From Triparma columacea (lineage: Eukaryota; Sar; Bolidophyceae; Parmales; Triparmaceae), in the NCBI GenBank assembly GCA_030267965.1, contig BRYA01000112.1, forward strand, positions 1 through 64,000: 64,000 nt of DNA. The letters are read 5' to 3'. The notes under the pieces were generated by a model. It did no database searches. It worked only from the letters and a program-made list of their open reading frames with translations, and was not told where the DNA came from. Made by a program: the position numbers and the translations under genes. Below are positions 1-64,000 of this stretch, in pieces (within the stretch, counting starts at the first letter, position 1; each line of letters opens with the position of its first letter).

Positions 1-64
1 CTAACCCTAACCCTAACCCTAACCCTAACCCTAACCCTAACCCTAACCCTAACCCTAACCCTAA
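1..64. repeat. Telomere, CCCTAA repeats
   Basis: About ten perfect CCCTAA units begin at base 1 and break into CA-rich DNA at about 65. The C-rich strand reads 5' to 3' inward, as at the left end of a chromosome; the G-strand is TTAGGG. This fixes the window as a true chromosome end. Confidence 0.97.
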
Positions 65-1220
65 CACACACACACACACCTCTATCTTATTCTCTTCTCT
101 TCCCTATTATCTTCTCTCAACTCCTCTAACACACTCACACACACACTCTTTCTCTCTCTCACACACACATACATCCATACACACACACACACACACATCC
201 CTTCTTTATTCCCTTCTTTCACTTACTCTTTACTCCCAACTCCTTTTACACACCCACAAACTCACACACAATCTCTCCCTCTCACACACACACACTCACA
301 CCACTATACTTCATGCCCTCCTTGCCACTTCCCTCTTCTCTCAACTTCTCCTTCTCTTCTCTCTCTCTCACACACACACGCACACTCAAACACCACTCCA
401 CCTTCACACCTTCCTCTCTGCTACTCATTCCCCTCAAATCCTCTCTCTCTCACACACTCACACAGTTGCCCACTTTTATTTATCCCAAACCACCCAACTT
501 CATTCTCTCGCACTGCCTCTCCCTACCTCTTCACATCTCTCTCTCCTTCACTGCTTCCTGTTCCCAACTTACCTGATCCCTTCTCCTTCATCTCTCCTGA
601 TACCAACCATTAACTAAAATACACTCTCTTAACGCTGAACCTACTTGCAAAACAACAACATGACTCCCCAACAACCTCACTCCTCCCCTCTCCTCCCCCT
701 CTCTCTCGCCTACACAATACTCTCCCCACACACGTCCTTCCCTTACCCTCAGTCTCCCACCCCCACATCCAACAAACCTCTTTATCATAACACACTACTA
801 AAGAGTGAAACCTAGAACAAAGCGATGCAACGGTTGAGCAAAGCATTTAACAGCAATGACACAAGCAAGTGATCTATTAGTCACTAATAGACCAAATCAA
901 ATCAATTTGTCTTACAAATGTTCCTGCCTCTTTAGTTACTCCCAATCCTTATCTAAACACTGCTTACTTTAGCTTTCCCGCCGCCTTTTCTACCTCGCTT
1001 CCTACCTCAGTCCTGCCTCTGCCGCCCCTCCGCCGCCTTTCCCTGCGTCCTCCCCCCGCATTGTCTTTCACCTTGTGTCCTCCCCACTTGCAGCCTCCTC
1101 TCCCTGTACCCCCCCCTGGGGCGTCCTCTTCCCCCTGCCGCCACCACCCAAGCAGAATGACCTTGAATTGTTTGGAACGAGGGAACTTGGTTAACTGTTG
1201 CAGACAGGCTTTCGACAGCC
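65..1220. repeat. Subtelomeric simple-sequence DNA, no gene seen
   Basis: From 65 to about 800 the sequence is almost entirely C/T and C/A low-complexity DNA with many CACACA and CTCTCT runs. The open frames in it are compositional. From about 800 to 1220 complexity rises, but I see no supported coding region. The last part lies downstream of the multi-START gene on the minus strand. Confidence 0.8.
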
Positions 1221-4200
1221 TCATGCCAAACCATCTTCTTCACTTGATTCGTCTTTGTTTTCGCTGTTTAAATTGCTACCCCCCCTGGCTACCAAAATTG
1301 GTGTCACAGAAGTTTGCAAGTTGCTACTCATGAATTTCACGATATTAGAATTCCGTGATGAAATGAGTGTTTTCCCCCTTTCCTTTTCAGACGACTTCTT
1401 TTCTATTGCTCTCCTTAAGCTCTCCGCTTTTCTTGCATCATCAGTAGGTATATATTCAATAGGAATCTTTGAATGCAATGCGCCCTCGAACCAAGATGGT
1501 TTTCTTCTTGCCAAACACTCCAGTTGGATTCAACCCAGCTTTTTACTTCTGCTTCGATCGAAATCCAATGATGCTTTGAGGTAGTGAAAGTCATGATAGC
1601 CTTGAACTCATCCTCCTGGATTTTCTTGATGTGTTTTATTGTGTATGCTTTTCCCGTTTCTGTGCTTACAAAAGTGTACAGGTAGGCCTTCTCTATGTAA
1701 CAGAGGTAGACGAAAAAGAAGAAAAGAGTCGTTGGGATCAAAACCACCGTAGCAGTGTATGTCATGCTCACAGCTCTTGTTGCCTCTTCTTGAATGTCGC
1801 CCTCCTGGATGAATAATATTCTGGTCACTGGAAGGCTGGCTGTAGACAGTAGGAAGTTGAACGTCCAGTAGATTCCGCCCATCTCGTACGGATGTCGAAA
1901 GTGAACTATTGAGGTAAAGTCTGTTACAATTTTTATCACGATTCTGCATGTGATGCTAGTCGAGATCTCAGTCCACCCACCGGAGGGTAGCCAATACCAA
2001 AAGTCATTACGAAAAAGCTTTACTGCCAGGTATAACCCTAAATCAGCAGCGAAATATATGCATATGTAGCTGCCACCCACTGTGTATAGAAGAAGAACAA
2101 TGGTCATGCATTTAACCAATAAAGTACCACTCGACATGATCATGTGTGCGGCAAAGACTGCTGTGCGCTTGCTTGCTTTTGCAGGCACACTCCCGTAGAA
2201 TGCAGGAACCCTTTCTCTGTTTCGGGGTGACGTGTCATAGTCATAGCTGATAGACGCGGAAATGAAGCCTGTTGATAGTGCAGAAATGGCAATACTCACC
2301 CACTTGGTAGCAGCAACTGTGTCATTGGATTTGATAGATGCTATTGCAATTAGCTGGATAATCACTCCAGGGATAGCTTCTGCAAACAGCTCGATCACTT
2401 TGAAGATCGACATCGCTTCTAAAATAGATGTCAGCTCGCCATTATTATGGACTTGCCCGGTAGCAACTCTATAAGCATCTACAGCAGGTCTGATCCCAAC
2501 CAGCACCGGAAACAACTCCCACATTACCTTCTTCAAGCCTAGTTTTCTATATTGAACCAAAATGAAGCTCAATTGAAGTCCAATGGAGAATATCAGTGAG
2601 ACCATTGAGGCAAAGAAATGCCCCCCTTTTCGGTTGTCTCTCCAAAACATGTAAGTCACGTAGATGTCAGTTAATTGGTCAAGCATACTTGCAACTGCAC
2701 CACCAATTACCCTTGCCTTGACGCCCCACCTTACTTCACCCATCAGCTTGTACCCAATTGTCTCCAGCATTGGGCGAAACCATGGATAGTCATCCTCAAT
2801 ATCCTTGAGGGCTTGAAACTGGTGGATCCACTCGTCAACACCGATTTGTGCTGTCAAATTGGTAGCCAGGCTTATGGCAAGTGATTTACCAATGTTTGTA
2901 CCGTCCACTTCCTTACAGCATTCTGCATTTGTCTCTACCTTAGCAAGCGAGTACAGGTTGTTTTCAATGACTGCACAAAGCAAAGCCTCCACAAATCCGT
3001 ACTGCTCCACCATTTCTCTCAGTGCTCGGTTCTGTTCGATCACTCTCTTGATAACTTGCTGATTAGTGCTCTTCAAGTTTGTGGCGTTGTTGAACAACTT
3101 TGTTTCTTTCCATTTTATTCTGAACATTACTTGTTCCCCAATCATGATTCCGTCCTCTGAGGTGATCTGGCTACTTTTGAGGAGGTTATTGAAGTAGATT
3201 GCAGACTCAATTGACTCTACAAGGTTTCCCCTCAGCGTTGCTTTGGTTGCTTTATAACTCACTCTATTGCCAAGCTCCATGTCTGTTACAATATCGATAG
3301 TTGTCTCCTTTGGCCCGGTTTTCCTAAACCTAATTGCAGAGTCTTTCTTTCCAGGCTCCACCTTTGAACCAAGAGTTATCAGGGTTGCCTTAAACATTCT
3401 CCTTGCAGCGGTAGTCCAGTGCTTCTGTGCCTCCATTGTAATTATTATGGTTTCATCTTGGACCTTGTGTAGCTTCATGACATTCCAGAATTCCCTCTGA
3501 TCTCCTGACCCTACCCAAACCCTTCTCCTTGTTACAAATTCCCATTCTGAATTTGTGGCTTCTATTACTCGTTCAACGTCTCCGCAGTTGTCGATATTTG
3601 CTTGGCTGTTGAAGTCCCAGAAGAAAGCAACGGCTTCCTCGATCCCTGCTCGAACCTTGACAGTCATTGTGCCCCAGCCAACTCCGTTCTTTTCTACCTT
3701 GAGCTGTGCCGAGGCAGTCGAAAAGTCTTTTACTTTCTTCTTTCCTTTCTCATTTCGAACCTTGAACCTGTCAACAAATGCCAAGCTACCATTGCTCTTG
3801 AGCTTCTTCATTCTTTCTGCTATGAGAAGTCTCTTGGCTGCATCTATCTCCTGAGTTTTGTCAAAGAAATGTCTTAAGACGACGAATTGTGACATGAACA
3901 CAATAGCCAATTTCTTTGCAATGGAATTGATGACAGTGGTGCCGATGTCCATGATAGTTGTGCTTGTTGCCTTTGTCTGTGGCACTCCTGCAATTGGATC
4001 CAGTGGCTCAAAGGTGTAAACATTCAAAACTTTTGTTTTGACGTGGGAACGGTTGGCTGGGAACTCGTTATCATAATCGTAACAACTTGAAGTAACAACC
4101 ATAATCTTTCCATCCTCACCCTTAAACAGGATATTCCTGCATCTAATATCACGGTAGGCAAAGCCTGGGATGCCAAGGTCCCTTGAGTATTGGAAGAAAT

Positions 4201-7200
4201 AGGATAGCTTGTGCAGATGCTTAATCTTCAAATTGAAGATACCCTTACTCTTCGCTTGTCGCTTCAACGTTCTGCTCTGAATGTGTATGTATGCTTTTGC
4301 AGCACTTTCCTCGACACTCGCATCAAGAACAGTTGATGCTAAAGCGATGCCATGGCTGTCCCCACTGATATGAACCAATTTCATCTTGACCCTGCTATCT
4401 GGACTCTTTAATTTTTCGCTTTTTCGGCTGTGCTTGCTCTTGAGGTAGAATTCCTTCCCCTTCTTGATTGTGTCTTTCTCCTCCTGAGAGTAAACCTGGG
4501 GCTCATTCTTGATGACGTCGGCAAGTTCTTTGACCATTCCCCTGTCAATTTCTTCAGACTTGTCGAATGTCTCACGCAGCAGACTAATAACCCTCAGCTG
4601 CTTTGGGGTTAATTTCTCGGTCAATTGTATCGGTAAGTGGCCTCCACCATCCACGTACTGTACAATTTGGATACTACACTGCGGCACGCCAAACATGGTC
4701 TTTACGTTTTTGAGAACCCACATTGCCTTCGTAGTTGCTCTGACTTTCCTACCAACCCCTACTCCGTAGTCAACTACAAACTCTGGGTCTACTGAAGAGC
4801 AAGCCACTCGAATGCAGCCATTCTCATTTTTTTCCCAAATTATCCTTGTTACAAACTCCCTATTAGTAACTGGGAAGGGAAATCGCTTGATGACGGCTAC
4901 CTGCACTTCGTTGAGCCTCTCTGTCGCAGCTGCCTCCCTAAGGGTGAACCTCGCCACCTCTCCCGAATCCAACCCCTGGGATTTTCTCTCTCTGCCGTTG
5001 TAATCAAACAAAAAGGCAGCAGCTTCCTCTGCAGTGCAATCTGCAGTACACTCCGCACGACCTAAGAATATGCTCTTCTTCCCCTTAGCCTGTTGCTTAT
5101 GTTTCATCTCAATCTTTACTGCTTCGAAGGGTGAAGCTGTTTGCGTCCATCCATGATGCTCCTCTCCAAATAGAGTGTCTAACTCCTCAATGACCTCCCT
5201 TTGGTCCTCCTTGAGCTCCACAGTTCCCTCTTGTATTCTCTTTTTGAGTACAGCCCTAACCTCAGCGTCCACCTTCTTCCCGTTTCTCCTGAACTTCTTT
5301 TGGAGCTCGTCAGCCCACCGATTTTCCCTCTTGGCGAAGAGTGTGAGGAACTGGGTGGGTAGCTTATGCACAGTGCTCCCTTTGAAGTCTTCGTGCTGGA
5401 CTCTGAGCACACTGCAGACTCTGGGAGCCACTTCAGTGATAATGTAGACACCGGTGGATGCAGCTGTCTCAAAGGTTTTATTTAACCCTAACCCATCTAC
5501 CTTTCTTGGCTCAGTGTGGTGCTCACTCATGGGGGCGATGGCAAATATGTAACTGACAGTCGTGTTTGGGTTAACAACCCTCTTCCAGCACCGCCATTCT
5601 TCGAAAAGGATTGGCTCCATGGGGGATTGCATTTTCTTTACGACTGAGTACTGCTGGGAACGTGTTCCATCGATTCCCTCCCACAATTTCCTAGGAAGGT
5701 TTCCGTTCTTGCTTCTGTGCATTCTGGCTGCATCATAGGTATTAACAGTGATATTAGCAAGGACGGAACTCGCTGAGGTATCGACAGTGCACTCTGAAAG
5801 TGCAAAAATTGCCCCTGTATCTCTATTGGTGTAGATGAATTTGACACATTCGTCCTTGATGGAACTGTACCTCTTGGCATTTTTTGTTTCCTCTACAAGA
5901 TTCGATTTCCCCTCAATCATCTGCTCCTCTTCCTCTGTGAGTGGAGAAACATTGGGTATGATACTCTCTACAAAGTTTCTTCTTCTCCTCTCGTCAATGA
6001 CCTCGGGTTGGTGGAACTGATGTTCGACTTCGGTGCAGAGTACCCTTTTGGTGGCGGAGAAAACGTGGGTCATGTTCCCCTTGTTTACGAGAAGGCTGGA
6101 CTGGGGGGGATAGGGCAAAACTGGAATAATGTTGGGGTTGTGGGTTAGCCTCTTGTTGGCAGGGTGCTTCTTTTTCCCTTGTATGCAATGCTCACCTAAA
6201 ACAGAAGCCATGCTAACCAACTTATTCACTCCAACGGAAGGTGACTTGCCCGCTTTCTTCTTCTTCAAAGGTACTGACAGCTTCTTCCCGTTGACAATTA
6301 TCTCTTCGGCCTCCAAGCCACCGACAAATGTCATGGCTGATTGCCCGAACTGCGTGACAGTGTTAGGGAGGGTTAGGGTTGGGAATGGGTTGTGGGTCCT
6401 CTGCTCTCTTTTCTCACCTCGAACTCACTGATCCTCATAGAGCCAATGATCTTCGACCTCTGTGTCCTAGTCACTTCCAGAGACTCCACAATGTTATCTA
6501 ACTTTTCGCTAGCTTCCTTGCTGAGATGTGCATAAATAGGGATAGAAAGGCGCCCAGAAGTGCTCGAGTTAGCATATTATCGACTCTTATACCAGTTGCT
6601 CCGTACGCTGTGATCCCGGTGCTATTTTGCTGTTTTTCACATGCCCGTCCTCACCTCATTTCGTCTTGCTCGGCTGGGTAGATTTCAATGGTATGGGTGT
6701 TTGAGTCGCTAGTAGACAAGACTTTGAGGTCGAGGAGGAACTGTGATTAGTGGAGCGAAGAGTCGGGGGGGGAGGTTGGTCGAAGAAAGGATTTGTCCAG
6801 AAGGATTCGTTGGAAAGGATTTATTATCTACGGACAACTGCTACTTCGTTCCTCCTGCAGCCAATAATTCTGTCGTCGCTTATGCCCTCCGTTCTCACCT
6901 CGACGAATTTGTTCTGTGTTCCCTGATAGTACTGCCAATACACGACCAAGTGTCGGCTGTTGTCCTCCTCCTCATCATAGTCGTCAATGATCGTCCTCCT
7001 GAATATTCCGACCTTTGATTCGGAAAGGTAGTATTCCAGCACCTTCTCCGGGGCGTCGTGGAAGACCTCCGCGACGAGAACCCTCTTGGTGTCTGCGCCT
7101 GTGGAGAGGTCGAGGAGGCCCTCTACAACGCCCCTATCGGCTAGCGCCCTCCTCAGTTTATCGTGCTCGTCCTCCTTCTTGGCCCGGTCCTCAACGTTCA

Positions 7201-7456
7201 TCAGGGCTGCGACGTCAATATGGTTGCGGGCTTTACGGGCCCGCCTAGCGCGCTGCTGAGGGCTTACCCTAGTCCGACGAGGCTTCTTAGCGAGCGCAGT
7301 TGCACCCAAAAGGGGGCGAATGGGCTCCGGGGAAACGGGGCGAATGGGCTCCAGGGAACTTCCATCGGAGGAGTCGTTGGCGGGGCGAATGGGCTCAGGG
7401 GAACTTCGATCGGAGGAGTCGTCGGCCGGGCCAACGTCAAACTTAACCAGCTTCAT
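1221..7456 (-). CDS. Very large multi-START-domain, multi-pass membrane protein (one probable 1-nt consensus error)
   Basis: Four exons, all GT-AG with matching phases: 7456-6899, 6740-6655, 6562-6418 and 6349-1221. The product has about five tandem START/Bet v1-like lipid-binding modules. The first is around residues 120-260 and is split by the introns; others lie near 430-640, 680-870, 940-1130 (degenerate) and 1140-1360. From about residue 1480 there is a hydrophobic region with roughly eight membrane segments. Its pattern of an Asp-rich helix followed by a Glu-x-x-Pro-x-x-x-x-Gln helix recalls XK/XKR proteins, a weak resemblance. The frame of the last long exon closes at 1415 with an unnatural tail. 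Adding one A to the AAAA run at 1500-1503 opens a Lys/Ser/Glu-rich tail with a KPSWFEG motif that stops at 1221, giving about 1972 aa. Lipid sensing or transfer at a membrane is an inference. Confidence 0.8.
6361..6385. repeat. Interstitial telomere-like motif inside intron 3 of the multi-START gene
   Basis: The + strand contains TTAGGG-GGGTTAGGGTTGGG-type sequence within the 68-nt intron (6350-6417). Related short CCCTAACCC pieces occur near 25097-25112 and 28922. Confidence 0.6.
7312..7430 (-). repeat. In-frame tandem repeat in exon 1 of the multi-START gene
   Basis: Two copies of about 45 bp plus a partial copy encode a Ser/Asp/Pro-rich linker with a recurring Glu-Pro-Ile-Arg-Pro motif. 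It lies ahead of a basic segment and the first START-like module, so this N-terminus is probably disordered. Confidence 0.7.
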
Positions 7457-7659
7457 GTCACAGGTCCTGGGCGCTGAAATTGATGCATGCGTAATAGAAT
7501 TGCGAGAGAAGGGGCGAATGAGTGGAGTTTCGTGAGTGTGAGTAATTATGCGGCGATAAGGACAGAGATGATTTACTCCCTGAGGGCTATGAGTTCTTAC
7601 CTTGGATAGAGGGGATGGTGTACGGCAATGGAAATGTTGCTCTTGAACCTGAGGTATTT

Positions 7660-8760
7660 AACGTGCTCAAGCAGGAGGTGCTGGCACGCAGAAGCGTTAC
7701 GGGTCGGTATCTATAAATGAAGCTGTCGTCGGTGTGTATTTACAAGCTCGCGCAGGAGGAGCCTCGACGCGGTGGTGATAGAGGGCACCGGAACTGCTCT
7801 GAGGTAGAGAGACACCGAGAAAGCCTTGCAGGTAGGGTGGTGGTGCTCACACGCAGAAGCGCAGCGGGTCGATAAACACGTACGTATCGGTGGTGTCGAT
7901 AAATATACGCGCTCCAGCGGGAGGAGCCTTGCCGCGGTGGTGATAGAGGGCACCGGAACTGCTCTGAGGTGGAGAGTCACCAAGAAGGCCTTGCAAGCAA
8001 GCAAGTAATGCAGGTGCGTAGAAGCACCGCGGGTCGATATATACGTACGTATCGGTCGTGTCGGTATATAAATGCGCTCAAGCAGGAGAAACGTTGCCCG
8101 GTGGTGATTGAGGGTACTCAACGGGAGGAAGTCACCAACAGGCCTTGCAGGAAAGGTATTGGTGCTGACGCGTGGAGGTGTTACGGGTCGGTTTACACGC
8201 ACAAATCGATCGACTAGATGTATTTATGCAATCGAGCAGAAGGAGCCTTGCCGCGGTGGTGATTGAGGGTACTCAACGGAAGGATGTCACCGACAGGCCT
8301 TGCAGGTAAGGTGCTTGCGCTGACACGTGGAGGTGTGACGTGTCGGTCTACACGCACAAATCGGTCGACTAGATATATTAATACAATCGAGCAGTAGGAA
8401 CCTTGCTGCGATGGTGATTGAGGGTACTCAACGGGAGGAAGTCACCGACAGGCCTTGCAGGTAAGGTGCTTGCGCTGACGCGTGGAGGTGTGACGGGTCG
8501 GTCTACACGCACAAATCGGTCGACTAGATGTGTTTATGCAATCAAGCTGGAGGAGCCTTGCCGCGGTGGTGATTGAGAGTACTCAACGGGAGGAAGTCAC
8601 CGACAGGCCTTGCAGGTAAGGTATTGGTGCTGACACGTGGAGGTGTGGCGGGTCGGTCTACACGTACAAATCGGTTGACTAGATGTATTAATTCAATCGA
8701 GCAGGATGAGCCTTGCCGCGAAGTTGATTAAGGTTGCTAGGACTCCTCTGGAGGTGCTTT
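7660..8760. repeat. Subtelomeric tandem array, unit about 155 bp, about seven copies
   Basis: A unit containing GAGCCTTGCCGCGGTGGTGAT, then GGCCTTGCAGGTAAGG, then a GTCGGTCTACACGCACAAATC segment recurs. Copies start near 7752, 7918, 8078, 8236, 8391, 8545 and 8698. The central copies are most alike and the outer ones drift, as expected for unequal exchange. No convincing protein is encoded; the 163-codon minus frame is a by-product of the repeats. Confidence 0.85.
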
Positions 8761-9385
8761 GTTGGGGTTGGGAGGATTTTCGTGCCTGCAAGTGCGCGAA
8801 ATTTACGGGTAGGCGGAAGTAGGGCGTGGTTAGACGTTGGGATTGATTTGCGATTGCGCGACATTAGTCGTTAAAAACATGAAAAAAACACTCTCCCATC
8901 CTCCTCGCCAGCAGGCCTGCTGGATGCTTGTGGGATTTTGTATACTTCGGTTCTAGGTATAGATATGAACTTACGATTGCTTGGTATTTCCCAGACTCGT
9001 TCCTCGCCGTCCGTCTTTCGCTCACCTGAGGTTCAAGTGTCCTCAAAATTCTTCCCAATGCGACCTCCTCACAGTCGGGGCTATTTGTGGATATGGACCT
9101 CTGGGGTTCGAAACCGTCGGAATTCTCTACCCCGGTGGGTAATGGGGCTTGTGGGGTGCTGTGAGAAGATGGGCGTGACGTCTCTTGCCGTCTGTGTCCC
9201 AAAAAAATAAAATGAATGAGGCCTTGAAGGAGTTGGAGGTGGTGGGGGGTGAGGGGGCAAGAAAAATGAGATAGTTTCCAGCCGTCCAACCGTTAACGTT
9301 TAATCCTATACTTAAATTGCGACGCCGTTAATTCCCTTTCTGCAGTGTTAAAAAAGTCCCAAATAACATACAAACTCTTTGCTCT
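8761..9385. other. Gene-poor stretch
   Basis: I see no supported gene here. Open frames of 90-141 codons on both strands have no domain or consistent composition. The segment lies between the 155-bp array and the 3' end of the transporter gene. Confidence 0.5.
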
Positions 9386-9630
9386 ATTTATCTCCCTCCC
9401 TCCTTCTCTGTTCCTCCCTCACGTTCACCCCCTACACCCCTTCCCCCCCTTTTCATCGCCCCCATACAAAGCTAGCTCTGTGCTAACTTATCTATCTCCC
9501 CCCCTCCTTCTCTGTTCCTCTCTCACGTTCACCCCCTACACCCCTTCCCCCCCTTTTCATCGCCCCCATACAAAGCAAGCTCTTCTGCTAACTTATTTAT
9601 CTCCCCCCCTCCTTCTTCTCTGTTCCTCCT
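9386..9630. repeat. Pyrimidine-rich tandem duplication, period about 105-108 bp
   Basis: About 2.3 imperfect copies of a unit carry CCCTCCTTCTCTGTTCCTC, an acccc-rich block and CATCGCCCCCATACAAAG. The key motif recurs near 9403, 9511 and 9614. The last copy overlaps the 3' end of the transporter reading frame and supplies part of its Arg/Glu-rich C-terminus. Confidence 0.75.
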
Positions 9631-10627
9631 TAACGCTAACCCAGCTATACCCCGCTCCCCCAATTAACGTAATCCAAACCCCACCCCCCCTCCATCCTTT
9701 CATACCTCCCCCAAAAACTCTATCACTAACTATTATCATAAACGCCTGTTTAGCGTTAGCAGCTACACAAACAGTCAAAGGACTAGTCGCGCGGTTCGCA
9801 GATAGGGAGGTTAAGTTCAACGTGAAACTCAGCACACTACCCAAACACACTACTCCCCAAACTCTCCATTTTAAAAGTGACGGGTCGTGGTACATGGATT
9901 TTAACTCCCCGCTTATCAAACTTAGGGTTAGACACTGTAGGAGTGCTAGGGGAGCCATGGAACGTAGTACGGAGAGGGGTGATTGTCCCTTGGTGTTTTT
10001 GGAACCTTTTAATAACGAGTTTGAGAAGACGGATTTCAAAGCCGCCAGGATTACGCAGGTTGACGTTACCGCCATACCTAGGGGGGTTATTATTCGCTCG
10101 GTAGAACCATCTGGGTAGCATGCCATGGCGACCCCGACTGCAACGGGTATGACTGCGATAGCGCGGAGTGTTGAGATTTGTGATGATAGGAAAACGCTTT
10201 GTAGGAACATTGTTATTATGGGCGCGAGGGAACGGAGGGTTTGGTTGAAGGATACTGGGACGAGGGAGAGGGAGAGGTTACCGACGGCTACGTTTAGGGT
10301 GAAGAGGAAGGAGTATAGGAGGGATGGGAGAGGGGTGGAGGGGAGGAGACGACGGAGACTGAGGGGGGGGAGGAGGAGGCGGGAGGAGGGGAGGGTGCAG
10401 GGTGCCTTGAGCTTGCTGTGCGTCGGGGGGCTGACGGATCTTGCTTGGGAGCTTATTGCGTAGGAGCCTATTGTGTTGAAGAGCATGTGCATGGCTGTGA
10501 GGAAGAAGGGATAATTGAAGGATACGGTTTGGAAGGCTGCTTTGTTTAAGAGTGTTACTGAGGCGTTGTTAATCATCCACGTTGTTAGGATGAGTGATGT
10601 GGGTGGTGATGAGATGATTGATGACAT
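9593..10627 (-). CDS. Nucleotide-sugar/triose-phosphate transporter family (TPT/DMT) protein
   Basis: Intronless, 344 aa, with about ten hydrophobic helices, the usual size for this family. Family-like stretches include the N-terminal helix with NNASVTLLNKAAFQ, the GNLSLSLVPVSFNQTLRS segment in the middle, the SANRATSPLTVCVAANAKQ loop and the terminal GAGYSWVSVKEEQ. These resemble SLC35/TPT members that exchange nucleotide sugars or phosphosugars across Golgi or plastid membranes. No plastid presequence is evident, so a Golgi/ER membrane is more likely. The substrate cannot be read from the sequence. The C-terminal tail runs into a pyrimidine-rich tandem repeat. Confidence 0.85.
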   Translation of the reverse strand: MSSIISSPPTSLILTTWMINNASVTLLNKAAFQTVSFNYPFFLTAMHMLFNTIGSYAISSQARSVSPPTHSKLKAPCTLPSSRLLLPPLSLRRLLPSTPLPSLLYSFLFTLNVAVGNLSLSLVPVSFNQTLRSLAPIITMFLQSVFLSSQISTLRAIAVIPVAVGVAMACYPDGSTERIITPLGMAVTSTCVILAALKSVFSNSLLKGSKNTKGQSPLSVLRSMAPLALLQCLTLSLISGELKSMYHDPSLLKWRVWGVVCLGSVLSFTLNLTSLSANRATSPLTVCVAANAKQAFMIIVSDRVFGGGMKGWRGGGVWITLIGGAGYSWVSVKEEQRRRRGGDK

Positions 10628-11619
10628 TGTGTTGTAGTTGTTGTGTTGTAGTTGTAGTCAAAACATCAAGTATTATGATCTGATTCTTTCTCTCTGATTG
10701 TTTCAATCCTAGCTGTGGTTGTGTTTGTGGGTGTTGTCGTGTTATTTGCGTATATATGGTAGTGTATATATAGTAGTTATACTATGGGTAATAAATTGTA
10801 GGGAACGTGAACGTAAATGTGAAAGAAATTGAGATACTCCCTCCAACAAATTGCCTTCCAATCGAAATCCCTGTCCCTGTCTGGTTCCCATTCTGGATCC
10901 TCTCCCTGTTCTTCTCTGTTGCTCTTCATTCCCGTCTCTCTCCTCTTTCTTCTCTCTCTCTCCCTCTCTCTCCCTCCCTCTCCCTCCTCCTTTTGGATTT
11001 TGGTTTTTTCTCGGTCTTTCTCGGTCTTCGGTCTTTTCGGACTTCAAACTTTCCCAATTTTCTCCTCTTTTCCTCCCCCTTTTTAAGATCTGAACGTATC
11101 CTCCGCACCGTGTTAACGAGACCTTTCATTTAATCTACTCAAATATAAAAAGCATTCCGATTTCGCGAAGTTAGAGTCTTCCTCCTCCTTCCTCCTGCCC
11201 CCAAAATCTCCTCAAATGATCTCTTTAAGCAGGATTAGACCAACGTCATTACACTCACACTACTACAATAGATTTAGATACTCATCCCTACCATCCTCAA
11301 TATATAATCTATCTTCTGAATTGATCCAAAATGAAAACAATATGCCCGTGATCGGTGAGTGAAGCCAGAGCCCTTGAACTCAAATGCGATGTGTGTGTCG
11401 GTGGACTTGCATAGAGCAACAACGTCATTGAGGAGAGCATCGATGCATCGATGCTGTCTCGCAATATTGGAGAAGGGAGGAGGAGAACAGGAAGGGAGGT
11501 GACAAGAGAGAAGTGATCAGATACCAGGAGCAGTAGGAGAACTGAACTTCAGCCCTCCTAAACTGCTCGAGAGTCATGTCCTCTATATATAAAGTTTGTT
11601 CGGCATCGGAGGGCTTCAA
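10628..11619. other. Intergenic region between divergent transporter and pseudouridine-enzyme genes
   Basis: Nearly 1 kb that must hold the promoters of both divergent genes. It contains a strong CT-rich tract (about 10920-11000, CTCTCTCTC and CCCTC runs) and a TATA-like element next to the rightward gene. No additional gene is supported. Confidence 0.6.
11584..11593 (+). promoter_or_regulatory. TATA-box-like element upstream of the pseudouridine-enzyme gene
   Basis: TATATATAAA ends 26 bases before the chosen ATG at 11620. If it is functional, the 5' leader would be only a few nucleotides long. Confidence 0.5.
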
Positions 11620-12882
11620 ATGGAGAGGATCGCTCTCAGAAGTAGACCTCTTTCTCAACCTCTTTCTCAACCCCCCCCCAACCCTTCTTTAACCCCACCC
11701 CCCAACACAGCGCTAGAGTCGACAATAGTATCCCACGGTATGCCTTACCCTCAGAACCTCTCAACCGCCTCCTCCGTCGAGTCAATAATCCGTTCCTCCT
11801 CTTGCGTACCCGCTACAATCGCCGTTAAAAACGGGCTTGTAAAAGTCGGCCTATCCCCCTCAGAGCTTGAGGACTTAGCGAGAAGCGGGGAGGAGGGTAG
11901 GGCAACCAAGGTTACAACAAGGGAACTCGGATACATTATGTCAAAGACCTCCAAGGGGACGGCGGCAGAAACTAAATGGGGGAGCACCACGGTTGCGTCA
12001 ACGATGCATCTAGCTCGTTCATGCGGTCTTGAGTTCTTCGTAACCGGTGGAACAGGTGGTGTGCACCGTGACTTCTCATCATCCATGGACGTCTCCGCCG
12101 ACCTTATAGAGCTGGGGCGTACTCGGTGCGCGGTTTTCAGCGCGGGGGTTAAGTCTATACTTGACGTACCGAGGACGCTGGAGTTCCTGGAGACACAGGG
12201 GGTTACGGTGGGAGTGTTCCAGTCGGACGAGGTGAGAGTTGGCGGGGAGGAGCGAAAGTGATGACAACGAGCCCACTTAGGAAACCCTCCTCAAAAATCC
12301 TCTGTTAGGGTTATCCACAACTAACCCCCCCCCCCCCCCACCCTTTCTTAGTTCCCTGCGTTCTTCTCCCCTAACAGTGGTTGCAAGTCCCCTCTAACAT
12401 TCAACAGCTACACCTCCGTCGCCCAAGCCATCCACAACAACAAGAAGTTAAATATCCCCTCCGGTTTCCTCCTCGCCTGCCCCAACCCCCACCCTCTACC
12501 AGGTGTTGATTCCGCCATCGAAATCGCCGTCCAAGAGGTGTCTGAAAAGGGGGTGGTAGGGAAGGATATTACACCGTATATGCTAGGGAGAGTCGCGGAG
12601 CTTACGGGTGGGGAAAGTCTGGAGAGCAATATTAAACTTGTTGAGAACAACGCAAGGGTGGGGGCGGGGGTTGCGAAAGCGGTTAGAGAGGTGAGGAGGG
12701 GAGAGAGGGGGAGGAGGGGGAGGGGTCGCATTCACACGTTTCATACACCCCCCCCCACATACACAACTCATAACCCCCCACCCCTACCCCCCACCCCCAC
12801 CCCCATACAAACGCCGGCAGATTGAAATGGAGGAAATGGAAACCCTGGGAAAAAAGAATCACTTCGTTAACTACCCCTCAGA

Positions 12883-12931
<49 letters not shown>

Positions 12932-14177
12932 ATAGAAGTCGCCGACTCCTCCCCCTCCAACCTCCCCCCCTCCCCCTCCTCCTCCCCCCCCTCTACCCCC
13001 CCCCCAATCGTCGTTATGGGTGGCGCAGTAATCGACGTTGTCGCAAAACCCTCAACCCCCCTCATCCTCCTCACCTCAAACATCGGAACAATGACTGAAA
13101 CCTACGGCGGTGTCGCCCGTAACGTCGTCGAGACAATGGGCCGTCTCCTCCCCCCCTCCCTTCTACCCTGCGTTACCTTCTACAGCGCCGTGGGTGAAGA
13201 CGATAGGGGGGCGAAGATGAAGGACGACTTAGACAAACTTTACGGGTGCAAGGTTGCCATGGTTGACGTAATGGCGAGCAGGAAGACCGCGAGCTACCTG
13301 GCAGTCCTAGACGAGAGGAGCGACCTACACACGGCGGTGGCTGATATGGGGGTGCTGAGGGATATACCTGTGCCGGGGAGAAGGGAACTGGAGAAGGTGA
13401 GGAATGGTGAAAGATGGGGGGGGAAATATGCTAAGAGCAAGGACACGAGCGAGACGCGCAAACCACCCCACTCCCCACAAATCTAACAACCACACTCCCC
13501 ACAAACGCACCCCAATAACCCCTTCCGGGACTCGCTTCGCTCGTCACCCTCTCTTCGCTCGTCGCCAAAAGGCGGAGTACTTTGTGTTCGACGCGAACCC
13601 GACGGTGGGGAGGCTGAGAAAGGCGCTTTCGAGGGTGGGGGATGAGACGATGGTCGTATTCGAGCCCACCAGCTACTCAAAGGCTGGGGTCATTGCAAAG
13701 GCGGGGTTGTTGAAGAGGGTCAATGTAATGACACCCAATGGGGCAGAGGTCATAGAGATGGGGAAGGCGCTGGGTTACGACGTCGGCTTGGGGGGTGACG
13801 ATGAGGTCGAGGGTGTCGCGGATATGCTCCTTGGGGAAATGGCTGAAGCCGCCATGATTCTCGTGACAAAGGGGGAGAAAGGGGTCCTAGCGATAACGAA
13901 GGACGGGTCCGAGAGCTTCCCCCCCCCCTTCGTTTCCGACGTCGTCAACTCCACGGCCGCGGGGGACAGCTTCCTGGGGGGATTCATAACCAACCTCTAC
14001 GCCAGGAACGGGCTGCACACAATGGACACGACTATCAACTTGGAGAGGAAGGACAGCAAGGGGACGCTAGAGGAGGCAATCGTTTACGGGATGAGGGTCG
14101 CGGGGAAAACCGTTGGGGAGGAGGGAGGGGTGAAGAAGGACTACGGGGAGCTGAGGTTCCACGAGGTTAGAGTGTAA
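11620..14177 (+). CDS. Bifunctional pseudouridine-5'-phosphate glycosidase / pseudouridine kinase (PsuG-PsuK fusion)
   Basis: Four exons with phase-0 introns: 11620-12231, 12352-12690, 12821-13396 and 13572-14177; 710 aa. Residues about 35-320 are the PsuG-type glycosidase: TALESTIVSHGMPYPQN near the start, the TKWGSTTVASTM lysine segment, TGGTGGVHR, and FPAFF at the exon 1/2 junction. After an acidic and Ser/Pro-rich linker, residues about 375-710 form a PfkB-family kinase with GGAVIDV at its N-terminus and the catalytic NSTAAGDSFLGGF signature. Such fusions convert pseudouridine to pseudouridine 5'-phosphate and then to uracil plus ribose 5-phosphate. The N-terminus is Arg-rich and Pro-rich and could be a weak targeting peptide. 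Intron 3 carries the TCGCTTCGCTCGTC motif near its 3' end. Confidence 0.93.
12887..12931 (+). repeat. (GAT)n microsatellite encoding poly-Asp
   Basis: About 15 GAT codons in exon 3 give an uninterrupted acidic run in the linker between the glycosidase and kinase domains. The adjoining sequence is Ser/Pro-rich. Length polymorphism is expected. Confidence 0.95.
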
Positions 14178-14316
14178 CAGACAGAATGACAAATAAAAAT
14201 TGTTTGCGAATATCTAGGAAGGAGTTTTTGCGTTAGCTGGCGCTGCCTATCACCTCTCGCACCCTACCAGTTGTAACAGACAGAATGAAATGAAAATTAA
14301 AATTATTTGCGAATAG
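14175..14316. repeat. Duplicated 3'-flank segment
   Basis: A block of about 40 bp starting TAACAGACAGAATGA and ending TTGCGAATA occurs at 14175-14212 and again at 14275-14316. The first copy includes the stop codon of the pseudouridine-enzyme gene. Confidence 0.8.
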
Positions 14317-14340
14317 TAAGAATTATTACACTCACGTCAC

Positions 14341-14413
14341 AAGAGCGCAAGGCATCAGAGGAGCGCAAGGCATCAGAGGAGCGCAAGGCATCAGAGGAGC
14401 GCAAGGCATCATC
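14341..14413. repeat. 18-bp tandem repeat, about four copies
   Basis: GAGGAGCGCAAGGCATCA-type units are repeated head to tail between the convergent pseudouridine-enzyme and glutaredoxin genes. A TCGCTTCGCTCGTCGC motif like that seen in several introns follows at about 14441-14456. Confidence 0.9.
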
Positions 14414-14471
14414 TCGTCGCCGCAAATCCCTTCCGCGACTCGCTTCGCTCGTCGCCCGCTCGTCGCTCCCT

Positions 14472-14951
14472 TCACATCATGTCAGCCTTGGCCTTCTCAA
14501 TCATCTCTGCCAAATTCCCGTTCTGATATTCCTCAATCATGATATCGCACCCCCCCACGAACTCCCCCGCCACATACAGCTGTGGTATAGTCGGCCACTG
14601 GCTGTAGTCCTTAACCCCCGTCCTCACTGCCTCGTCCGCGAGGACGTCGACGGTCTCGAAATCGATCCCGTAAGTTGTGAGGATCTGGACGGCAGTGTTG
14701 CTGAAGCCGCACTGGGGGAACATCTTGTTGCCCTTCATGAAGAGGAGCACGGGGTTGCTCTTTACGAGACCGTCGATACGAGCTTTAGTGGCGGCGGGGG
14801 TCTCCTGCTCAAAGTTCTCACTTGAAAGGGCACTGGTTTTTCTGAATGAGATGGAGAGGTGGGGAGAAGGGACGAACGTGAAGGCGTGTGTGGTTGCGAA
14901 AGTGGAAAGTAGGAGGATGGGAAGAAGCGCCGCGAGGAAATGGTGGGGCAT
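14472..14951 (-). CDS. Plastid-targeted monothiol (CGFS-type) glutaredoxin
   Basis: Intronless, 159 aa. Residues 1-23 form a signal peptide ending Thr-His-Ala, followed by Phe24 and a Ser/Arg-rich segment. This is the bipartite presequence used to cross the outer membranes of red-derived complex plastids. Residues about 52-159 are the glutaredoxin fold: KGNKMFPQCGFSN with active-site Cys81 in CGFS, a WPTIPQLYV cis-Pro segment and GGCDI near the C-terminus. This class binds a glutathione-coordinated [2Fe-2S] cluster and serves iron-sulfur delivery or sensing, like plant GRXS14. It is convergent with the pseudouridine-enzyme gene. Confidence 0.92.
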   Translation of the reverse strand: MPHHFLAALLPILLLSTFATTHAFTFVPSPHLSISFRKTSALSSENFEQETPAATKARIDGLVKSNPVLLFMKGNKMFPQCGFSNTAVQILTTYGIDFETVDVLADEAVRTGVKDYSQWPTIPQLYVAGEFVGGCDIMIEEYQNGNLAEMIEKAKADMM

Positions 14952-15497
14952 GTTGTTCTATGGAGGAATCAAAGTTACAGGATGTGGTGAGTTATGGGCG
15001 GTGTAGCTGTGTTTGTGGGGATATGGGGGAATACGGTGAGATATTGCATTACATATACATAAAGGTTGTCTATTTTCTTTGATACACAATGGTATATATG
15101 AGGAGAAAATGAGGACTTTCCCGACATCGCCCCTTGATTTTGTGACTAAACGCTGTAATCAGCTTCAATCTACCCTTGTTTAAACCTCTTGTTATTGCCG
15201 TAATCGTCATCTTCAAATGAATCATACAAAAGACTGCGTGTCGTCGTAATATTTCACACCTTTTTTATTTGGTCTTTTTTTCTATTACAAAAAAGTTGCC
15301 CCTTTGTTGAACTCGTCGTTATTGCGCCGTTTATTCCACCTATGTCGCCTTAAAAACAAATTTTCATTCTATTGCTCCCCTCAAATAATACATATTAACG
15401 TCAAAAACTGACAACCAAGACTTGTCGATTTCAAAGGAAACCTTGAGATCCACACACAACACATTCTGCGCTTCCTCTCGCACGCCCTCCCACAATC
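14952..15497. other. Divergent intergenic region (glutaredoxin / phosphatase)
   Basis: About 545 bp, A/T-richer than the genes, with poly-T/poly-A stretches around 15255-15300. It should contain both promoters. I see no further gene. Confidence 0.6.
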
Positions 15498-16271
15498 ATG
15501 CCTCGCATCCCCCTCGATACCGGTCTCAACCCCAAGGCGGTAGACTACGCTGAGGAGGGTCGTTTGCTCCTCTCCAGGGTGAACTTGGGCTCCGGGTTGG
15601 CCCCTGAACGCTACGCTCCCACGAACGTTTTGTACAAGCACCCGGAAACTGGGGCGGAGCTTCACGTGGGGAACGCACAGGCGGCGAAGAGCATTCAGAT
15701 TCTGGGCGGGTTGGGGGAGGAGGGATGCAGGAGGATTGTGTTCTGCCAGGTGAGGCATTATCAAGGCGATTACTTTACACGCAATGAAAGGCAAGGATAT
15801 GTTCAGCTTTGGGGAGACCGTCGACCTGTTTTCGTTGTTTGAGGTGGGAATTTGATGGCGGCCGTGCGATATCCTCACCCTATTATCCCCATCCCACCCC
15901 CTCGCCAGGACGGTGACGGTTCACGTCATCACGAAAGCAACCCTGAGTTCAAGTACCTTACATTTCCGATTGGTCGTTGGAGGAGTCATGTCAACCGTGA
16001 CCCAAGCGAGGTCCACAACTTCTTCGTCCCCCTCTTCGAATTCTTGGATGCAGAGCTGGGTTCCGGCAATTCCGTCCTCATCCACTGCCTCGCCGGGGCG
16101 CACAGGGCGGGCACAGCGGGGATCGCGAGCTTGATGTACTTGTGCGGGATGGACTCGACAGAAGCCACCGGGGCGGCGAAGAAGCTGAGGCCGGCAATCA
16201 ACCCAATTGGGGATTTTCCTGTGCTCTTGCAACTCCTAGAGAGAGGAATGAAAGAAGGGGGGGGGGCTTAG
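15498..16271 (+). CDS. Atypical dual-specificity protein phosphatase
   Basis: Two exons, 15498-15749 and 15909-16271 (GTGAGG donor, phase 0), 204 aa. The catalytic loop HCLAGAHRAGT (His at about residue 143) fits the HCxxGxxRx(S/T) signature of cysteine-dependent phosphatases. A preceding VHNFFVPLFEFLDAEL helix and a following AxxKLRPAINP helix match small dual-specificity phosphatases. There is no targeting peptide, so it is probably soluble. The substrate is unknown. Confidence 0.88.
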
Positions 16272-16398
16272 GTTGGTTATAATGAACATAAGTTGGCGCC
16301 CGAAATTCGCATTGTTTTGTTGTAAATGGAAAAAGAAAACGTTTGTTCGTAAATATTTCGGGACCCTCCTACATGCCGCTCAACGGTGACTTTAGGAG

Positions 16399-18897
16399 TT
16401 ACACAAATTCCAGAATAACTCTCCAAATAGCCTTCGGGAGCCTCTTGCGTGCCACAGTTCCCTGAAACGCGACCACTTCATCTCCGTCATTATCCGATCC
16501 GGGCTGGTTCTCCAAGTCGTCATTCCAGGGTGTCTCCAGGCACGACAGAACGGCGACGCGTTCAAGTATGCGGTGCCACCTAGAATTGAGGAGGTCCTCG
16601 ACAGTCGACATATTTTGATCGGCAGCGGCAGAGATTAGGACGGTGCAGTGTAAGAAGCAGTTTTTACCGATGGAGACGGCAGGAGATAGAAATAGTTTGG
16701 TCAGGGAGGAGCATCCGTAGAAGGCGCCATCGCCTATCGTCGTCACTGAGTCCGGGATGGTGATGGCTGCGAGGGAAGAGCATTGCCTGAAGGTGGCATC
16801 GCCAATCGACGACACTGAGTCCGGGATGGTGATGGCTGCGAGGGAGGAGCATCCGTTGAAGGCGCCACAGCCAATCGTCGTCACTGAGTCCGGGATTGTG
16901 ATGGCTGCGAGGGAGGGGCATTCGAAGAAGGCGCCCTCGCCAATTGTCGTCAATCCGTCCGGGATCGTGGTGGCCGTGAGGGAGGAGCATCCGTAGAAGG
17001 TGCATTTGCCAATCATTGTCACTCCGTCCGGGATGGTGATGGCCGTGAGGGAGGAGCATCTGAAGAAGGCATGATCGCCAATCGTTGTCACAGAGTCTGG
17101 GATTGTGATGGCTGCGAGGGAGGAGCATCCTTCGAAGGCGTGTTCGCCAATCGTCGTCACTCCTTCCGGGATTGTGATGGCTACGAGGGAGGAGCAACTC
17201 GCGAAGGCGCCACAGCCAATCGTCGTCACTGAGTCCGGGATTGTGATGGCTGCGAGTGAGGAGCATAGAGAGAAGGCGCCACAGCCAATCGTTGTCACAG
17301 AGTCCGGGATTGTGATGGCTGCGAGGGAGGAGCATTCGTAGAAGGCATTATCGCCAATCGACATCACTGAGTCCGGGATTGTGATGGCTGCGAGGGAGGA
17401 GCATCCTGCGAAGGCGCCAGCGCCAATCGTCGTCACTCCTTCCAGGATTGTGATGGCCGCGAGGGAGGAGCATCCGCAAAAGGCGCCCTCGGAAATCGTC
17501 GACACTCCATCTGGGATTGTGATGGCTGCGAGGGAGGAGCATCCTCCGAAGGCGTTTTCGCCAATCGTCCTCACTCCTTCCGGGATTGTGATGGCTGCGA
17601 GGGAGGAGCATCCTGCGAAGGCGCCCTCGGCAATCGTCGTCACTCCGTCTGGGATTGTGATGGCTGCAAGGGAGGAGCATTCCAGGAAGGCGAAATGGCC
17701 AATCGTTGTCACTGGGTCCGGGATTGTGATGGCTGCGAGGGAGGAGCATTCCCTGAAGGCATGATTGCCAATCGTCGTTACTCCGTCCGGGATTGTGATG
17801 GCTGCGGGGGAGGAGCATCCTGCGAAGGCGTAATCGCCAATCGTAGTCACAGAGTCCGGGATTGTGATGGATGCGAGGGAGGAGCATCCTGCGAAGGCGA
17901 AATTGCCAATCTTAGTCACTCCTTCCGGGATTGAGATGGCTGCGAGGGAGGAGCATGCGTGGAAGTTCTTATCGCCAACCGACGTCACTCCGTCCGGGAT
18001 TATGATAACTGTGAGGGAGGAGCATCCTTCAAAGGCGCCAACGCCAATCGTTGTCACTCCTTCCGGGATTGTGATGGCTGCGAGGGAGGAGCATTCGTAG
18101 AAGGCGTAATTGCCAATCATCGTCACTCCGTCCGGGATTGTGATGGCCGTGAGAGAGGAGCATCCATTGAAGGCGCCCTTGCCAATCGTCGTCACTCCGT
18201 CCGGGATTGTGATGGCCGCAAGGGAGGAGCATCCGTTGAAGGCATGATAGCCAATCGTCGTCACTCCAACTGGGATGGTGATGGCCGTGAGGGAGGAGCA
18301 TCGGTAGAAGGCGCCAACGTCAATTGTCGTCACTCCGTCTGGGATTGTGATGGTTGCGAGGGCGGAGCATTCCTTGAAGGTGCCCTCGCCAATATCCGTC
18401 ACTCTGTCTGGGATTGTGATGGCTGCGAGGGAGGAGCATTCCCTGAAGGCGTAATCGCCAATCGTCGTCACTCCCTCCGGGATTTTGATGGCTGCGAGGG
18501 AGGAGCATCCGTGGAAGGCGTTATAGCCAATCGATGTCACAGAGTCCGGGATTGTGATGGCTGCGAGGGACGAGCATCCGTAGAAGGTGCCAGTGCCAAT
18601 TGACATCACTGAGTCCGGGATTGTGATGGCCTTGAGGGAGGAGCATCCCGCGAAGGCGCCCTCGTCAATCTCCGTCACTGAGTCCGGGATGGTGATGGCT
18701 GTGAGGGAGGAGCAATTTGCAAAGGCGCCCTCGCCAATCGTCGTTACTCCATCTGGGATGGTGATGGTTGCGAGGGAGGAGCATCCATAGAAGGCGTCAT
18801 TGCCAATCGTAGTCACTCCCTTTGCAAAAGTCACCTCTGTGAGTTCATGATCATCACGGAATGTCTCTATGCCAGAGTACACTGCTGAGCTGGGCAT
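16399..18897 (-). CDS. BspA-like (LRR_5) leucine-rich repeat protein, about 31 repeats
   Basis: Intronless, 832 aa. After a conserved family N-terminus (AVYSGIETF, then ELTEVTFAKGVTTIG) come about 31 repeats of 23 residues. Their consensus is AFxGCSSLAAITIPDGVTTIG, with one Cys per repeat. A conserved C-terminal region has SRWHRILERV, then RKRLPKAIWRVILEFV. There is no signal peptide or membrane segment, so it is predicted to be intracellular. It belongs to the LRR_5 family, where repeat solenoids bind proteins; the partner is unknown. It is the longest of five paralogs in this window and pairs with the gene at 19290-20219 in the same orientation. Long antisense open frames across it are artefacts of the repeats. 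Confidence 0.9.
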   Translation of the reverse strand: MPSSAVYSGIETFRDDHELTEVTFAKGVTTIGNDAFYGCSSLATITIPDGVTTIGEGAFANCSSLTAITIPDSVTEIDEGAFAGCSSLKAITIPDSVMSIGTGTFYGCSSLAAITIPDSVTSIGYNAFHGCSSLAAIKIPEGVTTIGDYAFRECSSLAAITIPDRVTDIGEGTFKECSALATITIPDGVTTIDVGAFYRCSSLTAITIPVGVTTIGYHAFNGCSSLAAITIPDGVTTIGKGAFNGCSSLTAITIPDGVTMIGNYAFYECSSLAAITIPEGVTTIGVGAFEGCSSLTVIIIPDGVTSVGDKNFHACSSLAAISIPEGVTKIGNFAFAGCSSLASITIPDSVTTIGDYAFAGCSSPAAITIPDGVTTIGNHAFRECSSLAAITIPDPVTTIGHFAFLECSSLAAITIPDGVTTIAEGAFAGCSSLAAITIPEGVRTIGENAFGGCSSLAAITIPDGVSTISEGAFCGCSSLAAITILEGVTTIGAGAFAGCSSLAAITIPDSVMSIGDNAFYECSSLAAITIPDSVTTIGCGAFSLCSSLAAITIPDSVTTIGCGAFASCSSLVAITIPEGVTTIGEHAFEGCSSLAAITIPDSVTTIGDHAFFRCSSLTAITIPDGVTMIGKCTFYGCSSLTATTIPDGLTTIGEGAFFECPSLAAITIPDSVTTIGCGAFNGCSSLAAITIPDSVSSIGDATFRQCSSLAAITIPDSVTTIGDGAFYGCSSLTKLFLSPAVSIGKNCFLHCTVLISAAADQNMSTVEDLLNSRWHRILERVAVLSCLETPWNDDLENQPGSDNDGDEVVAFQGTVARKRLPKAIWRVILEFV

Positions 18898-19289
18898 CTC
18901 GGGGAGGATGAAAGTGGTAGTACTGATAGCGCTCGGGCTAAGATATGGCGTGAATGCTTAGATTGAGAGGAGGAAGGAGATTGAAAGGTGGGGTTTGGAC
19001 GTGTAGTTTTGTTGGGGACCAAATTTAAGCTAAAACTACAATGTGTTTGAATATGATGTAGGTAGTAGTATCGTTGTGTTTGTATTGTGAAGAGTTAGGT
19101 CGGTTGTAAAGAGTATCTAAAGCCTATAATAAAGCCTTAATACAGCTTTCTTGCAATGATGCCCAATCTTTCTCAAAATTGAACAATTCTCAAAATGGTT
19201 TGAGGGTTTTGGAGCCTCCAAAAAAGAAAACGTTTGTTCGTAAATATTTGGGAACCCTTTCTGCATGCCGTTCAACGGTTTCTTTAGAG
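18898..19289. other. Conserved flank of the LRR_5 family
   Basis: It holds the upstream region of the 832-aa gene and the 3' flank of the next paralog. The 3' flank includes CCTCCAAAAAAGAAAACG and TTCGTAAATATTTGGGA, also found in altered form near 16330, 25140 and 28500. No gene is seen. Confidence 0.7.
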
Positions 19290-20219
19290 TTACACAAATT
19301 CCAGAATAACCCTCCACATATCCTTCGGGAGCCTCTTGCGTGCCGCAGTTCCCTGAAACACGACCACTTCATCTCCGTCAAGGCGCTTCAACTTCAGCTT
19401 ATCCGATCCGGGCTGGTTCTCCAAGTCGTCATTCCAGGGTGCCTTGAGGCAGGACAGAACAGTGACGCGTTCAAGTATGCGGTGCCACCTAGAATGGAGA
19501 AGGTCCTCAACAGTCGACATATTTTGATCGGCAGCGGCAGAGATTAGGGCAGTGCAGTTCAAGAAGCAGCCCTCACCGATGGAGACGGCAGGAGATAAAC
19601 TGAGTCTCGTCAGGGCGGTGCATCCGTAGAAGGCGTAATCGCCAATCGTTGTCACTCCGTCCGGGATTGTGATGGCTGCGAGGGCGGAGCACTCGTTGAA
19701 GGCGTAATCGTCAATAGTCGTCACTCCGTCAGGGATTGTGATGGCCGTGAGGGAGGAGCATTTGCAGAAGGCCCAGTCGCCAATCGTCCTCACTCTGTCA
19801 GGGATTATGATGGCTGCGAGGGAGGAGCATCCGCAGAAGGTGTTATAGCCAATCGACGTCACTGAGTCCGGGATGGCAATGGCCGTGAAAGAGGCGCATC
19901 CGAGGAAGGCGCATTCACCAATCATTGTCACTCCGTCCGGGATTATGATGGCTGCGAGGGAGGAGCATCCGTTGAAGGCGCCACAGCCAATCGTCGTCAC
20001 TGAGTCCGGGATTGTGATGGCTGCGAGGGAGGAGCATCTGGAGAAGGCGAAATGGCCAATCTTCGTCACCCCGTCCGGGATTGTGATGGCTGCGAGGGCG
20101 GAGCAACAGACGAAGGCCTCATCGCCAATCGTCGTCACTCCCTTTGCAAAAGTCACCTCCGTGAGTTCATCGTTGTCACTGAAGCTCTCTATGCCAGAGT
20201 ACACTGCTGAGCTGAGCAT
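19290..20219 (-). CDS. BspA-like (LRR_5) leucine-rich repeat protein, short paralog
   Basis: Intronless, 309 aa, about eight 23-residue repeats. The same N-terminus (AVYSGIESF, ELTEVTFAKGVTTIG) and C-terminal block (SRWHRILERVTVLSCLKAP ... RKRLPKDMWRVILEFV) occur as in the 832-aa neighbour. The two differ mainly in repeat number, so units were gained or lost while the caps were kept. No signal peptide. Upstream sequence of more than 150 bp is shared with the paralogs. Confidence 0.88.
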   Translation of the reverse strand: MLSSAVYSGIESFSDNDELTEVTFAKGVTTIGDEAFVCCSALAAITIPDGVTKIGHFAFSRCSSLAAITIPDSVTTIGCGAFNGCSSLAAIIIPDGVTMIGECAFLGCASFTAIAIPDSVTSIGYNTFCGCSSLAAIIIPDRVRTIGDWAFCKCSSLTAITIPDGVTTIDDYAFNECSALAAITIPDGVTTIGDYAFYGCTALTRLSLSPAVSIGEGCFLNCTALISAAADQNMSTVEDLLHSRWHRILERVTVLSCLKAPWNDDLENQPGSDKLKLKRLDGDEVVVFQGTAARKRLPKDMWRVILEFV

Positions 20220-20981
20220 CTCGGGGAGGATGAAAGTGGTAGTACTGATAGCGCTTGAGCTAGGATATGGCGTGAATGTTTAGATGGAGAGGAGGAGATT
20301 GAAAGTTAGGGATTTGGACGTGTAGTTTTGTTGGGGACCAAATTTAAGCTCTAAAATACTATGTGTTTGGATATGGTGTAGGTAGTAGTATCGTTGTTGG
20401 TATTGTGAAGAGTTAGGTCGGTTGTAAAAAGTATCTAAAGCCTATAATACAGTATAATACAGCTTTCTTTTCAATAATGCCCAAATCTTTCCCAAAACCC
20501 CAAAATAAAGGGGTCATTAAAAAAGCCCAATTTTATTGCTGCTAACGCCAGCGAAATGAGCGTCGTAATTTAACAAGAGGTCCAATACGTTCAAAAACAG
20601 CATACGATTGACCAAATTAACGTGACGTTTGAATTTTCGGCAATTTTTTGGGAGATCTTGGAACGATAGGAATGGGGGGTTAAGGTTGAAAATAATGTTT
20701 GATAACCATGTTTGATCACAAACGATAACCCTTACTCAACTTAAACCAGTGATTAGAGAACTCCCAACTTTCACTCCAGTCATTGCGTCAGTCTCTTAAT
20801 CACATCAAACCCTCCTAATCACCCCCATTTCCCGTCGTTGTGTGTTTTCCTAATTTTTACGTGTGGGCGGACTGGCAGAGTTTCAACATACCTCTTTCCG
20901 TCCCGCACGACCTACTTTCCGCGTCCCGGCACCCAATTTCCCTCTCATTCATTAATGTTGGTGGCGAGGTAGTTGGGGAAC
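20220..20981. other. Intergenic, upstream of an LRR_5 gene and downstream of repeat gene A
   Basis: The first 230 bases repeat the family's upstream flank. The remainder is unique, moderately A/T-rich DNA with no supported gene. Confidence 0.6.
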
Positions 20982-23900
20982 TTAGATTGTGGTGCAATTG
21001 TTTTGGCCCTGCACGTACTGTCCGGAGCCAGAGGTGGTACCGTCAGGGCAATCAATACATAATCCGTTAGTGGGGGGTTCCAGATTAGTTCCTGATTGGC
21101 CGGAGTTAGCGAACATGTTCTGAAAATTGCCGACATCGCATATGTTCCAGACCGTGACGTCCTTGTTAAAGGCACTTGCGCCCTCGAACATTTGCTTCAT
21201 GTCAGTGACACTCGAGACATCCCAACTCCCAATATTCTGGTTGAAGACATAAGCGTTACTGCGTATATTTCAATGCCGAGTGGAGATGTGCGAGATGAGA
21301 TTTGCGTTTGCGTGTGTGAATGTTAGAATGAGAAGCGAGTATATTACTTAAAATAGAATGCAGCAAACATAACACGCAAACCACAAAGTCCTCATCTCCA
21401 AAGCATCTCTCAATACTCACAAGAACATATATGCCATGTTAGTGACACTCGAGACATCCCAACTCCCAATATCCTGGTTGAAGTCAAATGCCTGACTGCG
21501 TTTAATTTAATGCCGAGTGGAAATGTGCGAGATTAGATTTGCGTGTGCGTGTGTGAATGTTAGAATGAGAAGCGAGTGTATTACTTAATATAGAATACAA
21601 CAAAAACAACACGCAATCCACGAAGACCTCATCTCAAAAGCATCTCTCAATACTCACCTGAACATACCCCTCATGTTAGTGACACTCGAGACATTCCAAC
21701 TACCAATATCCTGGTTGAAGACATATGCCTTACTGCGTTGAATCCAATGCCGAGAGGAGATGTGCGAGATGAGATTTGCGTGTGCGTGTGTAAATGTTAG
21801 AATGAGAAGCGAGTGTATTACTTAATATAGAATGCCACAAAGATAACACGCAAACCATGAAGACCTCATCTCCAAAGCATCTCTCAATACTCACGTGAAC
21901 ATATAAGGCATGTCAGTGACACTGGAGACATTCCAACTCCCAATATTCTGGTTGAAGACAACTGCCAAACTGCGTTTAATTCAATGCCGAGTGGTGATGT
22001 GCGAGATGAGATTTGCGTGTGCGTGTGTGAATGTTAGAATGAGAAGCGAGTGTATTACTTAATATAGAATACAACAAAAACAACACGCAAACCACGAAGA
22101 CCTCATCTCCGAAGCATCTCTCAATACTCACTAGAACATATCAGACATGTCAGTGACACTCGAGACATTCCAACTCCCAATATTCTGGTTGAAGGCCTTC
22201 GCGTAACTGCGTTGAATTCAATGCCGAGTGGAGATGTGCGAGATGAGATTTGCGTGTGTGAATGTTAGAATGAGAAGCGAGTATATTACTTAAATTAGAA
22301 ATGCAGCAAAGATAGCACGCAATCCACGAAGACCTCATCTCCAAAGCATCTCTCAATACTCACCTGAACATATACTTCATGTCAGTGACACTCGAGACAT
22401 CCCAACTCCCAATATCCTGGTTGAAGTCATAAGCGAAACTGCGTTCAATTTAAGGCCGAGTTGAAATGTGCGAGAAGAGATTTGCGTGTGAATGTGTGAG
22501 TGTATGTTAGAATGAGAAGCGAGTATATTGCTTAAAATAGGATGCAGCAAAGATATCACGCAAACCACAAAGACCTCATCTTTAAAGCATCTCTCAATAC
22601 TCACCGGAACATATACTTCATATCAGTGACACTCGAGACATCCCAGCTCCCAATAGTCTTGTTGAAGGCTTGAGCGGAACTGCGTTTGATTCAATGCCGA
22701 GTGGAGATGTGCGAGATGAGATTTGCGTGTGCATGTGTGAATGTTAGAATGAGAAGCGAGTATATTGTTTAATATAGAATGCCGCATAGATAACACGCAA
22801 ACCACAAAGACCACATCTCCAAAGCAACACTCAATACTCACATGAACATATTATCCATGTTAGTGACACTCGAGACATCCCAACTCCCAATATCCTGGTT
22901 GAAGACAACTGCCTGACTGCGTTTAATTCAATGCCGAGTGGAGATGCGCGAGGTGAGATTTGTGTGTGTGCGTGTGTGAATGTTAGAATGAGAAGCGAGT
23001 GTATCACTTAAAATAGAATGCAGCAAAGATAGCACGCAAACCACGAAGATCTCATCTCCAAAGCATCTCTCAATACTCACCGGAACATATACCTCATGTC
23101 AGTGACACTCGAGACATCCCAACTCCCAATATCCTGGTTGAAGTCATAAGCGTCACTGCGTTGAATTCAATGCCGAGTGGAGATGTGCGAGATGAGATTT
23201 GCGAGTGCGTGTGTGAATGTTAGAATGAGAAGCGAGTGTAATACTCAATATAGAATGCAGCAAATATAGCACGCAAACCACAAAGACCTCGTCTCCAAAG
23301 CATCACTCAATACTCACCGGAACATATACCCCATGTCAGTGACACTCGAGACATCCCATCCGCTGATGTCCTCGTTGAATGTAGATTGACCAGAGAATGC
23401 ACTTGACATGTCAGTGACATCCCTCGTGCACCTGCTCAGCCGGCGATTTGATTTTGGTCCGCAGGGGGCGGATTGCCGAGAGGAGAATATAAGGGTTAGT
23501 TGTTACTGGGGCTTGCGTGTTCATCTTCCCGTGATGCTTCATTGTCCCGTCCAACTTTGTTCGCCTGCCCACCACATAGTCCCCTCTGCATCCTCTGTAC
23601 TCGCTAGTATTTCCAACTACTTACCAGTTCGCGATGTTGCCGTATGTGCTTATCGCAAGGGGTTGATTAGTAAACCAGAGATCAAGTGCCGTTGGGAAGC
23701 TACTATCGTCGAGGCAGAATTCCTTGGCGCACGTGCACGTGCAGTTGCCGGGGAAGTAACCCCACTGCCAGTTAGCAGGGCCGGGGCCGCAGTTCCTCTT
23801 TTTGACTCTGTTGAAAGTAGCTTCGTCGTCAGAAACAATCGCGTTGACAAGTTTGCTTTCGATAACAGAGCAAAGCTTCGTCCTTGGGCCCTTGGTACTA

Positions 23901-24282
23901 TGAATCTTGTCAACCGAGTCAAACAAGAGGCCGGAGTGGGTGCAGGCGTGGGAGTAGGAGTAGGGACGGGAGTGGGTGCAGGCGTCGGGTTGTCAGTGGG
24001 CCCAGTGAAGTCCATGGCACACGTGCACGTGCAGTTGCCGGGGAAGTAACCCCACTGCGAGGTAGCAGTGCCGGGGCCGCAGTTCCTGTTAAAGACTTTG
24101 TTGAACTCAGCTGCGTCGTCCTGGTTGTTCGCTGAGATCAGTTTGTTTTGGATAACAGAGCAAAGCTTCGTCCTTGTGGTTCTCGTGCTAGAGATCGGGC
24201 TGGTTGTTTCCTCACAAGAATCTTCCGCGAAAGTGGTGTAAACCAGGAGGACGAAGAGGAAAGTAATAACTAGTATCTTCAT
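20982..24282 (-). CDS. Secreted DUF285/BspA-type repeat protein A, one 25-residue repeat per exon (11 exons, one probable 1-nt error)
   Basis: Exons: 24282-23625, 23431-23318, eight of exactly 75 nt (23155-23081, 22916-22842, 22679-22605, 22438-22364, 22206-22132, 21969-21895, 21732-21658, 21495-21421) and 21258-20982. Every intron is phase 2. Exon 1 encodes a signal peptide (MKILVITFLFVLLVYTTFA) and two copies of a Cys-rich module of about 75 residues (RTKLCSVI ... NCGPG ... QWGYFPGNCTCTCA). A Pro/Thr stalk separates the two copies. Each 75-nt exon gives one repeat of the FNQDIGSWDVSSVTDMxxMF type. The last exon ends in a Cys-containing tail, CIDCPDGTTSGSGQYVQGQ. Exon 1 changes frame between the Cys-rich copies near 23921; one extra T in the TTT run restores it and gives the length needed by the phase-2 donor. 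Secretion or surface display is inferred. Confidence 0.88.
21259..23317 (-). repeat. Exon-intron tandem array in gene A, period about 237 bp
   Basis: Each unit is a 75-nt exon plus an intron of 157-166 nt (mostly 162). Introns start GTGAGTATTGAGAGATGC, carry TGCGTGTTATCTTTG-like and ACACACGCACACGCAAATC blocks, and end CAACGCAG or CAAACGCAG. Introns are as similar to one another as the exons are. Confidence 0.95.
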
Positions 24283-24369
24283 GTTATATTGCTGCGGAGC
24301 GATTCGATTGGAGAGAGTTAGAATTAAGTCTGACAGGAGGCTTCTTTGTTTGTTTGTTTTGTGTCCGAA

Positions 24370-24512
24370 GAAAAGTGTCCAATATATCCTCTTTGTGACG
24401 TCTAGGAGGTTAAAAGTGCCATTACCAATGATAATAACTTATGACAGGCGGCTTCTTATTGGGCCCCGAGGAAAAGTGTCCAATATATCCTCTTTGTGAC
24501 GTCTAGGAGGTG
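24370..24512. repeat. Direct repeat upstream of gene A
   Basis: A block of about 41 bp beginning GAAAAGTGTCCAATATATCC and ending GACGTCTAGGAGG is present at about 24370-24410 and 24471-24511, each preceded by a GGCTTCTT variant. It is a local duplication in the promoter-proximal region. Confidence 0.85.
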
Positions 24513-24654
24513 AAAGTGCCCTTTCAGCGATACTAACTAATACGTTTGTCCCCATATCGACAGTACATATATTGATATACCCCTCTGATGGCCAAATAAT
24601 CGCACAGAAAACAATAGGTCGACAAGTCATAAGCATGAGGGGTCAATTTTCACC

Positions 24655-24772
24655 ATATTTGGGGGCGTATGCGAGAAAGAAGTCAATAAATGGTATAATG
24701 ATAGCAAGATTTGAGTTTTTGAGGAGAGCCTAGGAGTAAAGGCGCCCGATATTGGTATAAATACTGACCTGA
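24655..24772. repeat. Module shared by the upstream regions of genes A and B (copy A)
   Basis: A segment of about 118 bp contains CAATAAATGGTATAATGA, then GGCGCCCGAT and GGTATAAAT. It matches 28315-28431 upstream of gene B over its length. It could be shared promoter DNA or the edge of the duplication that produced the two genes. Confidence 0.8.
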
Positions 24773-25119
24773 CTTACTAAAAATCTGACAATCGCACTTC
24801 CCACCAAAATCTGTTCCTTCAACATCTTGTTCTTTCTCAATGTTCAATTATTTGGGGAATCCTCTAAATTTTCCCCACCCGCAATGTTTAAAAAGAGCGC
24901 AACCCTAATCTCTGACTTAGTAGCCCCCCCCCCCCTCCCCCCCCCCAAAAAGAGTGAAGTAGATAAACATGTGTTGAACTAATTGGTCCCATTCATCTCT
25001 TTTTTGCACAGCTTTGTCATTTGAGACGTCCCGACGCCGAAAATAATCCTACGAAAAATCTGTCACATATCATTCCAAATGGCGCTCCATCTCTCTCTAA
25101 CCCTAACCCCCAAATAAAT
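24773..25119. other. Intergenic DNA between repeat genes A and B, no gene seen
   Basis: Includes a poly-C tract (24921-24945) and a short telomere-like CTAACCCTAACCCCC at about 25097-25112. Confidence 0.6.
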
Positions 25120-25262
25120 GGTTTGAGGTTTTTGGAGCCTCCAAAAAAGAAAACGTTTGTTCGTAAAGAGAAAAAGAAATCGTTGGTTCGTAAATTTGTT
25201 GGGACCCTTTTGCATGCCGTTAAACGGTGACTTTAGAGTTACAGAAATTCCAGAATAACTGT
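25120..25262 (-). pseudogene. Relic of the 3' end of an LRR_5 family gene
   Basis: This stretch matches the downstream flank and the last few codons of the LRR_5 paralogs. It has GGAGCCTCCAAAAAAGAAAA, a TTCGTAAA block (duplicated here), TGCATGCCGTTAAACGGTGA and GAAATTCCAGAATAAC, the last being the complement of the conserved C-terminal codons. The match stops abruptly in a CCCTGT repeat, so the body of the gene is gone. Confidence 0.75.
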
Positions 25263-25371
25263 CCCTGTCCCTGTCCCTGTCCCTGTCTCTGTCCCTGCCC
25301 TTGCCCTTGCCCTTGCCCCCCTTACTCCTCGTCCGATGCGTCCTCGTCTGATGTGTCCTCGTCCGATATGT
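25257..25371. repeat. Hexamer and 15-mer tandem repeats at the breakpoint of the relic
   Basis: CCCTGT/CCCTTG hexamers run from about 25257 to 25320. Three copies of a 15-bp unit (CCTCGTCCGATGCGT-like) follow at about 25327-25371, ending just before the stop codon of gene B. Confidence 0.9.
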
Positions 25372-25375
25372 CCGC

Positions 25376-28087
25376 CTACTCTGAAGTGCAAGGGTTTTGG
25401 CCCTCTACGTACTCTCCGGAGCCAGAGGTGGAATTGGCAGGGCAAGCTATGCACTGTCCGTTTGCGGGGGGTACCAGATTAGTTCCTGGTTGGCCGGAGT
25501 TGTCGAACATGAAAGCAAAATTGCCATCCGGATCCGGGAGGATAGGAGGATAGGTTAGGACTTTGCAGACGTTCCAGCCTGTGACGTTCTTGTCAAAGGC
25601 ACTTGCGTAATTGAACATATACTGCATGTCAGTGACACTCGAGACATCCCAACTCCCAATATCCTGGTTGAAGACAGCTGCATTACTGCGTTTAATTTAA
25701 GGCCGAGTGGAGATGTGCGAGATGAGATTTGCGTTTGCGTGTGTGAATGTTAGAATGAGAAGCGAATGTATTACTTAAAATAGAATGCAGCAAAGATAAC
25801 ACGCAAACCACAACGACCTCATCTCCAAAGCATCTCTAAATACTCACGCGAACATACCAGACATGTCAGTGACACTCGAGACATCCCAACTCCCAATATC
25901 CTGGTTGAAGTCAAATGCCTGACTGCGTTTAATTTGATGCCGAGTGGAGATGTGCGAGATGAGATTTGCGTGTGCGTGTGTGAATGTTAGAATGAGAAGC
26001 GAATGTATTACTTAAAATAGAATGCAGCAAATATAACACGCAAACCATGAAGACCTCATCTCCAAAGCATCTCTCAATACTCACGCGAACATTTGTTTCA
26101 TGTAAGTGACACTCGAGACATTCCAACTCCCAATATCCTGGTTGAAGACATAAACGTTACTGCGTTTGATTCAAGGCCGAGTGAAGATGTGCGAGATGAG
26201 ATTTGCGTGTGCGTGTGTGAATGTTAGAATGAGAAGCGAGTATATTACTTGAAATACAATGCCGCAAAATAGCACGCAAACCACAAAGACCTCATCTCCA
26301 AAGCATCTCTCAATACTCACTTGAACATTCCAAACATGGTAGTGACACTCGAGACATCCCACCTTCCAATATCCTGGTTGAAGACATAAGCGCCACTGCG
26401 TTTAATTTGATGCCGAGTGGTGATGTGCAATATGAGATTTGCGTGTGCGTGTGTGAATGTTAGAATGAGAAGCGAGTATATTGCTTAAAATAGGATGCAG
26501 CAAAGATATCACGCAAACCACAAAGACCTCATCTCCAAAGCATCTCTCAATACTCACACGAACATATTATCCATGTTAGTGACACTCGAGACATTCCAAC
26601 TCCCAATATCCTGGTTGAAGTTTTCTGCGCGACTGCATTGAATTCAATGCCGAGTGGTGATGTGCGAGATTAGATTTGCGTGTGCGTGTGTGAATGTTAG
26701 AATGAGAAGCGAGTGTATTACTTAAAATGAAATGCAGCAAAGATAGCACGCAAACCACGAAGACCTCCACTCCAAAGCATCTCTCAATACTCACTAGAAC
26801 ATATCAGACATGTCAGTGACACTCGAGACATCCCAACTCCCAATATTCTGGTTGAAGGCAGAAGAAGAAGAAGAAGAAGCCTGACTGCGTTGAATTCAAT
26901 GCCGAGTGGAAATGTGCGAGATTAGATTTGCGTGTGCGTGTGTGAATGTTAGAATGAGAAGCGAATGTATTACTTAAAATAGGATGCAGCAAAGGTAACA
27001 CGCAAACCACGAAGACCTCATCTCAAAAGCATCTCTAAATACTCACAAGAACATATCAGACATGTCAGTGACACTCGAGACATTCCAACTCCCAATATCC
27101 TGGTTGAAGACACTAGCGCCACTGCGTTTATTTCAAGGCCGAGTGGAGATGTGCGAGATGAGATTGGCGTGTGCGTGTGTGAATGTTAGAATGAGAAGCG
27201 AGTGTATTACTCAAAATAGAATGCAGCAAAGATAGCACGCAAACCACAAAGACCTCATCTCCAAAGCATATCTCAATACTCACAAGAACATACGATACAT
27301 GTTTTTGACACTGGAGACGTCCCATCCGCTGATGTCCTCGTTGAATGTAGACCAGCCAGAGAATGCACTTGACATGTCAGTGACATCCCTCGTGCACCTG
27401 CTCAGCGGGCGATTTAATTTGGGTCCGCAGGGGGCGGATTGCCGAGAGGAGAATATAAGGGTTAGTTGTTACTGGGGCTCGCGTGTTCATCCTCCCGTGA
27501 TGCTTCATTTTCCCGTCCTACTTTGTCCGCCTGCCCACCACATAGCCCCATCTGCATCCTCTCTACTTGCTCGTTCTTCAAACTACTTACCAGTCCGTGA
27601 TGTTGCCGTATGTCCTTGCCGCAAGGGTAGGATTAAAAAACCAGGCATCAAGTGCCGGTTTGAAGGTTTGATCGTCGAGGCAGGGAAACACAGGAGTAGG
27701 CACGGGAGTGGGCGCACGCCTAGGGGGAGTAGTCGCGGGAGTGGGCGCAGGCGTCGGGCTGTTGCCCTTGTTGCCCTTGTTGCCCTTGTTGCCCTTGTTG
27801 CCCTTGTTGCCCTTGTTGCCCTTGTTGCCCTTGTTGCCCTTGTTGCCCTTGTTGCCCTTGTTGCCCTTGTTGCCCTTGTTGCCCTTGTTGCCCTTGTTGC
27901 CCTTTTTGCTCTTCTTGCCGTTAGCAAAGATAATGTTGACATTGTCGCTGATGTCATTACCGCCAAAGGCAAAGTCCTGTAGGCCTCTTGAAGGGGACCT
28001 TAGCGATTTGTCAGTCCCGTGGGTAGTGATGACGAGGAGTACGAAAACTAGCAGCAAAGTAGCGAACAAAGTGACTAGTGACTTCAT
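25376..28087 (-). CDS. Secreted DUF285/BspA-type repeat protein B, one 25-residue repeat per exon (9 exons)
   Basis: Exons: 28087-27591, 27397-27284, 27121-27047, 26884-26795, 26632-26558, 26395-26321, 26159-26085, 25922-25848 and 25685-25376. All introns are phase 2, the frame is intact, and the product is 461 aa. Start chosen at 28087 because MKSLVTLFATLLLVFVLLV is a good signal peptide. Exon 1 then encodes about 16 Lys-Gly-Asn triplets, a Pro/Thr stalk and a short globular segment. That segment ends YGNITDW, the same junction as gene A. Six repeat exons follow: five of 75 nt and one of 90 nt with a Ser-rich insertion from an AAG-type microsatellite. The final exon ends CIACPANSTSGSGEYVEGQN, matching gene A. 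It is a tandem paralog of A with a different N-terminal module. Surface or wall location is inferred. Confidence 0.92.
25686..27283 (-). repeat. Exon-intron tandem array in gene B, period about 237 bp
   Basis: Seven introns of 161-162 nt alternate with repeat exons. Intron sequences are nearly the same as in gene A (GTGAGTATTGAGAGATGC ... CGCAG). Confidence 0.95.
27764..27903 (-). repeat. 9-bp minisatellite encoding (Lys-Gly-Asn)n
   Basis: About 16 perfect TTGCCCTTG units on the + strand lie in exon 1 of gene B. They encode a strongly basic, extended, stalk-like stretch right after the secreted N-terminus. Confidence 0.95.
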
Positions 28088-28314
28088 CTTTGTCAAAATG
28101 AATATGATCAATGTTCAACGGCCGAGGGCGAAGGAAAAGGGCAATTTTGTGTGAGATATCGCACGCTATGAGGGCAGGATAAGTATTTTATATTGTTTTG
28201 AAGGTTGTGTGTGCCTTATATACGTATATTTACACACTTCTAAGGGCTCAATCGACCAGAATTCTGAGTAGAAATCACAGATGTCGAGAACGAGGCGGAA
28301 ATCACAAAAAATCT

Positions 28315-28431
28315 CCATATTTGGGGGCGCATGCAAGAAAAAAATCAATAAATGGTATAATGAAAGCAAGATTTGTACTTTGAAGGAGAGTGTAGGAGGA
28401 AGGGCGCCCGATTTGGTATAAATCCTGACCT
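28315..28431. repeat. Module shared by the upstream regions of genes A and B (copy B)
   Basis: Counterpart of 24655-24772, with CAATAAATGGTATAATGA, GGCGCCCGAT and GGTATAAAT in the same order. Just beyond it, at about 28497-28517, is a short CCTCCAAAAAAGAAAACGTTT piece of LRR_5-family 3' flank. Confidence 0.8.
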
Positions 28432-28515
28432 TTTAATTTGCTTACAGAATTTCCTTCAGAAGGGAATCGAAACAAGGTAATGGTTGAGTTTTAGAGCCTC
28501 CAAAAAAGAAAACGT

Positions 28516-29595
28516 TTACAGGTAAACACCATAGCTTATCGAGCTCCGGCTGCTGTCTACATCCTTGTAGAATACGTCCTCGTACACCGCTCCCGCCTCC
28601 GCTACAATTCCCTCCTCCTGCATGTCCCTCCAAACGTCCCCCACCCCCCCCTGGTTCGTGTCGTCTACGATAAGGAGGTGACCTCCGGGGTCGACGGCGG
28701 CCCCGAAGCTGGCGATGTCGCTCCTGGCGACGGCCGGGGTGTGTCCGCCGTCCACGAATACGACGTGGCAGGGATCCTCCAAACCTGCAGAAACGAGAGA
28801 AGCAAAATGAGGGACAGTCTCCAAACTGTCACCGAAGGTTATCCCGAACCTACCCGACCCAAACCTCTCCTCCAAATGCCTGCTCGCTGGTAAGCTATAC
28901 TCGTGCTCCCCTATATCGAATGCCCTAACCCTAATCCCTCCGTCCTCCATCAGCCATATAAGTGAGCTGTGTCCCATATTGTATCCGACCTCGCAGACCT
29001 CGATCGTCCCCCCGTGTCCCCCCCCCCTCTTGGCCCTAACGAACTCCCCCAGCAGGTTCCTCAGGTACTGGTACTTGAACCCGTAGAAGAGCGTCCCCCC
29101 CTCTATTACGCAGGTCTCCCTTGCCTCGGTAGCATTTTGTCGTTCAAAGTGTCATTCCTGTAAAGGTAGGCTTGGCTGCAGTCCTTACCGTACGGTGTGT
29201 TTATCTTGTTTATACTATGCGCCATCGCTTGCTAAGATGAAGGGAAGGGGAGAGGGGTTAGAGTTTGTGTGGGTCAAAAAGCCTTCTCACGTTTTCCTCG
29301 TTCTCACCTGAAATAAGTATTCAGCTGCGTCTTCACCTTCCCCCATAATTTGCCTTCGTTCCACAAGTTCCTTGAGGCTTTCGATCGTCGCTTGTCTGTC
29401 GTAGCTGTCGTAGCATATTTTAACGATCTCCCCCGAGACTATTATTAGCATGTCATGGTGGTGTGGCCGGAGGGAGAGATAGTGGGGGGAGGGGAAGGTG
29501 TTGGAACAGGGGAGGGGGGGGGGGGAGGAGGATGTGGGGGGGAGGAAGAGAAGGAGGAGGGGAAGGAGGAGGGGGGAGAAGAGGGGAATCAACAT
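28516..29595 (-). CDS. SAM-dependent methyltransferase-like protein with N-terminal signal anchor (one probable 1-nt error)
   Basis: Exon 1 is 29595-29308 and exon 2 is 29231-28516 (GTGAGA donor, TTAG acceptor, phase 0). The N-terminus MLIPLFSPLLLPLLLLFLPP is a signal or anchor sequence. The C-terminal part has an EVCEVGYNMGHSSLIWL motif I glycine loop, an acidic strand end (RAFDIGEHEY), GDSLET, and a VVFVDGGHTPAVARSDI segment with LLIVDDTNQGGV. These fit class I methyltransferases of the Methyltransf_24 type. Exon 2 changes frame near 29135: adding one A to the AAAA run joins the halves and gives 334 aa. The acceptor is unknown; ER or Golgi lumenal action is inferred from the anchor. Confidence 0.75.
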
Positions 29596-29904
29596 GGCAG
29601 AAATGGAGGAGGGGTCGAGGGGGGGGGAGGGGGGGAGGGTTGGGGAAAGGCTGGGGAGGAGGATTTAGAGCTAGATGAAGTATCGTACTGAACCGAGGTG
29701 CGTGGGTTCAAGGTACCGAAATATAGGTGGCGGGAGAATTAGAGGCTTGATGGGTTTCCCAACATTTATTTGCTTCCTTCCGGAATCCACATTTCCACAA
29801 AATAACAACAATGTTTTGCTTATTTTTGGTTGAATTCGTCCATTAGTTTTAGGTGTTGTTGTTCCCTTCGTGGTTTTAAAAATGCATGTTCCTTCACTCC
29901 CCCC

Positions 29905-31512
29905 TCACTGTCCCCCGGGGCTCAAGCTGCTTCTCCTACCTCCTCCTTGCAATGCATCCCTAAGTTGGTCTCTTTCCCCTCTCATCCCATCCCTTTCCGC
30001 CTGCATCGTAACCAGCTGTGCCCTGCATACCTTAACCTCCCTTACCAAAAGTTTCTTCGCCTGCTTAAACGATGCCTCCTGTGTGGCTAGGTTTTGACGT
30101 TCGAATTGGAGCATGTCCTCTAGTACCTTGAGTTGTTTAGTCTTCTCCTCTTTAACTCTCTTAAGCTCCAACTCAGCTTTCCCTCTCTTCCCTTCCCCCA
30201 CCTCAATAACTTTCTCCATCTCCCTAACCTTCCCATCGAGAAAACCAATAACCTCTTGATCAGTCATTCTTTGTTTATCAACCCTTCTACTATCCTCCTC
30301 CATCCTTTTCAAATTCCCCGTAACATCACCAAGTTTCTTAGTTAAGAACTCCTTTACGTTATCAGCGCCCTCTAACCTAACCCCTAAATCCTCCTTCTCG
30401 GCTCTAGTTTTAGCGAGTTCAACTTCAGCTGATCGGAGTTTAGATGTGAGTCCAATAATACTCTTAAGCTCAGCCGCTGTAAGTTTGTCGGCGATGCTAG
30501 CTGCGAAGAGTGCCGAGGATTGGTTACCACTCGGGGATTGAGAGGGGTTCGTAGTAGCTTGGTTTTGCAAATCGTTACCGTGACCTTGAGTGTTCGAGTT
30601 CGTGTTAACCTCCTTATTAGAAACCTGCGTTACCTTCTGTTCCCCCCCCGTCTGTTGTTGTGTTGTTGTTGGTACCTGGTTTCTACCAAGTAGTGAAAGC
30701 CCCGCGTTTACAAGCGTGTTCGCCGCCGCGCTCGCTACTGATTTTCTTTGTGGTGATGGTGTAGGGTTCGCTGATTTCGATTCTGACGATCCGTTACTCA
30801 TACCCTTTCCTTCAACCTGGTCCTGTGAAACTACTCTAGGGGTTGGAGTGTCCGTGTTAACTGCGGAACCTATACCGAAGAGATCGTCAACCCTCTTGAA
30901 GAAGGACTTGTCAACCTGGGCGGCTGAGAGGACGGAGTTGGGGTCGAGGAAACCGAAGACCGTGAAGAGGCAGGCGTCATCGAGGAGGGAGAGCCCGTGG
31001 GGGGGGGGGGGGGGGAGGGAGGGAGTTTGGGGTGGGGGGAAGGGGCCGGCTTCGGCATAACCTTGGGGAAGGGAGGAGGGGGGGGGAGGGAGGTTGGTGT
31101 CTACGTTGGCGTTCCTGCTGTTGGATGCCCTCCTCTCAAGCGTCCTGACCCTCTTCTCGCTGTCCTCCAGCTGCCTGGCTAGGTTGCTGACTGCCTTCGT
31201 GTTGGCCTCGTGGGCAAGAAGCTCACCCTCCATCCGGGAGAACTTCAGGGACGCCCTAACCAGGTCCCTCAAGAAGCCGATGCCACCCTGGAGCCTGAGG
31301 GATCTCCTCTCCCTCTCCAGTGCTATGTACTCGTCGCATGCCCTCTTCAGCCTGGCGTTCTCCCTCTGCAGGGCCTGGACTGTGAGGGTATTGTGTGTGT
31401 TGGTGTTTAGGGCGTGGGTGGTCTCAACGTCGCAGAGGATGTCGTTTAGGACGTCTTTAACCTCATTGTTGTTGTTTGTGTCTTGTAGTAGTTCTTGTAT
31501 GCGTGAGTACAT
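29905..31512 (-). CDS. Coiled-coil protein with an F-box-like motif
   Basis: Intronless, 535 aa. Residues about 45-135 are helical and charged (coiled coil). A Pro-rich stretch is followed by LSLLDDACLFTVFGFLDPNS and a VDKSFFKRVDDLF helix near 175-215, which resembles an F-box (Leu-Pro-like start, then a leucine-rich helix). A long Ser/Thr/Gln-rich linker leads to a coiled coil of about 190 residues (about 335-525) rich in Lys, Glu, Arg and Leu. An SCF substrate adaptor or a structural scaffold is possible; the F-box call is tentative. Confidence 0.75.
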   Translation of the reverse strand: MYSRIQELLQDTNNNNEVKDVLNDILCDVETTHALNTNTHNTLTVQALQRENARLKRACDEYIALERERRSLRLQGGIGFLRDLVRASLKFSRMEGELLAHEANTKAVSNLARQLEDSEKRVRTLERRASNSRNANVDTNLPPPPSSLPQGYAEAGPFPPPQTPSLPPPPPHGLSLLDDACLFTVFGFLDPNSVLSAAQVDKSFFKRVDDLFGIGSAVNTDTPTPRVVSQDQVEGKGMSNGSSESKSANPTPSPQRKSVASAAANTLVNAGLSLLGRNQVPTTTQQQTGGEQKVTQVSNKEVNTNSNTQGHGNDLQNQATTNPSQSPSGNQSSALFAASIADKLTAAELKSIIGLTSKLRSAEVELAKTRAEKEDLGVRLEGADNVKEFLTKKLGDVTGNLKRMEEDSRRVDKQRMTDQEVIGFLDGKVREMEKVIEVGEGKRGKAELELKRVKEEKTKQLKVLEDMLQFERQNLATQEASFKQAKKLLVREVKVCRAQLVTMQAERDGMRGERDQLRDALQGGGRRSSLSPGGQ

Positions 31513-31982
31513 TTTGTGGGGTTGGGGGTTCCTCCTCGAGGAGTTATGGGGTGCTAAAAATGTAGTGAGGATATTGGTGCGTGTTTTTGTGTGTAATGTT
31601 TGTTATATATTCAATTTGAGTGCGTGTATGTGAATTTGAATGTCGTAAATGATTGCTAATGAGGATTAAAACGAGGATTAAAATGGGAAATCTTCTTTTG
31701 CTTTCCACTTCTCATTTAGACTGTATTATAGACTGCATTTTAGGATTTAGCGACTTTTAACAACATTCAGACGCTTCACAAAACAATCATCGGCACTACT
31801 ACCTACATCATATCCAAATAAATAGGCTTTAGCTCCAATTTGGTCACCAAAAACACTCCGCCCAAATCCCTACCTTCCAATCTCCTCCTCTCCATCTAAA
31901 CATTCACGCCATACCCCAGCATACTCTAGCTCGAGCGCTGTCAGCACCACACACACACACTATTACTTTCATCCTTCCCACA
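31513..31982. other. Upstream flank of the rightward LRR_5 cluster
   Basis: Contains the conserved family upstream block, including ACTACTACCTACATCATAT, ATTTGGTCACCAAAA, CATTCACGCCATAC and CTCGAGCGCTGTCAG. This block also precedes 33449, 34781 and, reversed, the two leftward paralogs. No separate gene. Confidence 0.7.
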
Positions 31983-33023
31983 ATGCCCAACTCAGTAGTG
32001 TACTCTGGCATAGAGAGCTTCTGGGATGATCGTGAACTCACAGAGGTGACTTTTGCAAAGGGAGTGACGACGATTGGCGATAGCGCCTTCAGGGGATGCT
32101 CCTCCCTCACGGCCATCACAATCCCGGAAGGAGTTACGTCGATTGGCTATCACGCCTTCCACGGATGCTCCTCTCTCACGGCCATCACCATCCCGGACGG
32201 AGTGACAAAGATTGACAGAAGGGCCTTCGCTGGATGCTCCTCCCTCACGGCCATCACCATCCCAGATGGAGTAACGACGATTGGCAATTACGCCTTCTCT
32301 GGATGCTCCTCCCTTGCAGCCATCACAATCCCAGACGGAGTGACGTCGATTGGCAATGAAGCCTTCAGGGAATGCTCCTCAATCGCAGCCATCACAATCC
32401 CGGATGGAGTGACGACGATTGGCTATTCCGCCTTCTTGGGATGCTCCTCCCTCACGGCCATCACCATCCCAGATGGAGTAACGACGATTGGCAATTACGC
32501 CTTCAGGGGATGCTCCTCCCTCGCAGCCATCACCATCCCGGACGGAGTGACGACAATTGGCGAACACGCCTTCGAAGACTGCTCCTCCCTCGCAGCCATC
32601 ACCATCCCAGATGGAGTAACGACGATTAGCGATTTTGCCTTCTACGGATGCTCCTCCCTCGCAACCATCAAAATCCCGGACTCGGTGACCACGCTTAATT
32701 ATGTGGCCTTCTCCGGCTGCACCGCTCTGACGAGATTCATTCTATCTCCTGCCGTCTCCGTCGGTTTCGACTGCTTCTCAAACTGCACTGCCCTAATCTC
32801 CGCCGCTGCCTCACAAAACATGCCGACTGTCGAGGACCTCCTCAATTCTAGGTGGCACGCCATACTTGAACGCGTCACCGTTCTGACCTGCCTCAAGATA
32901 CTCTTTACGGACCAAAGAAAGAGGAAGCGACAGGACGGAGGTGAAAAGCAAACACTTGGGGTTACTGCGACACGCAAGAGACTCCCGAAAGTTATGTGGA
33001 GAGTTATTCTGGAATTTCTGTAA
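31983..33023 (+). CDS. BspA-like (LRR_5) leucine-rich repeat protein, about 10 repeats
   Basis: Intronless, 346 aa. N-terminus MPNSVVYSGIESF followed by ELTEVTFAKGVTTIG, then about ten 23-residue GCSSLTAITIPDGVTTIG repeats. The C-terminal cap has NSRWHAILERVTVLTCLK and RKRLPKVMWRVILEFL. No signal peptide or membrane span. Its C-terminal region is nearly the same as that of the next gene, marking a recent tandem duplicate. Confidence 0.9.
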   Translation: MPNSVVYSGIESFWDDRELTEVTFAKGVTTIGDSAFRGCSSLTAITIPEGVTSIGYHAFHGCSSLTAITIPDGVTKIDRRAFAGCSSLTAITIPDGVTTIGNYAFSGCSSLAAITIPDGVTSIGNEAFRECSSIAAITIPDGVTTIGYSAFLGCSSLTAITIPDGVTTIGNYAFRGCSSLAAITIPDGVTTIGEHAFEDCSSLAAITIPDGVTTISDFAFYGCSSLATIKIPDSVTTLNYVAFSGCTALTRFILSPAVSVGFDCFSNCTALISAAASQNMPTVEDLLNSRWHAILERVTVLTCLKILFTDQRKRKRQDGGEKQTLGVTATRKRLPKVMWRVILEFL

Positions 33024-33448
33024 GCTCTAAAATCAATGTTTAACAATGTAGGCAAGAAAGTTTCATAGTCTTTAGCTCGTTTCAGAAGTGATGTGCTCAT
33101 GCTGCTCCCTGAGCTATTTTAGAGTAGCTCTCACAAGTAGAGGAAAAATAAATGAGGAAAATGAGGAAAACCTTGGGGGGGGAGATTTGGGCAGAATTTG
33201 ACAAGAAAACTGTATCATACACTTGAGCTACGTTTCACAACCAACCTAACTCTTCGTAATACCAACAACAATACTACTACCTACATCATATCCCAACACA
33301 TTGTAGTTTTAGCTTAAATTTGGTCTCCAAAACTACATCGCCAAATACCTACCTTCCAATCCCCTCCTCTCCATCTAATCATTCACGCCGTACCCCAGCA
33401 TACTCTAGCTCGAGCGCTGTCAGCACTATTACTTTCATCCTTCCCACA
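33024..33448. repeat. Duplicated intergenic block between LRR_5 paralogs (copy 1)
   Basis: The 3' flank (AACAATGTAGGCAAGAAAG, TTTAGCTCGTTTCAGAAG, AGAGTAGCTCTCACAAG) and the following upstream block recur almost unchanged at 34352-34780. Confidence 0.85.
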
Positions 33449-34351
33449 ATGCCCAACTCAGCAGTGTACTCTGGCATAGAGACATTCATTGATGATCATG
33501 AACTCACAGAGGTGACTTTTGCAAAAGGAGTGACGTCGATTGGCGATAGCGCCTTCAGCGGATGCTCCTCCCTCGCAGCCATCATAATCCCGGACTCTGT
33601 GACGTCGATTGGCAATTACGCCTTCAGGGGATGCTCCTCCCTCGCAGCCATCACCATCCCCGACGGAGTGACAACGATTAGCGAACGCGCCTTCTACAGA
33701 TGCTCCTCCCTCGCAGCCATCACAATCCCAGATGGAGTAACGACGATTGGCGGTTACACCTTCTTGGGATGCTCCTCCCTCACAGCTATCACAATACCGG
33801 ACGGAGTGACGATAATTGGCGGGTGCGCCTTCTACGGATGCTCCTCCCTCACAGCCATCACAATCCCGGACTCAGTGACGATAATTGGCAGAAGCGCCTT
33901 CAACAGATGCTCCTCCCTCACGGCCATCACAATCCCTGACGGAGTGACGACAATTGACGAAAATGCCTTCTACGAATGCTCCTCCCTCACGGCCATCATT
34001 ATCCCGGACGGAGTGACAACGATTGGCGAACGCACCTTCTACGGATGCACCGCCCTGACTCGACTCAGTTTATCTCCTGCCGTCTCCGTCGGTATCTACT
34101 GCTTCTCAAACTGCACTGCCCTAATCTCTGCCGCTGCCTCACAAAACATGCCGACTGTCGAGGACCTCCTCAATTCTAGGTGGCACGCCATACTTGAACG
34201 CGTCACCGTTCTGACCTGCCTCAAGACACTCTTTACGGACGAAAAAAAGAGGAAACGACAGGACGGAGGTGAAGCGCAAACACTTGGGGTTACTGCGACA
34301 CGCAAGAGACTCCCGAAGGTTATGTGGAGAGTTATTCTGGAATTTCTGTAA
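33449..34351 (+). CDS. BspA-like (LRR_5) leucine-rich repeat protein, about 8 repeats
   Basis: Intronless, 300 aa. I start at the ATG at 33449 (MPNSAVYSGIETF) because it matches the start of all paralogs; an in-frame upstream ATG at 33320 would add residues with no family counterpart. About eight 23-residue repeats follow, then the C-terminal cap SRWHAILERVTVLTCLKTL ... RKRLPKVMWRVILEFL. Predicted intracellular. Confidence 0.88.
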   Translation: MPNSAVYSGIETFIDDHELTEVTFAKGVTSIGDSAFSGCSSLAAIIIPDSVTSIGNYAFRGCSSLAAITIPDGVTTISERAFYRCSSLAAITIPDGVTTIGGYTFLGCSSLTAITIPDGVTIIGGCAFYGCSSLTAITIPDSVTIIGRSAFNRCSSLTAITIPDGVTTIDENAFYECSSLTAIIIPDGVTTIGERTFYGCTALTRLSLSPAVSVGIYCFSNCTALISAAASQNMPTVEDLLNSRWHAILERVTVLTCLKTLFTDEKKRKRQDGGEAQTLGVTATRKRLPKVMWRVILEFL

Positions 34352-34780
34352 ATCTAAAATCAATGTTGAACAATGTAGGCAAGAAAGTTTCATAGTCTTT
34401 AGCTCGTTTCAGAAGTGATGTGCTCATGCTGCTCCCTGAGCTATTTTAGAGTAGCTCTCACAAGCAGAGGAAAAATAAATGAGGAAAATTAAATGGAAAA
34501 TGAGGAAAACCTGGGGAAGAGATTTGGGCAGAATTTGACAAGAAAACTGTATTATACACTTGAGCTACGTTTCACAACCAACCTAACTCCTCGTAATACC
34601 AACAACAATACTACTACCTACACCATAATCAAAAACATTGCAGGATTTAGCTAAATTTGGTCCCCAAAAAACTACATCGTCCACACACACCTAACTTTCA
34701 ATCTCCTCCTCCCCATCTAAGCATTTACGCTATATCTTAGCTCAAGCGCTATCAGTACTACCACATTTATCCTCCCCGAG
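34352..34780. repeat. Duplicated intergenic block between LRR_5 paralogs (copy 2)
   Basis: Counterpart of 33024-33448. It carries a short insertion around 34485-34500 (AAATTAAATGG) absent from copy 1. Confidence 0.85.
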
Positions 34781-36184
34781 ATGCCCAGCTCAGCAGTGTA
34801 CTCTGGCATAGAGAGCTTCCGTGATGATCATGAACTCACAGAGGTGACTTTTGCAAAGGGAGTGACGTCGATTGGCGATAACGCCTTCAGGGGATGCTCC
34901 TCCCTCGCAGCCATCACAATCCCGGACTCAGTGATGACGATTGGCATTAACGCCTTCAGCGGATGCTCCTCCCTCACGGCCATCACCATCCCGGACGGAG
35001 TGCCGACGATTGGCGATGAAGCCTTCGCGGATTGCTCCTCCCTCACGGCCATCACCATCTCGGACTCGGTGACAACGATTGGCGGTGCCGCCTTCAACAG
35101 ATGCTCCTCCCTCGCAGCCATCACAATCCCGGACTCTGTGACGATGATAAGCGATTACGCCTTCGCAGCATGCTCCTCCCTCGCAGCCATCACCATCCCG
35201 GACAGAGTGACAACGATTAGCGAACGCGCCTTCTGGGGATGCTCCTCCCTCACGGCCATCACCATCCCGGACGGATTGACAACAATTGGTGAAGGCGCCT
35301 TCTTGGGATGCTCCTCCCTCACGGCCATCACAATCCCTGACGGAGTGACGACAATTGACGAAAGTGCCTTCTACGAATGCTCCTCCCTCACGGCCATCAT
35401 TATCCCGGACGGAGTGACGACGATTGGCGAATACGCCCTCTTTGGATGCTCCTCCCTCGCAGCCATCACAATCCCAGACGGAGTGACGAAGATTGGCGAA
35501 AGAGCCTTCTTGGGATGCTCCTCCCTCACGGCCATCACCATTCCGGACTCAGTGACATCGATTGGCCCTTACGCCTTCAGGGAGTGCTCCTCTCTCGCAG
35601 CTATCATAATCCCGGACGGAGTGACGTCGATTGGTCAATGCGCCTTCTACGGATGCTCCTCCCTCGCAGCCATCACAATCCCGGACTCAGTGACGAAGAT
35701 TAGCGTTCACGCCTTCATGGGATGCTCCTCCCTCGCGGCCATCACAATCCCGGACGGAGTGACGTCGATTGGCATTTGCACCTTCGACGGATGCTCCTCC
35801 CTCGCAGCCATCACAATCCCAGACACTGTGACGACGATTGGCTATTGGGCCTTCGACAGTTGCACCGCCCTGACGAAACTCAGCTTATCTCCTGCCGTCT
35901 CAGTTCATATCGAAAGTTTCTCAAACTGCACTGCCCTAATCTCTGCCGCTGCCTCACAAAACATGCCGACTGTTGAGGACCTCCTCAATTCTAGGTGGCA
36001 CCGCATACTTGAACGCGTCACCGTTCTGTCCTGCCTCAAGAAACTCTTGGAGGACCAGCCCAGGAGATCGGATAGGCTGAAGCGGAAGCGCATTGACGGA
36101 GATGAAGTGGTCGCGCTTCAGGGAACAAAGGCATTCAAGAAGCTCCCGAAGGTTATGTGGAGAGTTATTCTGGAATTTCTGTAA
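34781..36184 (+). CDS. BspA-like (LRR_5) leucine-rich repeat protein, about 15 repeats
   Basis: Intronless, 467 aa. N-terminus MPSSAVYSGIESF then ELTEVTFAKGVTSIG; about fifteen 23-residue repeats; C-terminal cap SRWHRILERVTVLSCLKKL ... FKKLPKVMWRVILEFL. Its start and C-terminus are closer to the two leftward genes (MPSSAVYSG, SRWHRILERV, LKRKR, DGDEVVALQGT) than to the two genes beside it, so members have been mixed between clusters. Confidence 0.9.
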   Translation: MPSSAVYSGIESFRDDHELTEVTFAKGVTSIGDNAFRGCSSLAAITIPDSVMTIGINAFSGCSSLTAITIPDGVPTIGDEAFADCSSLTAITISDSVTTIGGAAFNRCSSLAAITIPDSVTMISDYAFAACSSLAAITIPDRVTTISERAFWGCSSLTAITIPDGLTTIGEGAFLGCSSLTAITIPDGVTTIDESAFYECSSLTAIIIPDGVTTIGEYALFGCSSLAAITIPDGVTKIGERAFLGCSSLTAITIPDSVTSIGPYAFRECSSLAAIIIPDGVTSIGQCAFYGCSSLAAITIPDSVTKISVHAFMGCSSLAAITIPDGVTSIGICTFDGCSSLAAITIPDTVTTIGYWAFDSCTALTKLSLSPAVSVHIESFSNCTALISAAASQNMPTVEDLLNSRWHRILERVTVLSCLKKLLEDQPRRSDRLKRKRIDGDEVVALQGTKAFKKLPKVMWRVILEFL

Positions 36185-37734
<1,550 letters not shown>

Positions 37735-38085
37735 GGGACAAATAATTTATGTTTTGTTAAGTTAAGGGGAAGAGGAAATTGAGCAGCGTTTTGTTAATGA
37801 AATACTATATATACACACACACTAACAAAGACGTCTTGAAAACGCACCTAGTTGCCCCAAGACAACCCATGTTAAATGTTTCCCATTGGGACCCTTAAAC
37901 GGACCTGAAGACAAAAATTGGGGCACTCAAAAAACAAGCAAAACTTGTCTCCCTATCTCCCGTCCTATCCTCCGTCCACTGTACCTCTCCAGTCTCCATC
38001 TGTCTCCTTTAAAGTCTTCCTAACCTCCCCCCCTACCTTTTTTCCTCCACCTCCCTTTCAAGAGAGTGTCCTCTTCACATCCAAA

Positions 38086-38517
38086 ATGCAGGTCCTCCTC
38101 CACGCCCCCCACCCCCACGCCCTAACCGTTACCCCCACCACAACAGTCTCCTCCCTCCACTCCCTAATATCAGAGACCGTCCCTCTCCCTACTTCAGACT
38201 ACTACCTAACGACTGCGCAGGGGAAGCCCCTCAGTAACCCAGACCTTTCGCTTCGTGACTTCGGCGTCCTCCCCCACTCCACCCTCCACCTCCACCCCCG
38301 TCGTCGTGGTGGTGAGTTAGTATTCTATTTCATTGCCACCGTATTCGCCATAGCTTTCGGCGTCCCCATCGTATCCTACGTGTACAGGAAGTACGTTTAC
38401 AAGATTATAGAGACGGCGGCGGAGAGCGTGGCGAACGCGAGGAAGAGAACGACGGAGAGGATGAGCGGAGCGGGGAGGAGGGTTACGAGCAATAGGATTA
38501 GTGGGAGGTTTAAGTAA
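38086..38517 (+). CDS. Ubiquitin-like domain protein with C-terminal membrane anchor
   Basis: Intronless, 143 aa from the ATG at 38086; an upstream in-frame ATG at 37918 would add a Pro/Ser-rich leader without similarity. Residues 1-76 look like a ubiquitin fold: MQVLLHAP start, a central helix VSSLHSLISETV, TTAQGKPLSNPDLSLRDFGV, and HLHPRRRGG at the end, in the position of the ubiquitin C-terminal Gly-Gly. A hydrophobic segment (LVFYFIATVFAIAFGVPIV) and a basic tail follow. It may be a membrane-anchored ubiquitin-like protein, possibly cleaved after Gly-Gly. Function unknown. Confidence 0.75.
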   Translation: MQVLLHAPHPHALTVTPTTTVSSLHSLISETVPLPTSDYYLTTAQGKPLSNPDLSLRDFGVLPHSTLHLHPRRRGGELVFYFIATVFAIAFGVPIVSYVYRKYVYKIIETAAESVANARKRTTERMSGAGRRVTSNRISGRFK

Positions 38518-38707
38518 AGGGGATCAAGACGAGGAGAGAATATATACACACGCATATACAGGATACTCACAAACCTTAATAGAACGACGGAAGGGATGGG
38601 TGGGGGGGAGGACAAGTAAAACGTTGTGTCTGTGTAATATTTGAATTTTAATTTTTTTTCAAAAAAGGATATATTTACCCCGTCCCCCCCCCCCCCCCTC
38701 TCCCTTT

Positions 38708-40076
38708 TCACTCCATCCCCCCGTCCGCCGCCGAGTATGGTGTAGACCTCAGCGCGAATGTCATTTCCTTTGTCTCAACAACCTTACCACCATTACCTTC
38801 CGAACCCTCGACACCTACACTACCACCTCCGTTGATTCTTGATGTCCCCCCTTTATTACCACCACCACCGCTGTTGCTGCGAGAGGTTCTGTTACTACCA
38901 CCACCACCACCCCAGGTTGTCCGTCTTGTCATTGAGGATTTAATGAAGCTCCGTTTCTCAGATACACCCTTCTTGAACAATGCTATCTTCTCCATCAACA
39001 GCTATAGGGGTGGTGGGGGTTTTTGGGGGGTACGTAAAGCGTAAGAAAAAATGATGAGGGTGGTGGGGGGGGGGGAGGTGAAGGTGTTCTGTTGTGCTGT
39101 GTGTGTTGTATTTTTGGTTTGTTCACGCCCCCAACGTTTCCTCACCTTCTCCCCCAATACAATGCTTCCTCTAATCCTTTTCCTTTCCTCCCAACTAATC
39201 CCCGCTAGCCCCTTGGTTTCCTTATTAACAGTCTCCACCTTCCCAGTGTCTAAGCACTTAACCTCCAATACAAAGTCATCGTAATCGTCATCCTCAGCCA
39301 TGCTAGGGACGGAGGGGGGCTTGAAGGTTAACGTCTCGGATGCGGTGTTACGCTGGGCGTAGTTGGGTTGGGAGGGCTCGGGGAGATTAAGGATACCACC
39401 GCCACCAACAGTGTCAGGGATACCTGTATCAGAACCTGGGGGACTGCTTCCGAAGCCTGTCGTGTCTATGGAGGCCCTAGGGCTGGTGCCGAAAATGTCC
39501 TTGGAACTGCCTAGGGAACCGGTGGGACTAGGCTTAGACTTAAGCTCACCTACACCGCCGCTACTACCCCTCCGACGGGGTGGAGGTACGGAGTTTGAAC
39601 GACCGTTTGCGCGCCCCTTCTTGTCGAACTTCCTGTTACCAATACTTAGGGATAGGGCTCGGTCGAAGAATGTTGGGGGGGGCTTCGAGCTAATATTTAA
39701 CTCTTTGTCTGCCTCCTCAATCGTCCTCACGCTGCATGGGGGGGGGGGTGAGATGAGGGGGTTGGGGGGGGGGGTGAGCTTCTGNNNNNNNNNNNNNNNN
39801 NNNNNNNNNNNNNNNNNNNNNNNNCTTCCCCCCGATCGTTCGTTTCCTTCCTCTTCCCCCCCCCCCTCCCCGCACGCGCCCCAACCCCCCCAAAGCCCCC
39901 AACCCCCCCAAACTCACTCACCCTTCGGCTGCAGACCCACCCCTATTACCCTCCCCCAATACCTCTGCAACCACAGGCTCGAGTCCTGTCTTGAACGTGA
40001 TCTCCTGCTTCGCAGAGCTGGACGAGTGAAGGCCGGACTGGTGGTCGGGGAAATCTGCCTCCCATGAGCTGGACAT
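38708..40076 (-). CDS. Hypothetical, largely disordered protein (three exons)
   Basis: Exons 40076-39922, 39731-39146 and 39001-38708, phases 2 and 0, 344 aa. Nothing recognised. The N-terminus MSSSWEADFPDHQSGLHSSS is acidic and serine-rich. A basic segment and a Ser/Pro/Gly-rich middle follow. Then comes a short ordered-looking part (DYDDFVLEVKCLDTGKVE, KETKGLAGISWEERKRIRG, KLLMEKIALFKKG) and a Gly/Asn/Ser-rich end. Intron 1 contains the 40-N gap, so its length is uncertain, but both splice sites are visible and in phase. Confidence 0.75.
39785..39824. other. Assembly gap, 40 N
   Basis: A run of 40 N lies within intron 1 of the hypothetical gene, flanked by G-rich and C-rich homopolymers on either side. 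True gap length is unknown. Confidence 1.
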
Positions 40077-40221
40077 TGATGGGCGATATCCTGTTACTTG
40101 GGGGGGGGGGGGGGAGAAATATATTGTTGGGGGTAGATTTTTGCAATTATTCTTAAGGTGGGGTGCGTCCGATGTGCAGAAGTTAGTTGTGGGGGGATTT
40201 CAGGGGGCGAAAGAGGATTGG

Positions 40222-40527
40222 CTAGTCAGGTTTCTGGAAGTTATATTTGCCAGATGAGCATCTGTAATCTTTCACAGCCTCTCTCATAACCTCTGTTGAC
40301 CCCAGGTTCGCTGGGGTGTCCTTTGCCGCGTCGGCTCTCCCCGTCGACTTGCACTGGGTGGACGAATCCGTTGATATCGAATGGTTTTGCTTTTCTCTTG
40401 ACACCAGACTTGCCGAGGGCGATGAAGAAGGAGGAGGGGCATAATAGGCAAAGGGGGAGGCAAAATGTGCGGGCACGGGGGGTATGGGGGACGGCACGTC
40501 TGGGTAAGTGGGGGTAAAGAAGGTCAA
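40222..40527 (-). CDS. Possible small protein (101 aa), weak
   Basis: An open frame with a Pro/Ser-rich first half and a charged second half (STEVMREAVKDYRCSSGKYNF). It lies between the 3' end of the cupin gene and the 5' end of the disordered protein gene on the same strand. No domain is recognised, and it could be chance or part of an untranslated region. Confidence 0.25.
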   Translation of the reverse strand: MTFFTPTYPDVPSPIPPVPAHFASPFAYYAPPPSSSPSASLVSREKQNHSISTDSSTQCKSTGRADAAKDTPANLGSTEVMREAVKDYRCSSGKYNFQKPD

Positions 40528-40570
40528 TTGTTTTTACACAACAACAAAATGCACATGGTGTTTCACTTCT

Positions 40571-41080
40571 TCATCTCTCGTCCTTGAAGTCGAACGTCTT
40601 GTTGTGAACGTAAACAAGCTTGCACTTGGTCTTGTACTTGGCGTCGTGGATGCAGCCGCCCTTGATGAACCCCGTTTGTCCAGCTACTAGAGTAACGAGG
40701 GGACCATCCTTCATCAATTTCCCGTCAGCCAACTTCGTGTAGAACTGAATCTCCATCTCGCCTTCGATCATTATTGTGGCGTCGTCGCCAGGGTGAGAGT
40801 GGGGAGGCTCGTAGTCTCCGGGAAGCCACTTCTCGAGGAACGTGTTGAACCCCTTATCCCGCATGGTAAATCCTAAGGGCGTATCAGGGGGGTGGGAGAA
40901 TCCTTGCGAGTCGTCCCAGAGGCCACTCGAGTCGCAAGGTCCGACGGGAGGCTTCTTCTTCTTGCAAGCTGAGGGCGACCAGACGTGAGCAAGGCCGATG
41001 GCAGTGACAGCTCCCACAACGACTCCTCCCATGACGCAGGGGAGGATGTTTGTAGTGTTCTTATTGCTGAAGTGGTTCAT
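40571..41080 (-). CDS. Cupin-domain protein with N-terminal membrane segment
   Basis: Intronless, 169 aa. Residues about 12-32 are hydrophobic (LPCVMGGVVVGAVTAIGLA), a signal anchor. Residues about 75-165 form a single cupin barrel: PPHSHPGDDATIMIEGEME fits the first cupin motif with two His and a Glu in metal-binding positions, and GFIKGGCIHDAKYKTKCKLVYVH fits the second. Catalytic role unknown. It is divergent from the EGF-like gene, sharing an upstream region of about 250 bp. Confidence 0.85.
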   Translation of the reverse strand: MNHFSNKNTTNILPCVMGGVVVGAVTAIGLAHVWSPSACKKKKPPVGPCDSSGLWDDSQGFSHPPDTPLGFTMRDKGFNTFLEKWLPGDYEPPHSHPGDDATIMIEGEMEIQFYTKLADGKLMKDGPLVTLVAGQTGFIKGGCIHDAKYKTKCKLVYVHNKTFDFKDER

Positions 41081-41331
41081 GGTTTGAGTCTTGTAAGCGA
41101 GTGAAAAATTACGGTGCTGCGTGGGGTTCTGTTAGGGTTGCACGTGAAGCTTAACACGAAACTTTTATGAGATTTGGATGCAAGCAATTTTTGTGTCAGA
41201 GGTCTTCTTCCCAAACGCCTAGTTTCGGCCTTCTTACTGCGCCGTTTGTTTCTCACCAACTATCAGTAATCGCTGTCAATTTGTGAATTAGCTCTTGTGT
41301 TTGGTTGGTCATCAAAATCAAAAAGGAGAAA

Positions 41332-44319
41332 ATGTCCCCCGCCCCCGCTCTTCTCTTCATCTCTCTTTTATGTGTGGCACACGCCTCTATCAATTGTCCT
41401 AGGCTTTCTTCAACACTGTCTTATACACAGTCAAATGCTCCAAGAGATATATCTTCCATTCTAAGAGTCGTTGTGGAGAAAGTCAACCGTGAACTAGAAG
41501 GTGAGACATTGGGGCGGCAACCCTTTTCTATTTTCAAACAACGTTGTGAGCCTATTTAGGGTTACCAGGGAGAACCACCATGTGACGGTCTCCACGCAAT
41601 TGCTCTCCACGCAATTGCTAACCTACTAAACGGCACCTTCCTCCCTCCCTTTCCACCCCTCCCCCAGGTGTCATAGATGTAGATGTGGAATGGACAGGCA
41701 GTGAGCTCCACCGCAAGGTCGGCAAGTACGACGTCACCGCCAAAGTGACCCGCCGGATAAAGCAGGCCGGAGGTGCCATGGAGGAGTCCACTGACTGCTT
41801 CAGCGTCCCCTTTGTCATCAACGATGACGACGAGTGCAACCTCCCCGTGGGGCACGCCATGAGGCACAAGTGCCATGAGTCCGCATTCTGCGTCAACACG
41901 GTCGGAGGCTACCAGTGCGAGTGCCGCAAGCCCCCCGCCAGCTCGAGCTCCGAGGCCTGGGCCTTGTCCCTGCTCTCCTCGTCCTGCCCCCTCTCCGCAA
42001 CCTCGGACTGCTGCTCCACGGATGACTGCAAGGCGGACTTTGTGTGCCCTGTCGACCCATGCGGTGCTAATGGTGGGTCTGACTGCGGCGCCAAGTCTGG
42101 TGCCAAGTGCGTTTCCGATGTGTTCGAGGACGGGTCAGGTGCCACCTACAAGTGCCAGTGCCCCTCCGGACTTTACGGAAACGGTCACGTCTGCAACCCC
42201 GGGGACTCGATTCCCAACCCCAAGGTTGGGTTCGACGGCCTCCCCACCGAAGCCACCCGTACCGCCAACTTCTGCGGGTGCACGAAGCCCTCCGTCGACC
42301 AGTGCGCAGGCTTCCCCACCTGCGAGGCGAAGAACACCGCGTGCACGATCGCGGCGGACGGGAAGGGGCCCCCTACTTGCGAGTGCAAACCGGGGTACGT
42401 CGACACACCGGAGCATGGGTGTGTGGACGAGACCCCGCCTACGCTCAAGCTCCGGTGCGACCAGAACAACGATGGGGTCATGAAACTCAAGCAGGGGGAC
42501 AACTACGAGGAGGTGAGAAGGGGGCACGAGGAAGGAGGGGACGAAGAGACGACGACTGGAGGGTTGCACGAGCCCACGATGTGTAAACCCCACGATATAT
42601 TGTTCCGGCCCCGAGCAAAACGTTTCTCACAGCCCTTGTCCGATTACTAAACAACTCCCTTCGCTCCTCACAGTGTGCTGTTGACATCATGGATGACAAC
42701 GCGGAAGACTTAGCCCGAACCCTCAAGATCAAGTACTCCGAACCTCTCCCCTCTGGCTGCCTTCGCAAGATGGGATCGTTCACCGTGAATTACTCGGTCG
42801 CAACCCCTTGGACCGACCCCCCCTTCCAGGAGGTCACCCGAACCGTAGAGGTGGGCGACCTCGACGAATGCAAGATCTCCTCCAAGCAGGCGCAGTTCTA
42901 CTGCCCCGAGGCCATGCCCCGCTGCGACGTCGCGTCAGGGGCGCTCTGCAAGAACACCATCGGGAGCTACACCTGTGAGTGTCCCAAGTGCACGACCGGC
43001 GACGGATTCCTGCCCATCTCTGGCCTCAACCCTGACGACCCGCTGAAGCCTTTCAACTACAACGGAGGGACCGGATGTGTGGATAGCTGCAAGCCTGAAC
43101 TCAAGCTCCACGGCCCCAACCCGAGGGTCTTTAGGGTCCCCAAGAACAATGGTCTCCAAGGTCTCACAAGCAAGGGCAAGGAAGTCAGCTCGGGTTTCAT
43201 CAAGAGCGACAGCGGCGAAAGGTGAGAATAGGCAGATCTCCCACACGATGATAGTTGTAAATCACTAACGCAACCCCTTCCTCGATTCGCTTCGCTCATC
43301 GCTTCGCTCATCCCAGGAACTACGACTCCGAGGTCAAGGCCCTGATCAGGGGTTCCGGGGGTTTAGAGCTTTGCGCGACGAAAAATAACGCCGCCACGGT
43401 GACTGGCAAGCACTGCGCCACCGCCAGCGACACTACCCCCAACGGAATCATCGACCTGAGTGACAAGATAATTGTCGGGGACCCTGTCAGGTCTCCCAAG
43501 CAGCCCAACATGTGGAGGGTGCCGTACAATGTCGTCGACTCCATCGGGAACAGGGCGGACACAGTCTGGAGGGATGTTGTTGTGGAGGAGATGAGCTTCG
43601 AGGAGTACGAGGTGACGCTTAGGAAAGACTTCGATGAGGAGAAGAGGAGGGCGGTCGAAGAGGCCGTGGCCAAGGCCACCAGGAAGGAAAAGGGGGACTG
43701 TGAGGAAAAGGTCAGGAGGCTGGAGGAAGGGGAGAGGGTGAAAGGAGGAGGTAGGAATAGCAACAAATGCGCGAAGTGCCCTCCCCCTCCCAAGTGTCCG
43801 GACTTTGATGGGAAGGACGACAATGGACTCAGGAAGGAGCTCAGGGCTTGCCAGAGCGACTTGGGAGATGTGAAGAGGAGCTTGACAGATAGGACCAATG
43901 AAAGCGGGGGGGGCGGAAGGGGAGGGGGGGGAGGGGACAAGACTCTGGCCAGCACCTTGGAGGAGATCTTCCCTCTCTTTTTGATTTTGATGCTGGGATC
44001 GTCGACGCTAGGCCTGCTGGTCCTGGTCCTTCAGCGCGCCAAGAGTGTCCTCATGGGAACCAGCGGCGTCGTCAGGGGCAAAGGTGATGACGAGAGGGCC
44101 TCGAACCTCGCCAAAAGTGTGACATACCACTCCCCCAGACACGGAACCGGCAGCGTCTCCGTCAACGGGAGCACGGCAGGGACAGTGCAGCCCCAGACCC
44201 CCCAGAGCGCGAGGAGTGGAGTATTCTCCCCTGGAAGCGTCGGGAGCGCGAAGAGTATGCAGAGCCCAGCGAGCTACAATCTCAGCCCAATCACGCCAAG
44301 TCGAATGTCTAAGCGTTAG
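41332..44319 (+). CDS. EGF-like, single-pass membrane receptor-like protein
   Basis: Exons 41332-41500, 41668-42512, 42674-43221 and 43317-44319, all in phase, 854 aa. A signal peptide (MSPAPALLFISLLCVAHAS) leads a Cys-rich ectodomain. There are at least two calcium-type EGF modules: one begins DDECNLPVGHAMRHKC and has FCVNTVGGYQCEC, and a second begins DLDECK and ends KNTIGSYTCECPKC. Further Cys-rich EGF-like segments are present, along with repeated modules with LKLRCD/LKLHGP openings. A Lys/Glu-rich helix and a Gly-rich hinge precede one membrane span (about 735-757, FPLFLILMLGSSTLGLLVL). The cytoplasmic tail of about 95 residues is rich in Ser-Pro/Thr-Pro sites. Adhesion or cell-surface sensing is inferred; a mastigoneme-like role is possible but unproven. 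Confidence 0.85.
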
Positions 44320-44379
44320 GGTTATGCGGGAAGGGCGCGTGCTAATAAAGGGCGATATGTTTCACTTAAAACATTAATT

Positions 44380-46357
44380 TTACAGCGCTCCCTCAACCAT
44401 CTCTGGACTTGTTTCCATGCCATGAATGGCCATTTGCTGGTTTCTCAGGCATTGAGAGTGGTCCGTCTCGCAGCCGTGGCAGACGCTGCAAATAGCTACA
44501 CTTTTTTGGGAATACGGGCCTACTGCACCTCCTTGCTTCGGCGCCTCCAAGGACCAAGGGTTGGTGGTGGTGGAAGCTATCCCCGTAGGGATGTACTGGA
44601 CATCTTGGATGCTAATGATGGCTTTTAGGTAGTCAAGGATGAGAGTCTTATCCTTGACCTTTTGCTCCGACTGGGGGTTCTTAAAGAGGTCGTTAAAAGG
44701 GGGGTAGAAGTGGGCCTTCACAATGCGCTGAACGCCGTCGACGCGAACCTTGAGGCACCGCAGTATGGAAGGAGCTTGAGGTGGCAGCGGTATAGGGGTA
44801 GGAACGGATACCGATATGGTCCTAGGTTTGCGCTTCAGTCGTTTCTTTCCCTTGTAAATCGGTTGGTGGGTCTCTGCGACTGGGGGGGCGTCTGCTGCTA
44901 TGGCTGCGAGGGAGGTTTAGATTGAGAATAGGCATGGGTTAGAGAAGGCCCTTGTGAATATATTATTTATTTGTTATAGATGCGACGCCCTCCGCCTTCT
45001 CACCTTTCTTCAATTTCGACCATGTTGCCCCAAAGTCTGACGTAGAATACTTCCAACCGCTGGCTGCTGTTATAATTTCTGCTTGACCTATTCCCGTCGC
45101 CTTCACAGCTTCGACCCCGCCCTCCTTCATGACATCCTCGGGGAGAAAGCATTTCTTCCAAGTTTTGCCCCCATCACAGGTGTAGAAGATGAAGTTTGGA
45201 ATGTTCGGCTTGTCGTTAATCTTCCCAATGATATTCTCGTCCTCGTCATAAATTAGCTTTTTGGAAATTATCAAGTTGTTGACCTTTGAACGGACGATAG
45301 TCATGTTCACGGTGGGAGGAGGGGGGGTGGATTGGGCGGAGGGGGAGTTGGGGGAGGGACCGTCCTCAGGCTTGGCGGGCTTGATCGGAGACTTTGGTTT
45401 GGCAGGAGATTCGGGTTTGGCAGGTTTGGCTGGGGATCCGGGCTTTGTAGGAGACCCAGGTTGCGAGGACTGCGATGCAGTGGTGTCGGCGAGCGTGCGT
45501 TAGTGCATAAACAAAGGTTTCTTTTTTCACTGTTTGTCTGCTCTTACCTCTCCTTCCGGCTCTTCAACGGCGATTCCTACTTGCTTGGCCAAATTGTCGA
45601 ACTGCAGGCCCTCGCCTGCCAATATCCAGCCCTCATCAGAGTAGAAGGAGACAGTGTTGCGCTTCACAATGTTGACATCGTTGTCGACACCGTAACCTGA
45701 GGTCACCAATTTCTCGTAGTCTATCGTAGTCTTATCTAAGGCCAGTGCATGCTCAAGCTGCTTCTCATCGGGGTACTCGAGGAAGGCAGTGCCGTCGCAA
45801 TTATTATTTTTATCCTGGCATATGTGGCACCTCACAAAATTCCCCGCCTTGAAGGGTTCTTTCTTCTCGGGATTTATGGTTTGATCGAAGTGACAGCGCA
45901 ACATGATTTCGTCCGTGATCTTTGACAGGTTAGTCACCTTGATGATGAGCGTTGGGTTGTTTGACTTAGGGAAGTTGAAGCGAGTTTCCGGCTTCTTTCT
46001 CCTTGCAGCCTTCCTATCCTCTTCGGCCTTGTCGGCCAACAAGGTTTGCATCAGCTCCCCCTCCGGCTCCTTCTCTGCCTCCTTCCACTCCCACGCTTTC
46101 TTGTAATCTGCAACCCGAGCTTCTGCAAACTGGTGATTCACCAAACGGTGCAAGTGCTCAGCCCTTCCGACAAGCTTAGTGTTGGTTCGGTTGTAACCCT
46201 TGTCATCGGCCACGTCAATTGCCCCCTCGAGCATTGAAGGGTTTAACTCCTTCTTTCGCTGCTCCAGCATGGCATTTTCAAGCCTGTCTATCACTTTCTG
46301 TGCCTCTAACCATTTGTCCTCGTTAGTGGGGAGGGTGTGGGGTATACCGTTGCCCAT
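44380..46357 (-). CDS. RRM-like and Asp-box-containing protein of unknown function
   Basis: Exons 46357-45548, 45469-45004 and 44903-44380, phases 0 and 1, 599 aa. Residues about 125-240 have an RRM-like pattern (TLIIKVTNLSKITDEIMLRCHF ... NCDGTAFLEYPDEKQLEHAL) with an inserted HICQDKNN segment. A Pro/Lys/Ser linker with PAKPxSP repeats follows. Then comes a region with two Asp-box (BNR) motifs, TCDGGKTW and TSDFGATW, usual in beta-propellers but here only two. The third exon is Cys-containing (ICSVCHGCETDHSQC). The combination is unfamiliar to me. Tail-to-tail with the EGF-like gene, 60 bp apart. Confidence 0.8.
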
Positions 46358-46514
46358 AGGGGGGAAGAGGTGGGATGAGGGCGGAGAAAATTGGAAACTG
46401 GAAGGAGGTCGTTGGGGTGGGGGGGGGTGGATGGGGAGGTGAAGGGTAGGGGTGGGGGGTGGGGGTGAAGGAGGGGGGGCAAGAGCGGGGGGGGAAGGGG
46501 GGAGGGGGTGCGAA

Positions 46515-46940
46515 ACGGCTAATTTATTTGCAAAGTCCCAAATAAACAGAAATGTGCAAAAAAACGCTTCTCACTTTGAAATTACATCCACATAGATTAA
46601 TATTTGTAATTAAGTATATTGAATCAAATCAATACTCTAAAAATACATATTATGATCTGAAAACATATTTTAACCGTTTTTGAATTATTGAAATAATTTT
46701 TTAATCGGCGATTCAAAATACAAAGATCAGCTCAACTCAATGAATATGATCATTTAACATTTTAAAGGAAATAAATTGAATAAATATGAAATTCAAATAT
46801 TTGTTTTGTTGCCAAATTTCTATATTTTGTTTAATTGTCGTAATATATTTTACAATATTTATTTGATCAATATAAAATCTCCTTAGTATAGAATCATTTT
46901 CAAAGCGATGAAAGAAAAATTCAAAAAAAAATCAAATGCT
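46515..46940. other. Strongly A/T-rich island
   Basis: About 400 bp made almost entirely of A and T (ATATTT, AAATAT, TTTAAT runs) in an otherwise GC-balanced region. It begins upstream of the RRM-like gene start and ends before an 87-codon frame of doubtful value. It could be a promoter or matrix-type region, an organellar insertion or a centromere-like element. Confidence 0.7.
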
Positions 46941-47157
46941 GTACAAATGCGCCTCACAGCGCCGCCAAGACGCTCTTGCCGCCGTCTCTACGGCTCTCTC
47001 CTCCCCCCCGTCTACGTCTCATCTGCCCCATCGAGTCCCAGAAGACCAAGATCGCAGAGAACTTCCCTAGAGGAAGCGCAAAGTAGGAATCCAAAAAATA
47101 ATTTCGCGTTTTTTTCAACAACAAGAATCTACAGTTCCGCCCCCACCCATCATCTCA

Positions 47158-50100
47158 CTACTCGAAAATGATCGTAGAGAGCATAGTCAAAGCCACGAGG
47201 CTCTGCTCGTTGACGATCATCCTGCTTCCAACTCCCTTCCTCTTTTTCTTCTTGACAACATCGGCATAATTCTTGAGCCTCTTGATGCATATTCCGACGA
47301 CACCTAACCTGAGCATGATGCTCCTGTTGGCTGGTACCTTAGCGAAGAGCCAGCAGAGGGCCATGACCGGCGACAAGTGCTCTACGTGGTAGCTCTCAGC
47401 GGCGCAGCAGAGTAGCTGGACCATGTGGGGGTCGGCGAAGGTGGCGTTCCTCTTGAAGCGTTTCAGGCTCTTGTGGCTGTGCGCGTGGAGCTTCAGGAAG
47501 GCGCTCGCGGTAGGGAGGAGGTCCTTGGCGTGGTTGGGTTCTAGGGCAAAGTTCATGAATTCCATTTGCTCGCTGACGCTCGTTTGCTTGAGGAACTCGT
47601 AAGTCTCCTTCTGCTCAACAGTCACATCCTTCGGTTGCCTGATGTCTAGGAGGAGCTTGTAGTAGAGGGGGCAACCGTCGTCATTGGTTTGAATCTCAGC
47701 GCTCGCTCCAGTGACGAGGCTAGTAGTCTCAACTCCGTCCCAGAGTTCCTTCAAAAGATCCTTCTCCTTCCTCTTACCCTCCGGCACCCCCTCTAGCGCC
47801 TCATTCCCTACCTGTTTCAGCGTCTTCTTCCCTTGCTCCTGCTTCTTTTTCCTCCTTTTCCCCTCCTGATCTCTCTTTCTTCTCCTCCTCTCCCTAAGTC
47901 CCTCCAGCCCCCCTACCACCTCTCCCTCAGAGGCTCCGCTCGCGCTATCTCCCTCGCTCTCAGCCCCGCTTTCCGCCCCCCCCGCCTTCTTGCCCCCTCC
48001 TCCACCCCCTTGGTCCATCAACCTCTTCCTGCTGTCCTGTAAGTTCTCCAGCATTTCCTCCATCTCCTTAATCTGCCCGTCCGCGTTTCTTTTGGCCGTC
48101 TCAAGTTTCTCCTTAACGGCTACGAGATCTCCCAGGGTTCCGTCCTGTCTCCCCCTCCCCTTCTGTAGCTTGTCCACCCTCGCGAGGTTCTTCACGAGTG
48201 TCCTTTTGTCCTTCTTCGTCTTTTCAATATCCTCCCTGATGTCAGAAATCGTTTCCAGCAGATCCTTGAGGGTCGCGGCGTGGGTGACTCTGTGTAGCTC
48301 ATTGTGAGCCTTCTGAATATCCTTCACCCTGCTGTCGCTTCTCCACTCCAGGCTCTGGTTGGTGTCGTAATCTTTCAACTCTGCGATGAGATAAGGAGGT
48401 TAGTTTCAAAGTACATTATGCCGTCTTCCTCACGACACCCATTACCCCCTTTGATAATTCTCACCTCCTTCCTCCGCCCCATCGTAGGCCATCGGGGGTG
48501 GCGGTAGCTGCATCTTCGTCCACCCCGCTGCTCCGCTCGAATCTTCCCCTTGAGAAATTGTGTTTGAGTCTGCCGTGATCGTCTCTTTCACCGCCGACAG
48601 AACGGCTCTATTGTGCTTGATGATTGAGTTCACCTTTACCGCGTCTCTCTTATAGGATAGGGTCGGTGGTGGAGGTGGGAGTATCTCTCCGTCCCTCTCC
48701 CCCTCCTCTTCCAGTTCACTCTCGCTCTTCCCTCCACTCTTAAGGTCGCCGTAAAAGTCAGCCCTCCCCCCCCCCTCCTCTACCTCCTTCCCCTTCTCGG
48801 CCTTCCTCCTCTCCTTGTCCTCCGCTCTCTTGCTCTGTATTTCCGCCCTAATATTTTTGAGTCTCTCCGGGTTCATCTCCGTTATCCTATGCGACCTCAA
48901 AGCGGCGTTCTCCCTCCTCTTCGTCCTCTTCTGTAGCCTGACCTTGGGGTCGAGTTTCCTGGGTGGGGACGTGTGGGGTTTGGGCGCTGACTTCGTACGT
49001 TTCATCTTCTCATATTTATCAGGGTCGTAATCCTCCTCCTCCTCGGATGCGTCATCAGGGACCGCCGAAGGTGTGACGTCCTCAACGTCGTCGTCATCTG
49101 AGGAAGAAGACGACGAGTCGTCTTCGTATTTCTTCTTGTCGTTCTTCACTTTCGCCACCGCCTTGCTCAGGTCCAAGCCCTCACCAAAATCATCCATCGG
49201 GTCCGGCCCCGCCCCAAACGCGTCCTCATCATCCCACCCCCCTCCCCCCCCCCTCCCCTCCCTTTCCTTCATGATCTGTAGTTTCCTTCTGAGGTGTTTC
49301 TGCTTCCGTTCTGAGGAGATGTACCCGCCTCGGACCTTCTGGGATGCGAAGATGAACTTATCCATCGACGACTCCTCGTTCCACTTAGCTTCCATCTCTT
49401 GGGCCTCCGACCAACTGATACCACGACCGTACATGTTGTCACCTGCCATTTTTATCCCAGCCATCTCAGCCCTAAGAAACAATCCATACGCTCCCTTGCC
49501 GTCGTCCTGCGGGGGAGGGGCAAATTCGACGACGGAGGATATGTCGGTCAGATGCACATTGTCCATTTTTAGCATTCGCTCATTCCCCTTTCTCCACCTT
49601 CTCACCTTTTTAGGATGCGGTGACCTTGCAACAACCGGTGCAAAGTTCTCGTCATCATACTCGTTGAAGTAGTCCCTCGCGTCCACTCCCCCCCCCTTCC
49701 CCTTCTCCACATAAACCGTCCTAGTCTTCGCTTCCTTAAGGCTCTGTTGTTCCTTAATTCCCCCAACACCCCCAGGTCCCCAGTGTCTAGTCTGTCCAGG
49801 TGTTGCGTTCCTCGCATTCTTAGCCTGATCAAGGAAGGCTTTCTGTGCGTCCTCGAGACTCATGCGACCGAGGTTCGCGGCCTCTACGGCGGCAACGTTG
49901 GGAGAAGGCACACCAACCATGGAGGGGAAGGGCATCATCGAGGGCATACCTGGCATAGACATTGGAAAACCTGACATTGGCATACCCGCCACCGGACCGG
50001 GTCCGGGAATTCCTACCCCAGCCCCCGTATTCGTCGGCATTATCCCGGGGGACGCAAAGGACTGGTGAGATTGATGGGAAGGTCCATCCGGGGAAGGTTG

Positions 50101-50205
50101 AGGGGGGGGGGCACTAGCAACTCCTGCTGGGATTGAGCCGATATCATACTCTTTAACTTGGTTATGAGACGTGTCTATCGACACCCGCCGTCCTCCGGGG
50201 ACCAT
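47158..50205 (-). CDS. Large acidic/disordered protein with helical C-terminal domain
   Basis: Two exons, 50205-48465 and 48380-47158 (GTGAGA donor, phase 1), 987 aa. The first 135 residues are Pro/Gly/Met-rich. Residues about 170-330 look ordered (RDYFNEYDDENFAPVVARS, KGAYGLFLRAEMAGIKMAG, NMYGRGISWSEAQEMEAKW, KFIFASQKVRGGYISSERK). A long Glu/Lys/Ser acidic-basic stretch and coiled coil follow (to about 840). The last 150 residues form helices like an ARM/HEAT-type fold (LLPTASAFLKLHAHSHKSL, LSPVMALCWLFAKVPANRS, MLRLGVVGICIKRLKNYAD). A nuclear scaffold or RNA/chromatin factor is possible; no function assigned. Confidence 0.8.
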
Positions 50206-50857
50206 TGCGGGGTTTTAAAAGGTGGGTAGGTGAATTTGAATGTTTGGGATGATTTCCTGAATATTTCTGGAATATATTGGACCCAAACTTCATCATGTCC
50301 CAACGTTAGACTTTTAAAATTCAACCTCGAAGCGTCAAGTAATATCGAGGTTCGAGAACGACATGAATTTTAAAGCAGAATGCGGAATCCTTTACACTCC
50401 CCCAAACCCAGCCGAAGGTTCCCACTCAGGTCCCACAAGCTCATTCCAATGCATTTCTACCTTGTTGTCTTGTTTGGCCAAAAATTTTGTGAATGAAGTT
50501 TTGTAAGGTATGTTATGTCACTACGGTTGTACGTATGTTGTGATGATATAGTGTGTGTGTGATATAATGCCAAAATGGGCCAAAATGAGGCATAAATCTC
50601 TTTGCATAAATGAGGGTCGTGGAGATTCATGCCTAGAATTGTCCTCTATTCTCCTCTATTTCCACCTATCTCTCTCTATTATGTCACATTTTGGAAGTTT
50701 ATAACGATATAATACTCGTCACATGCACACACTATAATTTAATACCCCTACACACACATATATTAGCTTCATTCTCTAACCCCTTCGACCTCCCCTTCCA
50801 CCTCCCCTTCAAACTCAAACCTCATTTGCTCCCCACCCACCCACATCCACCAAATAG
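50206..50857. other. Intergenic region between divergent acidic-protein and SPX genes
   Basis: About 650 bp with TATATA/CACACA patches (50740-50765). It should include the first exon and promoter of the SPX gene. A candidate ATG at 50681 begins MSHFG, reminiscent of SPX N-termini, but I could not find a splice pair joining it in frame. Confidence 0.5.
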
Positions 50858-52358
50858 AACCTTCAAAAGGTTATCGACCTATCAGACCCAGAATGGACAC
50901 CATTCTGGGTGAATTATAAGATGTTAAAGAAGATTATAAAGGAGCTCGTATCAGGGAAAAGTGAATCTGATCAAGAGGAGCCAAATACTGCACCCCAACC
51001 GACACTGCAGCCCGTTACAGCAATGAATAAGAGCCCAGGAGAAGGTGAGGAGGAGGAAATAGGGGAGGTCAAGGCTGGCTTTGGGGGAAGGTGCAGCATG
51101 TCCAACAACTTGCCGGGGTGGGAATCTGCTGAAATTTAAATTTAATTCCTCAAATTCGTCGCGGCGGTTCTTTGGCCGGTACGGAGCCTTCATTTCTACC
51201 AAATCAAGGACGGGAGGGGGGGAAGGGCAAGCCGATTACCGCCTTAAAGGGCAACTCTTCTAGGAACCTCCCGACACCTGGCGCCCAGCCCTGGAATCTG
51301 CAGTTATAATCAGCTCCCGTCTCTCCCCCCTCCCCCCAACCCCCCAACCTACCACTGCTGACCCCCCCCCCCCCCCCTCCCCCCCCCACCTCCGCGCCCC
51401 CAGTAACCTTCTTCAAGCTGCTCCACTCCGAGCTGAAGAAGTCAACCCATTTCTTCAGCCGCGCCCAGGCCGAGTTCGGGATCCGTCACGAGCGCGTCAA
51501 GGACGCCGCCGAGTTCTGCGCCCAGCCCGGCGCCCTAATGGTCCAAGACCGCTGGTCCCAGCTAGCCAAGGCCCTGTACAGGTTCTATAAGGATCTGCTG
51601 CTGCTGGAGAACTACGCGATCATGACGTACTGCTCGTTCTCGAAGATACTCAAGAAGCACGACAAGAACACGGGGTTCGTTACGAGAGAGGCATTCATGA
51701 AGAACGTGGTGAGCACAGCTAACTTCACCAATTACCCGACCGTCGCTAACATGATCAAGGAGGTGAGAAGGGGCTGTGGAAATAGGCGTCGAAAGTTGAA
51801 AGAACGACGGGCGCCGCAATGTACATTTCGTTACTAACCCCATCATCGTCTTTTCGCTCCCTTCCTCCTCCCCCCCCTCTCTCTCTCTCTCTATAGACGG
51901 AGGCGCTCTTTGGGGAAGTCACAAAGAAGGTAATGGAGGAGGGTAAGGGTGACCTCCACAGGGACGAGAAGCTCTTCATCGACATGGTCCACAAGCTCAA
52001 CGCCCAGGCGACAGGGGTTCAGCAGGAGGAGATGAAGGAGATCGGGGTAAGCGGGGGGGTTGGGGGGGCAAAGAGCCAGGAGGTTGAGGAGGGGGGGGGG
52101 GGGGAGGGGAGTGGGATTAAGGTGAAGGAGATTATCGGGGGATTCAACGATAACGACGCGGAGGATATTAGCGCGAAGCTTGACCTAGTCAGGGAGCTCG
52201 TGGGGGCACAGGGGGAGAAGGAGGAAGAGAAGAAGGAGGAGGGGATTGTGAACAAGGTAGAAGAGGAAGACAGAGGGATTAAGAGAGGTATGGGGGAAGG
52301 GGAAGGGGGAATATATGGAAGGGTGGGAAAGAGACGTAACCCTACAGAAGCTGTGTAA
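50858..52358 (+). CDS. SPX-domain protein (5' end unresolved)
   Basis: Visible exons 50858-51044, 51404-51762 and 51897-52358, with phases 1 and 0. The first exon gives DLSDPEWTPFWVNYKMLKKIIKEL, the SPX start region with the Lys cluster. The second gives FFKLLHSELKKSTHFFSRAQ, FYKDLLLLENYAIMTYCSFSKILKKHDK and NYPTVANMIKE, the SPX core with the second basic cluster. SPX domains bind inositol pyrophosphates and report phosphate status. The remaining 150 residues are Gly/Glu-rich with EKLFIDMVHKLNAQATG and no transporter or EXS domain. It is therefore a stand-alone SPX regulator rather than a VTC or PHO1 subunit. The true start lies upstream, probably in a short first exon. Confidence 0.85.
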
Positions 52359-52505
52359 CGAAAAGAGGACGGGAGAGGGAGGAAAATATAGGACTACCAT
52401 CCTGGAAAAAAATGCTGTGTTTTCACCATTTTCATACACCTCCGTTTCCCAAGCGGGAAAGGTTATCTTAAAAGGTTAGCCCCCCCTTCTCTCTCCCCGT
52501 CTCCT

Positions 52506-53346
52506 TTACTGAATTTGTGGGTTAGTCCAATCGCTCCCCTCAATCTCTTCCATCATATCTTGGAAGTCCCAAACTTTGCCTCCCCCTCCCTCCCCCTCCT
52601 TCCCCACGCACTTAACGTTACCCCCCTCTAAGGCCTTCCCGAATTTACCAGCCCCGTCCCTTACGAACGCCATGTATGGGTGACCCGTAGAGGGTTTGCT
52701 TAGTTTCTTGTTGTTCAATACGATTAGGACGGTGTCATGGACGTTATCCAACTTGAGGGAGTGTAGTTTGGAGGCGCAGGTGTTGGAGAGGGGGGTTACG
52801 GTGGAGTCGTCGAGACGGGAATTCGCGGTGTACCAACCGATTATGGAGGTGGGGGAGGCGGGGGTGATTATACCACTGGAGGGAGTGTGGAGGGACTCAA
52901 TCGCAGACTGAGGGAGGGGGGGGGGAGAGGAGGGGTTAGATTAAGTGTTTTATGATGAGATACGTTGGAAGATGAGGTTGAAAAGGCTACAGTATAGGCT
53001 TTCAGTATAGATTACAGGGCCCACTGTGCGGGTTAACTCAAGTCGCTGAAGCTGTAAATTCTCCTAAATCCGACGAAAGCCCCGAATACTTCAATGTCTG
53101 AGGAAAGCTATATTCTCCCCACTTATCACCCTTCAACAAACTAGCAACAATCTCCCTCCTACTAACCTCAAACATTACGGGTGTAAATGGTCCATGGAAG
53201 CATGGTACAACATCAGTGATTAAGAAGCCTGATTCTGTGCTTCTTCCCAACAAGCAACCGTGAACCGAAAGATGGTTGTGTGAGAGTGCATGAGAGGAGA
53301 GCTTTTGAGATGCCAAAGGAGCTATTTCCACCGTGGCTGAGGACAT
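52506..53346 (-). CDS. EMC8: ER membrane protein complex subunit 8/9
   Basis: Two exons, 53346-53167 and 52907-52506 (GTTAGT donor, CAG acceptor, phase 0), 193 aa. The MPN-like fold of EMC8/9 shows in EIAPLASQKLSSHALSHNHL, VHGCLLG, a TDVVPCFHGPFTPVMFE segment running into the second exon, and IIGWYTANSRLDD, the counterpart of the family's GYYQANE motif. The catalytic metal residues of JAMM proteases are absent, as usual for this subunit. EMC inserts tail-anchored and multi-pass proteins into the ER membrane. Divergent from the ABC1-type kinase gene. Confidence 0.9.
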
Positions 53347-53657
53347 TGTGGGAATGAGGCTGATTTACGGCTATTTGTTTAGTGATATGGTATTATGTAT
53401 ACGTTAGAGAGCGTTCAGATGATATTTTAATGAATGAGGGCGCTTGTAGAATTAATTTGAGAAATGGGAGAAAAGGAGAAAAATGGGAGGCCCGAAAGTC
53501 CAGAGAATAGTCAAGCAGGACTTCTTCACATCAGTCATCAAGTCTTCCCTTCCTCATTTTACGATATTATTCACATACAATCGTACATTACATCAGAATC
53601 ATAGTCTAATACACAAAAATCCACTCATACAAGCCAGTCAGTCCGAATTGAGCCAAA

Positions 53658-56600
53658 ATGACCACATCTCAAATCTCTTCTTTCGGTAATGTGTCAATCT
53701 TTGCCTCATTTACCCTCACACTTTGCCTTTTCCTTCTCATTATATCACCCACTACTCAACTATCACCATCAACTCCCTCCTCAACACGTTCTTCAACGTC
53801 AAATCGTTATAGTTCCTCCAATGTATTAACAACTCGTTGCCCTTCTTCCAAATCAACTGCCAGTAGGGAGGCTTATTTTCACGCAAACAGACACACAGTT
53901 AGACACACAGTTAAGGAATTTAGTAGCACTAGTAGCACAAGACTCGCAGCTTCAGTAGAGGACGACCAAATAATCGACTTGCAATACAAAGCGACATCAG
54001 ATGTCCCCCCATCTCCAGGAAGCTCCTCCCCCCCACCCCCTCACTTTTCTGCCCCCGTTCTCGACTACAACAACATAACCTCCTCCTTCTCATCCGTCCT
54101 CACCTCCCTCCAGTCCACCACCGACCAGTCTGTCACCGAGATAGAGTCAGCCGTCCAGGCCCTAATTCACTCCTCTGTTAACCTCACCTCCTCAGACTCC
54201 GTACAGGAGCTCGAGCGCGTTCTCTCCGAGGTCAGGACCTCTCAACAGCGGCAGGTGAGACGGAGCGTTGAAGCGACCAACACGAATCCATCTCGCCGCC
54301 TATGCATCTCGCCGCCAATATGCCAACACAAATCCATCTCACACCTCCACCTCCCCCCCCCCCCTCCACCCCCCACACTCCCCTCCATCCTTCCTGCGGC
54401 TCGCTTCGCTCGCCGCGCAGGTCAAGTCCTTGACCCGCACGCTCTCCGACGTCGAGCGCAACCTCGCCAGACTGACTGGGGACATTGCGTACGCTGACAC
54501 CCCACTTAGCAACATACAGATAATCCCACGTGAGTTCAAGGCCAGCAACCAGATGGAGGGCAAGATAGTCGCCGCCCAGGGCTACACCGACACCGAGAAG
54601 CGCAGGCTAGTCACGAAGAAAATGAGGACACGGTCAATCATGGGGAACTGGAGGGTTACACCACTGTACGCAACAGCAGCGCTGCTGGCAAGGTGGGGGA
54701 ACAAGTGCCTGAACCTACCCCTCATACCCGTACAGGTCTTCACCAGGATCGTCAGGTCCTCGACGTTCGGCCCAGGCGTTTCCTCCCCACGTGGCACAGT
54801 GGCTTGGTCGGCAGGCATGGGAAAAGAGGACGCGGAGAGGACAGCTGAAGCGATGCAGGAGAAGTGGAAGAGGTCGGCGACGACAGGGAGCTTTAGGAGG
54901 AGCGTGGAGATCTGGGGCTACGCCCTTAACTTCGTGAGGAAGGAGAAGAGACTAACGAGCAAGTTTGTAAGAGGGAGAATCACAGAGAAGGAGGTGAGCA
55001 TTGAAGGGACGGAAGCAGTTATGACGGAAAGAATTTCGCACTAACGCATCACTTGCCGTCCTCCTCCGCTCCCCCCCTTCCCCCCACCAACGTCAGTACG
55101 AGGACAGGAGGAGTGCTTTGGGTCAGGAGGTAACCCAAATTCTGCTCAAGCTCGGTCCAACTTTCATCAAAGTCGGTCAGCTCCTGAGCACCCGCATCGA
55201 CATCGTGCCGAAGGCCTACATCGAGGAGCTCAAGCTCCTCCAGGACAACGTTCCCCCGTTCCCAGGGGAGGTTAGCAAGAGGATAATCGAGGAGGAGCTA
55301 GGGGGGGAGCTGTCCGAGCTGTTCGACTCATTCAATATGGAGAGCCTGGCGGCCGCAAGCCTCGGTCAGGTGCACGTGGCGACGAAGGGGGACAAGACGT
55401 TCGCGGTAAAGGTGCAGAGGCAGTACCTTCGGGAGCTCTTCGAGGTCGACCTCAAGAACCTAAGGCAGCTGGCGGTATTCCTAGACGCCGTTGACCCGAA
55501 GGCTGAGGGGAGCCTACTAGACAGGAACTGCGAGAGGGACTGGCTGAGCATATACGAGGAGAGCAAAAGGCTGCTCTACGAGGAGATCGACTACAGGAAG
55601 GAGAGGGACAACTGCGAGCGCTTCGCGGCGAACTTCGACCTGCCCAAGTTCTCCCACATAAGGGTGCCCAAGACTTACCCTGAGTACTCCACCGACAAGG
55701 TCCTCTGCATGGAGTACGTCCCCGGGGTCAAGATCACGGACAAGCCTGCGCTGGTGAAGATGGGGTTGGACCCAGTGGACATCGGGCTTAAGTCATGCGA
55801 GGCTTACCTCGAGCAGCTTTGCAGGCACGGGTTCTTCCACTGCGACCCCCACCCCGGGAACATCGCTGTCGAGAGGGATGACGAGGGCCAGGCTAGACTG
55901 ATATACTACGACTTTGGCATGATGGACACGTTCGGGGAGCAGACTAGGAAGGGGTTCGTCGACTTCCTCTTCGCGTTCTACGAGAACGAGCCGAGGGACG
56001 CATGCAACGCGTTGGCGCAGCTGGGGATATTGAGGGAGGACCCGAACATTGACAGGATCGCGGTGGAGAGGGTCGGGAAGGACTTCATGGACAGGTTCCA
56101 GGATACGCTTACCGCGGGGGACGACGCCAAGTTCGAGAACCAGGTAAGGGAGAGGGCGAAGGAGGGGGGGGGGGGCACCCGCTTATCATGTCTAGTGGTG
56201 GCTAACGCTCCCTTGTCGGTCGGCTCTAATCACAGCTGGGGGAGGAGGAGAAGAAGAGACTTGCCAGACAGAAGAGGCAGCAGCTAGGCGAGGAGTTCCT
56301 GACGATGAACTCAGACGTCCCTTTCGTCTTCCCTCCCACGTGGACGTTTGTTTTTAGGGCCTTCATGTCCCTTGACGGGATAGGGAAGACCTTGGACGAG
56401 AAGTACGACATGACCAGGATCGCTAAGCCCTACCTGAAAGAGCTCATAGACCTGAAGGACGGGAGCGCGCTGAGGACCGTCACGCTGAAGATCGCTAAGA
56501 GGTTTGGCCTCCGGCCGGTCGACCTGAACATGGCTGTCACGCAACCAAGGAGGACGGCATTCATAGAAGACGTGACCAGGAGGCTGGAGCAGGGAGACTT

Positions 56601-56901
56601 CAAGCTCAGGGTGCGGGCCCTCGAGACCGAGAGGGCCCTGGAGAGGAGCGCTATGGTCCAGTCCAACATCTTCAACGCCGTCTGCTGCGGCGTGCTCCTC
56701 AACGGCGCCCTTACCCTGGCGGCGACGGCGGCGGGAGGGGGGGGGGGGGCGGTGGGGACGAGGCTGGGGACGGCGGGGGCGAAATTACTTGCGAAGGCCA
56801 TGGTGGTGGCGGCGACGGTGTTTGGGGTACAAGTACCGTATGGAATAAATAAGGTTCGGAACTTGGACAAGTACTTTGAGAAGTATGGACGGAAGAAGTA
56901 A
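53658..56901 (+). CDS. ABC1/UbiB-family atypical kinase (ABC1K), probably plastid
   Basis: Four exons, all phase 0: 53658-54254, 54421-54993, 55097-56143 and 56236-56901; 960 aa. The N-terminus has a hydrophobic signal segment (residues about 15-33) followed by a Ser/Thr-rich stretch, suggesting plastid import. Family motifs: the KVGQ (KxGQ) motif near residue 415, the Ala-rich loop AAASLGQVH near 475 in place of a Gly-rich loop, Lys495 in [16 protein letters not shown] near 640 and DFG in [10 protein letters not shown] near 665. ABC1 kinases regulate prenylquinone metabolism. The last exon has an Ala/Gly-rich hydrophobic stretch. Intron 1 ends with a CTCGCTTCGCTCGCCGCGCAG-type tract. Confidence 0.93.
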
Positions 56902-57356
56902 CGCAGGGGCGGACGAAAATTATAATTGCGATGCAGAAAAAGTAGAGCGAAGCAATTTTTTGGCCAAAACAGTATGGCTTTTTATCTTGATGATCTGGTC
57001 TTTCACTTTTTGTTTTTTTTTGTTGTCATCAGGACCTTATTAAATGACACGTTCCGCAAAGCCATTGCCGCTCAGGATCTTAGAGTGTTCTTCGGAGAGG
57101 GCTGCCACAATGTTGTGGAAGCCGCTTCTTCGAAACTCACCCTCAAATCCGTGGAGAGCGTTTTACTTTGCTTCGTGTACCGTAATCTCATTTTTATGAA
57201 TGTCAAGGGTGCGAACTGTGTTAAAGTCGGATGTTGATCCCTAGCTCGCCGCGTTACGAACGAATGAACGCAACACAACGCCAACGCACCGCAGAACAAT
57301 TTTTTTTCTGGTTTTTCCAAGTGGATGCACTCTCCACTTCTCACTCATTGAATCAC

Positions 57357-57393
<37 letters not shown>

Positions 57394-57439
57394 GCACGCT
57401 TCCCTCCAACCTAACAAATACTCCTAATTACTTCGACCC
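56902..57439. other. Intergenic region between convergent ABC1K and cyclin genes
   Basis: About 540 bp holding both 3' ends. A (CT)n run lies at about 57359-57388. Open frames on both strands (90-103 codons) lack domains, and I do not call them. Confidence 0.6.
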
Positions 57440-58445
57440 TTACGCGACAGCACCTGACACCCTTCCGTTAAACGGAGGAGCCTGCAAACAGGGGATGTTC
57501 GGGTTGAAGGGGTTGGATTGGTGGGGAGGAGCAAAGTTCGTGTTCGGCGGCTTGTAGAACTGCTGCTGCTGCTGGTACTGCTGCTGGTACACCTGCGGTT
57601 GCGGTGGCTGCTGGTTCTGGTAGGCTCCAGGGCCGCCGCTGTTCCAGACGCCTTGCACGTTCATCATGGTGCCGGGTGGTTGCTGGGGAACCATGGGAGG
57701 CGATGGTGGCACGATAGACACCCCATTTGGGGAGGGTGGCTGTTGCTGTGAACCATCTGCCGCTACTGCGTGCGTCACGAGCTCAGAGTGGTACTTGTTG
57801 TAGAGTTCTGTGATTTAAGCAAGGAGGTAAGGTTAGCCATTTCGTCGCTGTTAAATTGTATTTCAATCTTCTTACCAGGCGTCACGTGGAGGCTGAAATT
57901 GATGCGGAAGAGGAACTCTACTTCAAGGCTGTTCATCTCCGTCGGAGGAACGCCGCCGACCTTGGCGTAGTAGGCGTTGTTAAAGTACTGGTCGTCGAAA
58001 AACTTGGCAGCCAACATGATGGAGGTAATCACGACACGGTGAACGTTGAGGTCAGTGAGGAGGAAGTTGTTACGCTGAAGGTTGGGGAATAGGAGATGGG
58101 GGGAGGGGGTGAGTGAGCCGCAAAGGTCACATGTCGACAAAAGAAGTTGTTCGGACTTGTTCAAGCAGTAAATAAATCTCTTTCCCCCAATCTCACCTGA
58201 ATTAGCCTGTCGATGTAGATGAGAGCGAGGATGAAGCACTCGGTCGAACAGCTGGCATATTTGTGTATGCGCTGCAGGTAGCTGAGGACACTTATGGACG
58301 GGGGCTTGAGGGCATGGAAGCGGGTAATGACCCCAGGATCCATCTCAGCGATCTTGCCGTTTGCCGAAACGAGTCTCTCAAGAACAGCCGCCAACACTTT
58401 GATGACAGCCGCTCCCTCCGCGAGTTCCGTGGGAGTGGACTCCAT
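57440..58445 (-). CDS. PHO80/P-U-type cyclin
   Basis: Three exons, 58445-58197, 58074-57876 and 57807-57440, phases 0 and 1, 271 aa. The cyclin box (residues about 20-160) shows [72 protein letters not shown] and [20 protein letters not shown]. These are diagnostic of Pho80-like cyclins, which activate Pho85/CDK5-like kinases and in yeast link to phosphate signalling. The C-terminal 100 residues are Gln/Pro-rich and disordered. An SPX-domain gene lies 5 kb away; a functional link is only a guess. Confidence 0.93.
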
Positions 58446-59717
58446 GAAGAAAGAGGGGAGGGGTGGGAGGGGGGGGGGGAGGAAAGGGAGGGGTTTTTGG
58501 AGGTGGAAGGGGGTTTAAAGTCTATTTTGGGCGAAAAGAGCGACGACGAGTTAGAGACAAACGGTCTGACATCACGGGGCCCTCCGCCCTTCCACCCACA
58601 TCCCAATGTTCTGACTCTCTGGCTGCCAGCTGACTCGACTTCATCCCCCCAAAATCTCACCTTTAAGGGACTGTGGATGGATATCAGAGGCTTTTTTGGT
58701 GAAAGCTTAGATAGGTCGATATCAGGGGTCTCTCAAATGAGTAAAGGAGTGCTGTTGTGCTCTCAACTTTTTTCACAATTCTCGAGGCCGTGAATTCTGG
58801 GGTCTTTTGCTGGTCGGTTTGGGGGGGTCTGCGTCGATGCTTTGGCTAAATATAGGTGTTATGCTCTAAGCTAGGGTCTGGGCGCGAGAACAGGTACGAA
58901 AATAGATCTAGTACGCTGTAATCGCTTATTTATTGGGTCATGGTTGTTCGTGATAGTTATTCTGGATTATCTGGGTCAGTACCTCGTCAACGTGTTCCGA
59001 AACGTGAGAGAGCTGCTCAAGTTGTTTAAAGACTGAGTCTGGGGGGGTTTAATAAAGCTTTACCGCAAGGGATTTCGTAAAAAATGTGCAGATGCTCCAC
59101 GGGTGGCTGGTGGCCTCTCACCTTTCCTGGTCCTTTGAAAGGTGACAGGTGACACTTGGAGCTTGTGAGCTTGGCATTGAAATTTGGGTTAAGGATTTTG
59201 ACAATCCAGGGCGTTGCTCTTCACCAAAATTCGTCGGGCTCTCCCTCCTCTAACATCTCCTCCCACGTCACCCATCCCCATCCCACACCTTTACGCATAA
59301 GATATATTTCAGGTTTGAACAATCTTAACCCCAACGCTTTGACGTCGAGTAAATGGAAGCAGCGCTATGAAACTTATACCACAAACGTAGCCATTCCCGC
59401 TCCCGCTGCGCGCTTAGCTTGCAGCTCGCCATCTCAAAACCCAAATCATTGGTGAAACCAAAAACAAGAAATTCAAGTGGAAGTCGTCACTTCTCGGTGC
59501 ACTTTGAGAAAATAGCTGAAGGCCCTCAAAGCCCCAATCACTCCCTCCCGGCCTAGACACACTCGGAAAACTTCGAACCCCCCCTCCCCCCCTCCCAGGT
59601 TCCCCCCCCTGCCTTGGTAAAGAATTAGATTTGCAGAAGTAGACTGCCAAACCTGCCAAGCCGTTAAACCACCCTGCCAAGCCATAGGTGACCCTATCTC
59701 TACCACCTAGAAAATCC
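58446..59717. other. Intergenic region, no gene seen
   Basis: About 1.27 kb between divergent cyclin and small-protein genes. It has G-rich and C-rich homopolymers near 58470-58490 and 59580-59610. Open frames of up to 176 codons are in strongly biased sequence and have no recognisable domains. Confidence 0.55.
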
Positions 59718-60168
59718 ATGGGTGCATGTTCGACGAAACCCTCTCGCGTAACGGAGGAGAATCTGACCGAGCCCGGCACTCCTCCTCCGGAGGAGGAAGA
59801 CAAAATTAGCGGGGGGGGGAGCAGGGATAGTTACTCCAGTAACATCAGCGCGGGAAGCAGGACATTCGATGCGCAGGGGAAGCTACAATTCAAGGTGTCA
59901 GCGAAACAGAAGGAGGCGATGGGGAAGATTGGTGAGTAAGGGGGAGTGTTAGAGTCCTTCTTCTTGATTCTCCTTGCCCCTTCTTTCTCCTCGCTGCTGC
60001 AGCTTTTCGTGGAAGCTTCGCCCTCCTCTCCTCTTCTCTTACTTCCCCCCCTCCCCCCTCCACCCTCTCCCCAACTCAGATGCCCTTACATTGCAGAATA
60101 TGGCAGACTTTGCTAAGGACATGGACAACATGTCCGAAGCGTCGGCGAATTCCAGCAGCAAGCAGTAG
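59718..60168 (+). CDS. Small, probably N-myristoylated/palmitoylated protein
   Basis: Two exons, 59718-59931 and 60080-60168 (GTGAGT donor, phase 1), 100 aa. The start MGACSTKPSR fits a dual acylation signal (Gly2, Cys4), which would tether it to membranes. The middle is Ser/Glu/Pro-rich. The C-terminus has a helix LTLQNMADFAKDMDNMSEAS. Unknown function. I start at 59718 because of this motif; an upstream in-frame ATG (59688) would bury it. Confidence 0.7.
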
Positions 60169-60332
60169 ACAATGGGGGGTCCGCAGCTCTTACCGACCAC
60201 AGGCAGGACTTGCGAAGCAATTTTGGAACATAAATCGGATGTAATGCGGAAAGGAAAAGACCCTTCAATTCCAATAAACTCCACTCGAACATAAAAAAGC
60301 GAAGATCATTTTTGTTTTCACAGCTTCAAAAT

Positions 60333-60599
60333 CTAGTTGGACTTCTTCGCCTGAGTGCCCTCCTTGAAACCATTCTTGAACCTCCTAGTCATGGTCTTCA
60401 TGTAGCGCATACGTCCAGTACCGGTGGTCCTCCTTCCCTTCGCCTTCTGTCCCCAGTTGTACTGGCGGGTCTTGGCAGCAGGGTATCCGCAGCTGGAGCA
60501 GGTCTTCTTCTGGATGTGGTACGAGGACTTTCCGCAGCGACGGCAAATTGTGTGCGACTTGTTGTGCCTCTTTCCGAACGAAGTAGTTCCCTTAGTCAT
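60333..60599 (-). CDS. RPL37: 60S ribosomal protein eL37
   Basis: Intronless, 88 aa, full family length. [20 protein letters not shown] is the conserved basic start. A C-x2-C-x11-C-x2-C zinc motif uses Cys19, Cys22, Cys34 and Cys37, followed by [20 protein letters not shown] and [18 protein letters not shown]. Cytosolic large-subunit component. Confidence 0.97.
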
Positions 60600-60805
60600 T
60601 GTATAGGATTATTCTGCGAAGGGGTCGAGCAAAGATAACGGGGTGTTAGAAGGGTGGCAAGAAGAGAGAGAGAGAGTAGTGTGTTACAGACACGGCAGTT
60701 TAATAATGGGGAAAATTGAGTTTGGGGATCGCTTGGGGATGGGCGGATGAGCACTATTTCACCCAATTTGTCATTTGATACCATATTACTCAGTAGAGAA
60801 GGGCA

Positions 60806-61180
60806 TTAGGCGTATATTATTTCGCACGTAGCGTCGAAAGGGGAATTCGAAGCCGGACAAGCCTGTATTTGGCAAAAACCTGAGGCTCGATATCGGGTCA
60901 CAAGGTGGGCTTGTTCGGGCTGGGTGGCACATATATCGCATTTCGTTCGTTCGAGAGGTCTTAAAAAGACACAGGTGGCACATCGCTGAAAGGGGACGGG
61001 GTGTTTCGCACGTTTGGAAGAGTTTGGAGGTTGAGGACTCACTGTCGATTTTGGCTTTTTCTTGATGAGGAAATTGGGTGATGAGACATGTTGGAGAGCT
61101 CTCAAAATTTGATGATTTTTTTTTTCCACGATGCGGTTGGCGCACACGACCGGAATCAACGGAAATGAAGTTTTGATCAC
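60806..61180 (-). CDS. Possible small zinc-finger protein (weak)
   Basis: A 124-aa frame with CATCVFLRPLERTKCDICAT. Its C-x2-C-x10-C-x2-C spacing and aromatic/Leu positions are like a RanBP2-type zinc finger, although the usual Asn is Arg. Two more Cys follow (CQIQACP). An overlapping frame of 165 codons on the same strand covers the same DNA. It sits between eL37 and the vWA-kinase gene with little room for a promoter. Confidence 0.3.
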   Translation of the reverse strand: MIKTSFPLIPVVCANRIVEKKNHQILRALQHVSSPNFLIKKKPKSTVSPQPPNSSKRAKHPVPFQRCATCVFLRPLERTKCDICATQPEQAHLVTRYRASGFCQIQACPASNSPFDATCEIIYA

Positions 61181-61263
61181 TCAAAAAGTGGACGCTTATT
61201 GCACAACAATTCAACCCCCCCCTCTTCATGTTTCGATTTGAAACCTCCACTTTCCTTCCACCC

Positions 61264-63873
61264 TCATGCTCCCCCCTCCCCACAAAGCACCTTTAACCTC
61301 TCTCCAGCACCCTCCTCCCCCCCCCCCTCCGCAAATCGCTCCCCCTCCCTAACCCTCCTAATATCCTTGTCCCTCCTGATGCCGTCAAAGTAGCTCATCT
61401 CCATGACCTCAACCGCTGTCTTCCTCCCCCCGTCCCAAACTCTCAAGCAACTCTTCAGAACCTCTTCCACCCCCCCCCCGCAAGCTACCCCTATCCTCCC
61501 TCCTCCGCCCTCGTCAGCGTCCCTAAAGAACTCACCCACCTTCCCCTCATTAACGTACTCGCTAACGTCCTCTATGCGCTTACCTACAACCCCAAGCACC
61601 ATGTTCATCTGCTCCACGTAGTTACTACCGGGAAATAGAGGCCGCCGCGAAACGAGCTCACCCAAGATGCACCCGATGCTCCAAACATCCACCGCAGCCG
61701 TATAGCTCGTTATCCCTAAGAGCAGTTCGGGGGCTCTGTAATACCTCGTCACAACGTATTCAGTGTTGTTCTTTCCCCCCTCTGCCCGCCCCTCCCCCTC
61801 CACAACACCTTCCACTCCCCTCGCCATCCCAAAATCGGCAACCTTAACGTTACACTTCCCATCCACCAAGATATTCCCTGGCTTCAGGTCCCTGTGCATC
61901 ACCCCTCCCTCATGAAGTTTCGCAACCCCCCTGACCAACCCGTAAGCAATCTTGAGCACGTGGCCCTCCCCTAGTTTCGCGCTGCTACCGATGACTCTCC
62001 CAAGGTCCGTCCCCACCAGCTCCATCACGAGCCAGACGTCATCTCCTTGCCTTCCCCACCCCCAGACCTCCACGAGCCCCCTTTCTCCCTTGAAGTGCCT
62101 CAAAATGCGAATCTCCCTTTCGGTTTGCAGGCTCAAGTAACTGCTGGTGAATGGATTCTGGATCCTTTTCAGAGCGCGGATCCTGCCTACGCTGTCGGTA
62201 GCGCTATATATCGTACCAAACGCCCCTGCTCCGATTGATGAATTCACTTTATATGACTCCTCTCCGATACGCATGTTGAAGAATTTGCCGTCCTCAATCC
62301 GCTGTCCATCTCCCTGTCCATCCTCTGACAGTGTTTCACTTTGTTTGTGGTCGCCTTGCTCGCCGACGCCTTGCTCGCCGACGCCTTGCTCGCCGTCACA
62401 ATTTCGTTCACCGCTCAACCCACTCTTCCTCCTCTCGACCTCCATTCTATTCCCTTCCCTAACAACGACCCTTATTCTCTCCTCTTCCAATCTCTTCGCA
62501 ACACTCTTCAAACCCTTACCCAATATTCTATCCTCTGTGCCCCTTTCTCCTGTACCTTTGGCCCTCTTCAATAACTCGAGAACCTCTACAAATGCATGCT
62601 TGAGCATCCCCAACGACGACGGCGACGACGAAAAAGCCATCCCCAGCTTCTTGTGGTTGAGGACGCAATCGACCGCCTTAACTCTTACCTCTACGTTTTC
62701 ATCGGGACTTTCCGCTACCTCGAACTCAACCTTCCCCTCTTCTCCCGTCTGCCGGTTCCTCCATTTCCCCTTAACTTCGTCCCCTACCCCAACCAGTGCG
62801 TACTCCTCTCCACCGACCCTAACAACCCTTGTAACATCTTCCCCAATCTCCACTTCTATAACCCCGTACTTTACCCAAACTGCAATTTCCGCCATGGCCC
62901 TCGGCAAAGTCCTCAGGTCCTCCTTCTCGCACCACCACTTCCCGCTCCTACAAACCTTCGCCTCCAACTCTGCTAGGCCCTCGAGAATTCCGGCAGGCTG
63001 TCGGGAGCCGATGCCCACCGTCAGGAACGTTAAGGAAGTCGGCAGTGAGGCCAGGGCAGACGCCGCGTTCTTAACAAGGTTCAGCACTCCGTAAGTGTCA
63101 GTTACGCCAATGTTGGGGTGTCCGTCTGTTATCAGGACAACGTAGTTTGATTTCATGACGGTTGTGTCAGGTGACGTTGAGTCGGTAGACAGAAGATGGA
63201 GAGAGCTTAGGAGAGCCTGAGGGGACGGAGAAATGCGGAGGGAGGGGGAAAGGGGTGAGGGGGTGAGGGGGGGGGAAGGTTCAGCATGTCATATCAAGGA
63301 CAGGAGACGACGAGTTCCTCATTCACTTCTCGTATCCCTTCACTCAGCGTATCCCTCCGCTCATGAGCAGCCTCGCCTCACCTCCCCCAAATCACTCTTC
63401 CCTTTAACCTTCAAATTCTTCGCAATCATTTCAATTGCCTTCCTCCCCCCATCAGATATTCTCTCCCTCTTCAATATAACGTGGGTCGTTTCGTTGTAGA
63501 GCAGGACAGAGAGTTCTGTGTTTAGTGGAAGTGTCGAGAGGAAAGTTGATAGAGAGGGCAAGAAAAGGGGACTGGAGAGAGACGTCGACATAGACCCCGA
63601 CGTATCAAGCAGAAGTACAACGTGAGGAAGGGACGGAGGAGCGATGGCGGACCCCACACCTACAGGAGAAGGATGAGGGGTTGCGAGGAGGGGCGCAAGA
63701 GAGCATGCAAATGTCAACAAAACCCGTCCATTCGAGTTTGCGGCCGTAGATGTCGCATGGAATCTTATATTTATGGGCTGTTGAGATGGAGGAAGTTGGG
63801 GGGGTTGGGGTGGGAGGGGAGATGAAGGCGGCTGAAGAGAGGGAGGGGGGGGTGGGTCTGTGTGTGTGGCCAT
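61264..63873 (-). CDS. vWA domain fused to a TEY-type MAP-kinase-like domain
   Basis: Two exons, 63873-63382 and 63216-61264 (GTGAGG donor, phase 0), 814 aa. Residues about 80-270 are a von Willebrand A domain: VVLLLDTSGSMS (MIDAS Asp90-x-Ser-x-Ser), NTELSVLLYN, then YVVLITDGHPNIG after the splice junction. A beta-rich region and a charged linker with GEQGVGEQG repeats follow. Residues about 475-790 are a CMGC-type kinase: GAGAFGTIY, ALKRI, MHRDLKPGNILV, DFGMAR, then TEYVVTRYYRAPELLL, with a MAPK-like TxY activation motif. All catalytic residues appear present. The vWA part may recruit or sense a ligand. I know of vWA joined to alpha-kinases, but not this pairing. Confidence 0.9.
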
Positions 63874-64000
63874 TGTGGACTTTGCTTTCGGCACTGGATT
63901 TGTCCTGGGTACTGAGAACTGCAGCGACAACCCAGCGCGTGGGGTCTTCTATTTCGTACTTTGTCGTAAACAATTTCTCTTCTGGAAAACTGATATATAT
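63874..64000. other. Upstream region of the vWA-kinase gene
   Basis: 127 bases, probably its promoter. The sequence ends in TGATATATAT. No further gene is visible before the window edge. Confidence 0.5.

What the first reader, a model, noticed from the sequence alone, without database searches (positions are those of the whole stretch)
20982..28087. Two secreted-repeat genes built as one repeat per exon, all exons symmetric phase 2
Sequence: 13 internal exons are exactly 75 nt and one is 90 nt; each encodes one DUF285-type repeat, and all splice junctions are phase 2. Inference: any exon can be skipped, duplicated or exchanged without changing the frame, so one locus could produce many surface-protein lengths by splicing and evolve rapidly by unequal crossing-over. 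A genomic cassette library for a subtelomeric surface protein would be unusual in a microalga.
Basis: partly seen in the sequence, partly recalled or inferred. Interest (0 to 1): 0.88.

Follow-up and report, generated by a model that had tools for sequence, protein, structure and literature searches.

The report
Exon-per-repeat surface genes with hypervariable codons
In what appears to be a single-celled alga, two genes with secretion-signal-like starts (part of a family spread over dozens of places in the genome) carry each protein repeat on its own swappable exon, and the repeats look alike except for about six positions that vary very widely, as one would expect of a shuffled recognition repertoire, although no binding partner or transcript is known yet.

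Summary
Two minus-strand genes (28087-25376 and 24282-20982) have 14 internal exons (13 x 75 nt, 1 x 90 nt), each one PF03382-type repeat; 16 of 16 repeat introns are phase 2.

It is one instance of a genome-wide system. A 20-nt piece of the ~162-nt intron has 340 matches in this 37.9-Mb eukaryotic genome. In 39 fetched stretches plus the window I extracted 295 full introns and 236 short internal exons: 214 are 75 nt, 234 are open in phase 2. Codons 1, 3, 21, 22 and 25 (4 partly) are near saturation (pi 0.68); introns (0.107) and core third bases (0.094) are not. Variable blocks are nearly unlinked to each other and to the introns, and intron variants more than 3 nt apart are near linkage equilibrium: one recombining pool with diversifying selection.

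The intron also sits in three unrelated genes in three phases (two copies shortened), once as a clear gain: introner-like.

Splice-generated diversity is untested; germline shuffling is supported. Brown-algal ROCO LRR exons (72 nt, phase 2) are the nearest precedent found. The variable positions also occur in intronless and bacterial DUF285. New variant of a known kind.

The parts
27591..28087 (-). Gene A exon 1: signal-peptide-like start, GNK (collagen-like) repeat, PT linker, start of N-cap (CLDDQTFKPALDAWFFNPTLAARTYGNITDW)
   Evidence: collagen 34.9 bits; signal peptide judged by eye
27398..27590 (-). Gene A cap intron, GTAAGT...GCTGAGCAG, phase 2
   Evidence: absent exactly in L042 and L052
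27284..27397 (-). Gene A N-cap exon (CTRDVTDMSSAF...FNEDISGWDVSSVKNMYRMF)
27047..27121 (-). Gene A repeat exon 1, 75 nt
26795..26884 (-). Gene A repeat exon 2, 90 nt (Ser run)
26558..26632 (-). Gene A repeat exon 3, 75 nt
26321..26395 (-). Gene A repeat exon 4, 75 nt
26085..26159 (-). Gene A repeat exon 5, 75 nt
25848..25922 (-). Gene A repeat exon 6, 75 nt
25376..25685 (-). Gene A last exon: last repeat plus Cys-containing C-cap, stop TAG
25686..27283 (-). Gene A repeat introns, 7 copies (27283-27122, 27046-26885, 26794-26633, 26557-26396, 26320-26160, 26084-25923, 25847-25686)
23625..24282 (-). Gene B exon 1: signal-peptide-like start, Cys-rich motif in two copies, PT linker, N-cap start; reading frame changes between the two Cys-rich copies
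   Evidence: signal peptide judged by eye
23432..23624 (-). Gene B cap intron, phase 2 in the downstream frame
23318..23431 (-). Gene B N-cap exon
21421..23155 (-). Gene B 8 repeat exons of 75 nt (23155-23081, 22916-22842, 22679-22605, 22438-22364, 22206-22132, 21969-21895, 21732-21658, 21495-21421)
21259..23317 (-). Gene B repeat introns, 9 copies (23317-23156, 23080-22917, 22841-22680, 22604-22439, 22363-22207, 22131-21970, 21894-21733, 21657-21496, 21420-21259)
20982..21258 (-). Gene B last exon: last repeat plus C-cap, stop
1..65 (+). Telomere repeat CTAACC x 10.8

Best explanation
The two genes encode proteins with signal-peptide-like starts and a DUF285 (BspA-type) repeat domain between an N-cap and a Cys-containing C-cap. 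Each internal repeat is one symmetric phase-2 exon, and the repeat introns are copies of one mobile, introner-like intron that was amplified together with the repeat. Some 300 or more exon-intron units in dozens of arrays form one genome-wide pool that exchanges sequence by unequal crossing-over and ectopic conversion, so introns and core codons stay alike. A fixed set of codons (1, 3, 21, 22, 25, partly 4) is kept extremely diverse by selection. The likeliest job is recognition or adhesion outside the cell: residues at fixed positions of each repeat bind varied partners (bacteria, viruses, grazers or mates), and new specificities come from germline shuffling rather than splicing. Shown: gene structure, family scale, the diversity pattern, the near absence of linkage, the intron in unrelated genes. 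Inferred: actual splicing, secretion, one intron insertion followed by unit amplification, recombination as the cause of the missing linkage, and above all the recognition role.
For: Exon and intron structure. Scale: 340 pattern matches, reversed-pattern control 0; N-cap motif before the first intron in 32 of 38 loci and C-cap motif after the last in 32 of 38. Diversity: HV first and second bases pi 0.678 (95% 0.659-0.688), intron 0.107 (0.102-0.111), third bases of 13 core codons 0.094, replacement core sites 0.011; JC ratio HV to intron 15.2 (13.7-16.8), bootstrap over loci. Linkage between HV blocks z -0.5 to 1.9 and across the intron z -1.5 to 3.1, but inside a block 2c-3 z 18.4 and 21-22 z 12.1. 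HV difference independent of intron difference (Spearman 0.06 and -0.02); intron divergence within and between loci 0.098 and 0.102. Intron r2 0.004-0.007 beyond 3 nt, null 0.0034; 12 of 26 common intron variants are transversions, which argues against recurrent mutation. Of 1055 residues at HV codons 0 are Cys, 2 His, 3 Pro, against about 54, 50, 26 expected from base composition. Mobile intron: L021 phase 0, L025 phase 2, L037 phase 1, nearest array introns 95-97% identical; intron missing from all other listed paralogs of the C92 gene.
Against: No transcript, protein, binding partner or strain comparison. The same variable positions occur in intronless repeats of this genome and in bacterial DUF285 genes, so the diversity does not depend on the introns; in 4 of 7 scored bacterial genes silent diversity is high too (0.23-0.56), so homogenised cores are not a rule there. 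Pooled intronless units of this genome fall into two sequence classes with silent diversity up to about 0.58. One silent site in the exons (third base of codon 2) is as diverse as the HV codons (0.61), which selection on residues alone does not explain; linked variation between two selected codons is my guess. Core codons 7, 8, 13 and 19 vary moderately. No signalling domain was seen in gene A. Structure prediction could not be run, so a common face is not shown. Gene B's 5' frame is interrupted. Only the window's two genes were looked at for a signal-like start.
Confidence: 0.6

Rival explanations
1. Splice-generated diversity: one locus makes many protein lengths by skipping symmetric exons, as in Dscam or as reported for brown-algal ROCO genes.
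For: Nearly all repeat exons are symmetric, so skipping keeps the frame; ROCO genes with the same design have several splice forms (PMC11378527, passages).
Against: Donor sites are near-uniform (291 of 295 GTGAGT), with nothing that marks exons as alternative; no transcripts available; array content differs strongly between genes in the germline.
Confidence: 0.12
2. Selfish amplification: the units spread as satellite-like DNA driven by an introner and the proteins have no selected function.
For: The intron is mobile and the units form homogeneous tandem arrays.
Against: 213 of 214 75-nt exons are open; replacement core diversity is 0.011 against 0.094 at core third bases; HV residues avoid Cys, His and Pro.
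Confidence: 0.07
3. Structural adhesin or cell-cover protein: the variable residues are simply tolerant surface positions and there is no ligand-specific recognition.
For: The same positions vary in bacterial DUF285 proteins; in 32 of 38 loci a C-cap follows the last intron and in 34 of 38 a stop lies within 450 nt, so an attached signalling part is not seen in most.
Against: Tolerant sites should not be more diverse than the neutral yardstick, yet they exceed introns about 15-fold, unless introns and silent sites are themselves constrained.
Confidence: 0.17
4. A targeted mutation process, like a diversity-generating retroelement, makes the HV codons variable.
For: Saturation is confined to a few codons; a silent site among them (codon 2 third base) is saturated too.
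Against: Third bases of codons 24 and 5, close to HV codons, are nearly fixed (0.06); in 5 of 52 exon comparisons beside near-identical introns HV codons are identical although the introns already differ at 1-5 sites; strong residue bias.
Confidence: 0.04

Closest known systems
Brown-algal ROCO LRR exon cassettes (Zambounis 2012 as cited there; Teng 2024, PMC11378527, abstract and passages seen)
   Same: Brown algae and, by its nearest relatives, this organism are both ochrophytes; one repeat per exon; exons of constant length (72 nt) in phase 2; repeats shuffled; selected sites at fixed repeat positions
   Different: Repeat is LRR on a ROC-COR GTPase; splice variants known there; here DUF285, 75 nt, signal-like start, with near-identical introns of a mobile kind
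Fungal HNWD NLR WD40 repeats of high internal conservation (PMC12222747, PMC4986451, passages seen)
   Same: Concerted evolution of repeats, with a few hypervariable codons under diversifying selection
   Different: WD40 repeats of intracellular NLRs; the word intron does not occur in PMC12222747's main text
Introners (PMC9860276, one passage seen; PMC7789003, listing only)
   Same: Near-identical introns in unrelated genes and phases; intron gain in one of many paralogs
   Different: Only three insertions outside the family confirmed (listing capped); here the intron mostly multiplied inside repeat units; no target-site duplication or terminal repeat recognised
Bacterial BspA/DUF285 surface proteins
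   Same: Same repeat and same variable positions
   Different: Read as continuous genes without introns; different flanking domains
PRDM9 zinc fingers and lamprey VLR LRR cassettes (recalled, no call)
   Same: Homogenised repeats with hypervariable contact residues
   Different: Other folds; VLRs are assembled somatically, for which nothing was tested here

Membership tests
DUF285 / PF03382 | Profile match above curated cut-off | tested here: met
   303.3 bits, cut-off 25, spliced gene A; spliced gene B was not scanned
Brown-algal ROCO LRR cassette genes | One repeat per exon, constant length, phase 2 | tested here: met
   (75 nt instead of 72)
Brown-algal ROCO LRR cassette genes | LRR repeats joined to a ROC-COR domain | tested here: not met
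   Pfam finds DUF285 and a collagen-like stretch only in gene A
Brown-algal ROCO LRR cassette genes | Alternative splicing of repeat exons | not testable with these tools
   no transcripts
Introner | Similar introns in unrelated genes and phases | tested here: met
   L021 phase 0 (133 nt), L025 phase 2 (165 nt), L037 phase 1 (117 nt)
Introner | Intron absent from close relatives (gain) | tested here: met
   every other listed paralog of the C92 gene crosses the site in one frame; C39 and C263 genes showed no paralog to test
Introner | Many insertions across the genome | tested here: inconclusive
   3 confirmed outside DUF285 plus C403 unread; one search listed 100 of 340 matches and (exact motif, donor context without C at -3) found 5
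Introner | Target-site duplication or terminal inverted repeats | tested here: inconclusive
   none recognised by eye at the three sites; not present in all introner families (PMC9860276)
Concerted-evolution recognition repeats (HNWD type) | Homogenised repeats with hypervariable codons | tested here: met
Concerted-evolution recognition repeats (HNWD type) | Variable residues lie on a binding surface | not tested
   structure server busy; no solved relative by sequence at E up to 1
VLR-type somatic assembly | Somatic rearrangement of cassettes | not testable with these tools
   one assembly only

The most novel reading that the evidence does not exclude
A mobile intron-making element landed between two repeats of a bacterial-type surface protein and so turned it into a symmetric exon cassette. 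The cassette then multiplied into one genome-wide, freely recombining library of some 300 or more hypervariable modules that serves a unicellular alga as an anticipatory recognition repertoire, with the intron as the shared recombination handle.
Probability: 0.3. Interest if true: 0.85.

Novelty: new variant of a known kind. Interest (0 to 1): 0.66.

Why it matters
It would extend exon-cassette recognition repertoires from brown algae to what looks like a small relative of diatoms, on an unrelated repeat and probably outside the cell. It also links two separate debates: how introns arise (introners) and whether introns speed protein innovation by exon shuffling. Because the introns are homogenised together with the exons, the system carries a neutral yardstick inside each unit, so selection on the variable codons can be measured directly. 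If recognition is confirmed, it would give a testable basis for specificity between picoplankton and their viruses, bacteria or grazers.

Tried and rejected
Considered and set aside: chance periodicity (frame test); HV diversity caused by the introns (intronless repeats show it too); recurrent mutation as the reason for absent linkage (12 of 26 common variants are transversions); a conserved intron RNA structure (consensus fold -3.06 kcal/mol over 120 sampled introns; four single introns fold at -29.1 to -37.7 without a shuffle control); a viral copy of the intron (0 exact 20-mer matches in viral contigs); relatives of the C-cap in the protein collection, hoped for as expression evidence (4 candidates, none significant). 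Subtelomeric enrichment is not established: the telomere listing covered contigs C2-C70 only; of the array contigs in that range that I had fetched (C2, C4, C47, C51) one, C2, is listed with a telomere. Rfam found nothing in the window. Rows dropped: of 214 75-nt exons 213 were kept (one has a stop), and the 22 other short exons were not used for diversity; 294 of 295 full introns were kept (one has N). Own-genome intronless control: 14 loci were looked at, 4 distinct arrays had enough units. Bacterial control: 7 of 11 loci had enough units. C-cap comparison: three pairs passed 93%; two differ in repeat content and one, L024.0 and L050.0, has identical HV codons in both paired exons. Structure prediction was asked for 8 times and never ran.
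Full report
Observation. The region 20982-28087 holds two minus-strand genes. Sixteen introns of 157-166 nt, all GTGAGTAT...(C/T)GCAG, separate 14 internal exons, 13 of 75 nt and one of 90 nt, each coding one repeat of the type xAxxFNQDIGSWDVSSVTDMxxMFx; all 16 junctions are phase 2. The spliced gene A product matches PF03382 at 303 bits. The flaw in the gene picture is a frame change in gene B's first exon.

Is the splicing real? No transcript could be read. Indirect evidence is strong: 234 of 236 internal exons shorter than 400 nt, from 39 fetched stretches plus the window, are open in phase 2, against 22 and 169 in the other two offsets. Several copies lack an intron precisely at the predicted place, so that the DNA shows the spliced sequence: the cap intron in L042 and L052, the repeat intron within L038 and L052 exons of 150 and 300 nt. 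Retention would give a stop within two codons in 295 of 295 introns.

Scale. The window lies in contig C112 of a 37.85-Mb, 789-contig genome. A 20-nt piece of the intron has 340 matches at up to 2 mismatches, the reversed pattern none. In 39 stretches plus the window an intron profile found 302 copies, 295 of them full length. They form 56 groups with 1-23 introns each, one of them the non-DUF285 gene of L025. An N-cap motif precedes the first intron in 32 of 38 loci and a C-cap motif follows the last in 32 of 38; the misses are L025 (not DUF285), contig ends, N stretches and divergent copies. The longer gaps inside arrays mostly hold a C-cap followed by an N-cap, so some proteins probably have two or more repeat domains in a row. 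L036 ends in a transmembrane-like stretch by eye; in 34 of 38 loci a stop lies within 450 nt of the last intron.

Diversity. Codons are numbered within the exon: one base, 24 codons, two bases; codon 25 is split by the intron. In 211 distinct 75-nt exons, codons 1, 3, 21, 22 and 25 are near saturation at first and second base and codon 4 at its second base; codons 7, 8, 13 and 19 vary moderately and the other core codons little. With a bootstrap over 34 loci, HV first and second bases have pi 0.678, introns 0.107, third bases of 13 core codons 0.094, replacement core sites 0.011; the corrected ratio HV to intron is 15.2 (13.7-16.8). The window's own 13 exons and 16 introns show the same (0.69, intron 0.096, core third bases 0.057, replacement 0.0). 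HV residues avoid Cys, His, Pro and Val and are rich in Gln, Phe, Glu, Arg, Gly, Tyr and Ser relative to base composition. The third base of codon 2, silent, is saturated as well (0.61); it is strongly linked to codon 3, so I read it as linked variation between two selected codons, an inference.

Linkage. HV codons are linked within short blocks (1-4 and 21-22). Between blocks z is -0.5 to 1.9, even across the six bases ATGTTC between codons 22 and 25 (0.2); across the intron, in 150 adjacent exon pairs, z is -1.5 to 3.1. HV difference does not track intron difference, and introns are as different within a locus as between loci. Within introns, common variants more than 3 nt apart have r2 0.004-0.007, null 0.0034, although 12 of 26 are transversions that are unlikely to recur. 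Beside 58 pairs of near-identical introns (up to 6 differences) 52 exon comparisons were possible: 41 differ at 6-15 of 18 HV sites, 6 at 1-4 and 5 at none. Gene A and L042.1 have C-caps 99% identical over 210 nt, yet all five exons paired from the C-end differ at 6-12 of 18 HV sites; L031.0 and gene B (96%) differ too, while L024.0 and L050.0 (94%) have identical HV codons in both paired exons. The simplest reading is one pool of units that recombines across the genome, with diversity at HV codons held up by selection.

Controls that limit the claim. Four distinct intronless arrays of the same genome, among 14 loci looked at, have the same HV positions and low silent diversity within each array (HV 0.60-0.67, silent 0.03-0.15). 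Pooled over 28 distinct intronless units, silent diversity is higher because two sequence classes mix. Seven of 11 bacterial loci could be scored: HV 0.47-0.68, silent 0.04-0.56; three of seven have silent diversity of 0.14 or less, four do not. So the introns are not the source of the variable positions, and the homogenised-core pattern exists in some bacterial DUF285 genes as well.

The intron moves. The same intron, 95-97% identical to its nearest array copy, lies in three unrelated genes, in phase 0 (C39), 2 (C92) and 1 (C263); only the C92 copy is full length (165 nt), the other two end early (133 and 117 nt). Joined on splicing, the frames are open for 174-199 residues before and about 40 (C39) to 200 (C92, C263) residues after the junction within the 600 nt examined. 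The C92 gene has a large family: 151 matches, and every listed match other than its own two crosses the intron site in one frame. One paralog, the first gene after the telomere in this window, aligns across the site without a gap. That is an intron gain. The listings were capped, so further insertions may exist; with three confirmed this is introner-like rather than a proven introner family, and which came first, the array intron or the mobile one, is open.

Organism. A kinase from the window is 97% identical to an unnamed metagenome protein; the nearest rows with a recognisable name are diatoms at 65% (a Pseudo-nitzschia model, label read from recall) and 58% (Fragilaria). The species was not identified.

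Literature. 'DUF285' with 'exon' gave five papers; from titles and abstract starts none deals with exon-per-repeat genes. The nearest design found is brown-algal ROCO; the nearest evolutionary mode is fungal HNWD.

Verdict.

Noticed in passing
window 16703-20141 and 32061-35854: Several arrays of 69-nt repeats in long open frames on both strands that look like BspA-type LRR_5; the one at 34781-36184 was scanned and matches PF13306 at 460 bits.
   Followed up: partly
window 1415-6334 (-): The first gene after the telomere, 1639 aa with no Pfam match, belongs to a family with 151 matches in the genome, many close to the start of a contig.
   Followed up: partly
G000 contig C70: Telomere repeats at 4-63 and, in the other orientation, at 75420-75461, so possibly a complete very small chromosome; 15 contigs of the capped list carry this repeat.
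   Followed up: no
window about 23890-23940 (-): Gene B reading frame changes between two copies of a Cys-rich motif: a broken gene, an unseen intron or an assembly error.
   Followed up: no
exon codon 2, third base, in 211 distinct exons: A silent site as diverse as the hypervariable codons (pi 0.61), linked to codon 3.
   Followed up: partly
window 27760-27919: A 9-nt minisatellite of 17.8 copies codes a (GNK)n collagen-like stretch in gene A.
   Followed up: no
   Followed up: no
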